Origin: Candidatus Woesearchaeota archaeon
Lineage (GTDB): Archaea > Nanobdellota > Nanobdellia > Woesearchaeales > JAFGLG01
Assembly (NCBI GenBank): GCA_016928155.1
Contig: JAFGLG010000017.1
Span: 62,001 to 126,000, forward strand
Reading direction: 5' to 3'
DNA: 64,000 nucleotides
In this document: positions 1 to 64,000 of the stretch, in pieces
Layout: the number at the start of each line of letters is the position of its first letter
Numbering within the stretch: position 1 is the first letter of the stretch
Notes under the pieces: generated by a model
Told to the model about the DNA's origin: nothing
The model's database searches: none
Seen by the model: only the letters and a program-made list of their open reading frames with translations
Translations under genes and position numbers: made by a program

Positions 1-1
1 C

Positions 2-1738
2 ATCATCGGCACCACAAGGCCCGAGCTCATCTGCAGCTGTGCGATGGTCGTCTTCCATCCTGATGATGCGAGGTATCACCATCTTGAAGGCAAGCACGCG
101 ATCACCCCGGTTTTCAATAAGAAAGTCCCTATCAGGGCACATCCGAGCGCAAGCATGGAGAAGGGCACGGGATTGGTCATGATGTGCTCTTTCGGTGATT
201 ATACTGACATAAGGTTCTTCAGGGATATGAACCTCGAACCTATCATATCGATAAATATCGACGGCAAGATGAATGAGAACGCCGGCCAGTACAATGGCCT
301 TGCTGTCAGGGAGGCCAGGGAGAAGATTATTGAGGATCTCAGGTCCGCAGGCTTGCTTGTGAAGCAGAAGGAGATAACGCACCGCACGCCTGTTTGCGAG
401 AGGAGCAAGGATGAGATAGAGTTCATCAGCATGAAGGAATACTATCTCAAGCAGCTTGATTTCCTCGATGACATGAAGAGGGTGAGCAATGGGCTGAATT
501 TCTTTGCGCCTAAGTCAAAGCAGATCCTTGATGCCTGGATTGATTCTGTCAAGATTGACTGGCCCATCTCAAGGAGGAGGGTTTATGCGACTGAGATCCC
601 GCTCTGGTACTGCAAGTCCTGCAATGCGAAGATGGTTCCTGAGAAAGGCAGGTATTACAGGCCATGGAAAGACAAGGCGCCTTTTGGCAGGTGCAGGTGC
701 GGTTCATCTGAATTTGTTCCTGAGATGAGGGTCTTTGACACCTGGTTTGACTCGTCGATAACCCCCTTGTATATCCTCGGTTATGGCCGTGATCCCGAGT
801 TCTTCCAGAGAGCCAAGCCTTGCACATTGAGGCCCCAGGGCAAAGAGATAATCAGGACCTGGCTGTACTATACCCTGCTCAAGTGCTATCACCTTACTGG
901 TGAAAAGATATTCAGGGATGCGTGGATAAATTATCATATAGTGGATGAGAAGGGCACAAAGATGTCCAAGTCATTGGGCAATGTCATCGACCCGCATGAT
1001 ATCCTGGAGAAATTCGGGGCAGAGCCCTTCAGGCTTTGGTGCGCTGTCGAGGGGAATCTTGATAACTCTGACCTGCGCTGCTCTTATGAGAGGATCGATG
1101 GTGCTGGCAAGACCCTTACCAAGCTCTGGAATGTCACTAGGTTCATATCCATGTTCGAATATGACAAGACTTCAGAATACAAGCTTACAGAGCTCGACAA
1201 GTGGATCATTTCAGAGGTCAATGAGCTCATCGATCTCTGCAGGAAGAGCTATGAGGTATATGATTTCCATAATCCGGGTATCCAGCTGAAGCATTTCATC
1301 TGGGATACTCTTGCAAGCCATTATCTCGAGATGGCAAAGAAGCGCGCATATAATGATGGAGGTATCTTCTCGAAAGAGGAGCAGAACGGAGCATTGTACA
1401 CTCTTGACTATTGCACAAAAACACTGCTTAGGCTCCTCTCGCCGATCACGCCTTTCATCACTGAGAAGCTTTATTCCAGCTTGTTCGAAGGCGAGATCCA
1501 CCATATGCCTTTCCCTGAGGTGGAGCATGATGTCTCATCCCAGGTCACAAATCAGGATATCATCGATATAAACAGCGCTGTGTGGAAGGCAAAGGAGGAG
1601 CACAGCATCTCCTTGAAGAACCCCATAAAGATGGTCACTTTGACAGAAAAATACAGGCCTGTCGAGAAAGAGCTTATCATCACCCATAACATAGAGAAGG
1701 TGGAGTATGGTGATGAGATTAAGGTCATCGCAGAATAA
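2..1738 (+). CDS. valS: Valyl-tRNA synthetase, C-terminal part (5' end outside window)
   Basis: Class I aminoacyl-tRNA synthetase that charges tRNA-Val. The frame is open from base 2, before the first ATG at 44, so the N-terminal part with the HIGH motif lies left of the window. Visible are the end of the CP1 editing domain (TTRPE near residue 5), a zinc-knuckle-like CKSC / CRCG pair, the KMSKS signature at residues 320-324 of the visible part, and an anticodon-binding helical domain ending in a short C-terminus. IleRS is the main alternative, but the TTRPE context and short tail favour ValRS. It converges on the Nudix-cysS pair. Confidence 0.93.
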   Translation: MIGTTRPELICSCAMVVFHPDDARYHHLEGKHAITPVFNKKVPIRAHPSASMEKGTGLVMMCSFGDYTDIRFFRDMNLEPIISINIDGKMNENAGQYNGLAVREAREKIIEDLRSAGLLVKQKEITHRTPVCERSKDEIEFISMKEYYLKQLDFLDDMKRVSNGLNFFAPKSKQILDAWIDSVKIDWPISRRRVYATEIPLWYCKSCNAKMVPEKGRYYRPWKDKAPFGRCRCGSSEFVPEMRVFDTWFDSSITPLYILGYGRDPEFFQRAKPCTLRPQGKEIIRTWLYYTLLKCYHLTGEKIFRDAWINYHIVDEKGTKMSKSLGNVIDPHDILEKFGAEPFRLWCAVEGNLDNSDLRCSYERIDGAGKTLTKLWNVTRFISMFEYDKTSEYKLTELDKWIISEVNELIDLCRKSYEVYDFHNPGIQLKHFIWDTLASHYLEMAKKRAYNDGGIFSKEEQNGALYTLDYCTKTLLRLLSPITPFITEKLYSSLFEGEIHHMPFPEVEHDVSSQVTNQDIIDINSAVWKAKEEHSISLKNPIKMVTLTEKYRPVEKELIITHNIEKVEYGDEIKVIAE

Positions 1739-1806
1739 TAATAATAATAATCCGCCTTTATTTTTATTTCCTTTTCGCTCTCTTCTTTGCCAAGTTCTCT
1801 TGAAGG

Positions 1807-1880
1807 AAAAATTTCAAAGAATATATCAGGGTTTATCCAGATCCGCAGCGCGGATCTGGTTGTAATCCTTTGAAATTTTT
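1807..1880. terminator. Large two-stem palindrome between convergent genes
   Basis: An outer perfect 13-bp inverted repeat (AAAAATTTCAAAG at 1807-1819 and its complement at 1868-1880) encloses an inner perfect 10-bp stem (CCAGATCCGC, 1837-1846, with 1850-1859) closed by a 3-base loop. It sits between the 3' ends of valS (+) and the Nudix gene (-), so a bidirectional terminator is the simplest reading. The outer stem ends in a T run on either strand. A MITE-like insertion or a structured RNA is also possible. Confidence 0.6.
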
Positions 1881-1927
1881 ATGTGAGTCAAGCAAGGCAG
1901 AGGATGCTCAGAATAAGATATGCATGA

Positions 1928-2389
1928 TTATTGTCTTTTAAGTCTGTCAAGCGCCTCGAATGCCTTGAATCCGATGTTCCTGACATCAACTGGCACTGAA
2001 GGATCGTTCAATTCTTCTTTTGTGAACCATCTGAAATCATTGACTTCATCATCCTTCTTCTTGATTTCATTCTTGAGAGCTCTGCACAGATAGAATGAAC
2101 AGCTGTGAGCATGGTCCCCCACACTGTGGACATTGCAGTAGAATGGCAGTGCAAGCTGTGATATTATGTTGCCAGCAGGATCGACATCATTCCTGTTGAG
2201 GATCTCTATATCAAGATTGACTTCCTCTTTGAACTCACGTATGAGGGTGTCATCAGGCGTTTCATCCTTGTCTATATGGCCTCCTGGAGGCAGCCACATG
2301 TCAAGTTTCTTGTGGTGTATGAGAAGCAGTTTATTGTCATGTATCAGATGGCCGCAGACAACTAGATCCAGCCTCAGGCCCTTTTCCAT
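1928..2389 (-). CDS. Nudix hydrolase
   Basis: A 153-residue Nudix-fold hydrolase, probably acting on a nucleoside diphosphate derivative; substrate unknown. The Nudix box is clear: G37, E43, then REFKEE at 51-56, with Asn58 in place of the usual Gly before the final hydrophobic residue. A WLPPGGH segment precedes the box. The ATG at 2389 overlaps the end of cysS by 16 bp, so the two genes are probably cotranscribed and translationally coupled. A housekeeping or damaged-nucleotide clean-up role is inferred only from the family. Confidence 0.88.
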   Translation of the reverse strand: MEKGLRLDLVVCGHLIHDNKLLLIHHKKLDMWLPPGGHIDKDETPDDTLIREFKEEVNLDIEILNRNDVDPAGNIISQLALPFYCNVHSVGDHAHSCSFYLCRALKNEIKKKDDEVNDFRWFTKEELNDPSVPVDVRNIGFKAFEALDRLKRQ

Positions 2390-3771
2390 CTGAACCCGTC
2401 CTTGGAATCCTCGACTATATAGCCTTTCTCCTTGATCATGTCTCTTATCCTGTCTGCCTCTGCCCAGTCCTTTGCTGCTCGCGCAGCTTTTCTTTTTTCT
2501 ATCATCTCAGCAAGATCCGGGGGCATCTCTTCATCTTCGAAGGTCATCACGCCGAGCACCTTGTCTGTCTGCTGCATGAATTTAATGACCGAAGCCGCAT
2601 CTTCATGTGATATCCTCTTTTCCTGGATGGAGATGTTGATCTTCCTGACAAATTCGAACAATACAGCGAGTCCCTCTGATATGTTGAGGTCATCATCCAT
2701 CTTCTCATTGAATCCTGTTCGTGCAGCTTCGATATCTTTGCTGATCTCAGGATTTTCTTCCCCTTCTTTCACATCTTTCAGGTTCCTTATGAATTCATTC
2801 AGCCTGTTGACTGTGCTCTTGGCTGCTTCGATGCCGTCCAGCGTGAAGTTGAGCTGCACCCTGTAATGTGTCGACAGGAGCAGGTACCTTATCGCCATCG
2901 CAGGATATCCTTTTTGGAGAAGATCCCGCAGCGTATAGAAATTGCCGAGTGATTTTGACATCTTCTTGCCGTCGACAAGTATCCATTCGTTGTGCACCCA
3001 GTAGTTGACGAATTTCTCTCCGGAATATGCCTCTGCCTGTGCGATCTCGTTCTCGTGATGCGGGAACACGAGGTCTATTCCGCCGCAATGGATATCGAAG
3101 TGGTTGCCCAGATACTTTGTAGACATCACGCTGCACTCTATGTGCCATCCAGGCCGTCCCTTACCCAGTTCCGTCTCCCAGTACACATCCCCATCAGATG
3201 GATCATATGATTTCCAGAGCGCAAAATCGCGCGCGCTTTCCTTTGTGTATTCGTCCTGTTTCACTCTGGCTCCTGCTTGCAGCTCATCCGCTCTTATTTT
3301 TGAGAGCTTCCCATAGTCTGGGAATTTGGCCACAGAATAGTATATTGATCCGTCCTCTCCTTTGTACGCGACCCCGTCCGCCATCAGTTTCTTGACAGCA
3401 TTCACCATCTCAGGTATGTGCTCTGTGGCTTTCGGGAATGCATGGGCCCTTTCGATATTAAGCATATCGATATCCTCGAAGAACGCCCTGGAATATCTTT
3501 CGGTGAACTCTTTGAGAGAGACTCCCTCTTTCTGTGAGTCCCTGATTGTCTTGTCGTCGACATCTGTGAGGTTCATGATATGCCTGACATCATGGCCGGA
3601 ATGCTCCAGATATCTGCGCAGGAGGTCAGAGCACACATATGCCCTGAAATTGCCTATGTGCGCGAAATTATAGACTGTGGGCCCGCATGTATACATGCCG
3701 ACCTTGCCCTGGACAATGGGTTTGAACATGTCCTTCTCGCGTGTCAGTGTGTTGAATATTTTGAATGCCAT
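2374..3771 (-). CDS. cysS: Cysteinyl-tRNA synthetase
   Basis: Class I synthetase that attaches cysteine to tRNA-Cys; 465 residues, normal family length. The start has the family opening with zinc-ligand C29 (TCGPTVYN) followed by HIGN at 38-41. The other zinc-region residues (ECSVM, HHENE) are present and KKMSKSLGN lies near residues 266-274. The C-terminal DALR-like helical domain is complete. The gene is first in a two-gene unit with the Nudix hydrolase and has a TATA-like box about 22 bp upstream of the ATG, suggesting a leaderless message. Confidence 0.97.
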   Translation of the reverse strand: MAFKIFNTLTREKDMFKPIVQGKVGMYTCGPTVYNFAHIGNFRAYVCSDLLRRYLEHSGHDVRHIMNLTDVDDKTIRDSQKEGVSLKEFTERYSRAFFEDIDMLNIERAHAFPKATEHIPEMVNAVKKLMADGVAYKGEDGSIYYSVAKFPDYGKLSKIRADELQAGARVKQDEYTKESARDFALWKSYDPSDGDVYWETELGKGRPGWHIECSVMSTKYLGNHFDIHCGGIDLVFPHHENEIAQAEAYSGEKFVNYWVHNEWILVDGKKMSKSLGNFYTLRDLLQKGYPAMAIRYLLLSTHYRVQLNFTLDGIEAAKSTVNRLNEFIRNLKDVKEGEENPEISKDIEAARTGFNEKMDDDLNISEGLAVLFEFVRKINISIQEKRISHEDAASVIKFMQQTDKVLGVMTFEDEEMPPDLAEMIEKRKAARAAKDWAEADRIRDMIKEKGYIVEDSKDGFRWKRA

Positions 3772-3791
3772 AGCAAGGGTATAATTTGCTG

Positions 3792-3800
3792 ATTTAAAAA
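3792..3800 (-). promoter_or_regulatory. TATA box for cysS-Nudix
   Basis: On the minus strand this reads TTTTTAAAT, 21-29 bp before the cysS ATG. That spacing puts the expected archaeal transcription start at or next to the start codon. Confidence 0.45.
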
Positions 3801-4102
3801 TCTGATGTCATGGTACGATGCATTCATGACCGATACTTGTCATCCGGGGCTTGAGCCGATTAGCCCTGATCAGGAGAGTTGTTCTGGCAGAACAAGCGCA
3901 TTTCGGCAACCCAGGCTATTAAGGCAAAACTATCATCTGGCTTAAAAATTATCATTTGGCTTATGGTGCTTTGATCCATGGTAGACTATCAGGGCATCCG
4001 GGATATGGCTGGATTGCCAGATAAGAGAGTAAATATTTCTGTATGCTCAGGATTTTGTCAGTGCTCTTGATTTGACAGTGAAGTGACTAAGTGATTTAAG
4101 AG

Positions 4103-4113
4103 TATATTTATAT
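4103..4113 (+). promoter_or_regulatory. TATA box flanked by direct repeats, AAA ATPase promoter
   Basis: TATATTTATAT lies about 60 bp before the ATG at 4170. The 9-mer TTAAGAGTA occurs on both sides of it (4096-4104 and 4115-4123, 19 bp apart). TTAAGA (4096-4101) and TCTTAA (4113-4118) also form an inverted repeat across the box, which could be an operator. Confidence 0.5.
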
Positions 4114-4169
4114 CTTAAGAGTAATAACATTACGAAATCTATATATATTCCTTGAAATCCCCTGTTTAG

Positions 4170-6029
4170 ATGAACCCGGAAAAAAGCAGATATATCTCAA
4201 TAGCAGTTCAGAACCCATCATTGATCCATTTACCCATATCTGAAAGGGGTGATTCGGTTACTGAGATTGGCCTGCAATTTGTTAATCCTTCAGAAAAGCA
4301 GGTTTCGATATTCGCGGACTTAGAAGACACAGGTTTAGTGATAGATTGCGAAGATTTTCAAATAGATGACACTGAGAAGTATACTGCTGCAGTCAATGAG
4401 GTGGTAACTTTCCGCGGTGATCCTATCATCCAGGATATGAGAATCAGTATGGCTGGTGATGGGTATGAATATGTTATCGGGGGGTATTTGAGGACCCAGC
4501 GTTTATTCAGACAGAAAGACATTGAAAGATTACCCATCGGGTTTCCGTTGCATGGTGTTGATTTGGGGGATTTCATTTTAAGTTTGGATCATCATAAAGA
4601 AAAGGATGGATTAATTGAATTGGGGCATATTTTTGGGGATAGGGATAATTTGTTTGGCTTGAGTATTGGGATAAATGCTGACTTAGAAGGTAATCTTCAG
4701 AGGGAGATAACTGAAAAAGTCAGGCAAGAGGCCAAAGGATTCCTTGGAAGGAAAAAGATTGCTGAAACGACCCAAAAAAAATCCAGGATGGCTAGATTGC
4801 CGGATGATATGCCCGCAAAAGAAGTTATTATTATTGACAATCTTGTTAGGATTTGTCAAACACTGGAAAGGGGTGTTAACTCTGTGTTCACATATTTGGG
4901 AGAGCCGATTAAATCAATCGGCGAGGTGCAGGTTGCTTATATGTTTTCTCGGACCGATGATGTTATTTTTCATTATGATAAAGGTCTAAAAGGCGTGGCA
5001 AAATCATATGACATCAGGGATTATCAGGGAACAAAGCTGTATTGTTATCACCCTGATCCTGGCACAGGCCATTTCAAGATTGGCAGCTTCACAGATGTGC
5101 AGCAGAAGGCAGGATCAGGCACATCAATTGAGGATAAGCCGAAATCAGCGCAGATACTGAAGCCGCATTATGTTCAGAAAAAGCCAGATACGAGAAAAGC
5201 CGAAGATTCAGGTATTGTCACATTGGACGATGTTGTCGGGGCTGTTGAAGCAAAAAAAGAGTTGATGAGGGCATGCAATCATTTTAAGAATCCTGAAAGA
5301 TATAGAGAATTTGGTATAACACCAAAAGCAGGTGTTTTGCTTCATGGCCCTTCTGGGACTGGAAAGACTTTGTTGGCCAGAGCAATGGCTAATGATGCAG
5401 AAGCGAAATTCTTGTTATGCGAATCTTATGATATATTGAGCAAATTTTCAGGAGAGTCTGAAAATAATCTGGGGAATCTGCTGAGAGAAGCGGCAAAATA
5501 TGACCGGTGCATACTGATAATCGATGAATTTGATGCTCTGGGAAGGAAAAGGGAAATGAGTGACTCAAGTTCTCATGGGACAGAGGCAAGAATCGTGAAT
5601 ATTCTGTTGGGTTTCTTGGATGGATTTAAAAAGCAGGATAATGTATATATGATTGGTACTACCAATCGTCTTGATGTTATTGATGGAGCGATAATCCAGA
5701 GATTAGATACAATTTATGTGCCATTGCCTGACTTGGAAGCAAGGGCAGAGCTGGTCAGAAGAAGAACAGAAAGATACAGGAGTGATTTCCGGCCTGGCCT
5801 GTTTGGTGAAATTGATTACAATGCGATTGCGAAGGCGAGTGAAGGTTTGTCTGGCAGAGATCTGGTTGGTGAAAAGAGGAGTGTCTTCTCGTCTCTGCTT
5901 TACAAAGCAGAAGAGCTGTCTGTGAATCAGGGGAAAGGTTATATTCTGACAACCAAAGATTGGTTGGATGAGATAGAAAGGTCAAAACCTAAGCCGAGCG
6001 GTCCAAGAATTGGCTTTAAAAAATACTAG
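4170..6029 (+). CDS. AAA+ ATPase with long unrecognised N-terminal region
   Basis: A 619-residue protein. The first ~340 residues resemble nothing I recognise. After a linker rich in K and P comes one classic AAA module: DDVVG start near 352, Walker A GPSGTGKT at about 393-400, Walker B IIDEFDAL near 450, sensor GTTNRLD, then a short small domain. The second region of homology reads IIQRLD where Cdc48-type proteins have RPGRFD, as in the spastin/katanin-like group. A remodelling or unfolding ATPase is likely; the target is unknown. Third codon positions are much richer in A/T than in the neighbouring genes, which suggests transfer or relaxed codon selection. It stands alone with its own promoter. 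Confidence 0.85.
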   Translation: MNPEKSRYISIAVQNPSLIHLPISERGDSVTEIGLQFVNPSEKQVSIFADLEDTGLVIDCEDFQIDDTEKYTAAVNEVVTFRGDPIIQDMRISMAGDGYEYVIGGYLRTQRLFRQKDIERLPIGFPLHGVDLGDFILSLDHHKEKDGLIELGHIFGDRDNLFGLSIGINADLEGNLQREITEKVRQEAKGFLGRKKIAETTQKKSRMARLPDDMPAKEVIIIDNLVRICQTLERGVNSVFTYLGEPIKSIGEVQVAYMFSRTDDVIFHYDKGLKGVAKSYDIRDYQGTKLYCYHPDPGTGHFKIGSFTDVQQKAGSGTSIEDKPKSAQILKPHYVQKKPDTRKAEDSGIVTLDDVVGAVEAKKELMRACNHFKNPERYREFGITPKAGVLLHGPSGTGKTLLARAMANDAEAKFLLCESYDILSKFSGESENNLGNLLREAAKYDRCILIIDEFDALGRKREMSDSSSHGTEARIVNILLGFLDGFKKQDNVYMIGTTNRLDVIDGAIIQRLDTIYVPLPDLEARAELVRRRTERYRSDFRPGLFGEIDYNAIAKASEGLSGRDLVGEKRSVFSSLLYKAEELSVNQGKGYILTTKDWLDEIERSKPKPSGPRIGFKKY

Positions 6030-6140
6030 GCCTTTGCTAGATTTTTGATTGTTTTCTTCTAATTTCTTGATGAATTCAGGGCTTCCTGATAGCATTGCTG
6101 CTGCCACTAAAAAAGATTCAATTAAAGAATATAAAAAAAA

Positions 6141-6584
6141 TTATGTCCTTGGGAACTCAAGCCCTCTCTGGACAAGGTTTTTCTCGAATCTCTTGATCTT
6201 GAATGCATTGATGATGTAGTCGAAAGCCTTGTCCGCATCGAACTGCCTGCATGAGAAGATGTCGAATGCGATATACCCCTTGTCAGGGTATGTGTGGATG
6301 CTTATGTGGCTCTCGGCGATCACCACGAATCCTGTGATGCCCCAGTCCTCTGGCTTGTGCTTGCCGTCGTACTTTATCACATAGGGCGGGATTATCTTTG
6401 TCATGCCGATTACAGACGGCAGGTTGTCGAGGACATCTCTTACTAGGAGATAATCGCCCAATGCCTTCTTGTCTGCATTATAACCGTCAATTGTGAGATG
6501 AGGACCATAACCCAAGCCCACCACCTTCCTCCTGAGTCCGGTGAAGCTCATTTCTGTTGATTTTTTCAAAGCCTTTGTTGCCAT
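6141..6584 (-). CDS. speH: S-adenosylmethionine decarboxylase proenzyme (prokaryotic type)
   Basis: Makes decarboxylated SAM, the aminopropyl donor for spermidine or agmatine-derived polyamines. 147 residues. The self-cleavage site ES (E91-S92 in AESHISIHTYP) should give the pyruvoyl cofactor at S92, and the catalytic Cys follows in DIFSC. I chose ATG 6584 because GGAGGGT lies just upstream of it; a TTG at 6596 in the same frame would swallow that site. The gene is single, with a long AT-rich leader, and converges on the AAA ATPase. Confidence 0.93.
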   Translation of the reverse strand: MATKALKKSTEMSFTGLRRKVVGLGYGPHLTIDGYNADKKALGDYLLVRDVLDNLPSVIGMTKIIPPYVIKYDGKHKPEDWGITGFVVIAESHISIHTYPDKGYIAFDIFSCRQFDADKAFDYIINAFKIKRFEKNLVQRGLEFPRT

Positions 6585-6963
6585 TCTACCCTCCAACCCT
6601 TTTTCAGGGTGTGTTTTTGATAGTATTGTTCTGGGCCAAATAATTCTGCTTTTGGTTAAAAAAGGCCAATTTTATCCCTTTATTTTGATTCAAATCAGGT
6701 TTTTTCCTTTTCATTTCAATAAAATTCAATATAAACCTTGTTAAATCAAAAAAGGGCTTATTGAGAATTAGATTTGAAGCAAAACAACTATATAAATATT
6801 TTGTTTTTGAAAGGGACAGGTTAAAGCAGAGAAAAGAAATTTTTAAGACATAATAAGTGTTTGAAAACATTCTAGAACATTTTTTGCCATTTGATTCAAA
6901 AAATAAGCCTCTTTGAAAAAATAATGTTTTTTCTGGCTTTTGTTGGCTTTAAAAAGGAAAATT
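6585..6963. other. AT-rich intergenic region upstream of speH
   Basis: 379 bp of low-GC sequence with no convincing gene. Two TATA-like boxes read on the minus strand: GGTTTATATTG at 6727-6737 and AATATTTATATAGT at 6787-6800. Either would give speH a long leader, roughly 120-190 nt, unusual beside the many apparently leaderless genes here, so the leader may be regulatory. The right part, next to the end of flpA, is T-rich on the flpA strand and probably serves as its terminator. Confidence 0.4.
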
Positions 6964-7620
6964 TTACCTTATTTCTATTACGAATACGCAATGGTCCTTC
7001 TCATAGTCCCCTATATCTCTTATGTCGATTATCCTGGCCCACTCCCTGAGCTTCTTCTCAGTCTCCTGGAAGATGTCTCTTGGTTTCTTTGTCACATCGA
7101 CAGATCTTGCCTTCAGTGCAAGTATCCCTCTTCCCCCGTTCTTAAGATAGAGCTGGCAGTTCTTCCTGAATATCTCTTCCTGGTTCTTCTGTGCGATATC
7201 CTGGAAGACCGCATCTGTCTGCGGCACAAGATGCAGGTATCTCTCTGGGTGGAATGCATCTGCCATTATCGGGATGATGTTTTTCCTTTCCTGGCACAGG
7301 AACACAAGATCCCTCATCATTCTCGGAGCGAACTCGACCCCGAAAGCCACACCATCTTTGACTATGTCTGACACATGGCTTATTGTGGTTCCTGTGCTTG
7401 CTCCCAGGTAGAGCACTTTTGCCCCTCTCATTATCCCGGTCTCCCTGATCCCGAGCATCATCGCAGCGCCGAGCTTTGATTTGAAGCAGTCCCACTCGCG
7501 GTACTCTTTGCCGCCTTCCCGCCATATCCTTTCTCCGTAGACCTGCGTGCCTGGGACCAGGTTCTCTGTATAGATCCTCCTGTTCGCTTCGAACACGCTG
7601 TCAAATCTGGTCTTTTTCAT
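6964..7620 (-). CDS. flpA: Fibrillarin-like rRNA/tRNA 2'-O-methyltransferase
   Basis: The SAM-dependent methyltransferase of the C/D box sRNP, guided to rRNA (and some tRNA) positions by sRNAs together with Nop5 and L7Ae. 218 residues. Family features are the motif I region VLYLGASTGTTISHVSDIV, the following GVEFAPR, a D-x-F-Q-D segment after the MADAF turn, and ILALKARSVD near the C-terminus. It follows nop5 by 24 bp on the same strand, the usual archaeal arrangement. Confidence 0.97.
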   Translation of the reverse strand: MKKTRFDSVFEANRRIYTENLVPGTQVYGERIWREGGKEYREWDCFKSKLGAAMMLGIRETGIMRGAKVLYLGASTGTTISHVSDIVKDGVAFGVEFAPRMMRDLVFLCQERKNIIPIMADAFHPERYLHLVPQTDAVFQDIAQKNQEEIFRKNCQLYLKNGGRGILALKARSVDVTKKPRDIFQETEKKLREWARIIDIRDIGDYEKDHCVFVIEIR

Positions 7621-7644
7621 TTTATTTCTTGCTGCATCATTATT

Positions 7645-8589
7645 TCATTTCTTGCCGAAGTAGTCCTGTTTTGCCGCAATGGACAGCTTTGATGCGAGCT
7701 TCCTCGCTGTTTTCCCCCTTTGGTCCCGTTTTGCCTTCTGGACCTCAGGATGGCTGTAGAGCACACCGTATTTCGGCGGTTTCGCTTTTGTCTTGAGATG
7801 CCTGAACAGGGCTTTCTCTGCTCCGAGGATCTGTATTGTGCTGCTTGGCACTTCGGCAAGCTTCTTCAGGCTCTTTGCTATGCATAGCAGCTTTGCCACT
7901 ATCATTGTCCCGCCTATCTTCTTCATGTGGGGGCAGTATCTCTCCTCGACATTGTCGAGGTATTCCATGTGTTTCTTCCTCAGCCTGAACAGGCCTTTTG
8001 TGTGCTCTGCCAGAGAGTATATCTCCTCAAGGTCCTCTGGCGGGAGGTCCCTGCCCATTGTGATCTCTATGGAGCGGGCCTTGAGCACGTCGTCCCTCTT
8101 CTTTCCTTTGCACCCTAATATCTCGTCGGCATATTGCTCGTGGTCCTGTATGCTCCTGTCTATCTCCGGCACATGGAGGGAGAACCACTCTCTGAGCCTC
8201 TTTGCGTGGGTGTTTATTGACTTGTCAAGCTCCTCTATGCTGCTTGTCGTCTGGATTATGAGGTTGTCGTCATTGACAGAATTGCTCACCTGCATCTTCA
8301 CTGTCCTGATGGCCTTCTCCCTGTTCCCGGGATCGGCATGCACCAGGAGCATTGCCCTGCGTATCTTCTGCAGGTCATTTTCTGCGATCGCATTGTTTAT
8401 GGCATACAGCAGCCTGGCAGAATTTTGCTTGCAGCTCTCTTGCTCTCTGTCTGTTATCTTGCCCTGTGCCTTCTCCAGCATCTCCTCATCAGAGAGCCCG
8501 TCCCCTATTCTCTTTGCATTCTTCATGCCCTCATCTATGAGGAATTGTGCTTCTGATGTTGTGTATATGTATCCTGCCATTGTTTTCAT
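7645..8589 (-). CDS. nop5: C/D box sRNP scaffold protein Nop5 (Nop56/58 homologue)
   Basis: Scaffold that binds the L7Ae-sRNA complex and recruits fibrillarin. 314 residues: a short N-terminal fibrillarin-binding domain (reduced compared with Pyrococcus or Sulfolobus), a central coiled coil, and the conserved NOP domain with PSSTIQILGAEKALFRH and a C-terminal RGKxARxLAxKLSIAAxxDYF block. It is the first gene of the nop5-flpA unit. The start is either ATG 8589 or ATG 8580 (MAGYIYTT); the TATA box at 8603-8615 fits a leaderless message and does not decide between them. Confidence 0.96.
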   Translation of the reverse strand: MKTMAGYIYTTSEAQFLIDEGMKNAKRIGDGLSDEEMLEKAQGKITDREQESCKQNSARLLYAINNAIAENDLQKIRRAMLLVHADPGNREKAIRTVKMQVSNSVNDDNLIIQTTSSIEELDKSINTHAKRLREWFSLHVPEIDRSIQDHEQYADEILGCKGKKRDDVLKARSIEITMGRDLPPEDLEEIYSLAEHTKGLFRLRKKHMEYLDNVEERYCPHMKKIGGTMIVAKLLCIAKSLKKLAEVPSSTIQILGAEKALFRHLKTKAKPPKYGVLYSHPEVQKAKRDQRGKTARKLASKLSIAAKQDYFGKK

Positions 8590-8602
8590 GGACTCCGGGC
8601 CT

Positions 8603-8615
8603 GTTTAAATATATT
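8603..8615 (-). promoter_or_regulatory. TATA box for nop5-flpA
   Basis: The minus strand reads AATATATTTAAAC here, about 20-26 bp before the nop5 start, an expected archaeal TATA element with a very short or absent leader. Confidence 0.55.
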
Positions 8616-8644
8616 TGCTTTGGAGGTGGCTTTGTGAAAATGCT

Positions 8645-9577
8645 TCAAGGCAGTATCCTGAATCTCGTGTTTATCATGCCCCACTCTATGAATAGCAGCA
8701 ATAAGGACAGGAATAGCAGGGGCACCTGCAGTTTTATTGGTATGTTCTGTATGTTGAATGACGCTATCTCCATGAATGCTGCTGCCAGGTCTTCTTTGCT
8801 CTCTGCCCTGAAGTATTTGCCGCCTGTCTCAGATGAGATCTTCTTCAGCAATGGCTCATCCAGCATGCTTATTATGTCTATCCCTGCGAATTTTCCTCCC
8901 TGCTCTGTGCCTATCCCTATCGTGTGTACTGCCACATTCTTCCTCCTGGCGAATTCTATGCCGGTGTCTGGGTGCGTTCCGACATTGCTCTGCCCGTCTG
9001 TGAGCAGCACTATCGCCTTGGCATTGTCTGCCCCTTCAAGGAGGTTTGCAGATGTTATTATCGCTTCTCCGAGGTCTGTGCCTCCGCTCGGGCTTATCTC
9101 CATGCCGCGTATCCCGCTGTTGACATTGTTTTTGAGGATTGTCATGTCTGACTCTATTGATGCTGTGCCTGCGAAGCTGACAAGCCCTATATCCGTGTAT
9201 GCACCGATGCTGTCGACAAATATCTGCGCTGTCTCTTTGGCTGCCTCGAACCTGCTCGGGTGGAAATCGTCTGCTATCATGCTTCCTGACGCATCCAGCG
9301 CTATGACATAGGAGAAGTCGCTGACTTTGCCTTCATACCAGAGGACTGCTCCTGCTATGGAGAATATCAGGAAGAAGAGTATGGATAGCCTGAATGCGAG
9401 GAGAGTGTAGTTCTTTGTTATGACTTTCTTGCCTGTCACTCTCTCGAGCGCCTTGTAGTTCGCGAATTTCAGCGCCCTTAGCTGTGTGAATCTGAGGGTC
9501 AGGAAATGGGTGGCTATGAGCAGTGGGATGCTGAGTAGGAACCACAGGTATACGGGATGTGTGAATGTTATCTCCAT
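8645..9577 (-). CDS. VWA-domain membrane protein (BatA-like)
   Basis: 310 residues. Membrane segments lie near 10-27 and 60-80, then a von Willebrand A domain with an intact MIDAS (D95-x-S97-x-S99, later T and D residues), and a last membrane segment near the C-terminus. This is the BatA/BatB topology of the Bacteroides aerotolerance and MoxR-associated families. It is the last gene of the seven-gene operon and overlaps the DUF58 gene by 10 bp. It probably contacts secreted or membrane clients in a metal-dependent way; the client is inferred to be one of the giant surface proteins upstream. Confidence 0.85.
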   Translation of the reverse strand: MEITFTHPVYLWFLLSIPLLIATHFLTLRFTQLRALKFANYKALERVTGKKVITKNYTLLAFRLSILFFLIFSIAGAVLWYEGKVSDFSYVIALDASGSMIADDFHPSRFEAAKETAQIFVDSIGAYTDIGLVSFAGTASIESDMTILKNNVNSGIRGMEISPSGGTDLGEAIITSANLLEGADNAKAIVLLTDGQSNVGTHPDTGIEFARRKNVAVHTIGIGTEQGGKFAGIDIISMLDEPLLKKISSETGGKYFRAESKEDLAAAFMEIASFNIQNIPIKLQVPLLFLSLLLLFIEWGMINTRFRILP

Positions 9578-10464
9578 CTTGCCTGCCTCTCAATGAAGAA
9601 TCTCCTTATCTTCTGGTTGAACGGCTCGTGAGTCTCGAGCACGAGAAGGTCTCCCTTGGATTTTGATATCACACTCTTTACATGCGCGAGGTAGCTCTCG
9701 CTGTCTGTATGATATCTGCTCCTGACCTGGCTTGTGTCTATGAGCATCTGCTGTCCTGTGTTTATGTCTGAGACAATTATCTCTCCTTTCCCCGGAAGCT
9801 CGTAGTCTATCCTGTCGCGTATCATTATGCATATCAGGTCGAATTTCTGTGATAGGAGTTGCATTGCTTCTTCCCAGCTCTTTGACAGGCTCAGGAAGTC
9901 AGAGATGAGTATCAGCATGCTTCCCTGTGGCAGTGCTCTCATTATGAATTTTATTGGATCATCGAAATTGTTCCTGCCTCCGTATAAGTAAGGGTTTGAT
10001 ATATCTTTTGAGAGCAGGAACAGCTGCTGGTTCCCCCTCTTTGGCATCTTGAATGCCTTGACTGTGTCGCTGAACATGATGTATCCTACATTGTTCTGGG
10101 ATTCCAGGCTTGCGAATGCTATGTTCGCTGCGACCTCTGCTGCATATTCACACTTCAGCTTCTCTGCTGTGCCTGTTATCATGCTGTCGCTCACATCTAT
10201 CACGAAGAACACATTCAGGTTCCTCCCTTCCATATACTCTTTTATCAGTGTCTCGCCTGCTCTCAGGCTGGCCTTCCAGTCTATCTTTGAGGCGTCATCC
10301 GCCGGCGTGTATACCCTGTAGTCAGCGAACTCGAGGCCTATGCCTTTGAAGTAGCTCCTGAACTCGCCTTGTATCCCTCCTGCACCGCGGGTTGTCTGTT
10401 TTGTGACAATCTCAAGCTTTTTCAGCAGCGGCTTCAGGTTTATGTTGAGGCTTCTTTCAGTCAT
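9568..10464 (-). CDS. DUF58 protein with VWA-like domain
   Basis: 298 residues with the DUF58 signature region (GLEFADYRVYTPADD, then IDWKASLR, residues 44-68) and a VWA-like core with MIDAS D90-x-S92-x-S94. DUF58 proteins nearly always accompany MoxR ATPases. The ATG overlaps the MoxR stop by 4 bp (ATGA), so the products should be made in matched amounts. It has no clear signal peptide or membrane segment, so it is probably cytoplasmic or membrane-associated. Confidence 0.92.
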   Translation of the reverse strand: MTERSLNINLKPLLKKLEIVTKQTTRGAGGIQGEFRSYFKGIGLEFADYRVYTPADDASKIDWKASLRAGETLIKEYMEGRNLNVFFVIDVSDSMITGTAEKLKCEYAAEVAANIAFASLESQNNVGYIMFSDTVKAFKMPKRGNQQLFLLSKDISNPYLYGGRNNFDDPIKFIMRALPQGSMLILISDFLSLSKSWEEAMQLLSQKFDLICIMIRDRIDYELPGKGEIIVSDINTGQQMLIDTSQVRSRYHTDSESYLAHVKSVISKSKGDLLVLETHEPFNQKIRRFFIERQARWR

Positions 10465-11501
10465 GGTATCGGCACTTTCTCCAGTATCTCATCTATCACA
10501 CTGTCTGAATTTATCCCTTCGCTCTGTCCTTCATAGTTGAGCAGTATCCTGTGTCTGAGCACATCATGCGCTATGGTCTTGACATCATTGGGGGTCACAT
10601 AGTTCCTGTTGTTCATCAGCGCCTCTGCCTTGGCTGCAATGAAGAGACCGATAGATGCCCTGGGAGAGCAACCCCATTCTATGTACTTGCCCATCTTCAG
10701 ATGGTAATTTTTCGGGAATCTTGTTGCATCTACAAGGCTGACAAGATATTGCCTGACCTTGTCATCCATGAATATCTTGTGGACATCTGACTGCATCGCC
10801 AGGAGCTTCTCTTTTGTGAGGATTATTTTCATCTCGGGCTTCTCCAGTCCTTCCAGGGTCATGTTCTTCTCGAGTATCTCCTTTTCCTGGTTTATGTCGG
10901 GGTACATTATGTTCAGCTTGAACAGGAACCTGTCGACCTGTGCCTCCGGGAGGGGATATGTCCCGAGAGATTCTATGGGGTTCTGCGTCGCAAGTACGAA
11001 GAATGGCCTGTCGATGTTGTATGTCTCCTTTCCGATTGTTGCCTGTTTCTCCTGCATGCACTCAAGGAGTGCGGACTGGGCTTTGGGCGGTGCCCTGTTT
11101 ATCTCGTCTGCGAGCACGAAGTTGCTGAAGATCGGACCCTTGACGACATAGAATCCTTTCTTCTCGTCATAAGCCGTGATTCCTGTGATGTCTGTAGGCA
11201 GCAGGTCCGCTGTGAACTGGATCCTCTTGAAGCTGCACCCTGTTACGCTAGCAAGGGTCTTGACAAGGAGTGTCTTGGCTATCCCGGGCACTCCCTCAAG
11301 AAGTACGTTCCCGCTGGCGATCAGCGCCCTGAAAAGGCTGTTCACGACATGATCCTGGCCCACCACTGCTTTTGATATCTCCTCTCTTGCTTTCTGCAGG
11401 TCTTCATTGTATAACTGGCATTTCCCGTTGAACTCTGATTTCTTCTCCCCAGTATTTATTGTCTTGGCTTTTTGCATTATCTGTTTCAGCATTTTGATCA
11501 C
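10461..11501 (-). CDS. MoxR-family AAA+ ATPase
   Basis: 346 residues. Walker A is GVPGIAKT (70-77), Walker B VLADEINR (D132, E133), followed by the ATQNPIE sensor and the TYPLPEAQVDRF block typical of MoxR. MoxR ATPases act as chaperones that activate or assemble protein complexes with VWA partners; examples are methanol dehydrogenase maturation and the RavA-ViaA pair. It sits 8 bp after the helical 246-residue gene and overlaps DUF58 by 4 bp. A few residues before the conserved core (MIKMLKQ) may belong to a later start. Confidence 0.95.
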   Translation of the reverse strand: MIKMLKQIMQKAKTINTGEKKSEFNGKCQLYNEDLQKAREEISKAVVGQDHVVNSLFRALIASGNVLLEGVPGIAKTLLVKTLASVTGCSFKRIQFTADLLPTDITGITAYDEKKGFYVVKGPIFSNFVLADEINRAPPKAQSALLECMQEKQATIGKETYNIDRPFFVLATQNPIESLGTYPLPEAQVDRFLFKLNIMYPDINQEKEILEKNMTLEGLEKPEMKIILTKEKLLAMQSDVHKIFMDDKVRQYLVSLVDATRFPKNYHLKMGKYIEWGCSPRASIGLFIAAKAEALMNNRNYVTPNDVKTIAHDVLRHRILLNYEGQSEGINSDSVIDEILEKVPIP

Positions 11502-11509
11502 CTGTTTGG

Positions 11510-12250
11510 TTATATCCTGATTTTTGCGGCTTTTGACGCCATCTGTCTTATCCTTCCGGACTCTTTCTTCAGCTTTATAACATCATTGTGATTCTCCTCT
11601 ACGAATAAGGATTTTATTCTCTTGATCACTGGTTTTACTGGCTTCCGGGCTTCTTGCTTCTCGGACTTTGTCCTCTCAGTCTCCGGATGCTGTGGCTCTG
11701 GCTCGACTTTTTTCTCTATTGTCTTCTCTGGCCTGATTGCTTTCGGATTCTCAGGCTCGATGGGCATGCTTAGCTTCTCATGGTATCTCTTCATCTCTGT
11801 TTCCTTCTCTCTGGCCTTATCTTCCTGTCTCTCGAGTTCTTTTTTCTCTGCTGTATGGGACGAGCCTGCTGATGTGAGCTTCTCTATTATCCTCTCGAAT
11901 TCTTTTACTAGGTCCTGCAGCTCTTCCTTGGTCACGGATCCCCCGCTGTATCTTTTCTGTGTGAGCGCTCCGGAGAATTCTGTCACGCTCCTGTAGAATA
12001 CCTCGCCCATCCCCTTTGATTTTTTCTGGACAATGCCGGGTATCTCTTCTATTGTGTATTCATGCGGCAGAGCATAGTATTCAGAGAAGAATCTCTTGAC
12101 TATCTGATTGAGTTCTTCGAGCATGTTCTGCGTGTGCAGGTGCTCTGCCTTGTCTATCATTATCTCGCCGAGTATTTTCCTTTTCGCCTGCTTCTGCTGC
12201 TTCTGACGATTCTGACGATTCTGACGATTTTTTGGAGGGGCTTTTTTCAT
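11510..12250 (-). CDS. Helical protein of the MoxR operon, DUF4129-like
   Basis: 246 residues, no signal peptide, probably cytoplasmic. Residues ~30-130 are helical and follow the order seen in DUF4129 domains that accompany MoxR-DUF58: a YTIEE turn, a TEFSGALTQKRYSGG segment, then an EELQDL helix. The rest is a charged K/E/P-rich linker and a basic C-terminal helix. The same helical pattern occurs in the cytoplasmic tail of the 1993-residue protein. The start overlaps the upstream gene by 4 bp (ATGA). The N-terminus encodes NRQ three times from a 9-bp DNA repeat at 12201-12227; a second in-frame ATG at 12160 would exclude it. The family assignment is my inference. Confidence 0.7.
   Translation of the reverse strand: MKKAPPKNRQNRQNRQKQQKQAKRKILGEIMIDKAEHLHTQNMLEELNQIVKRFFSEYYALPHEYTIEEIPGIVQKKSKGMGEVFYRSVTEFSGALTQKRYSGGSVTKEELQDLVKEFERIIEKLTSAGSSHTAEKKELERQEDKAREKETEMKRYHEKLSMPIEPENPKAIRPEKTIEKKVEPEPQHPETERTKSEKQEARKPVKPVIKRIKSLFVEENHNDVIKLKKESGRIRQMASKAAKIRI
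12201..12227 (-). repeat. Three 9-bp tandem repeats (TTCTGACGA)
   Basis: Three exact copies of TTCTGACGA on the plus strand encode an Asn-Arg-Gln triplet three times near the N-terminus of the helical MoxR-operon protein. Such repeats can change copy number by slippage without breaking the frame. Confidence 0.7.
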
Positions 12251-15200
12251 TTTTTCCTGCCTCCGTATCTCCTGTAGATGAAATATCCGGCAATTGATGT
12301 GAGCCCTACCAGCATGAATCCGAACATGAACAGGAGTGAGTTTCCTATAGCATTGAGTATCCTGGGGTTCTGGACCTCTTTCTCAGGTGGCTCAAGCAGG
12401 TAGTTGCACACTGTACGCACCTGTTCGAGCATCTTGTCTGCCTCTTCATAGTTCCCAAGATCTATCTGTTCCTCGGCTCGTTCAAGGACTTCGTTGAGTT
12501 CCAGGCATTTGGGATTCCTTTGGAGCAGGTCTCTTGTGAAAGCGACTTTTGTATTGACAGCTGTCCTGTTGCCTTCTGCCTTCTCGAGGGAGTTTATGTA
12601 TATCTTTGCACTGTCTGAGAATGCGGGGCTGGTCACATTTGCCCTTATGATTATCTCATATGTCCCGAAGATCTTGTATGACTCTATGTACATCTCGGTA
12701 TATTCCTGCTCGTTGACTCCTATCTCGTCGAAGTATGGCTCGCTGAAATATGCTTTTATATCGGGATTCTCTGCCTCAAATGTCAGGTTCACTCCCCTGA
12801 ATGTCTGGTTGCCGTTGTTCTTGATGTATATTGGTGTCATGAATGTGTTGTTCTTGTACATGGTTATGTTGCCCGGATAAAGTATTTTTATTGGCGTGAA
12901 TACCCGCACCTCTTCCCTCTTGAGGCTTGTCCTTGTCACTGTCCTTGTGATTGTCTCTGTCTGGGTCTGGGTCTCATCCTCTACTGGATTGTAGATTATT
13001 GTTATGTTGTTGCTCCATGCGGTCGCATTCCCGTCTGATGCTGTGAAATAAACTGTCTCGACACCGGACCAGTCTGCCTCTGGGAAGATTGAGACCTTGT
13101 TGTTTGAGGTGTTTATCAGTATCTCAAGGTGGACTGCTCCTGACACATTGTAGTGCAGCTCTGTGTTCCCGTCTGCATCATAGAAGAAGTCATCGAGGTC
13201 TATCCATGGGTCGACTATCACATCCTCGTCTCTCGTGAGGTTGCTTATGACGTAATTGACTGTTGCATTGGCTAGTGATGGGCTCTCTCCTGATTCATTT
13301 GATCTGAACAGTAACCGGTATTGGAAGAACTGGTAGCTTGGGCTGTCTATTGCATTGCTTGTCGCATTTCCCGGGTCAGACCAGTCTGTGAAATCTGTTG
13401 TCTCGTATTGTGAGCTCCTTGTCTGGAATGTTATGTTTGTGCCGTTCGGCTCTGAGGATCCCAGATCCATGATCGAGAACCTGAAGTTTCCGTCATCCTC
13501 TACCATGTCGATGATCTCTGATGTGTAGAGCCCGCTCAGGTATGGCGGAGGTGGGTCTGCAAGTTTCATTCTGCCTGATTGGAATGTGAGGTTGATGAAT
13601 GTCCCGTTCTGGAATGATCCTTCTGATAGGTATTCCTTTTTTCCGAATACAGGTGCCCTGTTCACATTCAATACCTCTATATGCCACCAGAAGCTTGTGT
13701 TCTCACCCCACCTGTCAGTTATTGTCACATTGAGTGTATGGTTCCCTTGGGCAAAGTACCCTGGATAGTAATCATACTCTGTGCCATTTATCTGCTTGCT
13801 CTTTCTATCCATTGTCCAGTTATAGCTCAAGGAATCATTGTATGGCAGGTCTGGATCAGTCGCATTTATTATGAAAGTCCAGGTGTCTGTCTCCAGTATT
13901 GTGAGGTTTGTCTCATTTGTCCAGTATGTTCCGTTTGTCGCATTCCACCATAATATCTCAGGAGGATCATTGTAGAACAGGACTTCGAATCTTAATGTAG
14001 TGGTATTTGTTGAATTCCCGTCTGTTACAGATATGTTGACTGTGTGGTTGCCCACTTGTGTTATGTTTGGCGTGAAATTTATCAGCGCCTGCCTGAGCGT
14101 GAGGTTGTATATGCTGATGTTGAACAGGTTTGTCTCATTTATGAAAACATTTGAGAAGTTCAGCGTATCATTCTCCTCGTCTGTCGCATTGAGCACCAGG
14201 AAGAAATTGAACCCTTCATACACTGAATCCCATTCAGGATATGAATCGATTGGCGGGTCGAAATAGGGGGTATCATTGACTGCACTGATGTTCAAGGTGA
14301 AGTTTGTTGAGTTCCAGAGCTCTCCATCTGTCACATTGAGATAGATTGAATAGAGGCCGACTAGCTCCCATCCAGGCGTGAACGATATCAGTCCTGTTGT
14401 CTCGTTTATGGTGAATATGCTTGCATTGCTGTAATAATACAGGTCGTCATTGTCGAAATCATCCGCATCTATGTCATATTCGCACAGGCTGTCCTCTGAG
14501 CAGTTCATCATGCCCGGCACATTTGTGAAATAAGGGGCGTGGTTGTCTGTCACATTAACCAGCACAATCACCTCATCATTGAAGCGCAGGGAATCATTGA
14601 CGCTTATCCTGACATATTCCCAGCCAGTATGGTCTGGTGTGAAGTTGATGAGGCCGGTCGCATATCCTGTGCCTGCCCCGGTTATGTCTGTTATGTTGAA
14701 GTATGTGCTGTTCTCGTAGAATGTTTCTATGTCTAGGTCTGTATCAGAAGCGTTTATGCGGATCGTGTATGTCTTGTTCACTCTTGTTATTATGGGATCA
14801 GGTATCGGCCCCAGCACAGGCGGATCATTCTGGTCTGTTATGTTAAGCAGATATGTGCTGCTGTTCACTGCTCCGTGCGAATCATTGACATATATTCTGA
14901 TTGTATTGAGCCCCACATGGATCTGGCTGGGTGTGAAGCTGAATGTCGCATAGGCGAATGAAGAGTTGACATTGACCTGATTGACGCTGAAATAGCTGAA
15001 GTTGCTGTAGAATGTCATGCTGTCATTGTCGAGGTCTGTCGCATTGACATAGAGGGAATAAAGCGATTTTTCAGGTACTATTTCATCTGGTATCGGGTAA
15101 GGTCTCAGTATTGGTATATTGTTGGCCATTATCTCTAGGTTGAAGCTGATTGTGCTGTTCACTTTGTTGTCATCGACCCATATCCTGACAGTATAATTGC

Positions 15201-16404
15201 CGACTTGGCCGGCTGTGGGTGTGAAGTTTATCAGCCCGCTGGCCGATATGTTGAACAGCCCTGTATGGTTATTGTAGTAGTTCAGCGCAGTATCATCGAC
15301 ATCATAGGCATCTATCTTCAGCAGGAATGGCGCTCCCACAAATGCTGTCTGGTTCGGCACAGGATAAATGTATGGTGCATCATTGACTGGGGTCACGTTC
15401 AATGTCACATTATTGCTTTCTGTTGAATTCATGTAGTCTGATGCGTTGAAAGTCAGTATTATGACACCGAAGAAGTCCTGGTCTGGATAGAATGATACTG
15501 TATGGTTCCATGCACCTGTTTCTGTGATGTTTACCTGCATGTCTGACCCGGCATAGTTTGCTATGTAAGTCAATGGATAATTGTCTGTGTCATTGTCCTT
15601 GAAATAGTCATCAAGGTTGAACACATCTGTCAGGTTTGTGTCTTCTGTCCAGTTGAAGTAGTCAGGGGTTATGTTCTGGTCAAGCCATGGGGGCCTGTTC
15701 ATGTCTGTGACATTGACTCTCCATGTGTAATTGTCAGAAGCGCCATGGCTATCTGTCACCTTGACTGTGATGTTGTGCACCATTGATGCATTGGGTCCTG
15801 CAGAGAGGTAATCTGGTATGTAGGTTGCGTTCAGGCTTGTCGAGTTCAGCACTGTCTCGTTTATCACGCCATCAATATACCATGTGTAGTTGAGTGTGTC
15901 CCCTTCATAGGTAAGCATATCGACATCAATAACAGTGATGTTCATGTATAATGGCTCAAGCTCGTCTATCTCTGTCGTGAAATTGTCTGGGTCTGACTCA
16001 TTGTATGGGCTTACTGAGGTGATGTTTGGTGGATCGTTGATGTTTGTTATGTTGAAACCAATTGTGGCAACTTCACGATCAAATCCTGTCTTATCGCTCA
16101 CATTTATCGCAATTATTGTCACAGCTTTATACCATATTATCACATCATCATTGTTAGGTGTGAAATTCAAGACCCCTGTATCCTCATTTATGGTTAGTGA
16201 AGAGAAAGTGTTATTTTGTATAGCATAAGACACATTGGACTCATCTATGGATACGTTTACGTCATAGCTCCAGGAGACACCTTGTGTGAGATAAAAGACG
16301 GTTCCATGGATAGGGGGACTGAATGTGAATGTGGCTGCGATTACGAAGGGTGCGACTATCACAAGTAGCATCGCATACAGTATCCACCTCTTTTCGGCTA
16401 TCAT
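12247..16404 (-). CDS. Giant surface protein with cadherin/Ig-like repeats and C-terminal anchor
   Basis: 1385 residues. N-terminal signal (WILYAMLLVIVAPFVIAA), then about eight to nine cadherin/putative-Ig-like repeats, each introduced by an NDPP / NRPP / NDAPY-type turn and containing inFTP and DDYF..D motifs. A T-rich stretch (about 1135-1150), a CARDB/NEW3-like beta domain, a short helical hairpin with two Cys, and a membrane segment near 1355-1378 ending in RRYGGRKK follow. There are very many N-x-S/T sequons, consistent with AglB-type glycosylation. Second large gene of the operon, overlapping both neighbours by 4 bp. A surface adhesion or S-layer-associated role is inferred. Confidence 0.85.
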   Translation of the reverse strand: MIAEKRWILYAMLLVIVAPFVIAATFTFSPPIHGTVFYLTQGVSWSYDVNVSIDESNVSYAIQNNTFSSLTINEDTGVLNFTPNNDDVIIWYKAVTIIAINVSDKTGFDREVATIGFNITNINDPPNITSVSPYNESDPDNFTTEIDELEPLYMNITVIDVDMLTYEGDTLNYTWYIDGVINETVLNSTSLNATYIPDYLSAGPNASMVHNITVKVTDSHGASDNYTWRVNVTDMNRPPWLDQNITPDYFNWTEDTNLTDVFNLDDYFKDNDTDNYPLTYIANYAGSDMQVNITETGAWNHTVSFYPDQDFFGVIILTFNASDYMNSTESNNVTLNVTPVNDAPYIYPVPNQTAFVGAPFLLKIDAYDVDDTALNYYNNHTGLFNISASGLINFTPTAGQVGNYTVRIWVDDNKVNSTISFNLEIMANNIPILRPYPIPDEIVPEKSLYSLYVNATDLDNDSMTFYSNFSYFSVNQVNVNSSFAYATFSFTPSQIHVGLNTIRIYVNDSHGAVNSSTYLLNITDQNDPPVLGPIPDPIITRVNKTYTIRINASDTDLDIETFYENSTYFNITDITGAGTGYATGLINFTPDHTGWEYVRISVNDSLRFNDEVIVLVNVTDNHAPYFTNVPGMMNCSEDSLCEYDIDADDFDNDDLYYYSNASIFTINETTGLISFTPGWELVGLYSIYLNVTDGELWNSTNFTLNISAVNDTPYFDPPIDSYPEWDSVYEGFNFFLVLNATDEENDTLNFSNVFINETNLFNISIYNLTLRQALINFTPNITQVGNHTVNISVTDGNSTNTTTLRFEVLFYNDPPEILWWNATNGTYWTNETNLTILETDTWTFIINATDPDLPYNDSLSYNWTMDRKSKQINGTEYDYYPGYFAQGNHTLNVTITDRWGENTSFWWHIEVLNVNRAPVFGKKEYLSEGSFQNGTFINLTFQSGRMKLADPPPPYLSGLYTSEIIDMVEDDGNFRFSIMDLGSSEPNGTNITFQTRSSQYETTDFTDWSDPGNATSNAIDSPSYQFFQYRLLFRSNESGESPSLANATVNYVISNLTRDEDVIVDPWIDLDDFFYDADGNTELHYNVSGAVHLEILINTSNNKVSIFPEADWSGVETVYFTASDGNATAWSNNITIIYNPVEDETQTQTETITRTVTRTSLKREEVRVFTPIKILYPGNITMYKNNTFMTPIYIKNNGNQTFRGVNLTFEAENPDIKAYFSEPYFDEIGVNEQEYTEMYIESYKIFGTYEIIIRANVTSPAFSDSAKIYINSLEKAEGNRTAVNTKVAFTRDLLQRNPKCLELNEVLERAEEQIDLGNYEEADKMLEQVRTVCNYLLEPPEKEVQNPRILNAIGNSLLFMFGFMLVGLTSIAGYFIYRRYGGRKK

Positions 16405-19400
16405 TCTGGCTGGCCCTCCTCCAGTCTTGTTATCTTCTCATGTGCTGACTTCAGGGATTCATAGGATGCTGTCCTTTCATCCTTGTTCATCTTCTTGTAT
16501 ATGTCGTTTGCCGCTTCGTATGATCTCCTGAGATTCTCCAGCTCTGATACCCCTATCTTCTTTGTCTTGATTGCTGTGTTTATCTTCCTGATCCTGATGT
16601 TGAAAGCCTGTATCCCCTTTGAGACTTTCCTGCGTCTTTCAATCTCTCTCAGTTTTTTAAATATTTCTTCTTTATCCTTGAGCGGGGTCTCATATGCCTC
16701 ATTCTGCTCCTTGGCAGGCACATCCACTGAACTTGTCACTATCTTCCTTATGTTCTCAAAGAATTCCTTGAGCTCCCCGCCATCTGTCTGCTTCTTTCCA
16801 TAGACCTTGTCATTGAGTTTCAGGATATAATGGGTTATCAGGTCTTTTAGGAGTATGTTGTCTATGTTCCTCCTAGCATCGTCTATCATCTCTTCAAGGG
16901 TCGATGAATATTTGGTGTCGAATACCTCTTTCATGAAAACTCTCAGGATATAGGCGAGGGTCTCCAGCTTGTCGACGGCACTCTTCTCTTCCAGCTCTGT
17001 CACCCTGACTGCCTGGAGTATGATGAATCCGAAGTCATCTTTCCTCTTTGCTGCCGCTGGGAACCATCTCAGTATATTATAGAGCAGGTCAGGCAGGTAC
17101 TTGCCGTAGTATTTGTAGAAGAGGTATCCGGCAAGCAGGCACAGCGCCAGTATGATCAGGAGCCACCATAATATGACCCACATTATCATCATGGGCTGCT
17201 CATAAAGTCTCTTTGGCGGGCATGGGCCTCCCACATCTATCCCTGTCTCGCCCTGGTTCTGTATGCCGTCATGGCAAGTCGGACATGGAGGGCATGGCCC
17301 ACCGCAGTCTGTCCTTTCCTCTCCTTGGTTCTTGATTCCATCCCTGCATAATGGGCATGGAGGGCATGGCCCTCCGCAATCGATTCCCTGTTCTGCGCCA
17401 TTATGGATCCCGTCATTGCAAGTCGGGCATGGAGAGCATGGCCCACCGCAGTCTATGCCTGTCTCGCCATGGTTCTGTATGCCGTCATGGCATGTCGGCT
17501 CATAGATGCATTCTCTTGTGAGGTTTGGCTGGAGTATTGGACTTTCGCAGTTGTTTATGTCAGTGCAGACCCTTATCTGTATTCCGCTTGGCAGGCATTC
17601 TGACCATGCATTGCAGGTCCAGTTGACAGTGCACCACTTGGAAGGCCTGTCCGGGCTTCCCCCTCCGCCTCCGCCTCCCCCGCCTCCTGGACTGGGGCGT
17701 GGATCTGGCATATCCATTACTTTCAGCATCACCTGGTTCGAGTAGACGAACTCTCCGTAGGGGTCTTCTGCCCTGAATGTGACCAGCCTGATGCCGAACC
17801 AGTTCGGTTCGGGTGTGAAAGTCAGCACATGGTATTGGTTCATTGATATTGTTATCTTGTCTATGTAGCTCCATGTGTATACCAGCGGGTCCCCGTCAGG
17901 ATCTGCGAAATAGTCATCTAGGTCGAGCCCTGTCAGCGATGTGTCTTCTTTCCATATCTGGTCTGGTATCGGCTGTATAAGATAAGGTGGGTTATTGAAA
18001 ATTGATCCGAGCTCGCAGCTGTCCAGGCACCTGTAGACCCCTGAATCATTGAGGTTGCTGCACATGAATATGGACTGCCTTGCTGACGTGGAATCCATAT
18101 CAGCATCGTCTGTTACTGTCACATCGAATCTGATAACCTCGCTGGTGATGTTTGTGTTGAGTATGTCGCCGATAGGCACTTCTCCGGTGCATGATACCAT
18201 CTTATTGTCTCCGGTTAGGTTATTCATGGGCACAGTCTCGCTCTTTATGTAGGTCTCATTGAGATGATAGAATTTCACGAGACATCCGGTGCTTGTTGTG
18301 AACCCGTTTGAGCTGTTGAAATTTACCCCGATGCCAAGCAGCTGTTCAGATGAGAAGTGCATCCTGTCCGGGTAGTTTGTGTATGCATAGTAAGGGCTTG
18401 ACTGGTACGGCCCGCGGACGACTGTTATGTTGTATGATCCGCTCGCAGAGTTGCCCACACCGTCATACACGACATAGCTTATGTTCCATGTCCCGTCAGG
18501 GAAAGGGTATTCCATTGAGCAGTCATCGACGATATAGACCTCTCCGGAGATGTTTATCTCGCAGTAGTCTATTCCTGTATTGTAGGTCCGGTTGTCCGTC
18601 ACATTGATCACGATTTCCTGGCTTGCTCCGTAAAGGACTGTGCCTGGAGGAGGTTCTACTGATGTGACAAGCGGCGGCTCGTTTTCTGTGACATAGATCG
18701 TTGAGTCCCAATAGGCGACATTGCCCTCCACAGAGACTGTTATCCTTAGCTCATGCAGCCCTATCTCGGTTGCGTTCACTGCTGCAGATAGGTCAAGATC
18801 CCCTTCGAACCCGGAGGGGTTTTCTAGCTGGATTGTGTTGTTGTTGACAAGCTTGATGAATCCTGTTGTCGTTCCATACATGTAGGTGTTGTTCTCGTTC
18901 GGCTCGCTGTTTATCTGGCTTATCGGGTAGTGGACATGCCCTATCAGGATGAGGACAGTCCCGTTGAATTCTATGTCCATGAACTCAGCTGTGAGGTTAT
19001 TCCCCAGAGTGACGACCTGGTCATGGGTCACATTGACTCCGACTATTGTGTCAGTTACATTTGTGGGGGTTATGCCAAGGCACACGAGTGCCATGTTGCA
19101 TTCTGTATCTCCGCAGTCTGATAGCCCGTCGCCGTCATTGTCAAGGCCGTCATTGCAGAACTCGGCCGGCCCGTAATAGCATTCTGCGCAGTCCATGTCA
19201 TCGCAGTCTGTGAATCCGTCATGGTCATTGTCAAGGCCGTCTGAACAGTCTGTCTCTGTGACACCGCACAGCCTTCCGTCAGGACCCACCTGACCATAGC
19301 AGTCTGCATCATCGCAGTCTGCTGCGCCGTCTGCATCATTGTCCGATGAGTCTGCGCATGAGTCGATTGATATGTTCTCTTGATACGGGCATGGATAGCA

Positions 19401-22382
19401 GACACCGCCTGTGCCATAGCATGTCAGGTCATAGCAGTCAGTGTCCCCGTCACGATCATTGTCGAAATCATCGTCGCATGTCAGCTCAGTCCCATATTCG
19501 CACAATGCACCGCTGCTCAGGTCGCCGACTCTTGTGTCGCAGTCTATGTCTCCGCAGTCTATCCCTCCGAACTGGGGACTTGCCGGATGGTCATAATCCA
19601 GGTCATTGTCATTGTTGTCATAGCATATGACTTCGTAGAGAGCACAAAGGTAGTCTGATGTCCTGTGCCATCTGTCGCAGTCCCTTTCATAATATGACCC
19701 GCTCACATAGCAGTCATATGGGCCGTCTGCGTCGTTGTCGAAGCGGTCATCGCATGTCAGTTCTGTACCGAATTCGCATATCGCATCCAGTGTCAGGTTG
19801 CCGACGAGCGTATGGCAGTCGTCATCCAGGCAGTCTGTCCATGCAATCATGCTCGGTGTGCTGTCCTGATAGCTTGTGCTGCTGTCCCATACCCCGAAAT
19901 ATCCGTAGTCATAGTCATTGTTTAGGAGGTCATAGCAGATCTCATCTATCAGGGGACATGACTCGTTGTCCATGAAGCAGTCATTGTCGAAGCAGTCTAT
20001 GTATCCGTCGCCGTCATTGTCGAATCCGTCGTCGCATGTCAGCTCAGTCCCGTATTCGCATCTAATGCCTTCCAGTATCAGCGCTCCGTCGCAGCCGATG
20101 TCGAGGCAGTCAAGCACAGGTATCTCGGCGCATTCGCCTGTTGTCGATAGAAGGCTGTTGAGGTCATTGTCTATGCCATCATTGCAGTATTCGGCATATC
20201 CGCTTGAATTTATGTAGTCGCTTTCATTGGCAGGTGCTGAATCTGTCACATTGATTGTCTGGTACAGCCTCACAGTACCGTACCCGTCGTCCATGCTCCT
20301 CACGAACTCTATGTCATACCCGCCTCCAGGCGCTTCTGCAGGCATGCCGAACCTTAGCATCTCCCATAAGTGTCCTGTGAATCTGTCATTGTCCGGATTG
20401 CCGTCAGGAGTGTATGATTTTGATGTTAATGACATTGTTGTATACAGCTTGGTTGGCAGCTGTCTTGTCTCGGTTGTGCTGTCTGATATCCCGAAATCGG
20501 GCGGTAGGTCATTTAGTGCCACCTGCACAAGCTTGCTGTCCACATCGCATTGCTTGAACTTTGCTGTATAATCTGACCCTGGCTTGACTGCTTTTATGTA
20601 ATAGACTGTCGTAGCTCCCATGTCGAACCAGCAGACATTGTTCATGCATGGGTCGTCGAGCCATATTGCGCTGTCTATGCTCCTGCTGTTCCTGCATTCG
20701 TATCTCACTCCTGCGCAGTCAGGATCATCGCAGTCGATGCGCAGGTCTCCGTCATTGTCCACACCATCATCGCATTCATCCTCTACGAGTGCACTAGCCT
20801 GCTGTTTTATCGCAAAGTTGACGTCGCTGACCCATGAGCAGTTCAGCTCGTCAAAGTACCATCCGGGATTGTTTGTGTAGCAGGATACTGCATGATCGAC
20901 ATCATCCCACAGCCATGTGTTGCTCCTGTGGATGTGGAAGAACATTGTGTTGTCCATTGTCAGCTGGCTGTTGTTATATGCTGTCGTCGTCACATTGTAC
21001 TGCCCGTTCTGCACCGTGTTTGGCAGTGAGAGGCCATAGGTCACATTGTAGTATCTTCCATTGCTGTAAGTCGTGACATCTGCCGGGTTGAATGATGGGT
21101 CTATATCTGAGAAACCAGAGGTCACATTCAGTGTGCTCTCCTCGAGCTTCACGCTTATTATGGCCTCAGAGTTCTCCTTGTAGAACACCTTGTCCCTGTT
21201 CGGCGGCTTGACCCTGAATGTTGTGTTTGCGTAGCCTGTCAGGTTGGCGTGGGTGCAGTATGCATCCAATGTGTGGTTCCCCTCGATGTATCTCCAATGC
21301 TGTATGTATTTGTAGAGTGATATCTGCGGTATGTACAGATGTATCAGGCTTTGCTTGGGCATCCAATCCCAGTGTAAAAATCCTCCTGTTACAGCCATCA
21401 GGGTGAAGCTTGTGGGGTTGTAGTCTGTCCTGTAAGAGCAGTTTGCTATGATGGGGAATGATATGTCGCCATAGCCTGTTGCATATGTTGTCACATTGAA
21501 ATATGGTGAGTTGTCCTGCGTCGGGTCCTCTATGGATATGTTGACCTTGAGCGATGCGTTCTCTATTGTGGTATAGTTCCCCTCGAATCCGGCTGTGTCT
21601 TCAAATAGGATTGAGCCGTTCGTGAAATCTGTTATCAGACAATCGCTGCAGAACTCGCCGTTTTTCAGTATTATCGGCAATATGGCGCTTATGTTATGCA
21701 GTGTGATTTGGGGGTATGACAGTATGCACATGGTGTTGAAGCCATAAGCTCTGATGAAGTTTTTTTCGATGATCAGGTTTGCATCTATGTTCATCTCATC
21801 AAGATCCACTTTTGATGGGCCGGAGTAATTGATGTCCCCGTGCTCGTTGCCGATTGTTATGTCTGACAACTGTATCCATGCTGTAAAATTAGAGAGGTTA
21901 GTCGTGTAGTTGTTCTTGTAATTCTCCCAGATAGGCTCTATATCCACATTGTTTATTGAGAACAGTCCTCCGAAAACCCCGCTGTCGGCGCATTCTCCCT
22001 TGGCTGCTGCCCTCACAAAATAACCGCACATGGAATCCGGCACTGTTGTCGTATCCCATGTCACATTGAAATAATCATCTCCATCAAAGTAATCGGTCCC
22101 GAGGGAACCTATGGATGCACCTCTGTAGTCAAAGCTGACTTCAGAGACATTTAAGTTGTAGTCAGTGTAGTTTGCATACACTGATACTGTTATCACCCCT
22201 GAATATACTCCTGCTTGAGGATGGAGGTTGGTGAGTGTGGGGACTCCACCTATACATATCCTGACTTTCCCGGCAGCTGTGACCTGCCCGGAGATCTGGT
22301 TGTGCAGTGAGTAATTAGAATATCCGATAGTGATGATGTACATGATTACAAGCACAGCTATCACATTATTGGATATCTTCAT
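16401..22382 (-). CDS. Giant modular surface protein with acidic Cys/DND repeats, TSP1-like domain and cytoplasmic helical tail
   Basis: 1993 residues, the largest gene here. Order: N-terminal membrane/signal segment; beta-rich domains with many sequons (to ~530); about ten Cys-flanked repeats of type CxDGxDNDxDG..DC (about 536-1095), whose DxDxDG loops resemble calcium-binding type III repeats; further Ig-like and cadherin-like domains; a glycine run near 1565; a thrombospondin-1-like WTCNAWSEC domain (~1575-1625); four CxDGI.N.GE..IDCGGPC.PC repeats (~1628-1720), the last degenerate; a membrane segment (~1730-1757); and a 235-residue helical cytoplasmic tail resembling DUF4129. AGGAGG lies 4 nt before the ATG, inside the RHH gene. 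The tail faces the cytoplasm where MoxR/DUF58 act. Confidence 0.88.
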   Translation of the reverse strand: MKISNNVIAVLVIMYIITIGYSNYSLHNQISGQVTAAGKVRICIGGVPTLTNLHPQAGVYSGVITVSVYANYTDYNLNVSEVSFDYRGASIGSLGTDYFDGDDYFNVTWDTTTVPDSMCGYFVRAAAKGECADSGVFGGLFSINNVDIEPIWENYKNNYTTNLSNFTAWIQLSDITIGNEHGDINYSGPSKVDLDEMNIDANLIIEKNFIRAYGFNTMCILSYPQITLHNISAILPIILKNGEFCSDCLITDFTNGSILFEDTAGFEGNYTTIENASLKVNISIEDPTQDNSPYFNVTTYATGYGDISFPIIANCSYRTDYNPTSFTLMAVTGGFLHWDWMPKQSLIHLYIPQISLYKYIQHWRYIEGNHTLDAYCTHANLTGYANTTFRVKPPNRDKVFYKENSEAIISVKLEESTLNVTSGFSDIDPSFNPADVTTYSNGRYYNVTYGLSLPNTVQNGQYNVTTTAYNNSQLTMDNTMFFHIHRSNTWLWDDVDHAVSCYTNNPGWYFDELNCSWVSDVNFAIKQQASALVEDECDDGVDNDGDLRIDCDDPDCAGVRYECRNSRSIDSAIWLDDPCMNNVCWFDMGATTVYYIKAVKPGSDYTAKFKQCDVDSKLVQVALNDLPPDFGISDSTTETRQLPTKLYTTMSLTSKSYTPDGNPDNDRFTGHLWEMLRFGMPAEAPGGGYDIEFVRSMDDGYGTVRLYQTINVTDSAPANESDYINSSGYAEYCNDGIDNDLNSLLSTTGECAEIPVLDCLDIGCDGALILEGIRCEYGTELTCDDGFDNDGDGYIDCFDNDCFMDNESCPLIDEICYDLLNNDYDYGYFGVWDSSTSYQDSTPSMIAWTDCLDDDCHTLVGNLTLDAICEFGTELTCDDRFDNDADGPYDCYVSGSYYERDCDRWHRTSDYLCALYEVICYDNNDNDLDYDHPASPQFGGIDCGDIDCDTRVGDLSSGALCEYGTELTCDDDFDNDRDGDTDCYDLTCYGTGGVCYPCPYQENISIDSCADSSDNDADGAADCDDADCYGQVGPDGRLCGVTETDCSDGLDNDHDGFTDCDDMDCAECYYGPAEFCNDGLDNDGDGLSDCGDTECNMALVCLGITPTNVTDTIVGVNVTHDQVVTLGNNLTAEFMDIEFNGTVLILIGHVHYPISQINSEPNENNTYMYGTTTGFIKLVNNNTIQLENPSGFEGDLDLSAAVNATEIGLHELRITVSVEGNVAYWDSTIYVTENEPPLVTSVEPPPGTVLYGASQEIVINVTDNRTYNTGIDYCEINISGEVYIVDDCSMEYPFPDGTWNISYVVYDGVGNSASGSYNITVVRGPYQSSPYYAYTNYPDRMHFSSEQLLGIGVNFNSSNGFTTSTGCLVKFYHLNETYIKSETVPMNNLTGDNKMVSCTGEVPIGDILNTNITSEVIRFDVTVTDDADMDSTSARQSIFMCSNLNDSGVYRCLDSCELGSIFNNPPYLIQPIPDQIWKEDTSLTGLDLDDYFADPDGDPLVYTWSYIDKITISMNQYHVLTFTPEPNWFGIRLVTFRAEDPYGEFVYSNQVMLKVMDMPDPRPSPGGGGGGGGGGSPDRPSKWCTVNWTCNAWSECLPSGIQIRVCTDINNCESPILQPNLTRECIYEPTCHDGIQNHGETGIDCGGPCSPCPTCNDGIHNGAEQGIDCGGPCPPCPLCRDGIKNQGEERTDCGGPCPPCPTCHDGIQNQGETGIDVGGPCPPKRLYEQPMMIMWVILWWLLIILALCLLAGYLFYKYYGKYLPDLLYNILRWFPAAAKRKDDFGFIILQAVRVTELEEKSAVDKLETLAYILRVFMKEVFDTKYSSTLEEMIDDARRNIDNILLKDLITHYILKLNDKVYGKKQTDGGELKEFFENIRKIVTSSVDVPAKEQNEAYETPLKDKEEIFKKLREIERRRKVSKGIQAFNIRIRKINTAIKTKKIGVSELENLRRSYEAANDIYKKMNKDERTASYESLKSAHEKITRLEEGQPE

Positions 22383-22533
22383 CTTTCCTCCTTATTTTCT
22401 TGTATTTGACCAGAAGATCCCTGAGCGCTTCTCTTGTTATCTCAGATTGGTTTGAGAACATGCCTTCGTCTATCAGTTCCTGTATCTTTTTCTTCAGCTC
22501 TTTCCCGATTCTTATGTGGACCAGATCAGACAT
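22366..22533 (-). CDS. Small ribbon-helix-helix (CopG/Arc-type) regulator
   Basis: A 55-residue gene easily missed because of its length. Reading from ATG 22533: MSDLVHIRIG strand, KELKKKIQELIDEG helix, FSNQSEITREALRDLL turn and second helix, basic tail ending DEDIQ. This is the RHH fold: the N-terminal strand pairs in a dimer and enters the DNA major groove. The end overlaps the 1993-residue gene by 17 bp and carries its AGGAGG ribosome-binding site, so the regulator is the first gene of the operon. GAAGGAT precedes its own ATG. Two identical palindromes lie 32-66 bp upstream, suggesting autorepression. Confidence 0.87.
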   Translation of the reverse strand: MSDLVHIRIGKELKKKIQELIDEGMFSNQSEITREALRDLLVKYKKIRRKDEDIQ

Positions 22534-22564
22534 CTATATCCTTCTTACTGTATGAATCAACATA

Positions 22565-22599
22565 TATCATTTTGATATACAAATAATATCATTTTGATA
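22565..22599. promoter_or_regulatory. Tandem 13-bp palindromic operator, probable RHH binding site
   Basis: TATCATTTTGATA occurs twice without mismatch, at 22565-22577 and 22587-22599. Each copy is a TATCA / TGATA inverted repeat, and centres are 22 bp apart, about two helical turns, the spacing at which RHH dimers bind side by side. The sites lie between the TATA box and the RHH start codon, covering the expected transcription start. Confidence 0.75.
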
Positions 22600-22601
22600 C
22601 A

Positions 22602-22613
22602 TTTATTTATAAA
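22602..22613 (-). promoter_or_regulatory. TATA box of the giant surface-protein operon
   Basis: The minus strand reads TTTATAAATAAA. The expected start, about 25 bp downstream, falls near 22580, within the tandem operator, so a bound repressor should block initiation. Confidence 0.6.
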
Positions 22614-22720
22614 TGTTATTATAAGATATATAAAAAAGGGTATAAAAAAGATATAGAAAAGATATGGAACTGGGTATATTGGGTCAAGGATGCTCAGAAA
22701 AAAGAACAAGAGACAAATAC

Positions 22721-23173
22721 TTACTTGCTTCGCCAGAATGTCATCTTGGCATACCCATGATAATACCCTATCTCTTTGTTGGGTATTCCAATCAGCTGTA
22801 TTGTCTTCGCCTCATTGGGTTCGAGATGAGGCATTGATGGAATGGCTTCTACCATACCGCTGATGTTCCCAACCACCTTCATCTTGACATCGAGCGGGAA
22901 ATTATAGGGGTTGATTAGGACGACTTCCCTTATCAGTGTGCTGCCTCCTTTTTGTGCTGAGCCGAAATGCAGGAAATCATCCCCGAGGTTTATGCCAACG
23001 CCTTTCTCCACCACTTTGATGTCCATCTCTATGGTCCTTGTCTCGACATGCATGTATGAGAAATAGGCTATGCTTGTCAAGGACACTGTCAATATGATTA
23101 TGGCAATGAGAGCTATGATGAGTTGTTTTGTTGAGAATCCTGATGTATGTCCGAATTTATGTTTCTTACGCAT
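22721..23173 (-). CDS. Single-pass membrane protein, unknown function
   Basis: 150 residues when started at ATG 23173 (MRKKHKFGH). A longer frame runs back to 23332, but it would overlap the upstream gene by 92 bp and bypass a good TATA box at 23191-23202. Basic N-terminus, membrane segment (LIIALIAIIILTVSLTSIAYF), then an extracytoplasmic beta domain with NPYNFPLD and LEPNE motifs like an NEW3/CARDB or pili-subunit fold. It follows the surface gene cluster. I do not recognise a named family. Confidence 0.7.
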   Translation of the reverse strand: MRKKHKFGHTSGFSTKQLIIALIAIIILTVSLTSIAYFSYMHVETRTIEMDIKVVEKGVGINLGDDFLHFGSAQKGGSTLIREVVLINPYNFPLDVKMKVVGNISGMVEAIPSMPHLEPNEAKTIQLIGIPNKEIGYYHGYAKMTFWRSK

Positions 23174-23190
23174 ATTGGCTGATTTTGAGG

Positions 23191-23202
23191 TTATATTTAT
23201 AT
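23191..23202 (-). promoter_or_regulatory. TATA box for the 150-residue membrane protein
   Basis: Reads ATATAAATATAA on the minus strand, 18-29 bp before ATG 23173. This supports that start and a leaderless transcript. Confidence 0.5.
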
Positions 23203-23240
23203 TTTTTATTATTTTTTTATTTGGAGTGTATGATTTTATT

Positions 23241-24515
23241 TCAGGGATGCTTTGGGGCCTCGAGCTTCTTTGCCTTTTTCTTTTTGTCTGGCTTGGGGGC
23301 ATCACCTTCGAGTTCATCGAAATCAGGATCATTCCCCCCTGCCTTATGACTGTATCTTCTCATCTCTTTCCTGTCCTGTACCCTGAGTATCAGGAATATC
23401 AGCATGATTAGGGTTAGTATCAGCAGCAGGAGGTTTGTTATGTTGAAGTACTGCAGGAACATCGGCCTATGGAGGGTTTTCTCAAGAACTGCGAGAAGGC
23501 TGTCCTTCTCTGTTATCCTTTCCCCATAATATGCTCTCAGCTGTATCGGGTATGCGCTTGCATTAACCCCGTTTGCATCGAGGTATGTCGACAGGTTTCC
23601 TTTGCCGAACGGCCCGAGCGTTATCGGAGATGTCTTTGCCACCACACCATTGAAGGTCACTTCCCCCCAGACATCTTTGAGCTCTCCGTTCCAGAGGCTC
23701 TCTACCTCAAATTCGAATTTGTTTATCATGTCTGAGTATATCTCTTTGGTGTGGTTGTTTATCTTGAGCTGTCTTGTGCCGACAAGATAGGAATCATTGA
23801 GATTTTCTGTTATTTCGTTGTAATGGACATCTGCCTCGACTGAATATTTTCCTGGGGGATAACCCCCCATCGGGAACCTCACATCCCAATTATGGCTTTG
23901 GAAGGAATTGAGAGAGACTTTTGATGTGTCTGCGGTATGGACAAGCCCGCCTGATGAGTTGTAGAACCTCAGCTCTGCATGCGCATCCTCTATCATTATC
24001 TTTCCTTTGTTGGATATTGATACTGTTGTTATCTCAGTCTCATTCTCGCCGATGTCCCTGGCATTGAGTCTGGTCTCTGCCAGCAGGCCAGGATGCAATA
24101 CATGGAGAGAAAAGAGGAAAGCCAGTGATCCCTTCACTGTCAGAGCTCCTTCGATAGTGTTGCCCTCTGTCACTGACATTTTTATCACATGCTGCCCGAA
24201 GTGCTCTGAGTCTTCGAAGAAATTGACTTTTACCTTGAAGGTGAATGTCTCCATGGGTTTGAGTTCAGGTATCGAGGCCGGCTCTGCTGAGAAATATTTA
24301 TTGAGGTCTGTCTTCCCGCCGCCCCTGTCCTGAAAGGTTATTGAATAGCTTTGGGGTATTTTTTGGTTATTTATGATGGTGTATTCATACTCATGGCTTT
24401 TGCCGAGCTCGACATTTAGGTTCCTGTTCAGCAGATCAGAAGTCCCTCTTATGCCGTTTGCTGCTGGGATTATGAGGACTAATATTAAGATTAGGAAAAA
24501 TATGTTTTTTGCCAT
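23241..24515 (-). CDS. Membrane-anchored beta-domain protein (CARDB/NEW3-like)
   Basis: 424 residues. Signal peptide (FFLILILVLIIPAANG), two or three beta-sandwich domains with sequons, a membrane segment near 370-390, and a charged K/P-rich cytoplasmic tail. The C-terminal half resembles the protein at 60687-61991: both have an SLWNxxLxDVxG block, a PGKYSVE/PGTYTIK strand, a late membrane helix and a K/P-rich tail. It lies 27 bp after the S-layer-like gene 24543-25232, mirroring the LamG protein and its partner at the right end. Surface scaffold or transport role unknown. Confidence 0.75.
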   Translation of the reverse strand: MAKNIFFLILILVLIIPAANGIRGTSDLLNRNLNVELGKSHEYEYTIINNQKIPQSYSITFQDRGGGKTDLNKYFSAEPASIPELKPMETFTFKVKVNFFEDSEHFGQHVIKMSVTEGNTIEGALTVKGSLAFLFSLHVLHPGLLAETRLNARDIGENETEITTVSISNKGKIMIEDAHAELRFYNSSGGLVHTADTSKVSLNSFQSHNWDVRFPMGGYPPGKYSVEADVHYNEITENLNDSYLVGTRQLKINNHTKEIYSDMINKFEFEVESLWNGELKDVWGEVTFNGVVAKTSPITLGPFGKGNLSTYLDANGVNASAYPIQLRAYYGERITEKDSLLAVLEKTLHRPMFLQYFNITNLLLLILTLIMLIFLILRVQDRKEMRRYSHKAGGNDPDFDELEGDAPKPDKKKKAKKLEAPKHP

Positions 24516-24542
24516 TTTAAAAAGTAAGAAAAAAAAGATAAT

Positions 24543-25232
24543 TTATTTCTTGACTGCCTCAAAGATCACATTGACAGAAGCTTCGTTACCTAATGTGGAT
24601 GCACCGAGAGGCACCAGGACTTTTGCAGATACATTTGCCCATTTTTGAGGGGTGCTTCCAATTGGAAGGGCATTACACCAGCTTACATTCTCCACATTCT
24701 TTGGGAATTCCTGGTAAGTGGTAATACCACTGGCACAGTTATGTCCGTCAAGCTTGAACTCCAATGCAGCTTGTGCTGTACAGAATGTATAATTGCCTGA
24801 TGTTGCATCTTGGCATACAAGTTCTGCAGCTGTTCCTGTCACATTGATGCTGATGTTGACTTCAACGTTACCATCATTCCAGAGTGCAAAGTGATCTCCA
24901 CTCAGGCATCCCGGCCCATTGAATCCGTTTGCATCAGTTGTGACTGCATCAACAACCTGTGTTCCGGTTGCTGAGTCGCAGGTGATATTATTAATCACCC
25001 TAGAGAAATTAGAGTTGACGCCAAAATCTATAAGCAGGTCAGTCGCATTGATTGACAGAACTTGTGTGATGGTTATGTTGACCTTGCCTGTGTAATTGGT
25101 CTCGCCTGTTGCGAATCCTGCCAGCATCCCTAACTCTGAGATCCCTCCCATGAGCCAGGCAAAGCTTGCTAGAGAGACCACGATTGCTGCTACTAATAGA
25201 TATACTAATGTTTTGTTTGAAACTTCACCCAT
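24543..25232 (-). CDS. Pilin/S-layer-like surface protein with N-terminal membrane anchor
   Basis: 229 residues: short MGEVSNKT leader, membrane segment, then a beta domain with many sequons, six Cys and a DGNVEVNISI strand. That strand and the C-terminal VPLG...GNEASVNVIF block recur at the C-terminus of the LamG protein (RNEGNVHINLSI and VPGG...GNKSSILVF). GGAGGTTA overlaps the stop codon of the preceding gene, so translation is coupled. Probably an abundant cell-surface protein, judging by the strong ribosome-binding site; this is inference. Confidence 0.72.
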   Translation of the reverse strand: MGEVSNKTLVYLLVAAIVVSLASFAWLMGGISELGMLAGFATGETNYTGKVNITITQVLSINATDLLIDFGVNSNFSRVINNITCDSATGTQVVDAVTTDANGFNGPGCLSGDHFALWNDGNVEVNISINVTGTAAELVCQDATSGNYTFCTAQAALEFKLDGHNCASGITTYQEFPKNVENVSWCNALPIGSTPQKWANVSAKVLVPLGASTLGNEASVNVIFEAVKK

Positions 25233-25235
25233 TTT

Positions 25236-25472
25236 TTAACCTCCTTTTGCCATATTAGTAATTTCCAATGCCACTCTGCCGGTTGTCTGCACAGGTGGTA
25301 GATTGCTGCCGGTTATCCCTAATTTCACTTGGCCGACAGGTGTTGTTGTTCCTGCTGGGAACTCTGTCGCTGTCTCTGTAATCCTGCTCCACATTGCCCA
25401 TGTGGTGAACACTGAAAGACATATTGTCAAAATCAAGAGAACAAGCACTGTCTTCTTTGAGATGTCACCCAT
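25236..25472 (-). CDS. Small pilin-like membrane protein
   Basis: 78 residues with N-terminus MGDISKKTVLVLLILTICL, close to that of the next gene, and a short extracytoplasmic tail rich in T and P. The leader (AAGGAGGTTAAAAAATGGGTGA) is nearly identical to that of the following gene, so the pair arose by duplication or shares a conserved start context. First gene of the surface cluster, with a TATA box about 90 bp upstream and a hairpin in the leader. Confidence 0.7.
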   Translation of the reverse strand: MGDISKKTVLVLLILTICLSVFTTWAMWSRITETATEFPAGTTTPVGQVKLGITGSNLPPVQTTGRVALEITNMAKGG

Positions 25473-25512
25473 TTTTTAACCTCCTTTTTGTTAATCACAC
25501 AAAAGTGAATAT

Positions 25513-25531
25513 TTGTGGTAGTTTGCCACAA
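25513..25531 (-). promoter_or_regulatory. Hairpin in the leader of the pilin-like operon
   Basis: TTGTGG (25513-25518) pairs with CCACAA (25526-25531) across a 7-nt loop, about 40 nt upstream of the start codon at 25472. It could stabilise the mRNA of an abundant surface protein or be a protein-binding site. Confidence 0.35.
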
Positions 25532-25555
25532 TTGGTATAGCTTTTACATACACTA

Positions 25556-25566
25556 GTTTATATATT
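25556..25566 (-). promoter_or_regulatory. TATA box of the pilin-like operon
   Basis: Reads AAAAATATAAAC-like sequence on the minus strand (AAATATATAAA core), placing the transcription start near 25533 and giving a leader of about 60 nt. The rest of the 25473-25774 gap shows no gene. Confidence 0.5.
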
Positions 25567-25774
25567 TTTCGATTTTGATGAAAACTATTTATAAAATTGC
25601 CCACCAGGAGTCAGATTCAGGAAGCATAGCAGCATGCAATAGATTCATGGATGGAAAGATGCTAGTCATATACCATCTCTACTTGCGGGTTATATGATAT
25701 CTTGTGATTATTTAATGTCTAATATCTCATGATTACATAAAAACATTGAGTTTTCCGCCAAAATGTCTAGGTTC

Positions 25775-26134
25775 TTATAGGTTCTGATAATATGTATCAA
25801 TGCCTTCAATGTGGCTTATCTTTGTGTTCTTCTGGAGCCTCTCCCTGAATCTCCTGTCGACTTTCACTCCGAACCTTTCGAGCCCGGTCTTCAGCTTATG
25901 GTAGAGCTCTTTGCCTTCCCTGTCCAGGTCTGTGAGGATTATTATGCTGTCAGTGCTCTCGACGATCTGCTCGACAAAAGAGTACAATGGCTTGTTCAGG
26001 GAAAAAATTCTGTTCCTTATCCCGATGTTCCTGAGCGCTGCAACATCTTTTTTTCCCTCGACAATCAAAGGCGTCTGCGTCTCATTCACATCGATGATCC
26101 ATTTGTCAAGAATCTCTTTTTCCAGGATGTCCAT
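25775..26134 (-). CDS. Small Toprim-domain protein (COG1658-like)
   Basis: 119 residues, a stand-alone Toprim fold: the Glu motif IVEGKKDVAALR (E27) and the DxD motif ILTDLDREGKEL are intact, the metal-binding pattern used by DnaG, topoisomerases and RNase M5. Small archaeal Toprim proteins of this type have no settled role; RNase M5-like RNA cleavage is one possibility. It is divergent from the primase gene, which suggests a nucleic-acid function but proves nothing. Confidence 0.82.
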   Translation of the reverse strand: MDILEKEILDKWIIDVNETQTPLIVEGKKDVAALRNIGIRNRIFSLNKPLYSFVEQIVESTDSIIILTDLDREGKELYHKLKTGLERFGVKVDRRFRERLQKNTKISHIEGIDTYYQNL

Positions 26135-26227
26135 GCTGTGGCAGATGAAGGAGCTCTTTTATTGTTTTCCATGTTGTTTTCCATAAACATTAAATACCTC
26201 AGATGAATGGTCTGGTCAGGGGGTTTT

Positions 26228-27601
26228 ATGGCAAAAGAGGCTAAATATCTCGATATCCCTCTCTCGACTACCCTGAAGTTCTACAAGAGGGAAGACATCA
26301 GGCAGGAGATGCTGAGGAGTTCAAGAAGCAGGGAAGTGGCCATCAAGTATGGCTCAAAAGGCTTCGGCAAGAGGCCTGACATACTTCAGTATCCGAATGA
26401 TATCCTCGAGGCAGCCAGGCAGGGAGCCACTAGCTTCCATGTCTCTGAGGAGATCTGGAGCAGCCCGCTCCAGCTCCAGCCGAGCATGAAGAAAGCGGAT
26501 ATTGATAAGCTCAGGTCTGGCTGGGATCTTGTGCTGGATATCGACTGCAAGTTCCTTGATTACAGCAGGATTGCAGCAGACCTCCTGGTGAAGGCCTTGT
26601 CCCATCATGGCATCTCCAGCATCAGCTGCAAGTTCTCCGGCAATCATGGCTTCCATATCGGTGTCCCTTTCGGATCATTCCCGGATAATGTGCACGGCAG
26701 GGAGACTAAGCTGCTTTTCCCGGATGGCGCCCAGCAGATCGCGCTCTATCTCAAGGAGATGATAAGGAAGCCTCTTGCAGAGAGGATTCTTGCTGCGGAC
26801 AGCATTGACAGTATATCCGAGACAACAGGCATCAGCTTCAGTGATCTCGTCGGGAGATCCTCGGGGAAGCCGGAATTCGACCCTTTCAGGATACTCGACA
26901 TCGACACAGTTCTCATATCGTCAAGACACCTTTACAGGATGCCCTACTCCATCAATGAGAAGAGCGGCCTCGTCAGCATCCCGATCGATCCGAAGAGGAT
27001 CCTTGACTTTGATAAGGATTCTGCAAGGCCCGATGTCGTCGAAGTTTCCGGATTCAGGTTCCTCGACAGCGTACATTCGGAGCAGAATGAGACCAAGTCC
27101 CTTTTTGTCCAGGCTTTTGACTTCCACGTCAAGGAGACCTTGAAGAGGCAGAAGGAGGTCAGGAAGATGCAACACTTTGCTGATGATCTGAAGATCGCTC
27201 TTGACGAGAGCTTCTTCCCGCCGTGCATCCAGAGGATCCATAAGGGTCTTGACGACGGCAAGAAGCGGGCTGTCTTCATCCTGATGAATTATCTCACCAG
27301 CATCGGCTGGGATTATGCTAAGATTGAAGCGTACATGCGGGAGTGGAACATGAGGAATCCTGAGCCCTTGAGGGAGAACATCTGGCTTGGCCAGCTGAGA
27401 TATCATATGTCCAGGAAGAAGAGCATCCTGCCGCCTAACTGCGACAACATGATGTACATGAAAGGCATCGGCGTATGCTTCCCTGATAATCTCTGCCAGA
27501 AGATAAAGAATCCTGCACAGTATTCTTTAAGGAAGGCAAGACATCTCAAGCCGAGCAAGCCCAAGAAAGATAAGAAGAAGCCGGCTGAATCAGCTGAATG
27601 A
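26228..27601 (+). CDS. priS: Archaeal-type DNA primase, PriS catalytic domain with Cys-containing C-terminus
   Basis: 457 residues. PriS features: DLVLDIDCKF with the DxD catalytic pair near residue 99, KFSGNHGFHIGVPF, and RMPYSINEKSGLVSIPID. The C-terminal ~90 residues contain LPPNCDNM...GVC..NLCQKIKNPAQY, three spaced Cys resembling a reduced PriL iron-sulfur region. A single-chain PriS-PriL primase is known in Nanoarchaeum, so this may be a similar compact enzyme, though PriL could also be elsewhere. ATG 26228 (MAKEAKY) is preferred to 26207 because a TATA-like ATTAAATA near 26190 places the start between them. Confidence 0.85.
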   Translation: MAKEAKYLDIPLSTTLKFYKREDIRQEMLRSSRSREVAIKYGSKGFGKRPDILQYPNDILEAARQGATSFHVSEEIWSSPLQLQPSMKKADIDKLRSGWDLVLDIDCKFLDYSRIAADLLVKALSHHGISSISCKFSGNHGFHIGVPFGSFPDNVHGRETKLLFPDGAQQIALYLKEMIRKPLAERILAADSIDSISETTGISFSDLVGRSSGKPEFDPFRILDIDTVLISSRHLYRMPYSINEKSGLVSIPIDPKRILDFDKDSARPDVVEVSGFRFLDSVHSEQNETKSLFVQAFDFHVKETLKRQKEVRKMQHFADDLKIALDESFFPPCIQRIHKGLDDGKKRAVFILMNYLTSIGWDYAKIEAYMREWNMRNPEPLRENIWLGQLRYHMSRKKSILPPNCDNMMYMKGIGVCFPDNLCQKIKNPAQYSLRKARHLKPSKPKKDKKKPAESAE

Positions 27602-27934
27602 TTTTTGCTTAGGAAACACAGTCGGGGATAGGATTAAAGGGGTTATTTTCAATATTATAACTAAATAAAATTAAATAAAATGTTTCGATAGATTTATAAA
27701 ACACATGCTGATTCATCACAAAATCATCAAGCAGTGTTTAAATCCAAAAAAAATTGTTTAAACACATGATTACACCAATCAAAGCCTGAAAAGCAGTTTT
27801 TCAGTACAATATTGGTTGAAAAACCTTGTTCTGAAGAAAACCTGCAATAATAGGCCTTTTTATGGCAGATTATGTTCAGCTACATCTCAGGCTCTGATTC
27901 AGACTATTCAAGATCAAAGGGTAAAAACTGAAAA
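27602..27934. other. 333-bp upstream region of the ribosomal-protein operon
   Basis: AT-rich, no gene seen. It contains a perfect 9-bp inverted repeat, GTGTTTAAA (27734-27742) and TTTAAACAC (27757-27765), around an A-rich 14-nt spacer, and a TATA-like CTTTTTATGGC at 27856-27866 about 70 bp before the L3 start. The inverted repeat is a possible operator or the terminator of the primase gene. Confidence 0.4.
27856..27866 (+). promoter_or_regulatory. Candidate TATA box of the ribosomal-protein operon
   Basis: CTTTTTATGGC, placing initiation near 27887 and leaving a leader of about 48 nt before the L3 ATG. It is the only reasonable TATA-like element in the last 100 bp. Confidence 0.35.
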
Positions 27935-28918
27935 ATGGCATCGAGCGTAAGACCGAGGAGAGGGAGCATGGGTGTTTGGCCTAGGAAGAGGGCTAAACGT
28001 GAATACCAGAGGACAAGGAGCTGGCCGGTTGCAAAGGATGCGAAGCTTCTGGGTTTCGCAGGCTACAAGGTCGGCATGACACATGTTTCTTTTGTGGATC
28101 CGAGGAAGAACTCATTGTCAAAAGGCAAGACAGTGAGATGGCCTGTGACTATACTCGAATGCCCGCCATTGAAAGTCCATTCGATAAGATTCTATAAGAA
28201 GAAGACATACGGGCTTGCGTGCATCAGGGAGATTGTCGCCAAGACAGACAGGGACTTGGAGAGGAAGCTCCCGAAATCAAAGGATGGCTCCGCTGAGCTG
28301 CCGCAGGATGCCTCTGATTATGATGATATAAGGATACTTGCTTACACACAGCCGAGGCTTACTGGGATTGGGAAGAAGAAGCCTGAGGTCTTTGAGATTG
28401 CTATCGGCGGATCCGGGGATGACAAGCTGAAATTCGCAAGGGATAAGCTGGGTAAGGAGATCCCCATCGAAGATGTTTTTGCTGACGGCTCTCAGGTCGA
28501 TATGAAAGCGATCACAAAAGGGAAGGGATTCCAGGGTCCTGTCAAGAGGTTCGGTGTCACAATAAGGAGCCACAAGGCAGAGAAGACAAAGAGAGGCCCT
28601 GCCAACGTGGGTGCCTGGGGCATGAAAGGGAAGAGGTCATGGACTGTCCCTCATGCAGGCCAGATGGGCTATCATTCTAGGACAGACTACAACAAGATCC
28701 TCCTCAAGATATCAGGCAAGGCTGAGGAGGTCAACAAGCAGGGTGGATTCATAAGATATGGCGTCGTCAGGAACACATATGTGCTTGTGAAGGGCTCTGT
28801 GCCTGGTCCGACTAAGAGGCTCATAAGGTTCAACAGGCCGGTCAGGCCGAACAAGAAGCTCGAATATGGGGCCATGGACATATCATCAATATCATTGAAA
28901 TCAAATCAGGGTAACTGA
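27935..28918 (+). CDS. rpl3: 50S ribosomal protein L3
   Basis: 327 residues, archaeal/eukaryotic-length L3. It binds near the peptidyl-transferase centre and helps start large-subunit assembly. Visible are the N-terminal RPRRGSMGVWPRKRAKRE, the signature GKGFQGPVKRFGV, and the W-loop region HAGQMGYHSRT. It heads the 26-gene ribosomal run; L4 begins 2 bp after its stop. Confidence 0.98.
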   Translation: MASSVRPRRGSMGVWPRKRAKREYQRTRSWPVAKDAKLLGFAGYKVGMTHVSFVDPRKNSLSKGKTVRWPVTILECPPLKVHSIRFYKKKTYGLACIREIVAKTDRDLERKLPKSKDGSAELPQDASDYDDIRILAYTQPRLTGIGKKKPEVFEIAIGGSGDDKLKFARDKLGKEIPIEDVFADGSQVDMKAITKGKGFQGPVKRFGVTIRSHKAEKTKRGPANVGAWGMKGKRSWTVPHAGQMGYHSRTDYNKILLKISGKAEEVNKQGGFIRYGVVRNTYVLVKGSVPGPTKRLIRFNRPVRPNKKLEYGAMDISSISLKSNQGN

Positions 28919-28920
28919 AC

Positions 28921-29727
28921 ATGGAACTGAAGATATTTTCATTGTCGAATGCTGAAGCAGGTAAGATGAAGATGCCCGCGCAGTTTTCAGAGGAAGTGAT
29001 GCCCAATCTTATCAAGAGGGCTGTGCTCTCTCTGCAGTCAAACGCTAGGCAGCCTTATGGATCTGATCCTATGGCAGGCAAGAGGGCGTCCGCAGAGGTC
29101 TCCAGGAGAAGGAGAAAATACAGGGGATCATACGGCCTTGGCATCAGCAGGGTGCCGAGGAAGATCTTTGCCAGGAGAGGCACGAGGATGATCTGGGCTG
29201 GAGCGTTTGCGCCGGGGACTGTCTCTGGAAGGCGGGCTCATCCGCCGAAGGCTGAGAAGATCTGGTCCCAGAAGATCAATAAGAAAGAGAACAGGAAAGC
29301 CATCCGGTCTGCTATCTCAGCGACTATCGATAGGGTCCTCGTGACACAGAGGGGCCATTTCGCTCCGGATAATTACCCGTTCACAGTCGAATCCAAATTT
29401 GAGGATCTGTCAAAGACAAAGGATGTCGTCGAAGCCCTGCAGAAGCTGGGTTTCAGCAGGGAGCTTGAGAGATGCTCTGTCAAGAAGGTCAGGGCTGGCA
29501 AGGGCAAGACAAGAGGTAGGAGGTACAGGAAGAAGAAAGGTCCTCTGCTTGTTGTCTCAAAGGACTGCGGGCTCCTGAAATCCGCGAGGAACATCACAGG
29601 CGTCGACGTCGTCACTGTCAACAGCCTCAATGCAGAGCTCCTGGCTCCGGGCACGATACCAGGAAGGGTGACCATCTGGACAGATGCTGCTCTGAATAGG
29701 ATGGAGAAAGAAAGTTTGTTCATGTAA
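28921..29727 (+). CDS. rpl4: 50S ribosomal protein L4
   Basis: 268 residues (L4/L1e type), lining the exit tunnel of the large subunit. The conserved tunnel-loop stretch is present (residues ~40-110, with NARQPYGSDP, RRRRKYRGSYG, GRRAHPPK) followed by RAGKGKTRGRRYRKKKGPL. It is separated by 2 bp from L3 and 1 bp from L23, so the three are read as one unit. Confidence 0.97.
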   Translation: MELKIFSLSNAEAGKMKMPAQFSEEVMPNLIKRAVLSLQSNARQPYGSDPMAGKRASAEVSRRRRKYRGSYGLGISRVPRKIFARRGTRMIWAGAFAPGTVSGRRAHPPKAEKIWSQKINKKENRKAIRSAISATIDRVLVTQRGHFAPDNYPFTVESKFEDLSKTKDVVEALQKLGFSRELERCSVKKVRAGKGKTRGRRYRKKKGPLLVVSKDCGLLKSARNITGVDVVTVNSLNAELLAPGTIPGRVTIWTDAALNRMEKESLFM

Positions 29728-29728
29728 A

Positions 29729-30013
29729 ATGGCTGCCGGCAAATCAGTGAGGAAGGAGAAGATCAGGATCATAAATTATCCGCTCTCGACAGAGAAATCC
29801 ATAAGGCTTATGGAGTCAGAGAACAAGCTGGTGTTCTCTGTGGCAAAGAAGGCTAAGAAGCCTGAGATAAAGAAGGCTGTCGAGGAGATGTTCAAGGTCA
29901 AGGTTGTCAAGATAAACACATTCGTTTCGCCGCAGGGGGAGAAGAAGGCTTATGTCAAGCTTTCGGACGAGACACCTGCCATGGATATTGCGACTCAATT
30001 GGGTCTGATGTGA
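29729..30013 (+). CDS. rpl23: 50S ribosomal protein L23
   Basis: 94 residues. It sits at the tunnel exit, where it docks SRP and other nascent-chain factors. The family opening YPLSTEKSIRLMESENKLVF and the VKVVKINTFVSPQGEKKAYVKL strand pair are both present. A short basic N-terminal extension (AAGKSVRKEK) precedes the core. Confidence 0.97.
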   Translation: MAAGKSVRKEKIRIINYPLSTEKSIRLMESENKLVFSVAKKAKKPEIKKAVEEMFKVKVVKINTFVSPQGEKKAYVKLSDETPAMDIATQLGLM

Positions 30014-30014
30014 A

Positions 30015-30731
30015 ATGGGAAAGAATCTTATACAGCAGGCAAGGGGGAAAGGGAGCACCACTTACAGGGCTCCGAGCCATAGGTTCAAGGCCAAGCCGGG
30101 CTATAAGCAGGTTGCTGAGGATAAGAAGGTGGTCGGGAGGATCATCGATATCCTGCACTGTCCCGCCCACACTGCACCCATGATCCAGATAAGGTATGAT
30201 GATGCCACAATTACTTATAATATGGCTCCCGAGGGGATCAAGGTCGGTGACACAGTCGAGATTGGCACTGAGACTGTGCTTGCTGCAGGGAACACGATGT
30301 CACTGAAATCGATCCCGGAAGGGACGATGATTTTCAATATTGAGTCTCAGCCGGGTGACGGAGGCAAGTTTGTCAGGTCATCAGGCACAGCCGCCAGGAT
30401 CCTGACCAAGATGGAGAACAAGATAATTGTCGTGCTGCCTTCGAAGAAGAAGAAGGAGTTCCATCCTTTGTGCAAGGCGACTATAGGTGTGGTTGCCGGC
30501 GGCGGTAGGCCTGAGAAGCCCTTCATAAAGGCAGGGAATCATTATCATAAGATGAGGGCCAAGAACAAGCTGTATCCGAGGGTCTGCGGGATTTCCCAGA
30601 ATGCAGTCGACCACCCGTTTGGTGGCAAGCATTCGTCTAAGAAGGGAAGGCCCACTATCGCTCCGAGGTTCGCGCCTCCGGGCAGGAAAGTTGGTAAGCT
30701 TAAACCGAGAAGGACTGGTATGAAGAGGTAA
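30015..30731 (+). CDS. rpl2: 50S ribosomal protein L2
   Basis: 238 residues, normal archaeal length. L2 is needed for subunit association and peptidyl transfer. Both signature blocks are visible: VAGGGRPEKPF and NAVDHPFGGKH, the latter holding the conserved His near the active centre. It begins 1 bp after L23. Confidence 0.98.
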   Translation: MGKNLIQQARGKGSTTYRAPSHRFKAKPGYKQVAEDKKVVGRIIDILHCPAHTAPMIQIRYDDATITYNMAPEGIKVGDTVEIGTETVLAAGNTMSLKSIPEGTMIFNIESQPGDGGKFVRSSGTAARILTKMENKIIVVLPSKKKKEFHPLCKATIGVVAGGGRPEKPFIKAGNHYHKMRAKNKLYPRVCGISQNAVDHPFGGKHSSKKGRPTIAPRFAPPGRKVGKLKPRRTGMKR

Positions 30732-30733
30732 AA

Positions 30734-31117
30734 ATGGCAAAGAAAGAATTCATGTATCGCGGAAAGACTCTTGACGAGATGAAGAACCTCAGCAGGGAAG
30801 AGCTCCTTGAGATTCTGCCGGCTTCAGCCAGAAGGAAGATGAAGAGGGGCTTCACAGACCAGGAGAAGATACTGCTCAGCAATATCAAGGAGAAGAAATC
30901 CAACATCAAGACCCACTGCAGGGACATGGTTATCCTTCCTGAGATGGTCGGGATCATGGTGAAGGTCCACAAGGGCAATGATTATGTGCTTGTCAGCATA
31001 AATGAGGAGATGATAGGCCATTGCTTGGGTGAGTTTGCCATGACAAGGAAGAGGGTCACTCACAGTTCGCCTGGTGTAGGTGCCACAAAATCAAGCTCAA
31101 ATATATCAGTGAAATAA
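30734..31117 (+). CDS. rps19: 30S ribosomal protein S19
   Basis: 127 residues, S19/S15e type, located in the head of the small subunit. The conserved C-terminal block reads GHCLGEFAMTRKRVTHSSPG, followed by a short tail. The N-terminal third (MYRGKTLDEMKNLSREELLEILPA) matches archaeal and eukaryotic S15e and not bacterial S19. Confidence 0.97.
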   Translation: MAKKEFMYRGKTLDEMKNLSREELLEILPASARRKMKRGFTDQEKILLSNIKEKKSNIKTHCRDMVILPEMVGIMVKVHKGNDYVLVSINEEMIGHCLGEFAMTRKRVTHSSPGVGATKSSSNISVK

Positions 31118-31118
31118 T

Positions 31119-31730
31119 ATGTCGAACTTCAGATATTCGTTCAGGGATTATGACAAGAACAACATGGCCAGGGTGGCCGGGTTAGACTTGGCTATATCCA
31201 CAAAGCATTCGATTGAGATATCCAGCTTCATAAGGGGCATGGATCTCCAGAAGGCGAAGAGATGCCTGGAAGATGTCATTTCAAAGAAGAAGGCTGTCCC
31301 GTTCAGGAGATTCAATATGGACATGGGCCATAAGAAGGGCATCGGCCCGGGAAGGTATCCTGTGAAGGCAGGCGGTGAATTCCTGAAGCTGCTCCTGTCT
31401 GTCGAGGCGAATGCTCAGTCAAAGGGCCTCAACACAGGTAATCTGACACTTGTCCACGTCTCGTCTCATCAGGCCTCAAGGCCCATGAAGCCGGGAAGGC
31501 ACAGGGGCAGGGTCATGAAGAGGAGCCATGTCGAGATTGTTGTCAAGGAAGCTGAAGTCAGCAAGGAGAGAAGGCCCAGGAAGCAGAAGGCAGTGAAGAA
31601 TCCGGAAGCGCCCGGGCAGGAAGAGAATGTCCGGGTATCTGATGCTCAGCAGGCAGGCAGGAAATCAGAGAAGGATGTGTCTATATCACAGAAGAAGGAA
31701 AAAAAGCAAGAGAGTGACGTGAATGATTGA
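31119..31730 (+). CDS. rpl22: 50S ribosomal protein L22 with charged C-terminal tail
   Basis: 203 residues, longer than the usual ~150. L22 lines the exit tunnel. The core to about residue 145 is typical, with PGRYPVKAGGEFLKLL and the RPMKPGRHRGRVMKRSHVEIVV hairpin. Residues ~146-203 are a K/E/Q-rich, probably disordered extension. The last 8 bp overlap the start of S3. Confidence 0.96.
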   Translation: MSNFRYSFRDYDKNNMARVAGLDLAISTKHSIEISSFIRGMDLQKAKRCLEDVISKKKAVPFRRFNMDMGHKKGIGPGRYPVKAGGEFLKLLLSVEANAQSKGLNTGNLTLVHVSSHQASRPMKPGRHRGRVMKRSHVEIVVKEAEVSKERRPRKQKAVKNPEAPGQEENVRVSDAQQAGRKSEKDVSISQKKEKKQESDVND

Positions 31731-32544
31731 AAGGGATTTTGTCAAGCAGAACATTAAGGAGATGGAGATACAGGAATTTATCTCAAAGAACCTCAAGAGG
31801 GCGGGCCACAGCCACACGAAGGTGCAGAGGACCCCTCTCGGCGAGAAGATAATCATATTCACTTCGCATCCGGGCCTTGTTGTCGGAAGGAAGGGCCAGA
31901 ACATCAAGAAGCTTACGGCTGATCTCAAGAGGCATTTCAACCTGGAGAATCCACAGATCGAGACCTCAGAGGTATCTAACATGTACCTCGACGCTGACAT
32001 CATCGCTGAGAGCATCGCCACATCATTGGAGAAGTTCGGCTCGAACAGGTTCAAGGGCATAGGTCACAAGATGATGACCAGTGTGCTTGAGGCTGGTGCC
32101 AGAGGGATCGAGATCGTGATCTCAGGCAAGATACCCAGCAGCAGGGCAAAGTCTTGGAGGTTCTATGCAGGCTATCTGAAGAAATGCGGGGACATATCGA
32201 TAAGCGGTGTCAATCATGCTTACTCGAGGGCTGAGCTCAAGACCGGGACCATAGGCATTAAGGTGTCTATCATGCCCCCTGATCTGAAGCTGCCTGATCA
32301 TTTCAGATTCCTCGACGAGGCGGAGTTCGTGGAAGAAGAGATGACTGATGAGAAGAAGCCTGAGTCAGAGAAGAAGGATGATGCCAAGAAGAAGTCTCAG
32401 AAGAGATCGAGGAAATCCTCCAGGCCGAAGGATGACAGGGCTGGGAAGTCCAGGAAGAGGGAGGCCAAGCCGGTCAGGGAGGAAAAGGCGGATGACGCCG
32501 GGATGAGCGATCTCAGCGCGCCTGAGGTGCACGATGAAGGCTAA
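31723..32544 (+). CDS. rps3: 30S ribosomal protein S3 with lysine-rich tail
   Basis: 273 residues. S3 lies at the mRNA entry channel. The KH domain loop VVGRKGQNIKKL is intact and the S3 C-terminal domain follows (GARGIEIVISGKIPSSRAKSWRF, then a GTIGIKVSIMPP strand). The last ~65 residues are an added K/E/R-rich tail similar in composition to those of L22 and L32e. Overlaps L22 by 8 bp and L29 by 11 bp. Confidence 0.97.
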   Translation: MIERDFVKQNIKEMEIQEFISKNLKRAGHSHTKVQRTPLGEKIIIFTSHPGLVVGRKGQNIKKLTADLKRHFNLENPQIETSEVSNMYLDADIIAESIATSLEKFGSNRFKGIGHKMMTSVLEAGARGIEIVISGKIPSSRAKSWRFYAGYLKKCGDISISGVNHAYSRAELKTGTIGIKVSIMPPDLKLPDHFRFLDEAEFVEEEMTDEKKPESEKKDDAKKKSQKRSRKSSRPKDDRAGKSRKREAKPVREEKADDAGMSDLSAPEVHDEG

Positions 32545-32731
32545 GGACCTGAGGGATATGAAACCCGAGCAGCTTGACGCGAAGCTTGCTGAGATGAAGA
32601 AGGAGCTTGTCAAGCTGGGTGCCCAGGTCGCGACAGGTACCAATCCGAAGAACCCCAGCCAGATAAGGAACATAAAGAAGACCATGGCGAGGGTGCTCAC
32701 GATAAAGAAACAAAAGGAGGATGTTAAATAG
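32534..32731 (+). CDS. rpl29: 50S ribosomal protein L29
   Basis: 65 residues, two-helix protein at the tunnel exit beside L23. Typical spacing of LRDMKPEQLDAKLAEMKKELVKL and IRNIKKTMARVLTIKKQKE. It starts inside the end of S3 and ends in AAATAG, 1 bp before the aIF1 ATG; the AGGAGG near 32715-32720 should serve aIF1. Confidence 0.95.
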   Translation: MKAKDLRDMKPEQLDAKLAEMKKELVKLGAQVATGTNPKNPSQIRNIKKTMARVLTIKKQKEDVK

Positions 32732-32732
32732 G

Positions 32733-33041
32733 ATGAGTGAAATTTGCTCGGTTTGCGGGCTGCCTTCAGAGCTGTGCGTTTGTGAGACAATAGCCAAGGA
32801 GAGCCAGAAGATCACTGTCAAGATCGTCAAGAAGAAATACAACAAGAGCTACACCATCATAGAGGGCATCGATTCAAAGGAGATAAATATGAGCGACCTG
32901 ACCAAGAGACTCAAGAATTTTTTTGCCTGCGGAGGGACGTTCAAGGAGAGATATATCGAGCTCCAGGGCAATCACAAGTCAAGGGTCAAAGAACAGCTCA
33001 TAAAGTATGGATTCGCTCCGGAGACCATCGAGATCAGATGA
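32733..33041 (+). CDS. Translation initiation factor aIF1 (SUI1)
   Basis: 102 residues. SUI1-fold factor that monitors start-codon selection on the small subunit. N-terminal zinc-knuckle-like CSVCGLPSELCVCE and the SUI1 core (ITVKIVKKKYNKSYTIIEG, then FFACGGTFKERYIELQGNH). I use ATG 32733 since homologues begin at SEICSVCG; an in-frame ATG at 32721 sits directly against the AGGAGG site and is unlikely. Confidence 0.95.
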   Translation: MSEICSVCGLPSELCVCETIAKESQKITVKIVKKKYNKSYTIIEGIDSKEINMSDLTKRLKNFFACGGTFKERYIELQGNHKSRVKEQLIKYGFAPETIEIR

Positions 33042-33289
33042 ACATAGGCCTTGTTCGCGGGGAGTTCATAGGATTGCAGGTCAGGATAAGGCAGAAAAAG
33101 GATGGCAGAGAGGTTCAAGGGAAGGTCATAGATGAGACAAAGGGTATGATAACCTTGCTCACAGGTGATATGAGGAGGATCAGGTTCATCAAGACCGGGA
33201 TCATGCTGATGATCGGTCATCATGAGATTGACGGAAGCATAATAAATGAGAGGCCAGAAGATAGGATAAGGATAAGGTTGCTGGATTGA
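33038..33289 (+). CDS. rnp1: RNase P protein component 1 (Rpp29)
   Basis: 83 residues. Archaeal Rpp29/Pop4 homologue, Sm-like barrel that with Rpp21 supports substrate recognition by the RNase P RNA. Visible LVRGEFIGLQVRIRQ, VQGKVIDETKGMITLLT and RIRFIKTG strands. Position between aIF1 and S17 is the usual archaeal one. It overlaps aIF1 by 4 bp (ATGA). Confidence 0.93.
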   Translation: MNIGLVRGEFIGLQVRIRQKKDGREVQGKVIDETKGMITLLTGDMRRIRFIKTGIMLMIGHHEIDGSIINERPEDRIRIRLLD

Positions 33290-33299
33290 AGGTGAAAAA

Positions 33300-33635
33300 A
33301 TGAAGAAAAGCATCGGCATTGACGTTCCTGCCCCGAAAGAGCGGTGTGATGACGTGAACTGCCCATTCCACGGCACCCTCAAGCTGAGAGGCAGGGTTTT
33401 TGTGGGTGAGGTCGTATCAGACAAGATGAGGAGGTCTGCTGTCATCCAGTGGGAGCGCAGGGCTTATATCCCTAAATATGAGAGGTATGAGAAGAAGAGG
33501 ACCAAGATCCATGCACATAGCCCGGATTGCCTGAATGCGAAGAAGGGCGACCAGGTGAGGGTCATGGAGAGCAGGCCTCTGAGCAAGACAAAGAACTTTG
33601 TCATCGTGGAGATAATTAAGAAAAAGACTGGATGA
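33300..33635 (+). CDS. rps17: 30S ribosomal protein S17
   Basis: 111 residues, S17/S11e type, a primary 16S rRNA binder. OB-fold strands with the archaeal features CDDVNCPFHGTLKLRGRVFVG and YEKKRTKIHAHSPDCLNAKKGDQVRVMESRPLS, the latter being the family signature. GGTG lies 6 nt before the ATG. Confidence 0.97.
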   Translation: MKKSIGIDVPAPKERCDDVNCPFHGTLKLRGRVFVGEVVSDKMRRSAVIQWERRAYIPKYERYEKKRTKIHAHSPDCLNAKKGDQVRVMESRPLSKTKNFVIVEIIKKKTG

Positions 33636-33647
33636 AAGTGAATCATA

Positions 33648-34049
33648 ATGAAAGCTGTTAATGCGAAAATGACCAAGCCGTTGAACCTCGGCACGAGGGT
33701 GCCTACCTGCGATAATTCCGGGGCCAAGATCCTGAAGATAATCGCTGTGAAGGGCGGGAAGACTGTCAAGAACAGGATTCCTGCTGCAGGCATCGGCGAC
33801 CTGGTCTGGGCTGCTGTCGTCAAGGGCAAGCCTGACATGAGGAAGCAGGTTGTTTTTGCTGTGATTGTGAGGCAGAAGAAGGAGTATCAGAGGCCTGATG
33901 GTATCAGGATACAGTTCGAGGACAATGCAGCTGTCGTGCTGAAGGACGACAAGGGCAATCCGAAAGGCACCATATACAAGGGTCCGATTGCGAAAGAGGC
34001 TGCAGAGAGATGGCCTGCTGTCGCTAAGATAGCCAGCATAATATTGTGA
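33648..34049 (+). CDS. rpl14: 50S ribosomal protein L14
   Basis: 133 residues. L14 forms an inter-subunit bridge near the factor-binding site. Typical blocks are LGTRVPTCDNSGAKILKIIAV and RPDGIRIQFEDNAAVVLKDDKGNPKGT. The stop lies within a GTGATTGAT that could also serve as a GTG start for L24. Confidence 0.98.
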   Translation: MKAVNAKMTKPLNLGTRVPTCDNSGAKILKIIAVKGGKTVKNRIPAAGIGDLVWAAVVKGKPDMRKQVVFAVIVRQKKEYQRPDGIRIQFEDNAAVVLKDDKGNPKGTIYKGPIAKEAAERWPAVAKIASIIL

Positions 34050-34054
34050 TTGAT

Positions 34055-34450
34055 ATGAAGAACGAATATTCGAAATCATGGAACAGGAGCAAGCAGCCGA
34101 GGAAGCAGAGGAAATTCCTTTACAATGCACCGCAGCATGTGAAGAGCGGGATGCTCGGATGCCATTTGTCCAAGGAACTGAGGGGCAAGCACAGCAGGAG
34201 AGCAGTGAGGCTCATCAGGGGTGACAGGGTCAGGATCATGAAAGGCACCCACAGGAAGAGAGAAGGCAAGGTCGAGAGGGTGGATGTCAAGAACAGCAGG
34301 GTCTACATCACAGGCATAGAGACCATAAGGAAGGACGGCAACAAGGTGCTTTATCCGTTCAGGATCCCTAATCTGCTTATTGTCGAATTGAACTTGAGTG
34401 ACAAGAAAAGGGCTGAGAAGCTCAGGCCAAAGGTGCAGCAAAATGGTTAA
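34055..34450 (+). CDS. rpl24: 50S ribosomal protein L24
   Basis: 131 residues, L24/L26e type with KOW motif (RGDRVRIMKGTHRKREGKVERVD), an early-assembly large-subunit protein. The N-terminal KSWNRSKQPRKQRKFLYNAP matches archaeal homologues starting at ATG 34055; a GTG three codons earlier (34046) is possible and would overlap L14 by 4 bp. It overlaps S4e by 8 bp. Confidence 0.95.
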   Translation: MKNEYSKSWNRSKQPRKQRKFLYNAPQHVKSGMLGCHLSKELRGKHSRRAVRLIRGDRVRIMKGTHRKREGKVERVDVKNSRVYITGIETIRKDGNKVLYPFRIPNLLIVELNLSDKKRAEKLRPKVQQNG

Positions 34451-35141
34451 GAATCATCTGAAGACACTGGCAGCCCCGAAGACATGGGCTATCAAGAGGA
34501 AATCGCAGGTTTTCCTTGTTAGGCCTGCACCCGGTGCTCATCCCAAGGATGAATGCCTCCCTTTGAGGATAATTATGGCTGATATCCTGAAGTATGGCAG
34601 GACATCAAAGGAGATAAAGTACATCATAAATAACAGAAATGTGCTTATCGACGGCATGAGGAGGAAGAGCCTCAAATTCAATGTCGGCGTCATGGATACA
34701 GTCCAGGTTCCTGATCTCAATGAATATTACAGGGTCATTTTCAATAAGAAAGGCAAGATTGATCTTGTCGCGATCGGAAAAGATGAGGCAGACATGAAGA
34801 TATGCAAGATCATTAACAAGAGCATGGTCAGTGGCAGGACCCAGCTGAACCTTGATGACGGTAAGAATATCCTTGCTGACAAGGGAGCGAAGGGATCATA
34901 TGGTGTCGGCGATTCGCTGCTTCTGCATCTTCCTGACCAGAAGATCCTGGAGCTGCTGAAGCTTGAGAAAGGTGCTGCAGTCTACCTGAAGAAAGGGAAG
35001 TATGCAGGCCAGACAGGGGTCGTTGAGGGGATAAAGGAGGACACAATCAATATAAGGTCTGAGGCCGGATCTATCCAGACTCTGAAGGCATATGCCTTGG
35101 TGATCGGGAAGGATAAGCCTCTTTTGACAGTGACTAAATGA
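34443..35141 (+). CDS. rps4e: 30S ribosomal protein S4e
   Basis: 232 residues, a protein found only in archaea and eukaryotes. The start ATG 34443 (MVKNHLKTLAAPKTW) matches the family; the frame is open 45 bp further upstream, but that stretch lies inside L24. An S4-type RNA-binding region (YIINNRNVLIDG) is followed by a central domain and a C-terminal KOW-like segment (GKYAGQTGVVEGI). Confidence 0.96.
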   Translation: MVKNHLKTLAAPKTWAIKRKSQVFLVRPAPGAHPKDECLPLRIIMADILKYGRTSKEIKYIINNRNVLIDGMRRKSLKFNVGVMDTVQVPDLNEYYRVIFNKKGKIDLVAIGKDEADMKICKIINKSMVSGRTQLNLDDGKNILADKGAKGSYGVGDSLLLHLPDQKILELLKLEKGAAVYLKKGKYAGQTGVVEGIKEDTINIRSEAGSIQTLKAYALVIGKDKPLLTVTK

Positions 35142-35680
35142 TGGCAAAGGCAAATGATACGAATCCGATGAAGAGTGTCAAGATAGAGAAGCTCACGCTT
35201 AACATCGGGGCTGGTAAGGATCAGAAGAAGCTTGAGAAAGCTGTCAGGCTGATCAAGAATATTGTGGGTGTTGATCCTGTCAAGACTGTCACCCAGAAGA
35301 GGATCCCTACATGGGGCCTTAGGCCGGGTCTCCCGATCGGCTGCAAGATCACACTGAGAGGGGATAAGGCAGAGGAGGTTTTCCTGAAGCTTGTCAAGGC
35401 TAAGGACAGCATTCTCTCATTGAAGCAGATTGATGATTTCGGGAATGTCGCTTTCGGTATCCATGAGTATATTGATATCCCCGGGGTCAATTATGATCCT
35501 GAGATTGGCATCATGGGGCTCCAGGTCTGCTTGACACTGGAGAGGAATGGCCACAGGATCAAGAGGAGGAGGCACCTCAAGAGGAGGCTGCCTATGAGGC
35601 AGAACATCAGCAAGGAGGAATCTGCTGCCTTCTTGAAGCAGAGTTTCAGCATACGGATCAAGGAGGAGCAGGCGGAGTGA
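35138..35680 (+). CDS. rpl5: 50S ribosomal protein L5
   Basis: 180 residues. L5 binds 5S rRNA and contacts the P-site tRNA. Typical regions: IEKLTLNIGAGKDQKKLEKA, KRIPTWGLRPGLPIGCKITLRG and FGIHEYIDIPGVNYDPEIGIMG. ATG 35138 overlaps the S4e stop by 4 bp; a second ATG follows immediately. Confidence 0.97.
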   Translation: MMAKANDTNPMKSVKIEKLTLNIGAGKDQKKLEKAVRLIKNIVGVDPVKTVTQKRIPTWGLRPGLPIGCKITLRGDKAEEVFLKLVKAKDSILSLKQIDDFGNVAFGIHEYIDIPGVNYDPEIGIMGLQVCLTLERNGHRIKRRRHLKRRLPMRQNISKEESAAFLKQSFSIRIKEEQAE

Positions 35681-35684
35681 TAAT

Positions 35685-35915
35685 ATGACAACATCGGATC
35701 ATAAGAAGATGCTCGAGCAGTTGAGGGTTAAGCCTGTAAAGTACAGGAAGTTTTTGAAGCATAACTCACCTAAAGAGAGGTCGGGCGGGATCTCCATGAA
35801 GAAGTGCAGGAGATGCGGAAGCGCAAGAGGGCATATCGACAAGTATGGCCTCAATCTCTGCAGGAGATGCTTCAGGGAAGTCGCTTTTGATATCGGATTC
35901 AAAAAATTCAGCTGA
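35685..35915 (+). CDS. rps14: 30S ribosomal protein S14 with N-terminal extension
   Basis: 76 residues. The C-terminal half is standard zinc-binding S14 (CRRCG...LNLCRRCF). The first ~38 residues are an unusual basic extension (with KPVKYRKFLKHNSPKERSGG); archaeal S14 is normally about 50-56 residues. A later in-frame Met (at MKKCRRCG, about 35799) would give a very short protein, so the upstream ATG with its 4-bp gap after L5 is preferred. Confidence 0.9.
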   Translation: MTTSDHKKMLEQLRVKPVKYRKFLKHNSPKERSGGISMKKCRRCGSARGHIDKYGLNLCRRCFREVAFDIGFKKFS

Positions 35916-35924
35916 GGTAAGAAA

Positions 35925-36314
35925 ATGTTGAATGACCCATTGGCAAATGCATTGTCACGAATCATGAATTGTGAGAGGATAGGCAGTAAAGAGGTGGAGG
36001 TCAAGCCTCATTCGAAGGTCATCAAGAAAGTGCTTGAGATCATGAATGAGAATGGCTACATCGGCACGTATAAGGAGGTCGAGGACGGCAAGGGGAATTT
36101 CCTTGTTGTGAATCTCCTGGGGAAGATAAACAAGTGCAATGTCATCAAGCCCAGGTACGCTGTCAAGCTTGGTGATTATGAGAAGTTCGAGACGAGGTTC
36201 CTGCCTGCTCAGGACTTCGGCATACTTATTGTATCGACGCCGAAAGGTATAATGACACATATCCAGGCCAAGGAGAAGATGCTCGGCGGAAGGATGCTGG
36301 CATACTGTTATTAA
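35925..36314 (+). CDS. rps8: 30S ribosomal protein S8
   Basis: 129 residues. S8 is a primary binder of 16S rRNA helix 21. Typical N-terminal [17 protein letters not shown] and C-terminal [20 protein letters not shown] signature. It starts 9 bp after S14. Confidence 0.97.
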
Positions 36315-36315
36315 G

Positions 36316-36870
36316 ATGGCAGAGAAGAAGAGACACGAGCTGAGAGAGGAGATTGATTTGCCTGAAGGAGTCACAGCCACATTCGCTCAGAGGGGGATCA
36401 GGTTCAGGGGCCCTAAGGGGGAGAATGAGAGGCTCATCAACAATCCTATCTTGAATGTCGAGGTGAAAGGGGATATGGTTTCGGTTTTCACTGATAAGGA
36501 TTCCAAGAAGGAGAAGAAGATCCTCAACTCGATGGTGGCCCATTTCAGGAACATGATTGTAGGGGTTACAAGAGGCCACATGTACAGGCTGAAGATCTGT
36601 TCAGGCCACTTCCCCATGAATGTCGCGCTGAAGGGTGATGAGTTCAGTGTCAAGAATTTCCTTGGTGAGAAGATTCCAAGGATCTTGAAGATAAAGAAGG
36701 GTGCAGATGTCAAGATCGATGGTGATATGGTTGAGGTCACTTCAGTCAACAAGGAGATCGCCGGTCAGGTTGCGGCTGATATAGAGCAGCTTTGCAGGAT
36801 AACGAACCGTGACAGGAGGATATTCCAGGATGGTATATATTTCATAGAGAAGGATGGTAAGAAGATTTAG
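36316..36870 (+). CDS. rpl6: 50S ribosomal protein L6
   Basis: 184 residues, two tandem L6 domains near the sarcin-ricin loop. Seen are GVTRGHMYRLKICSGHFPMNV, FLGEKIPRILKIKKG and the C-terminal DRRIFQDGIYFIEKDGKKI. It starts 1 bp after S8. Confidence 0.97.
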   Translation: MAEKKRHELREEIDLPEGVTATFAQRGIRFRGPKGENERLINNPILNVEVKGDMVSVFTDKDSKKEKKILNSMVAHFRNMIVGVTRGHMYRLKICSGHFPMNVALKGDEFSVKNFLGEKIPRILKIKKGADVKIDGDMVEVTSVNKEIAGQVAADIEQLCRITNRDRRIFQDGIYFIEKDGKKI

Positions 36871-36875
36871 GTGCT

Positions 36876-37472
36876 ATGATGGATTTGCTCAAGATCAGGA
36901 AAGAGATGAAGGCGAAGAAGCCTGAATTCACTGCCCAGGATTCTCATAAGGCGGGCAGGGTGCAGAAGAAGTACAGGAGACCGAAAGGCATCCATTCCAA
37001 GATAAGGATGGGGTGGAAGAGCTACAAGAAGAAGATAAAGGTGGGCTATAAGTCACCTTGTGCTGTCAGGGGTCTCTCGGTGCAGGGCCTTATTCCTGTT
37101 GTCGTGGCGAATGCAGCTGCTGTCAGGGCTATTGATCCCGGGATTCAGGGCGCGGTCATCTCTTCATCAGTTGGCATGAAGAGGAGAGAGGAACTGATAA
37201 GGCTGCTCGTGGAGAAGAAGGTTATCATACTCAATATCCGTGATCCTGAGAAGAAACTGAAGGAAATCGGGGCTGGATTGAAGGAGAAGAGAGAGAAGAG
37301 GACAATGAGGGAAGCTTCGAAGAAGGAGAAGGAGAAGGATCTCAAGAAGAAGGCAGAGGAGAAGAGCAAGGAAGAGAAGAAAGAGGGTGTCGAGGAGATT
37401 GTCGATGAGGACAAGAAGATGCAGGAGAAGAGGGATATGGATAAGCTCCTGACAAAGAAAGACTCTGTTTAA
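36876..37472 (+). CDS. rpl32e: 50S ribosomal protein L32e with charged C-terminal extension
   Basis: 198 residues. Residues to ~135 are L32e (WRRPKG-like RRPKGIHSKIRMGWKSYKKK, GYKSPCAVRGLSVQGLIPV). The remaining ~60 residues are nearly all K, E and R, a predicted long charged helix, beyond the usual length of about 130. An archaea/eukaryote-specific protein. Confidence 0.95.
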   Translation: MMDLLKIRKEMKAKKPEFTAQDSHKAGRVQKKYRRPKGIHSKIRMGWKSYKKKIKVGYKSPCAVRGLSVQGLIPVVVANAAAVRAIDPGIQGAVISSSVGMKRREELIRLLVEKKVIILNIRDPEKKLKEIGAGLKEKREKRTMREASKKEKEKDLKKKAEEKSKEEKKEGVEEIVDEDKKMQEKRDMDKLLTKKDSV

Positions 37473-37480
37473 GGTGCGAT

Positions 37481-37930
37481 ATGAAACTCAAACTTCAGAA
37501 AAAGCTGGCTGCTGATGTCATGGACTGCTCTCCGAAGAGGGTATGGTTTGATGAGGGGAGGCTTGAAGAGATTAAGGAAGCCATCACAAAGGCTGACATA
37601 AGGCGGCTGGTCAAGGACAGGGCTATCGGAGAGAAGCCGATAAGGGGCATCTCAAGGGCCCGCGCGAACAAGATCAAGATCCAGAAATCCAAGGGCAGGC
37701 AGAAAGGCCATGGTTCCAGGAAAGGTAAGAAAGGGGCTAGGCTGCCGAGGAAGGAGGCATGGATGTTTAAAATAAGGAAGCAGAGGGATTTCCTGATGAG
37801 GGTCAAATTGTCAGGTAAGGTGTCTGTCAAGGACTACAGGTTGCTTTACCTTAAGGCAAAGGGCGGATTTTTCAGGAGCCTCAGGCACATGAAACTTTAT
37901 ATTGATGAACATGGGATGTTCAAGAAGTGA
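37481..37930 (+). CDS. rpl19e: 50S ribosomal protein L19e
   Basis: 149 residues, normal archaeal length. L19e forms long helices that reach the small subunit. Conserved QKKLAADVMDCSPKRVWFD, PIRGISRARANKIKIQKSKGRQKGHGSRKGKKGAR and WMFKIRKQRDFLMRVK. It sits between L32e and L18 as in other archaea. Confidence 0.97.
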   Translation: MKLKLQKKLAADVMDCSPKRVWFDEGRLEEIKEAITKADIRRLVKDRAIGEKPIRGISRARANKIKIQKSKGRQKGHGSRKGKKGARLPRKEAWMFKIRKQRDFLMRVKLSGKVSVKDYRLLYLKAKGGFFRSLRHMKLYIDEHGMFKK

Positions 37931-37935
37931 ATGAA

Positions 37936-38472
37936 ATGAAGAGCAGATATAATATACCTTTCAGGAGGAAGCTTGAAGGAAAGACTGATTATCGTAAGAG
38001 GCTCAAGCTGCTCTCTTCTGGAAGCAGGAGACTGGTGATCAGGAAATCGCTGAAGAATATGACTGCACAGGTCATCGAGTTTGCACCTGAGGGTGACAAG
38101 GTGCTGCTCTCAGCATCTTCGAGGGAGCTCATCAAGATGGGTTGGACAGCCCCGAGGTCAAATGTTCCTGCAGCATATCTTGTGGGTCTGCTGCTTGCGA
38201 GCAAGGCGAAGGCTGGGAAAGTCAGCGGCAGGATAATCGTCGATATCGGTTTGGCGACATCTGTCAGGGGTTCCAGGCTGTATGCTCTTGTCAGGGGTGC
38301 TATTGATGGCGGCCTTGGGATAGAATGCTCAAAGGATATCCTGCCTGATGATGATAGGGTCTCAGGCAAGCATATTTCAGAATACTCGGATAAAAGACAG
38401 TTCAAGTATGATGCTGCAAAGCTTCCTGAATTGTTTGATAAGGTCAAAAAACAGATTATGGGTGCTAGATGA
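37936..38472 (+). CDS. rpl18: 50S ribosomal protein L18
   Basis: 178 residues, L18/L5e type, binding 5S rRNA. Conserved YNIPFRRKLEGKTDYRKRLKLL, then TSVRGSRLYALVRGAIDGGL and a RVSGKHI motif. I use ATG 37936 (MKSRYN); an in-frame GTG at 37927 overlaps the L19e stop and is less likely. Confidence 0.96.
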   Translation: MKSRYNIPFRRKLEGKTDYRKRLKLLSSGSRRLVIRKSLKNMTAQVIEFAPEGDKVLLSASSRELIKMGWTAPRSNVPAAYLVGLLLASKAKAGKVSGRIIVDIGLATSVRGSRLYALVRGAIDGGLGIECSKDILPDDDRVSGKHISEYSDKRQFKYDAAKLPELFDKVKKQIMGAR

Positions 38473-39290
38473 TGCCGGATGAAAAGAAGCCTGAGGATGT
38501 AGCAGAGGAGAATGTGAAAGTTGATCAGAAATCTGATCCCAGGAGAGATATGAGGGGAAGGCCGGAGAAGGATCAGGCAGTCTGGAATCCGAAGACCTCT
38601 TTGGGGAAGCAGGTCAAAGAGGGGATTATCACAGATATTGATCAGATACTTGATGAAGGCAGGAAGATTCTGGAGTCAGAGATAATTGATGTCCTGATCC
38701 CTGACCTTAAGTCAGACCTTCTGCTTATCGGCCAGGCAAAGGGCAAGTTTGGAGGAGGCCAGAGAAGGGTCTTCAGGCAGACGCAGAAGAAGACAATGGA
38801 GGGCAACAAGCCGAAGTTCACGACTTATGCTGTCGTCGGCAATGAGAACGGGTATATCGGCCTGAGCGAGGGGAGCGCAAAAGAGACTGTCCCTGCGAGG
38901 GAGAAGGCGTTCAGGAATGCCAAGCTTGACATTTTCAAGATCAGGAGAGGATGCGGCTCATGGCAGTGCGGCTGTAAGACTCCTCATACCATACCTTTCA
39001 AGGTTACCGGCAAGTGCGGCTCTGTCATTATTGTCCTGAAGCCCGCCCCGAAGGGTGCTGGACTGAAGGTCGAGAAGGAATGCGGCAAGATACTGAAGAT
39101 GGCTGGCATCAAGGATATATGGTCAAAGGCCTATGGCCAGAGCAAGACGAAGGTGAATCTGCTGCTGGCATTGAAGGATGCCCTGAAGAAGCTCATGTCG
39201 ACGAAAGTTGATGCGAAGTTTGAGGAGAGGCTTGGCATCGTAGAGGGGAAGATTGTCAGCCAGAAGCCTGAGATTGAGGAAAGTGAGTGA
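38469..39290 (+). CDS. rps5: 30S ribosomal protein S5 with N-terminal extension
   Basis: 273 residues. S5 helps decoding fidelity at the mRNA entry. The dsRBD-like and C-terminal domains are intact: TTYAVVGNENGYIGLS, SAKETVPAREKAFRNAK and the archaeal CGSWQCGCKTPHTIPF loop. The first ~40 residues are an acidic/basic low-complexity extension. ATG 38469 overlaps the L18 stop by 4 bp. Confidence 0.97.
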   Translation: MMPDEKKPEDVAEENVKVDQKSDPRRDMRGRPEKDQAVWNPKTSLGKQVKEGIITDIDQILDEGRKILESEIIDVLIPDLKSDLLLIGQAKGKFGGGQRRVFRQTQKKTMEGNKPKFTTYAVVGNENGYIGLSEGSAKETVPAREKAFRNAKLDIFKIRRGCGSWQCGCKTPHTIPFKVTGKCGSVIIVLKPAPKGAGLKVEKECGKILKMAGIKDIWSKAYGQSKTKVNLLLALKDALKKLMSTKVDAKFEERLGIVEGKIVSQKPEIEESE

Positions 39291-39292
39291 AT

Positions 39293-39694
39293 ATGGAAAA
39301 GGAATCTGGGAAAAAAGTGCAGAACGGAAAGATCGCCATTATCAGGCTTAGGGGCCTCACAGGCATAAGGAAGCCTATTAAGGATACATTGCTGATGCTG
39401 AACCTCATCAGGAAGCATCATTGTGTTGTGCTTGATCCCAACCCTTCGGTCATGGGTATGATAAGGAAGGCCAAGGATTATATCACATGGGGTTTCATTG
39501 ATGATGAAACTCAAAAGCTCCTTGTCGATAAGAGGAGCGAGAAGGATTCGGATGGTAATATGAGGCCTTATTTCAGGCTGCACCCGCCGAGGAAAGGTTT
39601 TGAGAGGAAAGGTGTCAAGAGGACTTTCAGGATCGGAGGTGCTCTTGGTGATAGGGGCGAGAAGATCAATGATCTCATCAAGAGGATGATTTGA
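39293..39694 (+). CDS. rpl30: 50S ribosomal protein L30
   Basis: 133 residues, archaeal L30/L7e form with a longer C-terminal half than the bacterial protein. Seen are IAIIRLRGLTGIRKPIKDTLLMLNL, the HHCVVLDPNP turn and a C-terminal FRLHPPRKGFERKGVKR. It starts at ATG 39293, 2 bp after S5. Confidence 0.95.
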   Translation: MEKESGKKVQNGKIAIIRLRGLTGIRKPIKDTLLMLNLIRKHHCVVLDPNPSVMGMIRKAKDYITWGFIDDETQKLLVDKRSEKDSDGNMRPYFRLHPPRKGFERKGVKRTFRIGGALGDRGEKINDLIKRMI

Positions 39695-39725
39695 GGGATT
39701 ATTAGGATATGTCAGATCAGAGGTT

Positions 39726-40211
39726 ATGATTATGGTTGTCAACAAGAGATCGAAGAAAAGCAGGCAGAGAGGCTCTCACACCCATGGTTGGGGTGCTATG
39801 AAGAAGCATCGTGGCGCAGGTAATCGCGGCGGACGCGGCATGGCAGGCACTGGCAAGAGAGGGGACGCGAAGAAGCCATCTATCTGGAAGGATAAAGATT
39901 ATTTTGGCAGGCACGGCTTCAAGCAGAAGAATCAGGAGAAGATCTCTGCCATCAACATAGCTTTCATTGAAGAGAAGTTCCAGAAGCTCCTTGCAGGAGG
40001 TATCGTCAAGGAAGTTGATGGTTCTTTCATGATAAATCTCGCTGATATGAAGTGCAACAAGCTCTTGGGTGTCGGCATGCCGACGAGGAGATACAGGATC
40101 TCGGCCAAGTATGCTTCCAGGAGCGCTGTTGAGAAGATCGGCTCTGCAGGAGGGGAGGTTCAGCTTCCTGTAAGGAAAGAAGCGCCGGCAGAGCCTGTGC
40201 AAGCTGAATGA
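39726..40211 (+). CDS. rpl15: 50S ribosomal protein L15
   Basis: 161 residues. Glycine/arginine-rich N-terminal extension that threads through 23S rRNA (SHTHGWGAMKKHRGAGNRGG) and a C-terminal globular domain. The 31-bp gap before it is the largest between L3 and SecY. Start at ATG 39726 or the ATG two codons later (MVVNKRSKKS, 39732). Confidence 0.96.
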   Translation: MIMVVNKRSKKSRQRGSHTHGWGAMKKHRGAGNRGGRGMAGTGKRGDAKKPSIWKDKDYFGRHGFKQKNQEKISAINIAFIEEKFQKLLAGGIVKEVDGSFMINLADMKCNKLLGVGMPTRRYRISAKYASRSAVEKIGSAGGEVQLPVRKEAPAEPVQAE

Positions 40212-41608
40212 AAATGGCATCATTCCTAGATAATATCCTGGCAAATCTTCCGGAGGTTGCTCCGGCTACCCAGAAGAATGTCCCTTTCAAGACAAAGCTC
40301 AAGTGGACTCTGACGATTCTTGTACTGTTCTTTGCTATGGGCCTTATCCCTTTGTTCGGTCTTGGCCAGAATGCATTGCAGCAGTTCGAATACCTTTCAT
40401 TGATCCTTGGGGCTGAATTCGGCTCTCTTATGTCTCTGGGTATCGGCCCGATTGTTACAGCTTCCATTGTGCTGCAGCTGTTGAACGGGTCAGGCATTGT
40501 CAAGTTTGACTTGACATCGAGAGAAGGTAAGATGAGGTTCCAGGGCATCCAGAAGCTCTTGTCTATATTCTTCATTTTGTTCGAGGCATTCATCTATGTT
40601 TTCATGGGTGGCTTGGCTCCTGCAGCTGAGATAACTGGCGCTTTGAAGCTCCAGCTTGATCTGCTTTTGATATTCCAGCTTTTCCTGGGAGGCTTGATGG
40701 TCATGTTCATGGATGAAGTCGTCTCAAAGCACGGCTTCGGTTCTGGCATCTCATTGTTCATCGCAGCTGGAGTGTCTAAATCTGTTTTTGTCAGGCTTCT
40801 TTCATGGCTTCCGAGCCCTGCTAATCCCGAGGTCCCGACTGGTGCTCTTTGGCAGCTTTTCCTCGGCTTGAGGACAGGTGATCCTCAGCTTGTTGCTCTG
40901 ATGCTTGCTGCCATCCTCGCTACTATCTTTGTTTTCATGATTTCCATTTATGGTCAGGCCATGAAGGTCGAGATCCCTCTTTCTTTCGGCAGGATAAGGG
41001 GTCATGGCGTCAGGTGGCCGCTCTCATTCATTTATACTTCAAACATCCCGGTCATTTTGGTGGCAGCTTTGCTTGCTAATATACAGCTTTGGGGCAGATT
41101 GCTGCAGAATTGGGGGCATCCTTTGCTTGGCACATTCAATTCTCAGGGCACTCCTGTTTCAGGTTTTGTCTCCTGGATCCAGTATCCTAATGTTGTCGAG
41201 AAGCTGATTATAGGGAATATCGCATGGCCGGACATCTGGCATGGATTGGTCTATCTTTTGTTCATGATAGGAGGAGCTGTGGTTTTCTCGTATTTCTGGG
41301 TCCAGACATCTGGCATGGATGCGAGAAGCCAGGCTAAGCAGATCATGTCTTCTGGTCTCCAGATTCCTGGCTTCAGGCAGGATCCGAGAGTCATGGAGAG
41401 GTTGCTTGAGAGATATATCGGTCCTTTGACTGTCATGGGAGCGATTTTTGTCGGGTTCATCGCTGCAAGTGCTGATCTTATCGGCGCTCTTAGCTCTGGC
41501 ACTGGTATCCTGCTCACTGTTATGATTATCTACAAGCTGTACGAGGATATTGCTCGTAAGCATATGTTTGATATGCATCCTGCGATGCGTAAGTTCATGA
41601 AGTTTTAG
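40208..41608 (+). CDS. secY: Protein translocase subunit SecY
   Basis: 466 residues, ten predicted membrane helices, the channel of the Sec translocon. Family blocks seen: LGIGPIVTASIVLQLL with the preceding plug/TM2 region, SGMDARSQAKQIMSSGLQIPGFR in the cytosolic loop, and a short C-terminal tail (MHPAMRKFMKF). ATG 40208 overlaps L15 by 4 bp, the normal archaeal L15-secY order. Confidence 0.98.
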   Translation: MKMASFLDNILANLPEVAPATQKNVPFKTKLKWTLTILVLFFAMGLIPLFGLGQNALQQFEYLSLILGAEFGSLMSLGIGPIVTASIVLQLLNGSGIVKFDLTSREGKMRFQGIQKLLSIFFILFEAFIYVFMGGLAPAAEITGALKLQLDLLLIFQLFLGGLMVMFMDEVVSKHGFGSGISLFIAAGVSKSVFVRLLSWLPSPANPEVPTGALWQLFLGLRTGDPQLVALMLAAILATIFVFMISIYGQAMKVEIPLSFGRIRGHGVRWPLSFIYTSNIPVILVAALLANIQLWGRLLQNWGHPLLGTFNSQGTPVSGFVSWIQYPNVVEKLIIGNIAWPDIWHGLVYLLFMIGGAVVFSYFWVQTSGMDARSQAKQIMSSGLQIPGFRQDPRVMERLLERYIGPLTVMGAIFVGFIAASADLIGALSSGTGILLTVMIIYKLYEDIARKHMFDMHPAMRKFMKF

Positions 41609-41620
41609 GGGGTGGCCTTG

Positions 41621-42370
41621 ATGTTTGAGAATCTTTTGAATCCTGTATTTGATCCTCTTCTCAGGCTCCAGCCTTTCTATGTCATCCTGATGCTTTCTTT
41701 GGGCATCACTGTTGTCATGACTATGGCTTACAAGTACTTGACTGACCAGAAGCTGATGAAGCAGCTCAAGGATGAGCTCAAGATGCATCAGGACGAGATG
41801 AAGAAGCACAAGGAGGATCCTAAGAAGATGATGGAGCTCCAGAAGAAGGCCATGCAGACAAATATGCAGTACATGACCCATTCCTTCAAGCCGACTTTAT
41901 TCACTCTTATCCCTTTGATCATAATATTTGGCTGGATGAATGCCAATCTGGCTTTTGCCCCGATTTATCCTGCTTCTGATTTCTCAGTCACTGCTTTTTT
42001 TCCAGAAGGTTCAGCTGGTTCTGCGAGCCTGTCATCTGTTCCTGAGCTTGTCATCGGGGATCCTGATGTTGAGATTGCTGATTCTCAGGCAACTTGGGAT
42101 CTGAAGGGGAATGCAGGTGAATATGTGCTGACTGTCAGTTATGATGGCAAGGAGTATCACAAGGAGCTTTTGATTGATAATTACAAGTATGCGAAATTCC
42201 AGGAGATTTTCAAGAATGAGAAAGTGAAGATTATCCAGATCAACAATCCTCCTAATAAGCCACTTGGTTCCATCTCGATATTCGGCTGGCATCCGGGATG
42301 GCTTGGGACTTATATCATCCTCTCGCTTGTATTCAGCATAGTGCTGAGAAAGCTTTTGAAGGTTGTCTGA
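41621..42370 (+). CDS. EMC3/TMCO1/YidC-type membrane insertase (DUF106) with extra domain
   Basis: 249 residues. N-terminal helix, then a charged cytosolic coiled coil (LMKQLKDELKMHQDEMKKHKEDP), TM2 (FTLIPLIIIFGWMN) and TM3 near the C-terminus (YIILSLVFSIVLRKLL), the arrangement of archaeal DUF106 proteins of the Oxa1/EMC3 family. About 110 residues of predicted beta structure lie outside the membrane between TM2 and TM3, more than I expect for the family. GGGGGTGG lies 6 nt before ATG 41621, which I prefer to GTG 41612. It follows secY, consistent with a role in membrane-protein insertion. Confidence 0.85.
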   Translation: MFENLLNPVFDPLLRLQPFYVILMLSLGITVVMTMAYKYLTDQKLMKQLKDELKMHQDEMKKHKEDPKKMMELQKKAMQTNMQYMTHSFKPTLFTLIPLIIIFGWMNANLAFAPIYPASDFSVTAFFPEGSAGSASLSSVPELVIGDPDVEIADSQATWDLKGNAGEYVLTVSYDGKEYHKELLIDNYKYAKFQEIFKNEKVKIIQINNPPNKPLGSISIFGWHPGWLGTYIILSLVFSIVLRKLLKVV

Positions 42371-42532
42371 TCAGATCTGTCCTGTTTCCACGTATTTTTT
42401 CATGAGCCTTTCTACTACTATCTGCGGGGCGAATCCTTTTGAGCTGCATGCCCTCACAAATGAATCATACACTCCTCTGTCTATCACATAGTCTATTTTG
42501 GCCTTTTGGGGCCCTTTTGGTGTTGCTGCCAT
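42371..42532 (-). CDS. Small ribbon-helix-helix-like protein
   Basis: 53 residues: AKIDYVID strand, GVYDSFVRACSSKG helix, APQIVVERLMKKYVETG helix, an order fitting an Arc/MetJ-type RHH dimer. GGTGAT precedes the ATG. It lies 9 bp after Hjc on the same strand and its stop abuts the EMC3-like stop on the other strand. Probably a DNA-binding partner or regulator cotranscribed with Hjc. The fold assignment rests on length and pattern only. Confidence 0.68.
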   Translation of the reverse strand: MAATPKGPQKAKIDYVIDRGVYDSFVRACSSKGFAPQIVVERLMKKYVETGQI

Positions 42533-42541
42533 TTTATCACC

Positions 42542-42934
42542 TTATTTGTTGATCGCTTCCTCGAATAGGAGCCCTTTTCTTTTTGCTATCGGTATTGAGA
42601 CAACATAATTCTGGCCTTCTGTCTCGTCGAGATCCTCTGGATTGATGAAATACCAGTCTACATTGTTGAACTTGACCCCTATCCATGGTTCTGCCCCGAA
42701 GATTCTCGAGAATTCTTTGAGTTCTTCGACCTCTTTGCGTGTCAGGTATTGCTTTATGGCTTTTGTTACCTTGACTTCTATGGCCAGTCTCCTTGTGACA
42801 TTGCCTGCAAGTATGTCAGGCGCAGGCATGCTTGTTGATCCGCTTCCTGCTGCACGCATGCATGCCCATCCACTGCTCCAGAACTTGTGGAACAGTTCCC
42901 TTTCTGCATTGCTGCCCTTTGCTTTTGTCTTCAT
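42542..42934 (-). CDS. hjc: Holliday junction resolvase Hjc
   Basis: 130 residues. Archaeal resolvase of the PD-(D/E)XK fold. The catalytic set is complete: E11 (GSNAERELFHKFW), D40 (PAPDILAGN), E53 and K55 (LAIEVKVTK). It cleaves four-way junctions during recombination with RadA. A TATA-like AAATATTTAAA at 42956-42967 lies about 25 bp upstream, so the message is probably leaderless. Confidence 0.95.
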   Translation of the reverse strand: MKTKAKGSNAERELFHKFWSSGWACMRAAGSGSTSMPAPDILAGNVTRRLAIEVKVTKAIKQYLTRKEVEELKEFSRIFGAEPWIGVKFNNVDWYFINPEDLDETEGQNYVVSIPIAKRKGLLFEEAINK

Positions 42935-42995
42935 CTTATCTTGAAAGCCATCTCTTTTTAAATATTTTTTCCAGAGAATATCAGGCTGTTTTGGT

Positions 42996-44414
42996 TTATT
43001 TTCCTGTCCAGCAGTACTGGCAGAGCCTATCTGCAGGCAGGCTGATCGATTCTACAAGGTCATTGAGCTTCTGGTATTTGAGTGTTGTAAGCCCCAGTCT
43101 TTCCCTGATCCGGTCGATCATTGCAAGCTGTTTTTCTGAATCAGATGTAGTGTATTCTGCGAGCATCTCTGGTGTCGCTTCAGCCACGCCTTCAAGCTCG
43201 CGGATGGCTCTGCGTGCTGCAAGGTCCATCTCTGATCTTGATCTCGAGAAGTTGAGATATGGGCATCCGAATACAAGTGGCGGGCTCGCTGGACGCATAT
43301 GGACTTCTTTTGCTCCGCAGTCATAGATTGCCTGTACTTGCTGTTGAAGCTGTGTCCCTCTCACTATTGAATCTTCGCAGAAAAGTATCCTTTGCCTGTC
43401 TATCAATGTTTTTATCGGTATGAGCTTCATCTTTGCCACCATGTCCCTGATTCTCTGTTCCTGGGGCATGAAGCTTCTCGGCCAGGTGGGTGTGTACTTG
43501 ACTATGGGTCTTTTGTAATGCAGGCCTCTGGCATTTGCATAGCCTATCGCGTGTGCTGTTCCAGAATCAGGTATTCCTGCAACAATATCTATGTCAATAT
43601 CATCTTCCCTTGCCAGGTTGGCTCCGCACCTGTATCTTGTGTCTTCGACATTTATCCCTTCATAATCTGATGCTGGGAATCCGAAATACACCCATAGGAA
43701 GCTGCATATTTGGAGTTTCTCACCGGGCTTTTGAAGCTGTTCGATGCCATCAGGCGTCATGAGCACTATCTCTGCCGGACCCATGAATCTGGATATCTCG
43801 AATCCGAGATTCGGGAAAGAGTTGGTCTCTGAGGCTGCTGCATATGCATCATCTCTTGCACCAAGTATTATGGGTGTCCTGCCGAATTTGTCTCTTGCTG
43901 CATATACTCCCTTGTCTGTGAGCACCATCATTGAGATTGATCCTCTTATGGAGTCTTGCACCAGCCTGATACCTTCTTGGAACGTGTCTCCCCGGTCCAT
44001 TATTGTTGCGATGACTTCTGTCTGGTTTATGTCGCCTCCGCTCATTTCTGAGAAATGCGCTTTTTTCCTGATGAATGATTCATTCACTATCTCATTGAGA
44101 TTTGACACTTTTCCCACTGTTACAAGGGCGTATTCTCCAAGATGCGATCTGAACACTAGAGGTTGGGGATCTGTATCGCTTATGGCCCCGATCCCTTTCT
44201 TGCCGTGCCATCTTTGCACGTCTTCTTTGAACTTCGGCCTGAATTGATCCTCTTCTATGCTGTGTATCGCCTTCTCTATGCCCTCGTCATTCTTGACTGC
44301 TAATCCTCCTCTTTTTGTGCCGAGATGGAAATGATAATCTGTCCCGAAGAAGAGGTCATACACGCAGTCCTGGACGCAGTCCTGCTTTGAGATGATCCCG
44401 AATATTCCCCCCAT
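42996..44414 (-). CDS. purF: PurF-like amidophosphoribosyltransferase lacking the glutaminase cysteine
   Basis: 472 residues. PurF catalyses the first step of purine synthesis, PRPP to phosphoribosylamine, using ammonia released from glutamine by an N-terminal Cys. Here the N-terminus is MGGIFGI, so the nucleophile is Gly. The start is firm: AGGTGA lies 5-6 nt before the ATG. The phosphoribosyltransferase motif ILFCEDSIVRGTQ is intact, and Cys in ICSFLWVYF, FGCPY and LCQYC match the 4Fe-4S ligands of Bacillus PurF. I recall similar Cys-less PurF relatives in Bacteroidetes and Firmicutes, so this may be a distinct, transferred subfamily with an ammonia-dependent or altered role. Confidence 0.85.
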   Translation of the reverse strand: MGGIFGIISKQDCVQDCVYDLFFGTDYHFHLGTKRGGLAVKNDEGIEKAIHSIEEDQFRPKFKEDVQRWHGKKGIGAISDTDPQPLVFRSHLGEYALVTVGKVSNLNEIVNESFIRKKAHFSEMSGGDINQTEVIATIMDRGDTFQEGIRLVQDSIRGSISMMVLTDKGVYAARDKFGRTPIILGARDDAYAAASETNSFPNLGFEISRFMGPAEIVLMTPDGIEQLQKPGEKLQICSFLWVYFGFPASDYEGINVEDTRYRCGANLAREDDIDIDIVAGIPDSGTAHAIGYANARGLHYKRPIVKYTPTWPRSFMPQEQRIRDMVAKMKLIPIKTLIDRQRILFCEDSIVRGTQLQQQVQAIYDCGAKEVHMRPASPPLVFGCPYLNFSRSRSEMDLAARRAIRELEGVAEATPEMLAEYTTSDSEKQLAMIDRIRERLGLTTLKYQKLNDLVESISLPADRLCQYCWTGK

Positions 44415-44827
44415 TTTTTCACCTGCTTGTTGATATGGATAATGGTGTTATGTTTTAATGGTGTTATATTGTAATGATGTTATATTGTAATAGTATTATA
44501 TTGATATTGGTATTGTATGTCTCTTGCATACACCTCACACATCATCCATTTGCCGACCACGCAATGCTCATATGTTGATGATGTAATATCGATATACTAA
44601 TAATTTAATATCTATGAACTAATGATGCATCATTCATATATCATCCGCATATCATTCATATTTTGATGAATAGGTTATATCAGAATATTGTTTGATATTA
44701 ATAATTTCTTTATCTGATATGAGGGATGAAATCCTGGCTTTATAGTTTTTTGGATAAATGATTTTTGGATATGTTGTCTTTGGGTATATTGTTTTTGGGA
44801 TATTATGATTTTTTATATGATTTGGAT
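44415..44827. other. 413-bp very AT-rich intergenic region with degenerate repeats
   Basis: No gene seen. The left end carries a 16-bp tandem repeat (44444-44507). The middle has many ATATCAT/ATATGAT words between about 44580 and 44730. The right end (about 44745-44825) has another degenerate array built on TTTGGGATAT-like units. The region separates two minus-strand genes, so it should hold the purF promoter and the RNase Z terminator but is much longer than needed for that. Confidence 0.5.
44444..44507. repeat. Four 16-bp tandem repeats
   Basis: Four consecutive 16-mers: GGTGTTATGTTTTAAT, GGTGTTATATTGTAAT, GATGTTATATTGTAAT, AGTATTATATTGATAT. Copies two and three differ at one position. They start about 30 bp upstream of the purF ATG and could hold its TATA elements or a protein-binding array. 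Confidence 0.7.
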
Positions 44828-45718
44828 TTATAGGTTCACCTTCATGAAGTCATATGCGCATTGGATATTTTCAAAATAGTTCCTTGCATCTTCCTCTATC
44901 TCTGATATGTCCTTGTATCTCTGGCTGAAATGTGTCAGTATGAGTTTCTTGACACCTGCATTGCTGGCTATGAGAGCAGCATCCCTTGCTGTCAGGTGCT
45001 TGTACTCTTCTGCCTTCTCTTCATGCCCGCTTGCATATACTGCTTCGCATATCAGCAGGTCTGCGCTCTCTGCCATTTCATAGCACCCATTGAAGAGCGA
45101 TGTGTCGAATATGAAGCTTATCTTCTTTCCCTCAACGACATATGTTGCATCCTCCACTTTTATCTTCTTGCCTTTCCATTCTGCGTCTTTTCCGCTCTGC
45201 AGTCTCCCGAGCACCGGACCGTCAGGTATACCGAGCTTGCGGACATAATCCAGATTTATGCGTAGCCTGTCCTTCTCGAGGAAGTTGTATCCGTAGCAGG
45301 GTATCCTGTGGTTGAGCTTGTATGCCTCGATTGAGAATCTGCTGTTCTCATAGGCCACTTTGTCTGATATCTCTTTTATCTCGATCTCTATCTGCATGTC
45401 GAACTCGAATGCCTTGAGCATGTATTCTATTCTCTGTTTGGTCCCTTTTGGCCCGTATATCTCTAATTTCCCTTCATACTCGCTCGCGCTTATTGTCTGG
45501 AGCAGTCCTGGAAGCCCAAGCACATGGTCTCCATGCCAATGGGATAGGAATATCTTGCTTATCTGCGATGGTTTGATCCCTGCTATGCGGAGCTGCCTCT
45601 GTGTTCCCTCGCCGCAGTCGAAAAGCAGCCCCCATTTGTCGTATTTGAGGAAGATTGCCTGATGGTTCCTTTCCTTTGTCGGCACCATGCATCCTGTTCC
45701 TAAAAATGTGATTTCCAT
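44828..45718 (-). CDS. rnz: tRNA 3'-processing endonuclease RNase Z
   Basis: 296 residues, short-form RNase Z that removes tRNA 3' trailers. Metallo-beta-lactamase motif SHWHGDHVLGLPGLL (HxHxDH) plus C-terminal LILTHFSQRY and the FDTSLF metal-binding segment. Start MEITFLGTGCMVPTKERN is the family opening. A TATA box at 45740-45749 lies 22-31 bp upstream and the message is probably leaderless. Divergent from endA, another tRNA-processing gene. Confidence 0.96.
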   Translation of the reverse strand: MEITFLGTGCMVPTKERNHQAIFLKYDKWGLLFDCGEGTQRQLRIAGIKPSQISKIFLSHWHGDHVLGLPGLLQTISASEYEGKLEIYGPKGTKQRIEYMLKAFEFDMQIEIEIKEISDKVAYENSRFSIEAYKLNHRIPCYGYNFLEKDRLRINLDYVRKLGIPDGPVLGRLQSGKDAEWKGKKIKVEDATYVVEGKKISFIFDTSLFNGCYEMAESADLLICEAVYASGHEEKAEEYKHLTARDAALIASNAGVKKLILTHFSQRYKDISEIEEDARNYFENIQCAYDFMKVNL

Positions 45719-45739
45719 GTCCTGTTGAATTTGGCTTTC

Positions 45740-45749
45740 CTATAAAAAG
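45740..45749 (-). promoter_or_regulatory. TATA box for rnz
   Basis: CTTTTTATAG on the minus strand, 22-31 bp before the rnz start codon. Confidence 0.5.
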
Positions 45750-45796
45750 GGTTTCAAATTTATTTATTTTCAATATAGAAATAATCATCCAACAAA

Positions 45797-45806
45797 ATTT
45801 ATAAAG
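45797..45806 (+). promoter_or_regulatory. TATA box for endA
   Basis: ATTTATAAAG, 22-31 bp before the endA ATG at 45828. It shares the 109-bp divergent region with the rnz promoter. Confidence 0.55.
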
Positions 45807-45827
45807 CCACCTTTTCTGGAGTTTATT

Positions 45828-46352
45828 ATGACAATCCAGGCAGTTCTCTCCACTGAAAGGGTTCTTTTGGATAAGACCGATGAAGCCCTTGAATTGTTTG
45901 ACAAGAGCAGGTACGGCACCAAGCTTGCGAATGGCAAGATCCAGCTCAGCTTACTAGAAGCCCTTTATCTTCTTGAGAAAGGCAAGATTGAGATCCTGGA
46001 TGGCCGCAAAAAATTATATGATTTTGAACGCTTCCTTGCAAAGGCCACTAAGTTCGAACCGAATTTCTGGACAAGGTTCTGCGTGTTCAAGGACATGAGG
46101 AATCGCGGTTATATAATCAAGACTGCTCTGAAGTTCGGAGCTGATTTCCGCGTCTATGACCGCGGCGTCAAGCCTGGTGAGGACCACGCCCGATGGATAA
46201 TCTATCCTGTCCATGAAGGAGAAGAGCTCACATGGTATGAGTTCGCTGCTAAGAACAGGGTAGCGCATTCGACAAAGAAGAGGCTCATGATAGGCATTGT
46301 TGACGACGAAGGTGACGTCACTTATTATGAGATAAGATGGATGAGGCCATAG
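45828..46352 (+). CDS. endA: tRNA-intron splicing endonuclease
   Basis: 174 residues, single-domain (homotetramer-type) archaeal EndA that cuts the bulge-helix-bulge of pre-tRNA. Catalytic triad visible: Y110 (FRVYDRG), H120 (GEDHARWIIYPV) and the Lys of STKKRLMIGIVD (K150 or K151). Length is typical of the alpha4 form. First gene of a plus-strand run. Confidence 0.96.
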   Translation: MTIQAVLSTERVLLDKTDEALELFDKSRYGTKLANGKIQLSLLEALYLLEKGKIEILDGRKKLYDFERFLAKATKFEPNFWTRFCVFKDMRNRGYIIKTALKFGADFRVYDRGVKPGEDHARWIIYPVHEGEELTWYEFAAKNRVAHSTKKRLMIGIVDDEGDVTYYEIRWMRP

Positions 46353-46361
46353 GTGGATGAC

Positions 46362-47081
46362 ATGAATGACCTCAGGGAGAAGATTGTCCAGATTGTTGCG
46401 AGGAAAGGCCCGGTCCTTCCTGTAGAGATAATGAAGGAGGTGGGCGGCAACACTATAATAATCGGTGCCATGCTTTCTGAGCTTGCTTCTAAGGACAGGG
46501 TGAAGATTACGAACTCCAAGGTCGGCGGAAGCCCATTGTATTATGTCATTGGCCAGGAGCCCAAGCTTGTCTCGCTCTATGGCAGCATGAATGACAAGGA
46601 CAAGAAATCATTTGATGCTCTGAAGAAAGAGGGTGTCTTGAGAGATGTTGATCTCACCCCGATAATGAGGGTCAGCTTGAGGAGCATCAGGGACTTTGCC
46701 AAGCCTCTTGAGGTCACAGTCGCTGGCCATACTGAGATTTTCTGGAGATGGTTCCTTCTTCCTATGAAGGATGCCGAGTCAAGGATCCGTGAGATTCTCA
46801 ACGCCTCCAAGGATCTTGGCGTTAAAAAAAAAACGAGATCTGGGAAAACCAGGAAAGCCAGCAGACGCTCGGTGCAGGGACAGAAGAAGAGACCAGGGAA
46901 GACCCAAGCAGGAGAGCAGAAGAAAGCCAGGAAAGCCGGGATCCTCAAGAAAGTGCAGGGGAAGAGCAGGAGACTCAAGAACCAGAAGGCCGGCCAGAGC
47001 AGGAGGATCAGGAAGAGCCTCAAGAGCTCGAAGAGATCCAAGACACAGGATCTCAGGGACAGCAAGAAGAGAAAGAAGTGA
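46362..47081 (+). CDS. Winged-helix protein with basic tail; possibly N-terminal part of one gene with the next
   Basis: 239 residues from ATG 46362, with GGTGGAT upstream (a GTG at 46353 is also in frame). Residues ~1-65 read as a winged helix (LREKIVQIVARKGPVLPVEIMKEV..., then a VGGSPLYYVIGQE wing). The middle is helical and the last ~80 residues are very rich in K and R. A run of ten A (46824-46833) starts that tail. A shift of one base there opens a Q/E-rich frame that runs without stop into the next gene. I recall archaeal proteins in which both parts form one chain, so a sequencing error or programmed frameshift is possible. Third-position GC of the tail supports the current frame. Confidence 0.65.
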   Translation: MNDLREKIVQIVARKGPVLPVEIMKEVGGNTIIIGAMLSELASKDRVKITNSKVGGSPLYYVIGQEPKLVSLYGSMNDKDKKSFDALKKEGVLRDVDLTPIMRVSLRSIRDFAKPLEVTVAGHTEIFWRWFLLPMKDAESRIREILNASKDLGVKKKTRSGKTRKASRRSVQGQKKRPGKTQAGEQKKARKAGILKKVQGKSRRLKNQKAGQSRRIRKSLKSSKRSKTQDLRDSKKRKK

Positions 47082-47497
47082 GTAAGAAGAAGAGTCAGAA
47101 GAGGCTCATTGATATTTTCTCAAAATTCAGCCCATTCAGGGAAGCGCCGAAGGAAGAGCCTGCACCTGTCGACATGGAAGGGATCGATGATGAATTCTTC
47201 CAGAGGATAAATGCTTTCTTCAAGTCAAATAATATACACATCCTCTCTCATGAGATACTGAGGAGAGGGTCTGATATCGAGTTCATCATCAGGGTCCCGA
47301 GCGTGATCGGCCAGATAGAGTATTTCTGCAAGGCAAAGAACAAGAAGAAGAGCAATGATGGTGACCTCAGCTCAGCGTATATCCAGGGCCAGTCAAAGAA
47401 GCTGCCCACACTTTATATCACTACAGGGGAGGTCACAAAGAAGGCTGAATCGATGCTTGAGAAGGATTTTAGAGGGATGATAATGAAGGTATTATGA
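47078..47497 (+). CDS. Possible PD-(D/E)XK-like domain protein
   Basis: 139 residues if started at GTG 47078, which overlaps the previous stop by 4 bp. The C-terminal 90 residues hold SDIEFIIRVPS, then IEYFCKAKNKKK and LPTLYITTGEVTKKA, an order resembling restriction-endonuclease-like folds (D ... ExK). Whether it is active is unknown. The weak GTG start, missing independent ribosome-binding site and upstream open frame make it likely to be the C-terminal part of the winged-helix protein. Confidence 0.6.
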   Translation: MSKKKSQKRLIDIFSKFSPFREAPKEEPAPVDMEGIDDEFFQRINAFFKSNNIHILSHEILRRGSDIEFIIRVPSVIGQIEYFCKAKNKKKSNDGDLSSAYIQGQSKKLPTLYITTGEVTKKAESMLEKDFRGMIMKVL

Positions 47498-47526
47498 TGA
47501 GGGCATATGATGGGTGTTCATTGGAT

Positions 47527-47536
47527 AATTTTAAAT
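47527..47536 (+). promoter_or_regulatory. TATA box for fen1
   Basis: AATTTTAAAT, 30-39 bp before the FEN1 ATG at 47566, in a 68-bp gap. Confidence 0.4.
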
Positions 47537-47565
47537 GGAAAATATGATGATAGGGGAAATCTAGG

Positions 47566-48600
47566 ATGGGAGTGAAGATAACTGATCTCTTGATCAGGCA
47601 TGAGCTGGATTTTGCTGCATTGGGGCATAAGAAGCTTACAGTGGATTCCTTTAATGTGCTCTATCAGTTCTTGTCGACGATAAGGCAGCGTGACGGCACT
47701 CTGCTGACAGACTCCCAGGGCAATGTGACAAGCCACCTCATAGGGCTTTTCTCGAGGACAGCAAATCTCATGCAGAAGGACATCAAGCTTGCTTTTGTCT
47801 TTGATGGGACCCCACCTGAGCTTAAGTTCCGGGAGCGCCAGAGGCGAGCTGACCTCAAGAAGGATGCCCAGGAGAGATTTGAGAAAGCTAAGGATGAGGA
47901 AGATGTTGACGGCATGAAGAAATATGCTGCCCGCACTTCGAAGCTCACAAAGGAGATGGTTGATGAGGCAAAGGATCTTATCTCTGCTCTGGGCCTTCCA
48001 GTCATACAGGCCCCTTCAGAAGGGGAAGCCCAGGCTTCTTACATGATAAGGAGAGGAGACATCTACGGCATCGCCTCCCAGGATGCTGACTCGCTCCTGT
48101 TCGGAGCTCCGCGTCTCATCAGGAACCTTACTATCTCACAGCGCAAGAAGCTGCCTGGGAAGTTCCAGTATCAGGATGTCCGCCCTGAGCTTGTGGATCT
48201 CTCAGAGACCCTCAACAGCCTCGGCATTGATCATGATTCTCTCATCTGCCTTGCTATTCTTATCGGCACAGATTTCAATATTGGTGGCATTCCCGGGATA
48301 GGCCCGAAAAAGGCCCTGAACCTTGTCAAGGAGCATGGCAGCGACCATGATTCTCTGTTCAGGAAAGCTGGCTGGGATGACAATTTTGATTATCCTTGGC
48401 AGGATGTCTTCAATCTCTTCAAGGATATGCCCGCGACTGATGATTACAGGCTCGAATGGGTTCCTCCTGACTTTGATAAGGTTGTTGAGATCCTTGTTGA
48501 GCGTCATGATTTTGCCAGGGAGAGGGTTGACTCGGCCCTTGAGAAGCTGAGATCATTCAAGGTGAGGGAGCAGAAAGGCCTTGGGGAGTGGTTTGGATGA
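47566..48600 (+). CDS. fen: Flap endonuclease 1
   Basis: 344 residues. Removes 5' flaps during Okazaki-fragment processing and repair. Catalytic acidic residues are visible in TVDSFN (D27), FVFDGTPPELK, APSEGEAQA, ASQDADSLLFG and GTDFN. A helix-hairpin-helix follows (IPGIGPKKAL), and the C-terminus has a PCNA-binding motif QKGLGEWF. Full length. Overlaps the next gene by 4 bp. Confidence 0.97.
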   Translation: MGVKITDLLIRHELDFAALGHKKLTVDSFNVLYQFLSTIRQRDGTLLTDSQGNVTSHLIGLFSRTANLMQKDIKLAFVFDGTPPELKFRERQRRADLKKDAQERFEKAKDEEDVDGMKKYAARTSKLTKEMVDEAKDLISALGLPVIQAPSEGEAQASYMIRRGDIYGIASQDADSLLFGAPRLIRNLTISQRKKLPGKFQYQDVRPELVDLSETLNSLGIDHDSLICLAILIGTDFNIGGIPGIGPKKALNLVKEHGSDHDSLFRKAGWDDNFDYPWQDVFNLFKDMPATDDYRLEWVPPDFDKVVEILVERHDFARERVDSALEKLRSFKVREQKGLGEWFG

Positions 48601-49460
48601 ATTGTATTGTGATGATTATGCTGTCTGCCTTGTTTTTCTCATTGGCAGAGCTCAGTGCAAAGAAGTCCCTGAAGGACCTCCATGCCCTCCAGTTTTCCAT
48701 GATCCTCAAGTTATTTGAGCTGGTCATGATCCTGTTTTTCATTTCGATGATGGACTTTAGTGTCCCGCTCTGGGTGTATTTTGCTGTATATGGCCTTTCT
48801 ATGATTGCCACTGCCGCTAATCTCTTGACTACAAAGGGCATGAGGCATCTTGAGATATCATCTATGGCTCCGCTCACTAATTTGAGCCCGTTTTTCCTTA
48901 TCGTCATTGCATATTTTTTCTTGGGAGAGACCTTGACCCTTGTCCAGTTCATTGGCATCATCCTGCTTGTCCTGGGTGTTTATTATCTTGAGGCCAGGGA
49001 TCAGGAGGGTGTCTGGCAGAACATCAGGCATCTTCTCACTTCGCGATATGTCGTGTTAGTCATTTTCGCTTATTTCCTTTATTCTTTCACAGCAACAGGG
49101 GAGAAATTCCTGCTGGATTTCATCGGGCCTGTGACATTATTGTTCCTGTTCATCATCTTCATGGGCATAAACTTCTTCATCGTATCCTCGCTGATGTATG
49201 GTGGTTACAGGGATCTTGCAGAAGGTCTTGGTTCCTCTGGCAGGTTTATCGCCGTCATCGCTGTCTTCAGCCTGTTGAGCAAGTTCTTCTATGTCTTTGC
49301 CTTGAAGGCTGCTTTTGTCAGCCTGGTCATACCGATAAAGAGGCTCAGCACTCTATTCACCACCATTCTCGGTGGAAAGCTTTTTCATGAATCAGATGTT
49401 TGGAGGAAGGTGGCTGCCTGCATTGTCATGATTGCAGGCATTTTTTTCATCGCCATATGA
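48597..49460 (+). CDS. EamA/DMT-family transporter
   Basis: 287 residues with about ten hydrophobic segments in two repeated halves, each like an EamA unit (SAKKSLKDLHALQFS, PLTNLSPFFLIVIAYFFLGETLTLVQFIGIILL; second half with TGEKFLLDFIGPVTLLF and a similar end). Exporter of metabolites in general; substrate unknown. ATG 48597 overlaps the FEN1 stop (ATGA). Confidence 0.87.
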   Translation: MNCIVMIMLSALFFSLAELSAKKSLKDLHALQFSMILKLFELVMILFFISMMDFSVPLWVYFAVYGLSMIATAANLLTTKGMRHLEISSMAPLTNLSPFFLIVIAYFFLGETLTLVQFIGIILLVLGVYYLEARDQEGVWQNIRHLLTSRYVVLVIFAYFLYSFTATGEKFLLDFIGPVTLLFLFIIFMGINFFIVSSLMYGGYRDLAEGLGSSGRFIAVIAVFSLLSKFFYVFALKAAFVSLVIPIKRLSTLFTTILGGKLFHESDVWRKVAACIVMIAGIFFIAI

Positions 49461-49464
49461 GATT

Positions 49465-50499
49465 ATGCTAGCCATAGGATGCAATATAAAGGACGCTGAG
49501 AAGGTCAAGAAGTATCTTATCAAGAATCATCTCTTCAATTATGATTATGGTGTCAAGAAGGCAGGCAGGAAGATTTACTTCCCTGTGATAAGGAGATTCA
49601 GGTCAAAGGAGTTGGACATAAGGTTTGTTGATATTGATCTTGACATTAGGCAGAAGAAGCTGGTCTTCAAGGATTTCCTGTTCGAGAATCTGAATTCGCA
49701 GGAGCTCGGGTCTCTTGTGACCTCATTTGATGTCATCGGAGACATCGCCATTCTTGAGATACCAGGAGAGCTTGTCCCTAAAGAGAAGATGATCGCTGAA
49801 GCCCTCTTGCTGTCTCATAAGAATATCAGGACTGTGCTCAAGAAGGCAGGTTCGCATGAGGGGACTTTCAGGACCCAGAAGATGAAGTACCTTGCAGGCG
49901 AGAGGAAGAAGGAGACTGTCCATAAGGAATATGGCTGCTGTTTCATGCTTGATGTCGAGAAGGTGTATTTCTCACCCAGGCTCGGCAATGAGAGGAAGAT
50001 CATCGCAAAGATGGTCAAGAAAGGCGAATCAGTCTTGGTCATGTTCTCAGGGTGCGCCCCTTATCCGATTGTTCTGTCCAGGAATACAAAAGCTGGTGAC
50101 ATCGTAGGCATTGAGATCAATCCTGCAGGCCATGATTATGCTCTTAAGAACATTGCGCTCAACAAGGCGAAGAATGTAAAGGTCATCAATGGGGATGTGA
50201 AACATATTGTACCTAAGCTTGATCAGAGATTTGACCGCATCATAATGCCTCTACCTAAATCAGCCGGCGATTTCCTTGATGTCGCTCTCTCTGCATCAAA
50301 GGAGGGCACAATCATTCATTTCTATGATTTCCTTGAAGATAAGGACATACCGCAGAGGAGCCATGACAAGATACTTAAGGCATGCACAAAGGCGGGCTTG
50401 GAGTGCAGGTTCCTTGGGTTCAGGAAATGCGGCCAGCATAGTCCCAGGACTTACAGGGTTTGTGTGGATTTCCAGGTAACAAAACATAAGACAAGATGA
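49465..50499 (+). CDS. trm5: tRNA (guanine37-N1)-methyltransferase Trm5
   Basis: 344 residues. Makes m1G37, which prevents frameshifting. Typical blocks: YLAGERKKETVHKEYGC, VYFSPRLGNERKIIAKMV, the SAM-binding VLVMFSGCAPYPIVL and the substrate motif MPLPKSAGDFL. ATG 49465 (MLAIGCNIKDAEKVKKYL) is preferred to an in-frame start inside the transporter gene. It lies 4 bp after the transporter stop. Confidence 0.93.
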   Translation: MLAIGCNIKDAEKVKKYLIKNHLFNYDYGVKKAGRKIYFPVIRRFRSKELDIRFVDIDLDIRQKKLVFKDFLFENLNSQELGSLVTSFDVIGDIAILEIPGELVPKEKMIAEALLLSHKNIRTVLKKAGSHEGTFRTQKMKYLAGERKKETVHKEYGCCFMLDVEKVYFSPRLGNERKIIAKMVKKGESVLVMFSGCAPYPIVLSRNTKAGDIVGIEINPAGHDYALKNIALNKAKNVKVINGDVKHIVPKLDQRFDRIIMPLPKSAGDFLDVALSASKEGTIIHFYDFLEDKDIPQRSHDKILKACTKAGLECRFLGFRKCGQHSPRTYRVCVDFQVTKHKTR

Positions 50500-50523
50500 G
50501 ATTTGTTATTATAATAACACAAT

Positions 50524-50533
50524 GTTTAAATAA
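50524..50533 (+). promoter_or_regulatory. TATA box for the 44-residue membrane protein
   Basis: GTTTAAATAA, about 50 bp before ATG 50581. Confidence 0.4.
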
Positions 50534-50580
50534 TCAGTCAACCACTATACTTCTGCTTTTGACCATCCGGTGATTTTGCT

Positions 50581-50715
50581 ATGCTTCAGTATGACAGGAG
50601 AGTTATTGAAGATCATAAGGCGTCTATTGAGCCGCCCAAATCCATGATTTCTTATAATTACAGGTATCTTCTGATGATTCTGGCAGCATTTGTCCTGATT
50701 TTTGTGGTTCTCTGA
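50581..50715 (+). CDS. Small single-pass membrane protein
   Basis: 44 residues, too short for most gene callers. A charged N-terminus (MLQYDRRVIEDHKASIEPPK) is followed by one membrane segment (YLLMILAAFVLIFVVL) that ends at the stop, like a tail-anchored protein. A TATA-like box lies upstream and the next gene has its own promoter. No resemblance to SecG/Sec61-beta that I can see. Function unknown. Confidence 0.5.
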   Translation: MLQYDRRVIEDHKASIEPPKSMISYNYRYLLMILAAFVLIFVVL

Positions 50716-50764
50716 AATTATGCTTGAAAGCCATATCCAAAAAGATTGTTGGTCCTAATCAAAA

Positions 50765-50777
50765 CATATTTAAAAAC
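50765..50777 (+). promoter_or_regulatory. TATA box of the HTH-PIN pair
   Basis: CATATTTAAAAAC, 20-32 bp before ATG 50797, which supports that start and a leaderless message. Confidence 0.55.
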
Positions 50778-50796
50778 TTCAGGCTTATTACTGAGG

Positions 50797-51339
50797 ATGA
50801 TAAGAGAGGTAAAATCAGACATCATTTCTGTCATGAAAGATGTTCTTGCAGCCATAAAAGAGGATGATCCTGCAAAGGTCAAGGAGCTCTCGAACCACAC
50901 CATCCATAACGCAAGCATCTATGGCGACAAGGATTCTCTCTCGATTGCGATACTCATTTATGCTGTCTCCAAGATAATGGAGAGGGGCGCAGGCAATATC
51001 TCTGGGATAACTGTCAAGATCTCAAAGCTCATTCTTGATCTGCAGAAGGATAACTTGAAGGGTTTCAGCTATAACCTGAAGCACATCCTGAGATCCATCG
51101 CAAAGCATGATGTCAGGTTGGGCCTCTACATTGAAGAGGTCATCAACCAGGCCAATATCAAGAAAGGCAGCAAGCTTTTCGAGCACGGCTTCTCCATTGG
51201 GAAGGCTTCTGAGATGCTTGGCATAACCCAGTGGGAGCTGTTGAATTATATCGGTAAGACAAAGCTTCCTGAGGAGATGATAGGGCCGATGAATGCCCGT
51301 CAGAGATTGAAGCTTGCAAGAAGCATTTTCGGTGTCTAG
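50797..51339 (+). CDS. Helical protein with C-terminal HTH, partner of PIN-domain gene
   Basis: 180 residues from ATG 50797; the frame is open further upstream, but the TATA box lies inside that extension. Helical N-terminal domain, then a C-terminal helix-turn-helix (SIGKASEMLGITQWELLNYIGK) like that of UPF0175 antitoxins. The stop codon directly abuts the ATG of the PIN-domain gene. The pair looks like a toxin-antitoxin or related regulatory module, but the proteins are long for a classical one. Confidence 0.75.
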   Translation: MIREVKSDIISVMKDVLAAIKEDDPAKVKELSNHTIHNASIYGDKDSLSIAILIYAVSKIMERGAGNISGITVKISKLILDLQKDNLKGFSYNLKHILRSIAKHDVRLGLYIEEVINQANIKKGSKLFEHGFSIGKASEMLGITQWELLNYIGKTKLPEEMIGPMNARQRLKLARSIFGV

Positions 51340-52029
51340 ATGAGAGCCTTGGTTTTCGATGCAGGACCTGTAATCAGCCTGACCATAAATAATCTGCTGT
51401 GGCTGCTTGAGCCTATGAGGGATAGGTTCGGCGGGGATTTCTATCTTCCGCAGGCAGTGAAATCTGAGCTTGTCGACAGGCCGATAAGGTCAAAGAAGTT
51501 CAAGTTCGAGGCCTTGATGGTGCTGGAGAAGATAGATTCCGGCGTATTGAAGCTCACGGCTGACAGGAAGATAAAGGAGATGGCTAATAGGATCTTTGAG
51601 ATAGCTAATCACACTCTTTCTGCAAAGGGCAGGTATCTTAATCTTGTGCATCAGGGCGAGCTTGAAGCTCTTGCTGCCGCCATTGTCCTTGATGCTGATG
51701 CCCTGGTCATCGATGAGCGCACCACGCGGGCCATGATTGAGGATCCTGATTCTTTCGTGTCGCTGATGGAGCATCGGCTCCATACGAGGATAAGCGTCAA
51801 TAAGGATAATCTGAAGAAGTTCAGGAATATGACTAAGGGTATCAGGATGATACGGTCGGCTGAATTCGCTCTTGTCGCATACCATGCCGGCTTCCTTGAC
51901 AGGTATGTATTGAAGATCCCTGAAGCCAGGAAGAATCTGCTGCAGGCTGTCCTGTGGGGCCTGAAGCTCAATGGCTGCGCAATATCGAAGAATGAGATCG
52001 ATCAGCTTGTCGATTCCGGGCTCAGGTGA
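51340..52029 (+). CDS. PIN-domain protein
   Basis: 229 residues. PIN-like nuclease fold: D7 in ALVFDAGPVISL, E43 in LPQAVKSELVDRP, then GELEALAAAIVLDADALVIDERTTRAM. The C-terminal ~90 residues are an additional helical domain. Coupled to the upstream HTH protein with no gap. RNase activity is inferred from the fold. The 3' end overlaps the opposite-strand thpR gene by 28 bp. Confidence 0.82.
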   Translation: MRALVFDAGPVISLTINNLLWLLEPMRDRFGGDFYLPQAVKSELVDRPIRSKKFKFEALMVLEKIDSGVLKLTADRKIKEMANRIFEIANHTLSAKGRYLNLVHQGELEALAAAIVLDADALVIDERTTRAMIEDPDSFVSLMEHRLHTRISVNKDNLKKFRNMTKGIRMIRSAEFALVAYHAGFLDRYVLKIPEARKNLLQAVLWGLKLNGCAISKNEIDQLVDSGLR

Positions 52030-52535
52030 TATTCCTCTATCTTCTCGTGGATCGGCCCGTCTCTTGTGAGCGTGCTCTTGTATAGCGCGAAGCTTTTCAC
52101 GTCGAATCTTATTTTCTTGACTTCTGTGCTGAGAAGTTCAAGGAATCTTTCCTTGTCATCTGGATAGCTTATCCTTGCTAGTGTTATGTGCGGATGGAAC
52201 CTGTTGTCCTTGTCAGAAATGCCTGATAGTTTCTCATCAATCTCTTTCTGGAGCCTTGCTGCATCCCCATCCAGCCCTATCCATAATACCCTCGCTCTTT
52301 TCTCGTCCGGGAAGACACCTATCTTGCTTAGCTCGAGGGAGAATCTTGGCAGCTTTATATCCCGGAGCTTCTCCTTTGAAGCCTCAAGCCTTTGCCTGTC
52401 TGTCTCGCCGAGGAATTTGAGAGTGAGATGGAAGCTCTTTGTCTTCCTCAGGCCTTTCATGCCGAACATGGCCTGGATTCTTCTCGCCTCTGCTTCAGCA
52501 TCCGCAGGCATGTCTATTGCTATGAAACATCTCAT
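52002..52535 (-). CDS. thpR: RNA 2',3'-cyclic phosphodiesterase (2'-5' RNA ligase family)
   Basis: 177 residues, 2H phosphoesterase with both HxT motifs: H36-x-T38 (FHLTLKFLGE) and H116-x-T118 (FHPHITLARI). Opens 2',3'-cyclic phosphate ends of RNA, for instance after tRNA splicing. It converges with and overlaps the PIN gene. Confidence 0.93.
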   Translation of the reverse strand: MRCFIAIDMPADAEAEARRIQAMFGMKGLRKTKSFHLTLKFLGETDRQRLEASKEKLRDIKLPRFSLELSKIGVFPDEKRARVLWIGLDGDAARLQKEIDEKLSGISDKDNRFHPHITLARISYPDDKERFLELLSTEVKKIRFDVKSFALYKSTLTRDGPIHEKIEEYHLSPESTS

Positions 52536-52566
52536 CCTGGATGAGAAGAGAATTTGCTATTTTAAT

Positions 52567-52857
52567 CTATTGGTCTAGTTCATTGCCGAAATCTTCTGTA
52601 TCCTCGATCGGTTCTGGCTCAAGTGCCTGTTCTGTCTGTACTTTCGCCTCGCCGATCAATTCTCCGAAGCCGACCTTCTGCAGTACTTTGGTTATCCTTA
52701 TCCTGACCTCGTCCCCTGCATTGACGCCTGGCACAAAGATGACAAATCCTTTCACTCTTGCAATGCCGTCTCCCTTTGCACCGACTGCTTCTATCTTTGC
52801 ATCTACTTCTTCTCCTATTTGGACTGGAGCGCCTCCACTGAAACTCCCATTTTGCAT
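52567..52857 (-). CDS. TRAM-domain RNA-binding protein
   Basis: 96 residues. A single TRAM beta-barrel (VQIGEEVDAKIEAVGAKGDGIARVKGFVIFVPG...GDEVRIRITKV) with short flanking tails, the tail acidic. Archaeal small TRAM proteins bind RNA and some act as RNA chaperones like cold-shock proteins. GAGAGGT lies about 9 nt before the ATG. Long leader with a candidate hairpin at 52890-52912. Confidence 0.9.
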   Translation of the reverse strand: MQNGSFSGGAPVQIGEEVDAKIEAVGAKGDGIARVKGFVIFVPGVNAGDEVRIRITKVLQKVGFGELIGEAKVQTEQALEPEPIEDTEDFGNELDQ

Positions 52858-52889
52858 CTTGTTTTACCTCTCCGTCTTTTTTTAGGCTT

Positions 52890-52912
52890 TATTTTTGCAA
52901 TAAGGCCTTTTT
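52890..52912 (-). promoter_or_regulatory. Hairpin in the TRAM-protein leader
   Basis: GGCTTTATT and AATAAGGCC form a 9-bp stem with one G-U pair and a 5-nt loop, about 35 nt upstream of the start codon. The TATA-like CTATTTAAATTTA at 52956-52968 puts it inside the 5' leader. Leaders of cold-shock-type genes are often structured. Confidence 0.35.
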
Positions 52913-52969
52913 TGCCCTTTTTAGGGTTTGTATTATTTCAGTATATGAGACCGGACTATTTAAATTTAG

Positions 52970-53224
52970 TCAATTTTTGATTGTTTCAAGTTCAATCCTT
53001 TCAGTTGTTATATCCCCCACCCTGAAATGATTATCACCTATCTGTATTGTGTTCGCTTTCTTCGGATAATATAGGTTTATCGCATATCCTTGGTGTCCTG
53101 ATGCATGGAAATGGCCTATCGAGAAAGTGTGCTCATTGACATATCCGCAGTACATCACAGGGAGGTATTTTAGGAATCCTATTCTTATCTTCAGCTTCTT
53201 CCCTATCTCAAGATTGTATTTCAT
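52970..53224 (-). CDS. Small protein of unknown function
   Basis: 84 residues, no Cys pairs or membrane segment. Mostly beta by pattern (KLKIRIGFLKYLPVMYCGYV, FSIGHFHASGHQGYAINLYY, HFRVGDITTERIELE), possibly one small barrel. An AT-rich promoter-like stretch lies between its start and radA. No family recognised. Confidence 0.65.
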   Translation of the reverse strand: MKYNLEIGKKLKIRIGFLKYLPVMYCGYVNEHTFSIGHFHASGHQGYAINLYYPKKANTIQIGDNHFRVGDITTERIELETIKN

Positions 53225-53257
53225 TTTGATTTAGAATAAAAAGATAATAATATAAAA

Positions 53258-54235
53258 TTATTGCTGTTTCACATCCCTGATCCCGCTGGTCTCCACAAAG
53301 AAGTTGCATTCTCCTTCAGGGAGGTTGGGGCTGTCTATGAGCTTTGCGACCCTGCTGCCTTTTTTCCCTTTCCTCAGGTAGATCCTGAATGTGCTTGCGT
53401 GCGCGACAACATGGCCCCCGATTGCCTGCGTCGGGTCGCCGAAGAACACATCCGGCTTTGACATGACCTGGTTTGTCACAAAGACTGATATGTTGTAGAG
53501 ATCAGCCAGCTTGAGCAGTGTGTGCATGTGCTTGTTCAGCTTCTGCTGCCTCTCTGCCAGGGTCCCTCTTCCTATGAACTCTGCCCTGAAATGGGCTGTG
53601 AGCGAATCCACGATGACAAGCTTGATGTTCTCTCCTTTCTTTATGAGCTCTTCGACCTTCTCTGTGAGCAGCATCTGGTGGTCTGAGTTGTAGGCCCTTG
53701 CGACTTTTATGTTCTTGAGGACTTTTGTCGGGTCCATGCCTGCTCCTTTTGCGAGCTGCTGGATCCTCTCAGGCCTGAATGTGTTCTCTGTGTCTATATA
53801 GACTGCTGTAGGATCCTTCTCCCCTTTCATGTTCTGGGCCCTGACTGCGAGCAGGTGCGCTATCTGTGTCTTTCCTGAGCCGAATTCTCCGAATGCCTCT
53901 GTGATCGCCCCTGTCTCAAATCCTCCGTCGAGAAGCCTGTCGAATTCGCTGCTTCCTGTAGTTATCTTATGGACCTTCTCCCTCCTCTTGAGGAGGTCTT
54001 CCCCTGACTCGAACCCCATATCGAGATTATCTCTTGCAGAATTGATCATCTTCCTTGCAGCTGCCTCATTCACTCCTGATGCGTCGACCAGCTCCCCTGG
54101 CGAAGCTACTGCTATGCTCATGACTGTGTCGAAGCCTGCATCTTTCAGCTTTTCTGCTGTGGCTGCCCCCACACCTGGAAGCTCGAGTACGCTCATTTCT
54201 TTCATTTTGCTCTTCTGGATAAGTATCTGTTCCAT
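53258..54235 (-). CDS. radA: DNA repair and recombination protein RadA
   Basis: 325 residues, archaeal RecA/Rad51 recombinase. N-terminal helix-hairpin-helix ([13 protein letters not shown]), Walker [12 protein letters not shown], Walker [16 protein letters not shown], and the [12 protein letters not shown]2 region. GAGGTG lies 5-6 nt before the ATG. It follows the 105-residue conserved gene by 24 bp, and both probably share a promoter at about 54700. Confidence 0.98.
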
Positions 54236-54259
54236 TTTTTCACCTCTATTTTAATCTTT

Positions 54260-54577
54260 CTAAACCACAGCCTCTTCGCTGATGTCAGTATACTGCATGC
54301 TTTCCTGCTCTCTTAGCATGAGATATTCGTATGCCTTAGTGAGAACTAGCGCTGCTTTAGGCAGGTCATTTATCCTCATGGAATTCGTGGTCTGCCATTT
54401 CCCGTTCCTGTCTTTGTAGTTTCGGTCTATCCCGACAGAGAAGTAGGACACTGCTTTCCCGTCTCTCTCTGCTCCGTTCTTCCAGACAGTCGCTGTTATC
54501 GCTCCTGCCCTGAATTTCTTTTCTGGTGTATTTCGGTTTCCGGAATGCTCGGAAAACCTGTTTTCCGTTGCGTTCAT
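54260..54577 (-). CDS. Conserved archaeal protein upstream of radA
   Basis: 105 residues starting at ATG 54577, chosen because AAGGAGG stands 8 nt before it. The longer reading from 54622 adds only a low-complexity leader. Core: KFRAGAITATVWKN, YFSVGIDRNYKDRNGKWQTTNSMRINDLPKAALVLTKAYEYLML, resembling a family I recall from DPANN archaea, possibly an ssDNA- or chromatin-binding PC4-like fold (beta strands then a long helix). Coupling to radA suggests a DNA role. Function otherwise unknown. Confidence 0.75.
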   Translation of the reverse strand: MNATENRFSEHSGNRNTPEKKFRAGAITATVWKNGAERDGKAVSYFSVGIDRNYKDRNGKWQTTNSMRINDLPKAALVLTKAYEYLMLREQESMQYTDISEEAVV

Positions 54578-54582
54578 TTTTT

Positions 54583-54640
54583 TCGCCTCCTTGCTCGCAG
54601 ATTCCTCTGCGCCCTGAGACATTTGCCGCAGGGTTCGCCT
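54583..54640 (-). promoter_or_regulatory. Leader with alternative hairpins near a strong ribosome-binding site
   Basis: On the minus strand CTGCG, CGCAG and CTGCG occur in order, so the middle element can pair with either side. The second pairing ends only a few bases before AAGGAGG. CCCTG / CAGGG forms a further stem. Mutually exclusive structures next to the ribosome-binding site could control translation of the radA-linked gene. Confidence 0.35.
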
Positions 54641-54695
54641 TTTTTTTCATCTCCCTTACACTGAGAGTGGAGTGATGCTATTGCTTAGCCTGAGG

Positions 54696-54706
54696 CATTA
54701 TAAATC
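54696..54706 (-). promoter_or_regulatory. TATA box of the 105-residue gene and radA
   Basis: GATTTATAATG on the minus strand. Initiation near 54675 would give a leader of about 100 nt containing the alternative hairpins. Confidence 0.5.
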
Positions 54707-54804
54707 CCTTACGCCGGCCTGTCCAGTGGCCAGTGGAGTTTGTTATACAGAAATCACATTGAGGATAGGACTATAAGCTTATTAATTAAGAATAGATATG
54801 ATAA

Positions 54805-56574
54805 TTAGGTTCTACCGGATCCGATAGCCCCTTGATTGCCTATACTTGGGCGCCCGAAGATCCATCTCAGTCCTGTTTTGATCTCTGTGTCTTCACCATA
54901 TGTTGTTCTTATGTTCAGGTTAAGATTATTATTAAGACGCCATATGTAGTCAGCCATTAGGTTCTTGTATTCTGACTGCTTGAGCTCTTCTACTCCCACC
55001 CTCAGTGAGTATTGCTTGTCTGGAGAGGTCCATGAGGCTGATGATGAGATTTTCCTGTCATCTGGTTCCTGGTAATCTGATATTTTAACTTCAAATTTCC
55101 ATTGGTTCTTGGTATCATCTCTGAAACCGATGTCCAATCCCATGTCACCTTCTGTCTTTCCCATTAATCCGAATTCAAGGCCGTTCTTGGATCTTGTGGA
55201 CAGCTGTGCTTCATATTCTCCTTCATCTTGCCCTATGTTTCCTCCGAATGTGTAATCACCCATTTTAAGGCCTTTGTATTCCAGCTTGTGATTTATCCCA
55301 TATTCTGCCATGGCGCCGGCCGCATACCACAAGCCCTTGACAAACGGTTCTTCGCCTGCTAATCTTTGCTGGAATTCTGGTGCAAAGCTTTCCCCTGCAG
55401 CTTTCATTAGGTCTGATTGGAATTTTTCGCGGGATACTCCTTGCTGATCTTCCTTGTCAGGCATCTTGCCCTTATCTGCATTCTCGCTTTCATCATCTGT
55501 AAAGAGTGGTGCCGAGTCTTCCTCACCCATTACTTCAATTGAGAGAACATTGGCAGATATGCTTGGGTAATTATCTAGCACATTTTCGACGCTGGCAATT
55601 GCTTTTGTCATTGTTGTTGCGCTGCCGCTTGGTGAGTCTGTCAGGCTTCTTATTCTTTCGCTTATTTCTGGATTCGACCCGAATGTGAATGTTATGCCCT
55701 CGCTGTTCAGTGTGCTCTCAGTGGTTTGCTTCCTGCCGACAGTGATCTGTTTCTGGTTGCCGAAGAACCTGTAGTCAGCATCATCTCCTGTGATGACCTC
55801 ATCGTCTTGTTCTGTCTTTAGAGATAAGATACTTTGGTATACATTAATCTCATTACCAAAGTCTCTAACTTGAATTGGATTGTCCTCGAATGATGCGCTT
55901 CCGAGTATTCCGAATGAATTTTTTGTATCGATCATGAATTGTGCTCCTTCTGGTCCGGGCGTGACTATCTTGTCAGGATCGATATAGGAATCTATATGCA
56001 CTGATTCATCTTCATCCAGATCAACGATCAGTATTGATTCTGGTCCTTCTGGGTTTGTCAATGAGAATCTGCTGCCTTTAGGCAGGGATACTGATTTTGT
56101 TCCGATTTCTACCCTTGCATAGTCCCCTGCTGTTCCGGTCATCACATCATTTTCTATTGAAACCTGTTCGAGATTTTCGAGGTTTGTGCGGCCAGCAAAG
56201 CCATTTTCTATGTTCATCCTTCCCTCTTTGTCTTCTGTGCCGTGCAGGTTCGTCAGGTCGCCTGTGTTCATTCCAGATAAAGTGCATTCTCCGGCATCGC
56301 ATGTCATGTGTCCGGGCGGCACTTGATATTCCTTTCCGTTCAGCTCTATCTTGCCGTTGGTTATCTCAAGCCTTGTCCCTCCGTTATAGGAGCATCCTGA
56401 GCATGACTGTATATTTATGTTCATGTTGCTCTTTTGCGAATAATATTGAGAGAATTCTGTCGGGTTGTTCATGATGTTCTGGGGGTCAGTATAGTCGGGT
56501 GTCTCATTTTGGCCTAGTGCGATGCTGATGGTCAGTAGCAGGATGATCGGCAGTATTATTGTGTTTTTTCTCAT
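54805..56574 (-). CDS. Secreted beta-rich protein with C-terminal beta-barrel-like domain
   Basis: 589 residues. Signal peptide (IILPIILLLTISIALGQ), then a long beta-rich region with short repeated strands that could be a beta-solenoid (residues ~45-290), a charged helical linker (~310-420), and about 155 residues of alternating polar/hydrophobic strands with tight turns ending YIWRLNNNLNLNIRTTYG...GLRWIF. That last part looks like an eight-stranded outer-membrane barrel. Archaea usually lack an outer membrane, so this is unexpected; a soluble beta-structure is the alternative. It overlaps the pilin-like gene by 4 bp. Confidence 0.78.
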   Translation of the reverse strand: MRKNTIILPIILLLTISIALGQNETPDYTDPQNIMNNPTEFSQYYSQKSNMNINIQSCSGCSYNGGTRLEITNGKIELNGKEYQVPPGHMTCDAGECTLSGMNTGDLTNLHGTEDKEGRMNIENGFAGRTNLENLEQVSIENDVMTGTAGDYARVEIGTKSVSLPKGSRFSLTNPEGPESILIVDLDEDESVHIDSYIDPDKIVTPGPEGAQFMIDTKNSFGILGSASFEDNPIQVRDFGNEINVYQSILSLKTEQDDEVITGDDADYRFFGNQKQITVGRKQTTESTLNSEGITFTFGSNPEISERIRSLTDSPSGSATTMTKAIASVENVLDNYPSISANVLSIEVMGEEDSAPLFTDDESENADKGKMPDKEDQQGVSREKFQSDLMKAAGESFAPEFQQRLAGEEPFVKGLWYAAGAMAEYGINHKLEYKGLKMGDYTFGGNIGQDEGEYEAQLSTRSKNGLEFGLMGKTEGDMGLDIGFRDDTKNQWKFEVKISDYQEPDDRKISSSASWTSPDKQYSLRVGVEELKQSEYKNLMADYIWRLNNNLNLNIRTTYGEDTEIKTGLRWIFGRPSIGNQGAIGSGRT

Positions 56575-57299
56575 CTGAACTTCACCGCGAACACAGAAGC
56601 GAAACCATATTCATCTTTTAGTTCTTCAGGATCCTGCACAAAATAGAGCACAGTGTCATTGTTGAATACTGTGTATGATATGTTTGACACCCTTGACAGG
56701 AGGAACATATGGTCTATGACTGCAGGATTTATTGCAGTCTGCTCTATTATTTCAGCTGTGACATTGTGTAGCCTGAGTACGTTTATAGGAGCTTCTGTCT
56801 CGAATTCTGATATCTCTGTGGCTGTGTTTCCATATCTGATTGTGAGTGGCCAGGTGACATGGAATAATACGGAATCTTCTTTTATTGTCACAGCTGAGGA
56901 TGGTTCTGATGTATCTATGTTGAACTGCCTGAAAACTGATAGGTTACAGAAAGGCAGCATCTGGTTCATGTAATATGAGAGGTTCTTCTCAACAGCAGGG
57001 ATTGTTGGCATGTATTCCATGCCATCATAATATAGGTAGCTTGTTGTCAACTGCGATGTGGTGAAAACATGCGGGGGTTCTGTCAGGTGCCAGCCGTGCA
57101 AGCCCAGCATGAAGACAGACTCCATGGCAGTGTCTGAGACGCATTTCTGGACATAGTACTTGACGCTTGATGCCTCTGTCATTGTCTGTATCTCTGGCTC
57201 TGATGTTGAGATCATGGTCATCAGATAAAAGATAAGGCCTATTGTGAGAAGTATCATTATCCCCATTATTATGAAGGGGGTTATCTGGGCCTTTTTCAT
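56571..57299 (-). CDS. Class III pilin-like membrane-anchored protein
   Basis: 242 residues. N-terminus KKAQITPFIIMGIMILLTIGLIFYLM is a type IV pilin-like hydrophobic helix immediately at the start, of a kind I recall as frequent in DPANN genomes. The extracytoplasmic domain has two Cys and sequons and no clear family. First gene of a unit with the barrel-like protein. TATA box at 57322-57334, leaderless spacing, divergent from the peptidase gene. Confidence 0.75.
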   Translation of the reverse strand: MKKAQITPFIIMGIMILLTIGLIFYLMTMISTSEPEIQTMTEASSVKYYVQKCVSDTAMESVFMLGLHGWHLTEPPHVFTTSQLTTSYLYYDGMEYMPTIPAVEKNLSYYMNQMLPFCNLSVFRQFNIDTSEPSSAVTIKEDSVLFHVTWPLTIRYGNTATEISEFETEAPINVLRLHNVTAEIIEQTAINPAVIDHMFLLSRVSNISYTVFNNDTVLYFVQDPEELKDEYGFASVFAVKFR

Positions 57300-57321
57300 T
57301 TGATAGGCTATATTGAGTAAG

Positions 57322-57334
57322 TTTTATAAATATT
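57322..57334 (-). promoter_or_regulatory. TATA box of the pilin-like/barrel unit
   Basis: AATATTTATAAAA on the minus strand, 23-35 bp before the ATG at 57299. Confidence 0.6.
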
Positions 57335-57441
57335 GCTAATGATTTGGCTTAGATACTGCCCTTAAAGCTGATTAAAGCCTTTTTAAGCCCTTTTTAGTCA
57401 ATTTTTAATATAATCAATATTTTAACTACTATTTAATAGTA

Positions 57442-57454
57442 ATATTTATATATC
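57442..57454 (+). promoter_or_regulatory. TATA box of the secreted peptidase
   Basis: ATATTTATATATC, 24-36 bp before ATG 57478; probably a leaderless message. Confidence 0.6.
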
Positions 57455-57477
57455 TAAATGACCAGTAATATGGTTCT

Positions 57478-58425
57478 ATGGCCAAAAAGACTCTTTCAGC
57501 AGTGATTGCCGCAGCCTTAGCAACTGCTATTCTTCCAGCTGGCATTTCTTCTGCAGAGCCAAATGGGAAGGATGCTCTCATGGATCATGAAGAATCAAGA
57601 GCGGCAAAGAGATACGCTGTTATCTACTGCCCAGGCTCCCTCAAGGACAAGGGGGTGTATCCTGATCAGTTTGATGAGGGCCTCAAGAATGCGTATTTGA
57701 TAGCCATAGCCAATATATACTCTGACCTGAGGAACATCGGATTTGCCAGTGAGGATATCGAGGTTCTTTACCATGACGGTACTTATGATGCTTCTGAGAC
57801 TAGGGATAAGGATTTGATAGATCTTCTTGCTAGGGAGAAATTCGGCTCTGCACCTGTGCCTGCGAGTAGGAGGAATCTTGAAAGGTGTATATTCAGATTT
57901 GAAGGAAGAATCTCAGCGAATGACGAGTTTGTCTTTGTCATCATGAATCATGGCGACCGTGAGGGCAAGACTTTGGTCAGGTATTACATTAATGGTTATG
58001 GAGGCGATCTTGCTGATAGGATTTTTCCTTCATACATAAGAGGCCTCCTTTCCGGGATCAAGGCAGAGCATCAGTTCTATGTCGTTGACTCTTGTTATTC
58101 CGGTGGTTTTGCAGAGGAATTGGCAGGCAAGGATAGGATAGTCTTTTCAAGCAGCAGCAAGGATAGCATGTCAGTTGGTTCGAGGATTGATTTCTTTGCG
58201 CGTTCTCTCTTTGACGCGATGAGCAGTGATGATACTGATTTGGATAGCAATGGAAATATTTCTCTTGCTGAGGCATTCAGCGTTGCATTAGACAGGAGGA
58301 AGCATGAGGTTGCTGAGCAGGAGAGACATGGGCATCTTGGTGGATACAGGGCAGAAGGCTTTTATCCTAAAAGCTTCAATCTTGAGAAGAAGGGTTATAA
58401 TGTGCGAAATGTTTGCAGAAGATAA
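57478..58425 (+). CDS. Secreted caspase/legumain-like cysteine peptidase with EF-hand-like loop
   Basis: 315 residues. Signal peptide (SAVIAAALATAILPAGISSAEP), then a clan CD fold: strand FVFVIMNHGD with catalytic H158, and FYVVDSCYSGG with catalytic C206, matching the C13/C14 His-Gly ... DxCxSG pattern. Residues ~250-262 (DTDLDSNGNISLAE) form an EF-hand-like calcium loop. Such peptidases mature surface proteins or sort cell-wall proteins. Single gene, own promoter, beside the barrel/pilin unit. Substrates unknown. Confidence 0.85.
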   Translation: MAKKTLSAVIAAALATAILPAGISSAEPNGKDALMDHEESRAAKRYAVIYCPGSLKDKGVYPDQFDEGLKNAYLIAIANIYSDLRNIGFASEDIEVLYHDGTYDASETRDKDLIDLLAREKFGSAPVPASRRNLERCIFRFEGRISANDEFVFVIMNHGDREGKTLVRYYINGYGGDLADRIFPSYIRGLLSGIKAEHQFYVVDSCYSGGFAEELAGKDRIVFSSSSKDSMSVGSRIDFFARSLFDAMSSDDTDLDSNGNISLAEAFSVALDRRKHEVAEQERHGHLGGYRAEGFYPKSFNLEKKGYNVRNVCRR

Positions 58426-58482
58426 GTTTGTTTATCTCAATAAAACCAAGTGAATTCTATAACCTATATTACCTAGAATAAC

Positions 58483-58490
58483 ATTTATAA
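58483..58490 (+). promoter_or_regulatory. TATA box for the 125-residue protein
   Basis: ATTTATAA, 25-32 bp before ATG 58515, which supports that start over the in-frame one at 58491. Confidence 0.55.
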
Positions 58491-58514
58491 GTGAGCGGCC
58501 TGAGATTCCTTATC

Positions 58515-58892
58515 ATGGCTTCACCCAGTGATAAGGAGATTGATGATAAGATTGACGCTTTCTTTGATGAGATAGGGCCAAGCATCAAATCAGATTCCAC
58601 TATGATAGACTTCTTCCAGGAAGGCAATGCTATCGAGGTCTATGTCTATGGCAGGGAGCACAAAAAGATGATCAGGAGCATGTACTCTGCTCATACCTCC
58701 AAGATGTTCAGCTATATGGTCAGCCAGGATCTGGCTCATGTCATTTCTATAATAGAGAAAAATAACACTGGGATAATCAGGAAATCCAGATTGCCTGTGG
58801 TAGAATATCACAAGAAAGCCCCTTTTTATCATCTCGCGGTCCATCCTGACTCGTGGAGCTCTTTCCGTCGATATCTTCTCAGGATAAATTGA
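58515..58892 (+). CDS. Small protein of unknown function
   Basis: 125 residues starting MASPSDKEIDDKID. Soluble, mixed helix and strand, two sections with basic residues (YGREHKKMIRSMY and RKSRLPVVEYHKK), no motif recognised. The 3' end overlaps the deacetylase gene on the other strand by 14 bp. Confidence 0.65.
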   Translation: MASPSDKEIDDKIDAFFDEIGPSIKSDSTMIDFFQEGNAIEVYVYGREHKKMIRSMYSAHTSKMFSYMVSQDLAHVISIIEKNNTGIIRKSRLPVVEYHKKAPFYHLAVHPDSWSSFRRYLLRIN

Positions 58893-59610
58893 GGTATTCT
58901 GAATGTGTCTTGAACTCTGTACCTATATCCTGATAATATGTGATTGTCTCTTCTATCTCTTCAAGCAGCTTCACGGCATGGTGCGGGTGGAAGCTCAGTG
59001 ATATTGTCTCTTGCTGGATAGATGTCATGAGGTGCAGATAGATGCTCTTAGGCATCTTCAGATAATATCTGAGTATCACATCAGACATCGGGAATAGCCC
59101 ATAGCTGGATATCTTGACTTCAGTCATCTTTACCTCAGGGAAGGATATGCCCCAGTTCTCTATTGTGCTTGCATCATATTCAAAACCATTTTCTTTCAGG
59201 ACTTCAACGGTCTCCTTGTCTATGTCATGGTATGGTGCCCTGAAGCCTATTGGCCTTTTTCCTGTCGCTTTCTCTATCGCTTTGATGCATTTCTCTATCT
59301 GTTCTTCCTTCTCTTCTCTTGTTATCTTTGACATCCTTGGATGGTCATAGCTGTGGCAGGCCACTTCATTGTTCTCTGCTATCTGATCAGCAATCTCAGG
59401 GTATTGGTCTGCATATTCCCCTGTCATGAAGAAAGTGGCCTTGACATCCATCTTTTCGAGGAGCCCCAATATCATCAGGACATCCTGCCCATCGACACTT
59501 TCTGTATCGAAGCTCAGGAGTATCTCTTTGGGTTCAGCGCGCGGGTACAGATACGCTGCAAGCAGCACTATCAGAAAGGCTCCTATGATGTAGTGTGCCG
59601 ATATTTTCAT
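58879..59610 (-). CDS. Polysaccharide deacetylase (NodB fold), membrane-anchored
   Basis: 243 residues with an N-terminal membrane segment (YIIGAFLIVLLAAYLY) and an outward-facing NodB domain: LSFDTESVDG (motif 1), HSYDHP (metal-binding HxxxH), and GFRAPYHD. It should deacetylate N-acetyl sugars of the glycan or glycoprotein coat. It begins 13 bp after the RPA gene, so it is transcribed with an unrelated DNA-binding gene. Confidence 0.88.
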   Translation of the reverse strand: MKISAHYIIGAFLIVLLAAYLYPRAEPKEILLSFDTESVDGQDVLMILGLLEKMDVKATFFMTGEYADQYPEIADQIAENNEVACHSYDHPRMSKITREEKEEQIEKCIKAIEKATGKRPIGFRAPYHDIDKETVEVLKENGFEYDASTIENWGISFPEVKMTEVKISSYGLFPMSDVILRYYLKMPKSIYLHLMTSIQQETISLSFHPHHAVKLLEEIEETITYYQDIGTEFKTHSEYLNLS

Positions 59611-59623
59611 TGAGGTACCCGCC

Positions 59624-60613
59624 TCATTGCATGGCTTCTAATTTCTCTATCTCTTCCTTTGCGTCTATCTCTGTGATTACTCTGTTTGCCACGAATTCTG
59701 TCCTGTCGAACATCTCGTTCCTGTTGACCCTGCCAACCAGCTTGATTGTCTCGCCGATGAGGCCGGTCTTGACCTCCTCGAACTTCTCAGGGAAATCCCT
59801 GTATGTGAGGACCTCTTCTGTGCTCTTCTTCAGCAGATTGTCCACCTGGTTCCTGAACAGCACAGCCCTCATGTTACCTGTGCCGTCGTCAAGCGAGAGG
59901 TTGAGCAGGTATGCATAGTAGGGCTTGACCTCATTGTGCTGGTCGCAGTAGAACTTGTCTTCGCGGAGCCTTGCCCTCCTGCTGCATTCCGGGCATATCT
60001 CGAAGAATCTCAGGTCAAATGCCTGCACTATTGTCGCCAGCAATTCTACATTGCTGTCATTCGGCTCGAGCTGGTTTATGAATTTCCTTGCTGTTGCATT
60101 CTGCTTGACTTCAGCAATCTCCTCTCCTGGCGGATTGATAAGCAGCTCTCCCCTGTCTCCCATGTGTATCTCTTTCCTTCCCTGATTCTCCTTTACATAT
60201 GCGTTCTTGACCTTGACGATGTCATTCTCTTTTATGCCGGCGAGCATCTCTGCCTTGGAGCCCCAGACCACAAGCCTTATGACTCCTGTCTCGTCGCCTA
60301 TCAGCATATTCCCCACTTTTCCTTTCCTCTCTCCTGTGTCGAATTCATTAGCTCCGTAGTTTGCCTGCACCCTGCCTGCTGTCTCGCAGCTCCTCATGCC
60401 TACCAGCATGTCTTTTATCTTGACTTTGCCTGTGATCTCCTCGAAAAGCTTTATCCCCAGCTCATTTGCGACAATGTGCGCCGCACCTTCTTTTGAGATG
60501 AGTCCTGAGAGCTTGTCCATCTTCTCCTTTATCCTTCTCTCTATCTCCTGCTCTGATATCTGGCTCTTCTCCTGTATCTTCTTCAGCATATCATGATATG
60601 GCATTTTTAGCAT
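59624..60613 (-). CDS. rpa: Replication protein A-like ssDNA-binding protein
   Basis: 329 residues from ATG 60613, preferred because GGGGTG precedes it; the frame opens upstream at 60646. At least two OB folds (SCETAGRVQANYG..., VIRLVVWGSKAEML, and the second with AVLFRNQVDNLL), with a zinc-binding insertion CPECSRRA...FYCDQH. Archaeal RPA41-like protein that protects ssDNA in replication and repair. TATA at 60653-60663. Confidence 0.93.
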   Translation of the reverse strand: MLKMPYHDMLKKIQEKSQISEQEIERRIKEKMDKLSGLISKEGAAHIVANELGIKLFEEITGKVKIKDMLVGMRSCETAGRVQANYGANEFDTGERKGKVGNMLIGDETGVIRLVVWGSKAEMLAGIKENDIVKVKNAYVKENQGRKEIHMGDRGELLINPPGEEIAEVKQNATARKFINQLEPNDSNVELLATIVQAFDLRFFEICPECSRRARLREDKFYCDQHNEVKPYYAYLLNLSLDDGTGNMRAVLFRNQVDNLLKKSTEEVLTYRDFPEKFEEVKTGLIGETIKLVGRVNRNEMFDRTEFVANRVITEIDAKEEIEKLEAMQ

Positions 60614-60652
60614 GTTCACACCCCTGGTTACAGCTTTTCGGCCCATTCAAGG

Positions 60653-60663
60653 ATTTATATATT
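60653..60663 (-). promoter_or_regulatory. TATA box of the rpa-deacetylase unit
   Basis: AAATATATAAA-type sequence on the minus strand, about 40-50 bp before ATG 60613. Confidence 0.5.
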
Positions 60664-60686
60664 TTTATATGTTCCAGCCGGCCTTT

Positions 60687-61991
60687 TTATAAATAATCAG
60701 GCTTTGGAGGTTCGATCTTCTGTCTTTTCGGAAATCTTCTTTTCGATTCCTTTGAATCCTTTCTCTTCCTGAAATGATAGAACCAGATCAGGTTGATGAT
60801 TATGAGTATTATGACAAGTGTTGCCAGTATGGAATCCATGCCTATCCTTGATTCTTCTCCCACGACATGCCCTGTCACGCCGAATCTGCTTATCTCTATG
60901 ATATCATAATCCATCTTTGCCTCGAATTCGCTTTCTGTCTTCTGGTTGGCATAGTAGAGCCCGAGCTTTATTGTGTATGTGCCTGGAAGCATGTCCTCCG
61001 TATCCCAGAATGCATTTATTGTGCCGTATCCTCCCGGCTCGAGGTTCACAGATGCTGTCTTGTATTTCATCAGTTCTTTCTCTCCTTCATATGCCCTGAA
61101 CACACCATACACATCATCCAGAGGCTTGTTCCAGAGGCTTTGCAGATAGATGTCGAACTTGACTATCTCCCCGAGCTTGTAGTGCTCGACAGCGATGTTT
61201 GTTATGTTTATCATGAGATTCCCGACTGTGAATCTTTTCCTGACCACAAGCTCTTTCCCGTCGAAGTCTATCTTCGCCACTGCTGTATAATCCCCTGATC
61301 TTGCTGCTGCCCAGCTCCCTTTGATCCTGCCTTCCATCCTGCTGTTAAGGGATATGGTGTCAGTCTCGACCTTGTCTACTGTTATATTGCTTGGATCCAC
61401 TATCTCTACAACACCTTTTATTGAGCTTATGTCCTCTGTGCCCAGGCTGTAGAGCGCTATTGAGAATGTCGTCGGCTGCTCTGCATTCGCCTGGCTGACA
61501 TACATCATCCCATCCAGGTATTTACCTTCATACGGGACTTTGATGTTGAATTTTGCGACTACCTGTGGTGTCGCCGCTATCTCTGCGCTTGATATCCTGA
61601 TTTCGCCGTCAGAGATTATCTCATCATCTGTGACTGTCTGAGGAAGTTTCAATATCAGTATCTCTGTCGTGTGCTTCCCAGGATTGAATACCATGTCTGG
61701 CATCCTGAATGTGAATGGCACAGTCACTTCTCTCTGCGATGCATCGACATCATATATCTGCTGTTCCAGCTGTATCTTGTCAGCGAACATGCCCCTGACA
61801 TACACGAGTGCCCTGAAATCCTCATTTTCGTCGTTTATTATCCTTATCTTAGAGGTGATGGATTTCCCTGCCTCGAAGTCATGGTCTTGCCATGCTGGGG
61901 AGACTCCGAAACCTGATGCAGATCCTGTCTGGATTAGCGCCATCGCTAGGAAGATGAATGATACAGATATCCATCTAGTCTCTCTTCTCAT
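60687..61991 (-). CDS. Membrane-anchored beta-domain protein, partner of the LamG protein
   Basis: 434 residues: signal segment (FIFLAMALIQTGSASG), several beta-sandwich domains of CARDB/NEW3 type, a membrane segment near 395-412 and a K/P-rich cytoplasmic tail (KESKRRFPKRQKIEPPKP). It overlaps the LamG gene by 4 bp. Resembles the protein at 23241-24515 in the C-terminal half (SLWNKPLDDVYG, PGTYTIKLG). Probably a surface-complex anchor; function unknown. Confidence 0.75.
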   Translation of the reverse strand: MRRETRWISVSFIFLAMALIQTGSASGFGVSPAWQDHDFEAGKSITSKIRIINDENEDFRALVYVRGMFADKIQLEQQIYDVDASQREVTVPFTFRMPDMVFNPGKHTTEILILKLPQTVTDDEIISDGEIRISSAEIAATPQVVAKFNIKVPYEGKYLDGMMYVSQANAEQPTTFSIALYSLGTEDISSIKGVVEIVDPSNITVDKVETDTISLNSRMEGRIKGSWAAARSGDYTAVAKIDFDGKELVVRKRFTVGNLMINITNIAVEHYKLGEIVKFDIYLQSLWNKPLDDVYGVFRAYEGEKELMKYKTASVNLEPGGYGTINAFWDTEDMLPGTYTIKLGLYYANQKTESEFEAKMDYDIIEISRFGVTGHVVGEESRIGMDSILATLVIILIIINLIWFYHFRKRKDSKESKRRFPKRQKIEPPKPDYL

Positions 61992-64000
61992 GTTTCACCT
62001 GTGAAGACCAATATACTTGATTTGTTCCCTGGAGGCTCTCCTCCTGGCACCCATACTCTTATCTCTGTCTCGACTTCATCCTCTTCTGGCCTGTAGCCAA
62101 GCTGTCCTGCTATATAGGTCCATGTTGTGCTGTTGTATCCGGGTATGTTCGTCCATTCCGTTGCAGTCCTGGTATGGCTCCAGTTGAATGATCCTGTTTC
62201 TGATGTGTTTCCTGCCTTGTACTGGAAGTGGCTTGTGTTTATCTCGACTGCATCCCATAGGCTGTCGAGTGCGTAGATGGAGAGGTTAATGTGGACATTG
62301 CCCTCATTCCGGATCTGGAATGGTGTTGGGCTGTTGTCTTCTGTGTCATTGGTCTCTCCTGTCTCTGCCTCTCCGAAGCTCACATTGGTGTCTACCTGCT
62401 CGATGATGATTGTGGGCTCTATCGTGAAGTTCCATGTCTCACTCCAGTTCCCGTAATCATCTCCGTCAAATGCCCTTACCTGCCAGAAGAATATGCAGTT
62501 CACTTCAAGGTCATCTGGTGTTGTATAGTTGGTGCCGTTTATGCTGTAGTAATGCCTTTCTGTTCCGCAGCTGTATGGTGTTATGTTGATATCATATGTG
62601 AGGTTATCTACTCCCTCCTCGACATCTATGTCATAGCTCTCGTTCCATTCGAAGGTCACGTTCCTCCAGAACAGTGTGTCATTCCCGTTTGTCGGGCTTA
62701 TCAGTGTAGGTGCTCCAGGAGGTGTATTGGCTATTGTCAGGTTGTTGCTGCAGTTCTCTGCCCCGTCTTCATAGCCGTCATTGGGTGTTATGCAGGCTTT
62801 CCAGACCTCATCCTTGATGATCTCCCCATCAGACATCATGTCTGTCCTGTTCGCCGCGATCAGTGCGATCTGCTCATCAGACAGCGCTGTGTCAAACACT
62901 ATGACATCATCGATATATCCGTCCCACCATGCATCATCACCCCACGGATGCCCTCCGACAACAAAATCAGAAGACACCGGAGACCAAGAAGAAGGAGTCG
63001 TATCTTTCAATTCGCCATCGACAAATATTGCGACATCAGTGCCATTGTTCCTGCACATCACATGATGCCACTCATCAGCCGCAATCTCAGCTGTGGAAGC
63101 CTCGGCTGAACCATCCAAGCAAGCCACTCCTGTGTCCCAGGTGTATAATTCATAACCATCATAAGCGCCATTATCCTGCCCCATCACCATACACCAGCCA
63201 TAATCACCGCACCCGAGATCATTCGAATATATCCATCCTCCGAAAGTCGCAGTGTCATCAGTGAGCAGCTCAGTGAAATTCACATAATCACCATCGCCGT
63301 CGAATCTGTATGCGCCTCTTCCGTCGAATCCTCCTGTCCTGGAGTGCGCCGCCCCGACTACTGTGCCGTTATTCCCATTCCCTGAGTAATCCTTTGCTGT
63401 CGTGGCTTCATCGCCGAACAGCTTCTCGAATGGCGCAATCAGTTCTGCTGTATTGCTCCCGTCTTTTATCCATCTGTGTATGTTCTTGACAGGGTGGTTT
63501 TCCGGGTCGCTTGTGCTCTGGTTATAGACTGTGAGATTCTCTGTTGTCCTGTTGAGGCCGAATGTCGAGTTCAATATCGGCTGGCTCTGCGTCGGCGGGT
63601 CATTGTCTATCCTGAGGTCATTGCTCTGCAGTGTCGGCCCGTCGTCTATGCCGTCATTCGGTGTTATCTCGCACTGCCAGAGATCAGCATAGTCTGTCTC
63701 ATCTGAGAACATCATGTCTGTCTCGCCGTTAGATATCTGTGCTATCTGCATGTCAGATAGCGTCCTGTTCCATATCATGAACTCGTCTATTGTTCCGTTG
63801 AATGGGTTGATGACTGTTGTCGCATTCAATGAGACATAATCCACATACATTGTATTATGCACATCGGCCTGGCTGGATCCTTCAATCCTCTGTCGGATCT
63901 CCTGTTCAAAGATGCTCTCAGGCCCATCATAGTCTATTGATGTGTGCATTGCTTCCGGCTTGTATCCGTATCTTTTTTTGTCCCAGTTGCCGAGTCCTTC
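61988..64000 (-). CDS. Large surface protein with LamG-like domains (5' end outside window)
   Basis: At least 670 residues; the frame is open to the window edge, so the start is missing. One complete LamG/concanavalin-like jellyroll (RFDGDGDYVNF, FGGWIYSN, EWHHVMCRNNGTDVAIFVDG, DGYIDDVIVFDTALSDEQIA) and the end of an earlier one (GTIDEFMIWNRTLSDMQIA), separated by Ig-like domains, then a C-terminal domain with RNEGNVHINLSI and VPGGEPPGNKSS like that of the protein at 24543-25232. No C-terminal anchor; attachment may depend on the partner gene that overlaps it. Codon use of the LamG domain (about 62930-63300) differs from the rest. Confidence 0.85.
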   Translation of the reverse strand, partial: EGLGNWDKKRYGYKPEAMHTSIDYDGPESIFEQEIRQRIEGSSQADVHNTMYVDYVSLNATTVINPFNGTIDEFMIWNRTLSDMQIAQISNGETDMMFSDETDYADLWQCEITPNDGIDDGPTLQSNDLRIDNDPPTQSQPILNSTFGLNRTTENLTVYNQSTSDPENHPVKNIHRWIKDGSNTAELIAPFEKLFGDEATTAKDYSGNGNNGTVVGAAHSRTGGFDGRGAYRFDGDGDYVNFTELLTDDTATFGGWIYSNDLGCGDYGWCMVMGQDNGAYDGYELYTWDTGVACLDGSAEASTAEIAADEWHHVMCRNNGTDVAIFVDGELKDTTPSSWSPVSSDFVVGGHPWGDDAWWDGYIDDVIVFDTALSDEQIALIAANRTDMMSDGEIIKDEVWKACITPNDGYEDGAENCSNNLTIANTPPGAPTLISPTNGNDTLFWRNVTFEWNESYDIDVEEGVDNLTYDINITPYSCGTERHYYSINGTNYTTPDDLEVNCIFFWQVRAFDGDDYGNWSETWNFTIEPTIIIEQVDTNVSFGEAETGETNDTEDNSPTPFQIRNEGNVHINLSIYALDSLWDAVEINTSHFQYKAGNTSETGSFNWSHTRTATEWTNIPGYNSTTWTYIAGQLGYRPEEDEVETEIRVWVPGGEPPGNKSSILVFTGET

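Follow-up and report, generated by a model that had tools for sequence, protein, structure and literature searches.

We found that one clade of archaeal MoxR ATPases is paired near-exclusively with one family of surface proteins. The pairing is exemplified by a locus in a Candidatus Woesearchaeota genome (1.48 Mb, 99.7% complete), on a 64,000-nucleotide stretch of contig JAFGLG010000017.1 that we refer to as the window. The general reading that we favor, and consider probable, is that this archaeal locus encodes a MoxR machine of the Bat type that serves a single surface assembly. Its conserved linkage, and a domain on the inner end of one surface protein that appears to be part of the machine, suggest an ATP-driven, membrane-spanning system with which these small, uncultured archaea would build or operate their surface coat. 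The targets of Bat-type MoxR-DUF58-VWA modules are poorly known, as is the way in which giant surface proteins are displayed and controlled in partner-dependent archaea. The locus ties these two questions together: a single MoxR clade goes with a single surface-protein family, and the domain that both sides have in common provides a direct place to look for contact between machine and surface.

A MoxR module beside two giant surface proteins

The core of the locus consists of seven open reading frames, all on the minus strand. Their coordinates, common direction and overlaps, as given in a preliminary description of this DNA, were all borne out by the list of open reading frames, their translations and a check of the junctions. 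From the ribbon-helix-helix (RHH) gene to the VWA gene, neighboring genes overlap by 17, 4 and 4 bp at the first three junctions, are separated by 8 bp at the fourth, and overlap by 4 and 10 bp at the last two. The RHH gene (22366..22533) encodes a CopG-type regulator of 55 aa (RHH_1). It is followed by genes for a 1993-aa surface protein (16401..22382), a 1385-aa surface protein (12247..16404) and a soluble helical protein of 246 aa (HEL, 11510..12250). The module itself comprises a MoxR AAA+ ATPase of 346 aa with a GTG start (10461..11501; AAA_3 and AAA_lid_2), a VWA-like DUF58 protein of 298 aa with no predicted transmembrane helix (TM) (9568..10464; PF01882, E 7e-41), and a BatA-like VWA membrane protein of 310 aa with three TMs (8645..9577; BatA N-terminus, PF07584, and VWA). 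The RHH, MoxR, DUF58 and VWA labels were confirmed by Pfam matches above cut-off. A further label, DUF4129-like, had to be dropped: PF13559 had no match in the window proteins, the scanned homologs or 60 relatives, and this model does match in 6 of 14 control genomes. No tRNA or Rfam features were found in the window. Directly downstream, 55 bp past the VWA gene, a gene for a Nop5-type protein (Pfam Nop) and, by eye, a fibrillarin-like gene run in the same direction (6964-8589); these look like an unrelated housekeeping pair.

The 1993-aa protein has an N-terminal anchor, a Cys-rich ectodomain with acidic DxDxDG-like loops and matches above cut-off to the NCBIfam “acidic double-disulfide repeat”, a TM near residue 1732, and ~240 cytoplasmic residues after it. 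This cytoplasmic tail (16404..17114, minus strand) is made up of a helical domain and a C-terminal helical hairpin region. Proteins of the 1993 type in relatives are far shorter (596-1072 aa), with linkage to MoxR still present. The 1385-aa protein is built of tandem-95/Big_9 cadherin-like repeats (NCBIfam “tandem-95 repeat”, above cut-off) and carries 97 N-x-S/T sequons before its C-terminal TM. Its C-terminus consists of an Ig-like and helical segment with a conserved Cys pair, the TM, and a short basic cytoplasmic tail; a profile of this region gave only chance-level matches to PDB sequences. Open frames of the 1385 type exceed 3000 aa in some genomes (G073, G106, G146, G259), and thus the length of this family varies widely.

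The MIDAS residues of the VWA protein (D95, S97, S99, T167 and D194) are conserved in at least 93% of 24 homologs, and its C-terminal tail, NT[RK]-P, is also conserved. The BatA_Lepto model aligned to this protein over nearly its full length, with a score below the model's cut-off. The loop between TM1 and TM2 was strongly basic in all 12 homologs checked, which, by the positive-inside rule, would place the VWA domain outside the cell and the NT[RK]-P tail inside. This orientation is supported, although less firmly than the domain assignments. For BB0173, a BatA-type protein of Borrelia, the VWA domain is periplasmic by experiment (PMC5700661).

The pairing is conserved in relatives

We searched 279 genomes of the phylum with profiles of the C-terminal region of the 1385-aa protein (A1) and of MoxR (A4). 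The 1385-type family was found in 78 of these genomes and a MoxR scoring within one group, clade A, in 82. Clade A MoxR was present in 75 of the 78 genomes with a 1385-type protein versus 7 of the 201 without one (Fisher p 1e-55, relatedness not corrected for). The two genes lie no more than 3.5 kb apart in 55 of the 75 genomes that have both, and 52 of these 55 have them on the same strand with the surface gene upstream. In a further 15 of the 75, the genes are found on different contigs of draft assemblies. One of the three genomes with a 1385-type protein and no clade A MoxR, G034, has a moxR that is split into two frames, and incomplete assembly is possible for the seven with clade A MoxR and no detected 1385-type gene. 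The clade A cut-off of 473.5 bits was chosen after the score distribution had been seen, and the rows of the MoxR profile come mostly from loci adjoining surface genes; clade A stands as one group on its support in the tree (100/97), which is independent of neighborhood.

Named genomes with this arrangement include Nanoarchaeota JAHIVG010000071.1 (L086) and Pacearchaeota JAGVWY010000022.1 (L106). The whole locus also matches on a contig labelled Methanosarcinales (L085, JAFCBX010000008.1), whose MoxR groups tightly with that of a Woesearchaeales genome; this contig is probably misbinned. The preliminary description had stated beforehand that its proposal would fall if the neighborhood was not conserved in relatives. 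Since strong conservation was found instead, there are good grounds for inferring a regulated MoxR system that is linked to surface proteins.

Within 60 genomes of the order, the MoxR proteins comprised clade A, with ~55-66% identity to that of the window, a class B near 50% identity, and distant ones. In the tree, clade A formed one supported clade, apart from class B and from the bacterial Bat MoxRs; the bacterial Bat clade was also supported, and class B lay apart. The nearest bacterial relatives of the window MoxR were those of Bat operons, with ~50-54% identity. The combination of MoxR, DUF58 and VWA is therefore a known Bat-type module, and the earlier view that the system is not recognizable among described ones does not stand.

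A coupling domain on both sides of the locus

At the level of profile comparison, the soluble helical protein and the cytoplasmic tail of the 1993-aa protein proved to be one domain (hhalign 99.2% probability, E 3.4e-19, 171 columns), which we call the coupling domain. It was compared with tails from bacterial Bat operons collected via a MoxR search, 29 from the BatD-like protein whose gene lies between those for DUF58 and BatA, and 19 from BatD. The profile set labelled D4381 represents the short BatD-like protein, in which Pfam finds a sub-threshold match to BatD and not DUF4381. Both archaeal profiles, that of the helical protein and that of the 1993-aa tail, aligned in register with the bacterial BatD-type tails (89-105 columns, 51-90% probability, E 1.5e-4 to 1.7e-6). 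The reverse comparisons gave probabilities of 32-88%, and those of two control profiles against the archaeal ones were at most 0.4%. Together these alignments support, if less strongly than the identity of the two archaeal domains, a remote relationship of the coupling domain to BatD-type tails.

No Pfam model matched the coupling domain in scans of the window proteins, their homologs and relatives, and the tail profile gave only chance-level matches to PDB sequences. An AlphaFold model of the 1993-aa tail (mean pLDDT 71.6) consists of a helical bundle followed by further helices. A Foldseek search with this model returned nothing at E <0.001. The best VIA-align result with the HEPN-domain protein 2hsb (Z 9.5, rmsd 3.5, 113 residues) has a Z that is common for unrelated helical bundles.

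The domain bears on the role of the surface proteins, both of which had been proposed as clients of the MoxR machine. Of the two, the 1385-aa protein alone is consistent with being purely a client. Because its tail domain is shared with the helical protein and appears related to BatD-type tails, the 1993-aa protein is more likely to be a subunit of the machine than a plain client. In a divergent locus (L030; G007:C23, ~9800-18288), a Cys-rich protein of 526 aa that has a coupling-type tail lies next to a surface protein whose length is at least 2303 aa and whose C-terminus is of the 1385 type; this is a much diverged version of the 1993/1385 pair.

Transcription units and a candidate operator

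The layout of the window fits the single operon that had been proposed, with the helical gene co-directional with moxR, as it also is in L025. However, in every one of the 38 relatives scored, the helical gene and moxR are divergently oriented. Co-transcription is thus not general, and a single transcript would be a local arrangement.

Two perfect copies of TATCAAAATGATA, spaced 22 bp apart, lie in the 187-bp gap 5′ of the RHH gene (22565..22599). These are the only copies of this 13-mer in the window, and the whole genome has three. The third perfect site (G000:C2:189579, L166) lies within a coding sequence. The search thus yielded no second promoter, and the idea of an RHH regulon elsewhere in the genome was set aside. 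The same 13-mer is present upstream of the RHH ortholog in L036, a divergent genome from a different family, and L036 is the only one among the relatives inspected in which the RHH gene adjoins the locus. RHH genes that regulate themselves typically carry such a palindromic site at their promoter. The duplicated palindrome is thus likely to be the RHH operator, and the earlier description of the system as regulated gains a candidate regulator in the RHH protein.

Surface genes upstream of the module

Four further surface-type genes lie 5′ of the RHH gene on the same, minus strand (22721-25472), with an order that is kept in relatives, and the conserved locus is longer than the seven genes first described. 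It begins with a gene for a small N-anchored protein of 78 aa (25236..25472), whose N-terminal module is the same as that of the next product, a 229-aa N-anchored secreted protein of family A5 with 11 N-x-S/T sequons (24543..25232). By eye, the N-terminal anchors of family A5 and the 1993-aa protein are alike. These genes are followed by one for a 424-aa protein of family A6 (23241..24515), with a signal peptide, an Ig-like region and a C-terminal TM, and one for an N-anchored Ig-like protein of family A7 (22721..23332), for which the alignment suggests a true start at ~23173 (~150 aa).

In relatives, genes of 200-230 aa, 400 aa and 140 aa precede those of the 1993 and 1385 types. This order is complete in L035, L039, L040 and L041 and partial in L029, L042, L043, L086 and L092; in L035, L039 and L043, a homolog of the 78-aa gene comes directly before the 200-230 aa gene. 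The A6 family lies on the same strand, 4-14 kb upstream of the conserved end of the 1385-type gene, in 32 genomes. It was found in 120 of the 279 genomes, and 62 of these have no 1385-type protein, which rules out that the upstream surface genes are exclusive to this system. A profile of the 424-aa family gave only chance-level matches to PDB sequences. A known pilin or fiber protein was considered for the 229-aa family and rejected, with no Pfam match and no PDB sequence match. Given these results and an AlphaFold model that was unusable (pLDDT 33), we do not call this family a pilin.

A second pair of surface genes is found on the minus strand at 60687-64000. In it, a paralog of the 424-aa family (60687-61991) adjoins a giant protein whose frame extends past the edge of the window and whose final domain resembles the 229-aa family, with LamG-like and Ig-like sequence by eye. 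No moxR adjoins this pair within the window.

Proposed mechanism and alternative explanations

We propose that the 1385-aa and 1993-aa proteins would be anchored side by side with their large ectodomains outside, and that the VWA protein would hold its MIDAS domain outside and its short tail inside. MoxR and DUF58 would be cytoplasmic, recruited by the coupling domain on the 1993-aa tail and on the soluble helical protein. Cycles of ATP use by MoxR could then act through DUF58, the coupling domain and the VWA protein to fold, assemble, switch or release the surface complex, and the RHH protein would probably bind the duplicated palindrome and control the gene set. All physical interactions in this scheme, the direction in which it acts and the part played by ATP are inferences, and we hold the details of order and direction with much less confidence than the general reading. 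A more specific and rather doubtful form of the mechanism is an archaeal analogue of inside-out adhesion control. There, an AAA+ ring would grip the inner domain of the giant protein and the VWA/MIDAS protein would switch or assemble the cadherin-like adhesins by which small, partner-dependent archaea attach to other cells.

The surface proteins may instead be receptors that sense contact, for example with a partner cell, with the 1993-aa tail signaling inward to MoxR and DUF58, which would act elsewhere. The layout of the 1993-aa protein, a large ectodomain, one TM and a cytoplasmic domain, is indeed receptor-like. The known cultivated DPANN archaea depend on contact with a host, for which giant surface proteins have been discussed as mediators (PMC10266531; PMC11291902). 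In addition, the FN3 surface protein of a bifidobacterial MoxR-DUF58 cluster binds host signals (PMC8430577). Nonetheless, no output domain or signaling enzyme was seen at the locus, the 1385-aa protein has only its short tail in the cytoplasm, and the characterized MoxR-VWA pairs are chaperones that use ATP to remodel or assemble bound partner complexes (PMC7159879), so that we consider a receptor unlikely. It is more unlikely still that the Bat-type set generally maintains the membrane or envelope and that the surface genes are other envelope genes travelling along. Such a role would agree with the split of the locus into two units by the divergent helical gene, and with work on Bat-type modules in other lineages, which has dealt with stress phenotypes and not with one surface protein (PMC3557215, PMC11834572). 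Yet the class B set, found in many relatives, is the one without these surface genes, co-occurrence in clade A is near-exclusive even across different contigs, and the coupling domain joins both sides of the locus.

Two other explanations fare worse against a dedicated surface-assembly machine. In one, the module would act as a chelatase-like or cofactor-inserting MoxR-VWA pair and supply the acidic double-disulfide repeats of the 1993-aa protein with a divalent metal, a role that would draw on the acidic DxDxDG-like loops and on the conserved metal site of the VWA domain. However, extracellular loops of the calcium type load spontaneously, the MoxR linkage persists with the far shorter 1993-type proteins of relatives, and the 1385-aa partner has no such repeats. 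Thus, even with cofactor insertion by NorQ/NorD as a precedent (PMC9976466), we regard metal loading as very improbable. A ternary MoxR-vWA conflict system directed against phages would explain why MoxR and VWA genes occur together and why the MoxR resembles the bpMoxR profile, but this similarity is higher still in the Bat MoxR of B. fragilis. PADLOC gave no match beyond generic AAA similarity, and neither a third component (VMAP, iSTAND, FtsH or beta-propeller) nor effectors such as those described for these systems (PMC7159879) were found at the locus. A defense system was therefore rejected, and we attach almost no probability to it.

Relationship to described systems

The Bat operon of Bacteroidota (e.g., B. 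fragilis, L150) consists of MoxR, DUF58, a short BatD-like protein, BatA, BatB, BatC, BatD and BatE. The archaeal locus shares with it MoxR, DUF58 and a BatA-type VWA protein in the same order, as well as a membrane protein with an ectodomain, a TM and a cytoplasmic tail, the tails being probably remotely related. Unlike the Bat operon, it has one VWA protein rather than BatA and BatB, and neither a BatD-domain ectodomain (no match to PF13584 in the scanned window proteins) nor TPR proteins of the BatC and BatE kind; no second VWA gene and no TPR gene were found at the locus. Conversely, it has a pair of giant surface proteins, a second, soluble version of the tail domain, an RHH regulator and four additional surface genes, all of which set it apart from Bat. 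As the BatD ectodomain, BatB, BatC and BatE are missing, we do not class the locus as a Bat operon; any likeness would at most be one of function.

In bifidobacteria and mycobacteria, MoxR-DUF58 modules are already known to lie next to surface or secreted proteins. The bifidobacterial PFNA cluster encodes Pkb2, an FN3 surface protein, MoxR, DUF58 and a transglutaminase (PMC8430577), and like our locus has a large, secreted, membrane-anchored adhesin of beta domains beside MoxR and DUF58. It differs in being bacterial, in its kinase and transglutaminase-like protein, in a core without a BatA-type VWA protein and in its surface family; Pfam and NCBIfam scans gave no Pkb2 kinase, FN3 or transglutaminase domain at the archaeal locus. 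The mycobacterial moxR1-DUF58-vWA operon adjoins ripAB, which encode secreted proteins (PMC12067865). Here too a module of MoxR, DUF58 and a membrane VWA protein lies beside secreted proteins, but these are cell-wall peptidases rather than anchored giants, and no shared tail domain has been described.

Among archaea, the predicted secretion system around arCOG01314 (Makarova, Galperin and Koonin 2015; PMC5898192) likewise brings a MoxR-type ATPase and VWA together in a single neighborhood with Ig-like proteins that are predicted to belong to the S-layer. It is, however, defined by DUF4350, which had no match in the scanned window proteins, has another VWA architecture, and has been described without DUF58 or a coupling-domain tail. 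No system like the present one appeared in the titles and abstracts of the papers that a literature search for DPANN archaea with MoxR returned. The new elements are the pairing in archaea, the presence of the tail domain on a giant surface protein, and a candidate operator.

Class B is a separate archaeal Bat-like system. It has MoxR, DUF58 and BatA-type VWA parts in common with our locus, but differs in its separate MoxR clade and in being without giant repeat proteins; at the thresholds applied, the genome of the window itself yielded no such set. Class B loci (L045-L049, L053, L054, L056-L059, L061-L063) have a largely conserved order and encode MoxR, DUF58, two BatA/VWA proteins of 580-850 aa (DUF7408 or GATase-like), and membrane proteins of 150-200 aa and 250-290 aa. 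The shortest archaeal version of the module is found in operons that we call clade A′ (L050, L051, L055, L093, L104), in which MoxR, DUF58 and VWA genes are followed by one for a tail-bearing protein. This protein consists of an ectodomain, a TM and a cytoplasmic tail of the BatD/coupling-domain family, and a Gln-rich stretch was seen in it in L050, L051 and L055.
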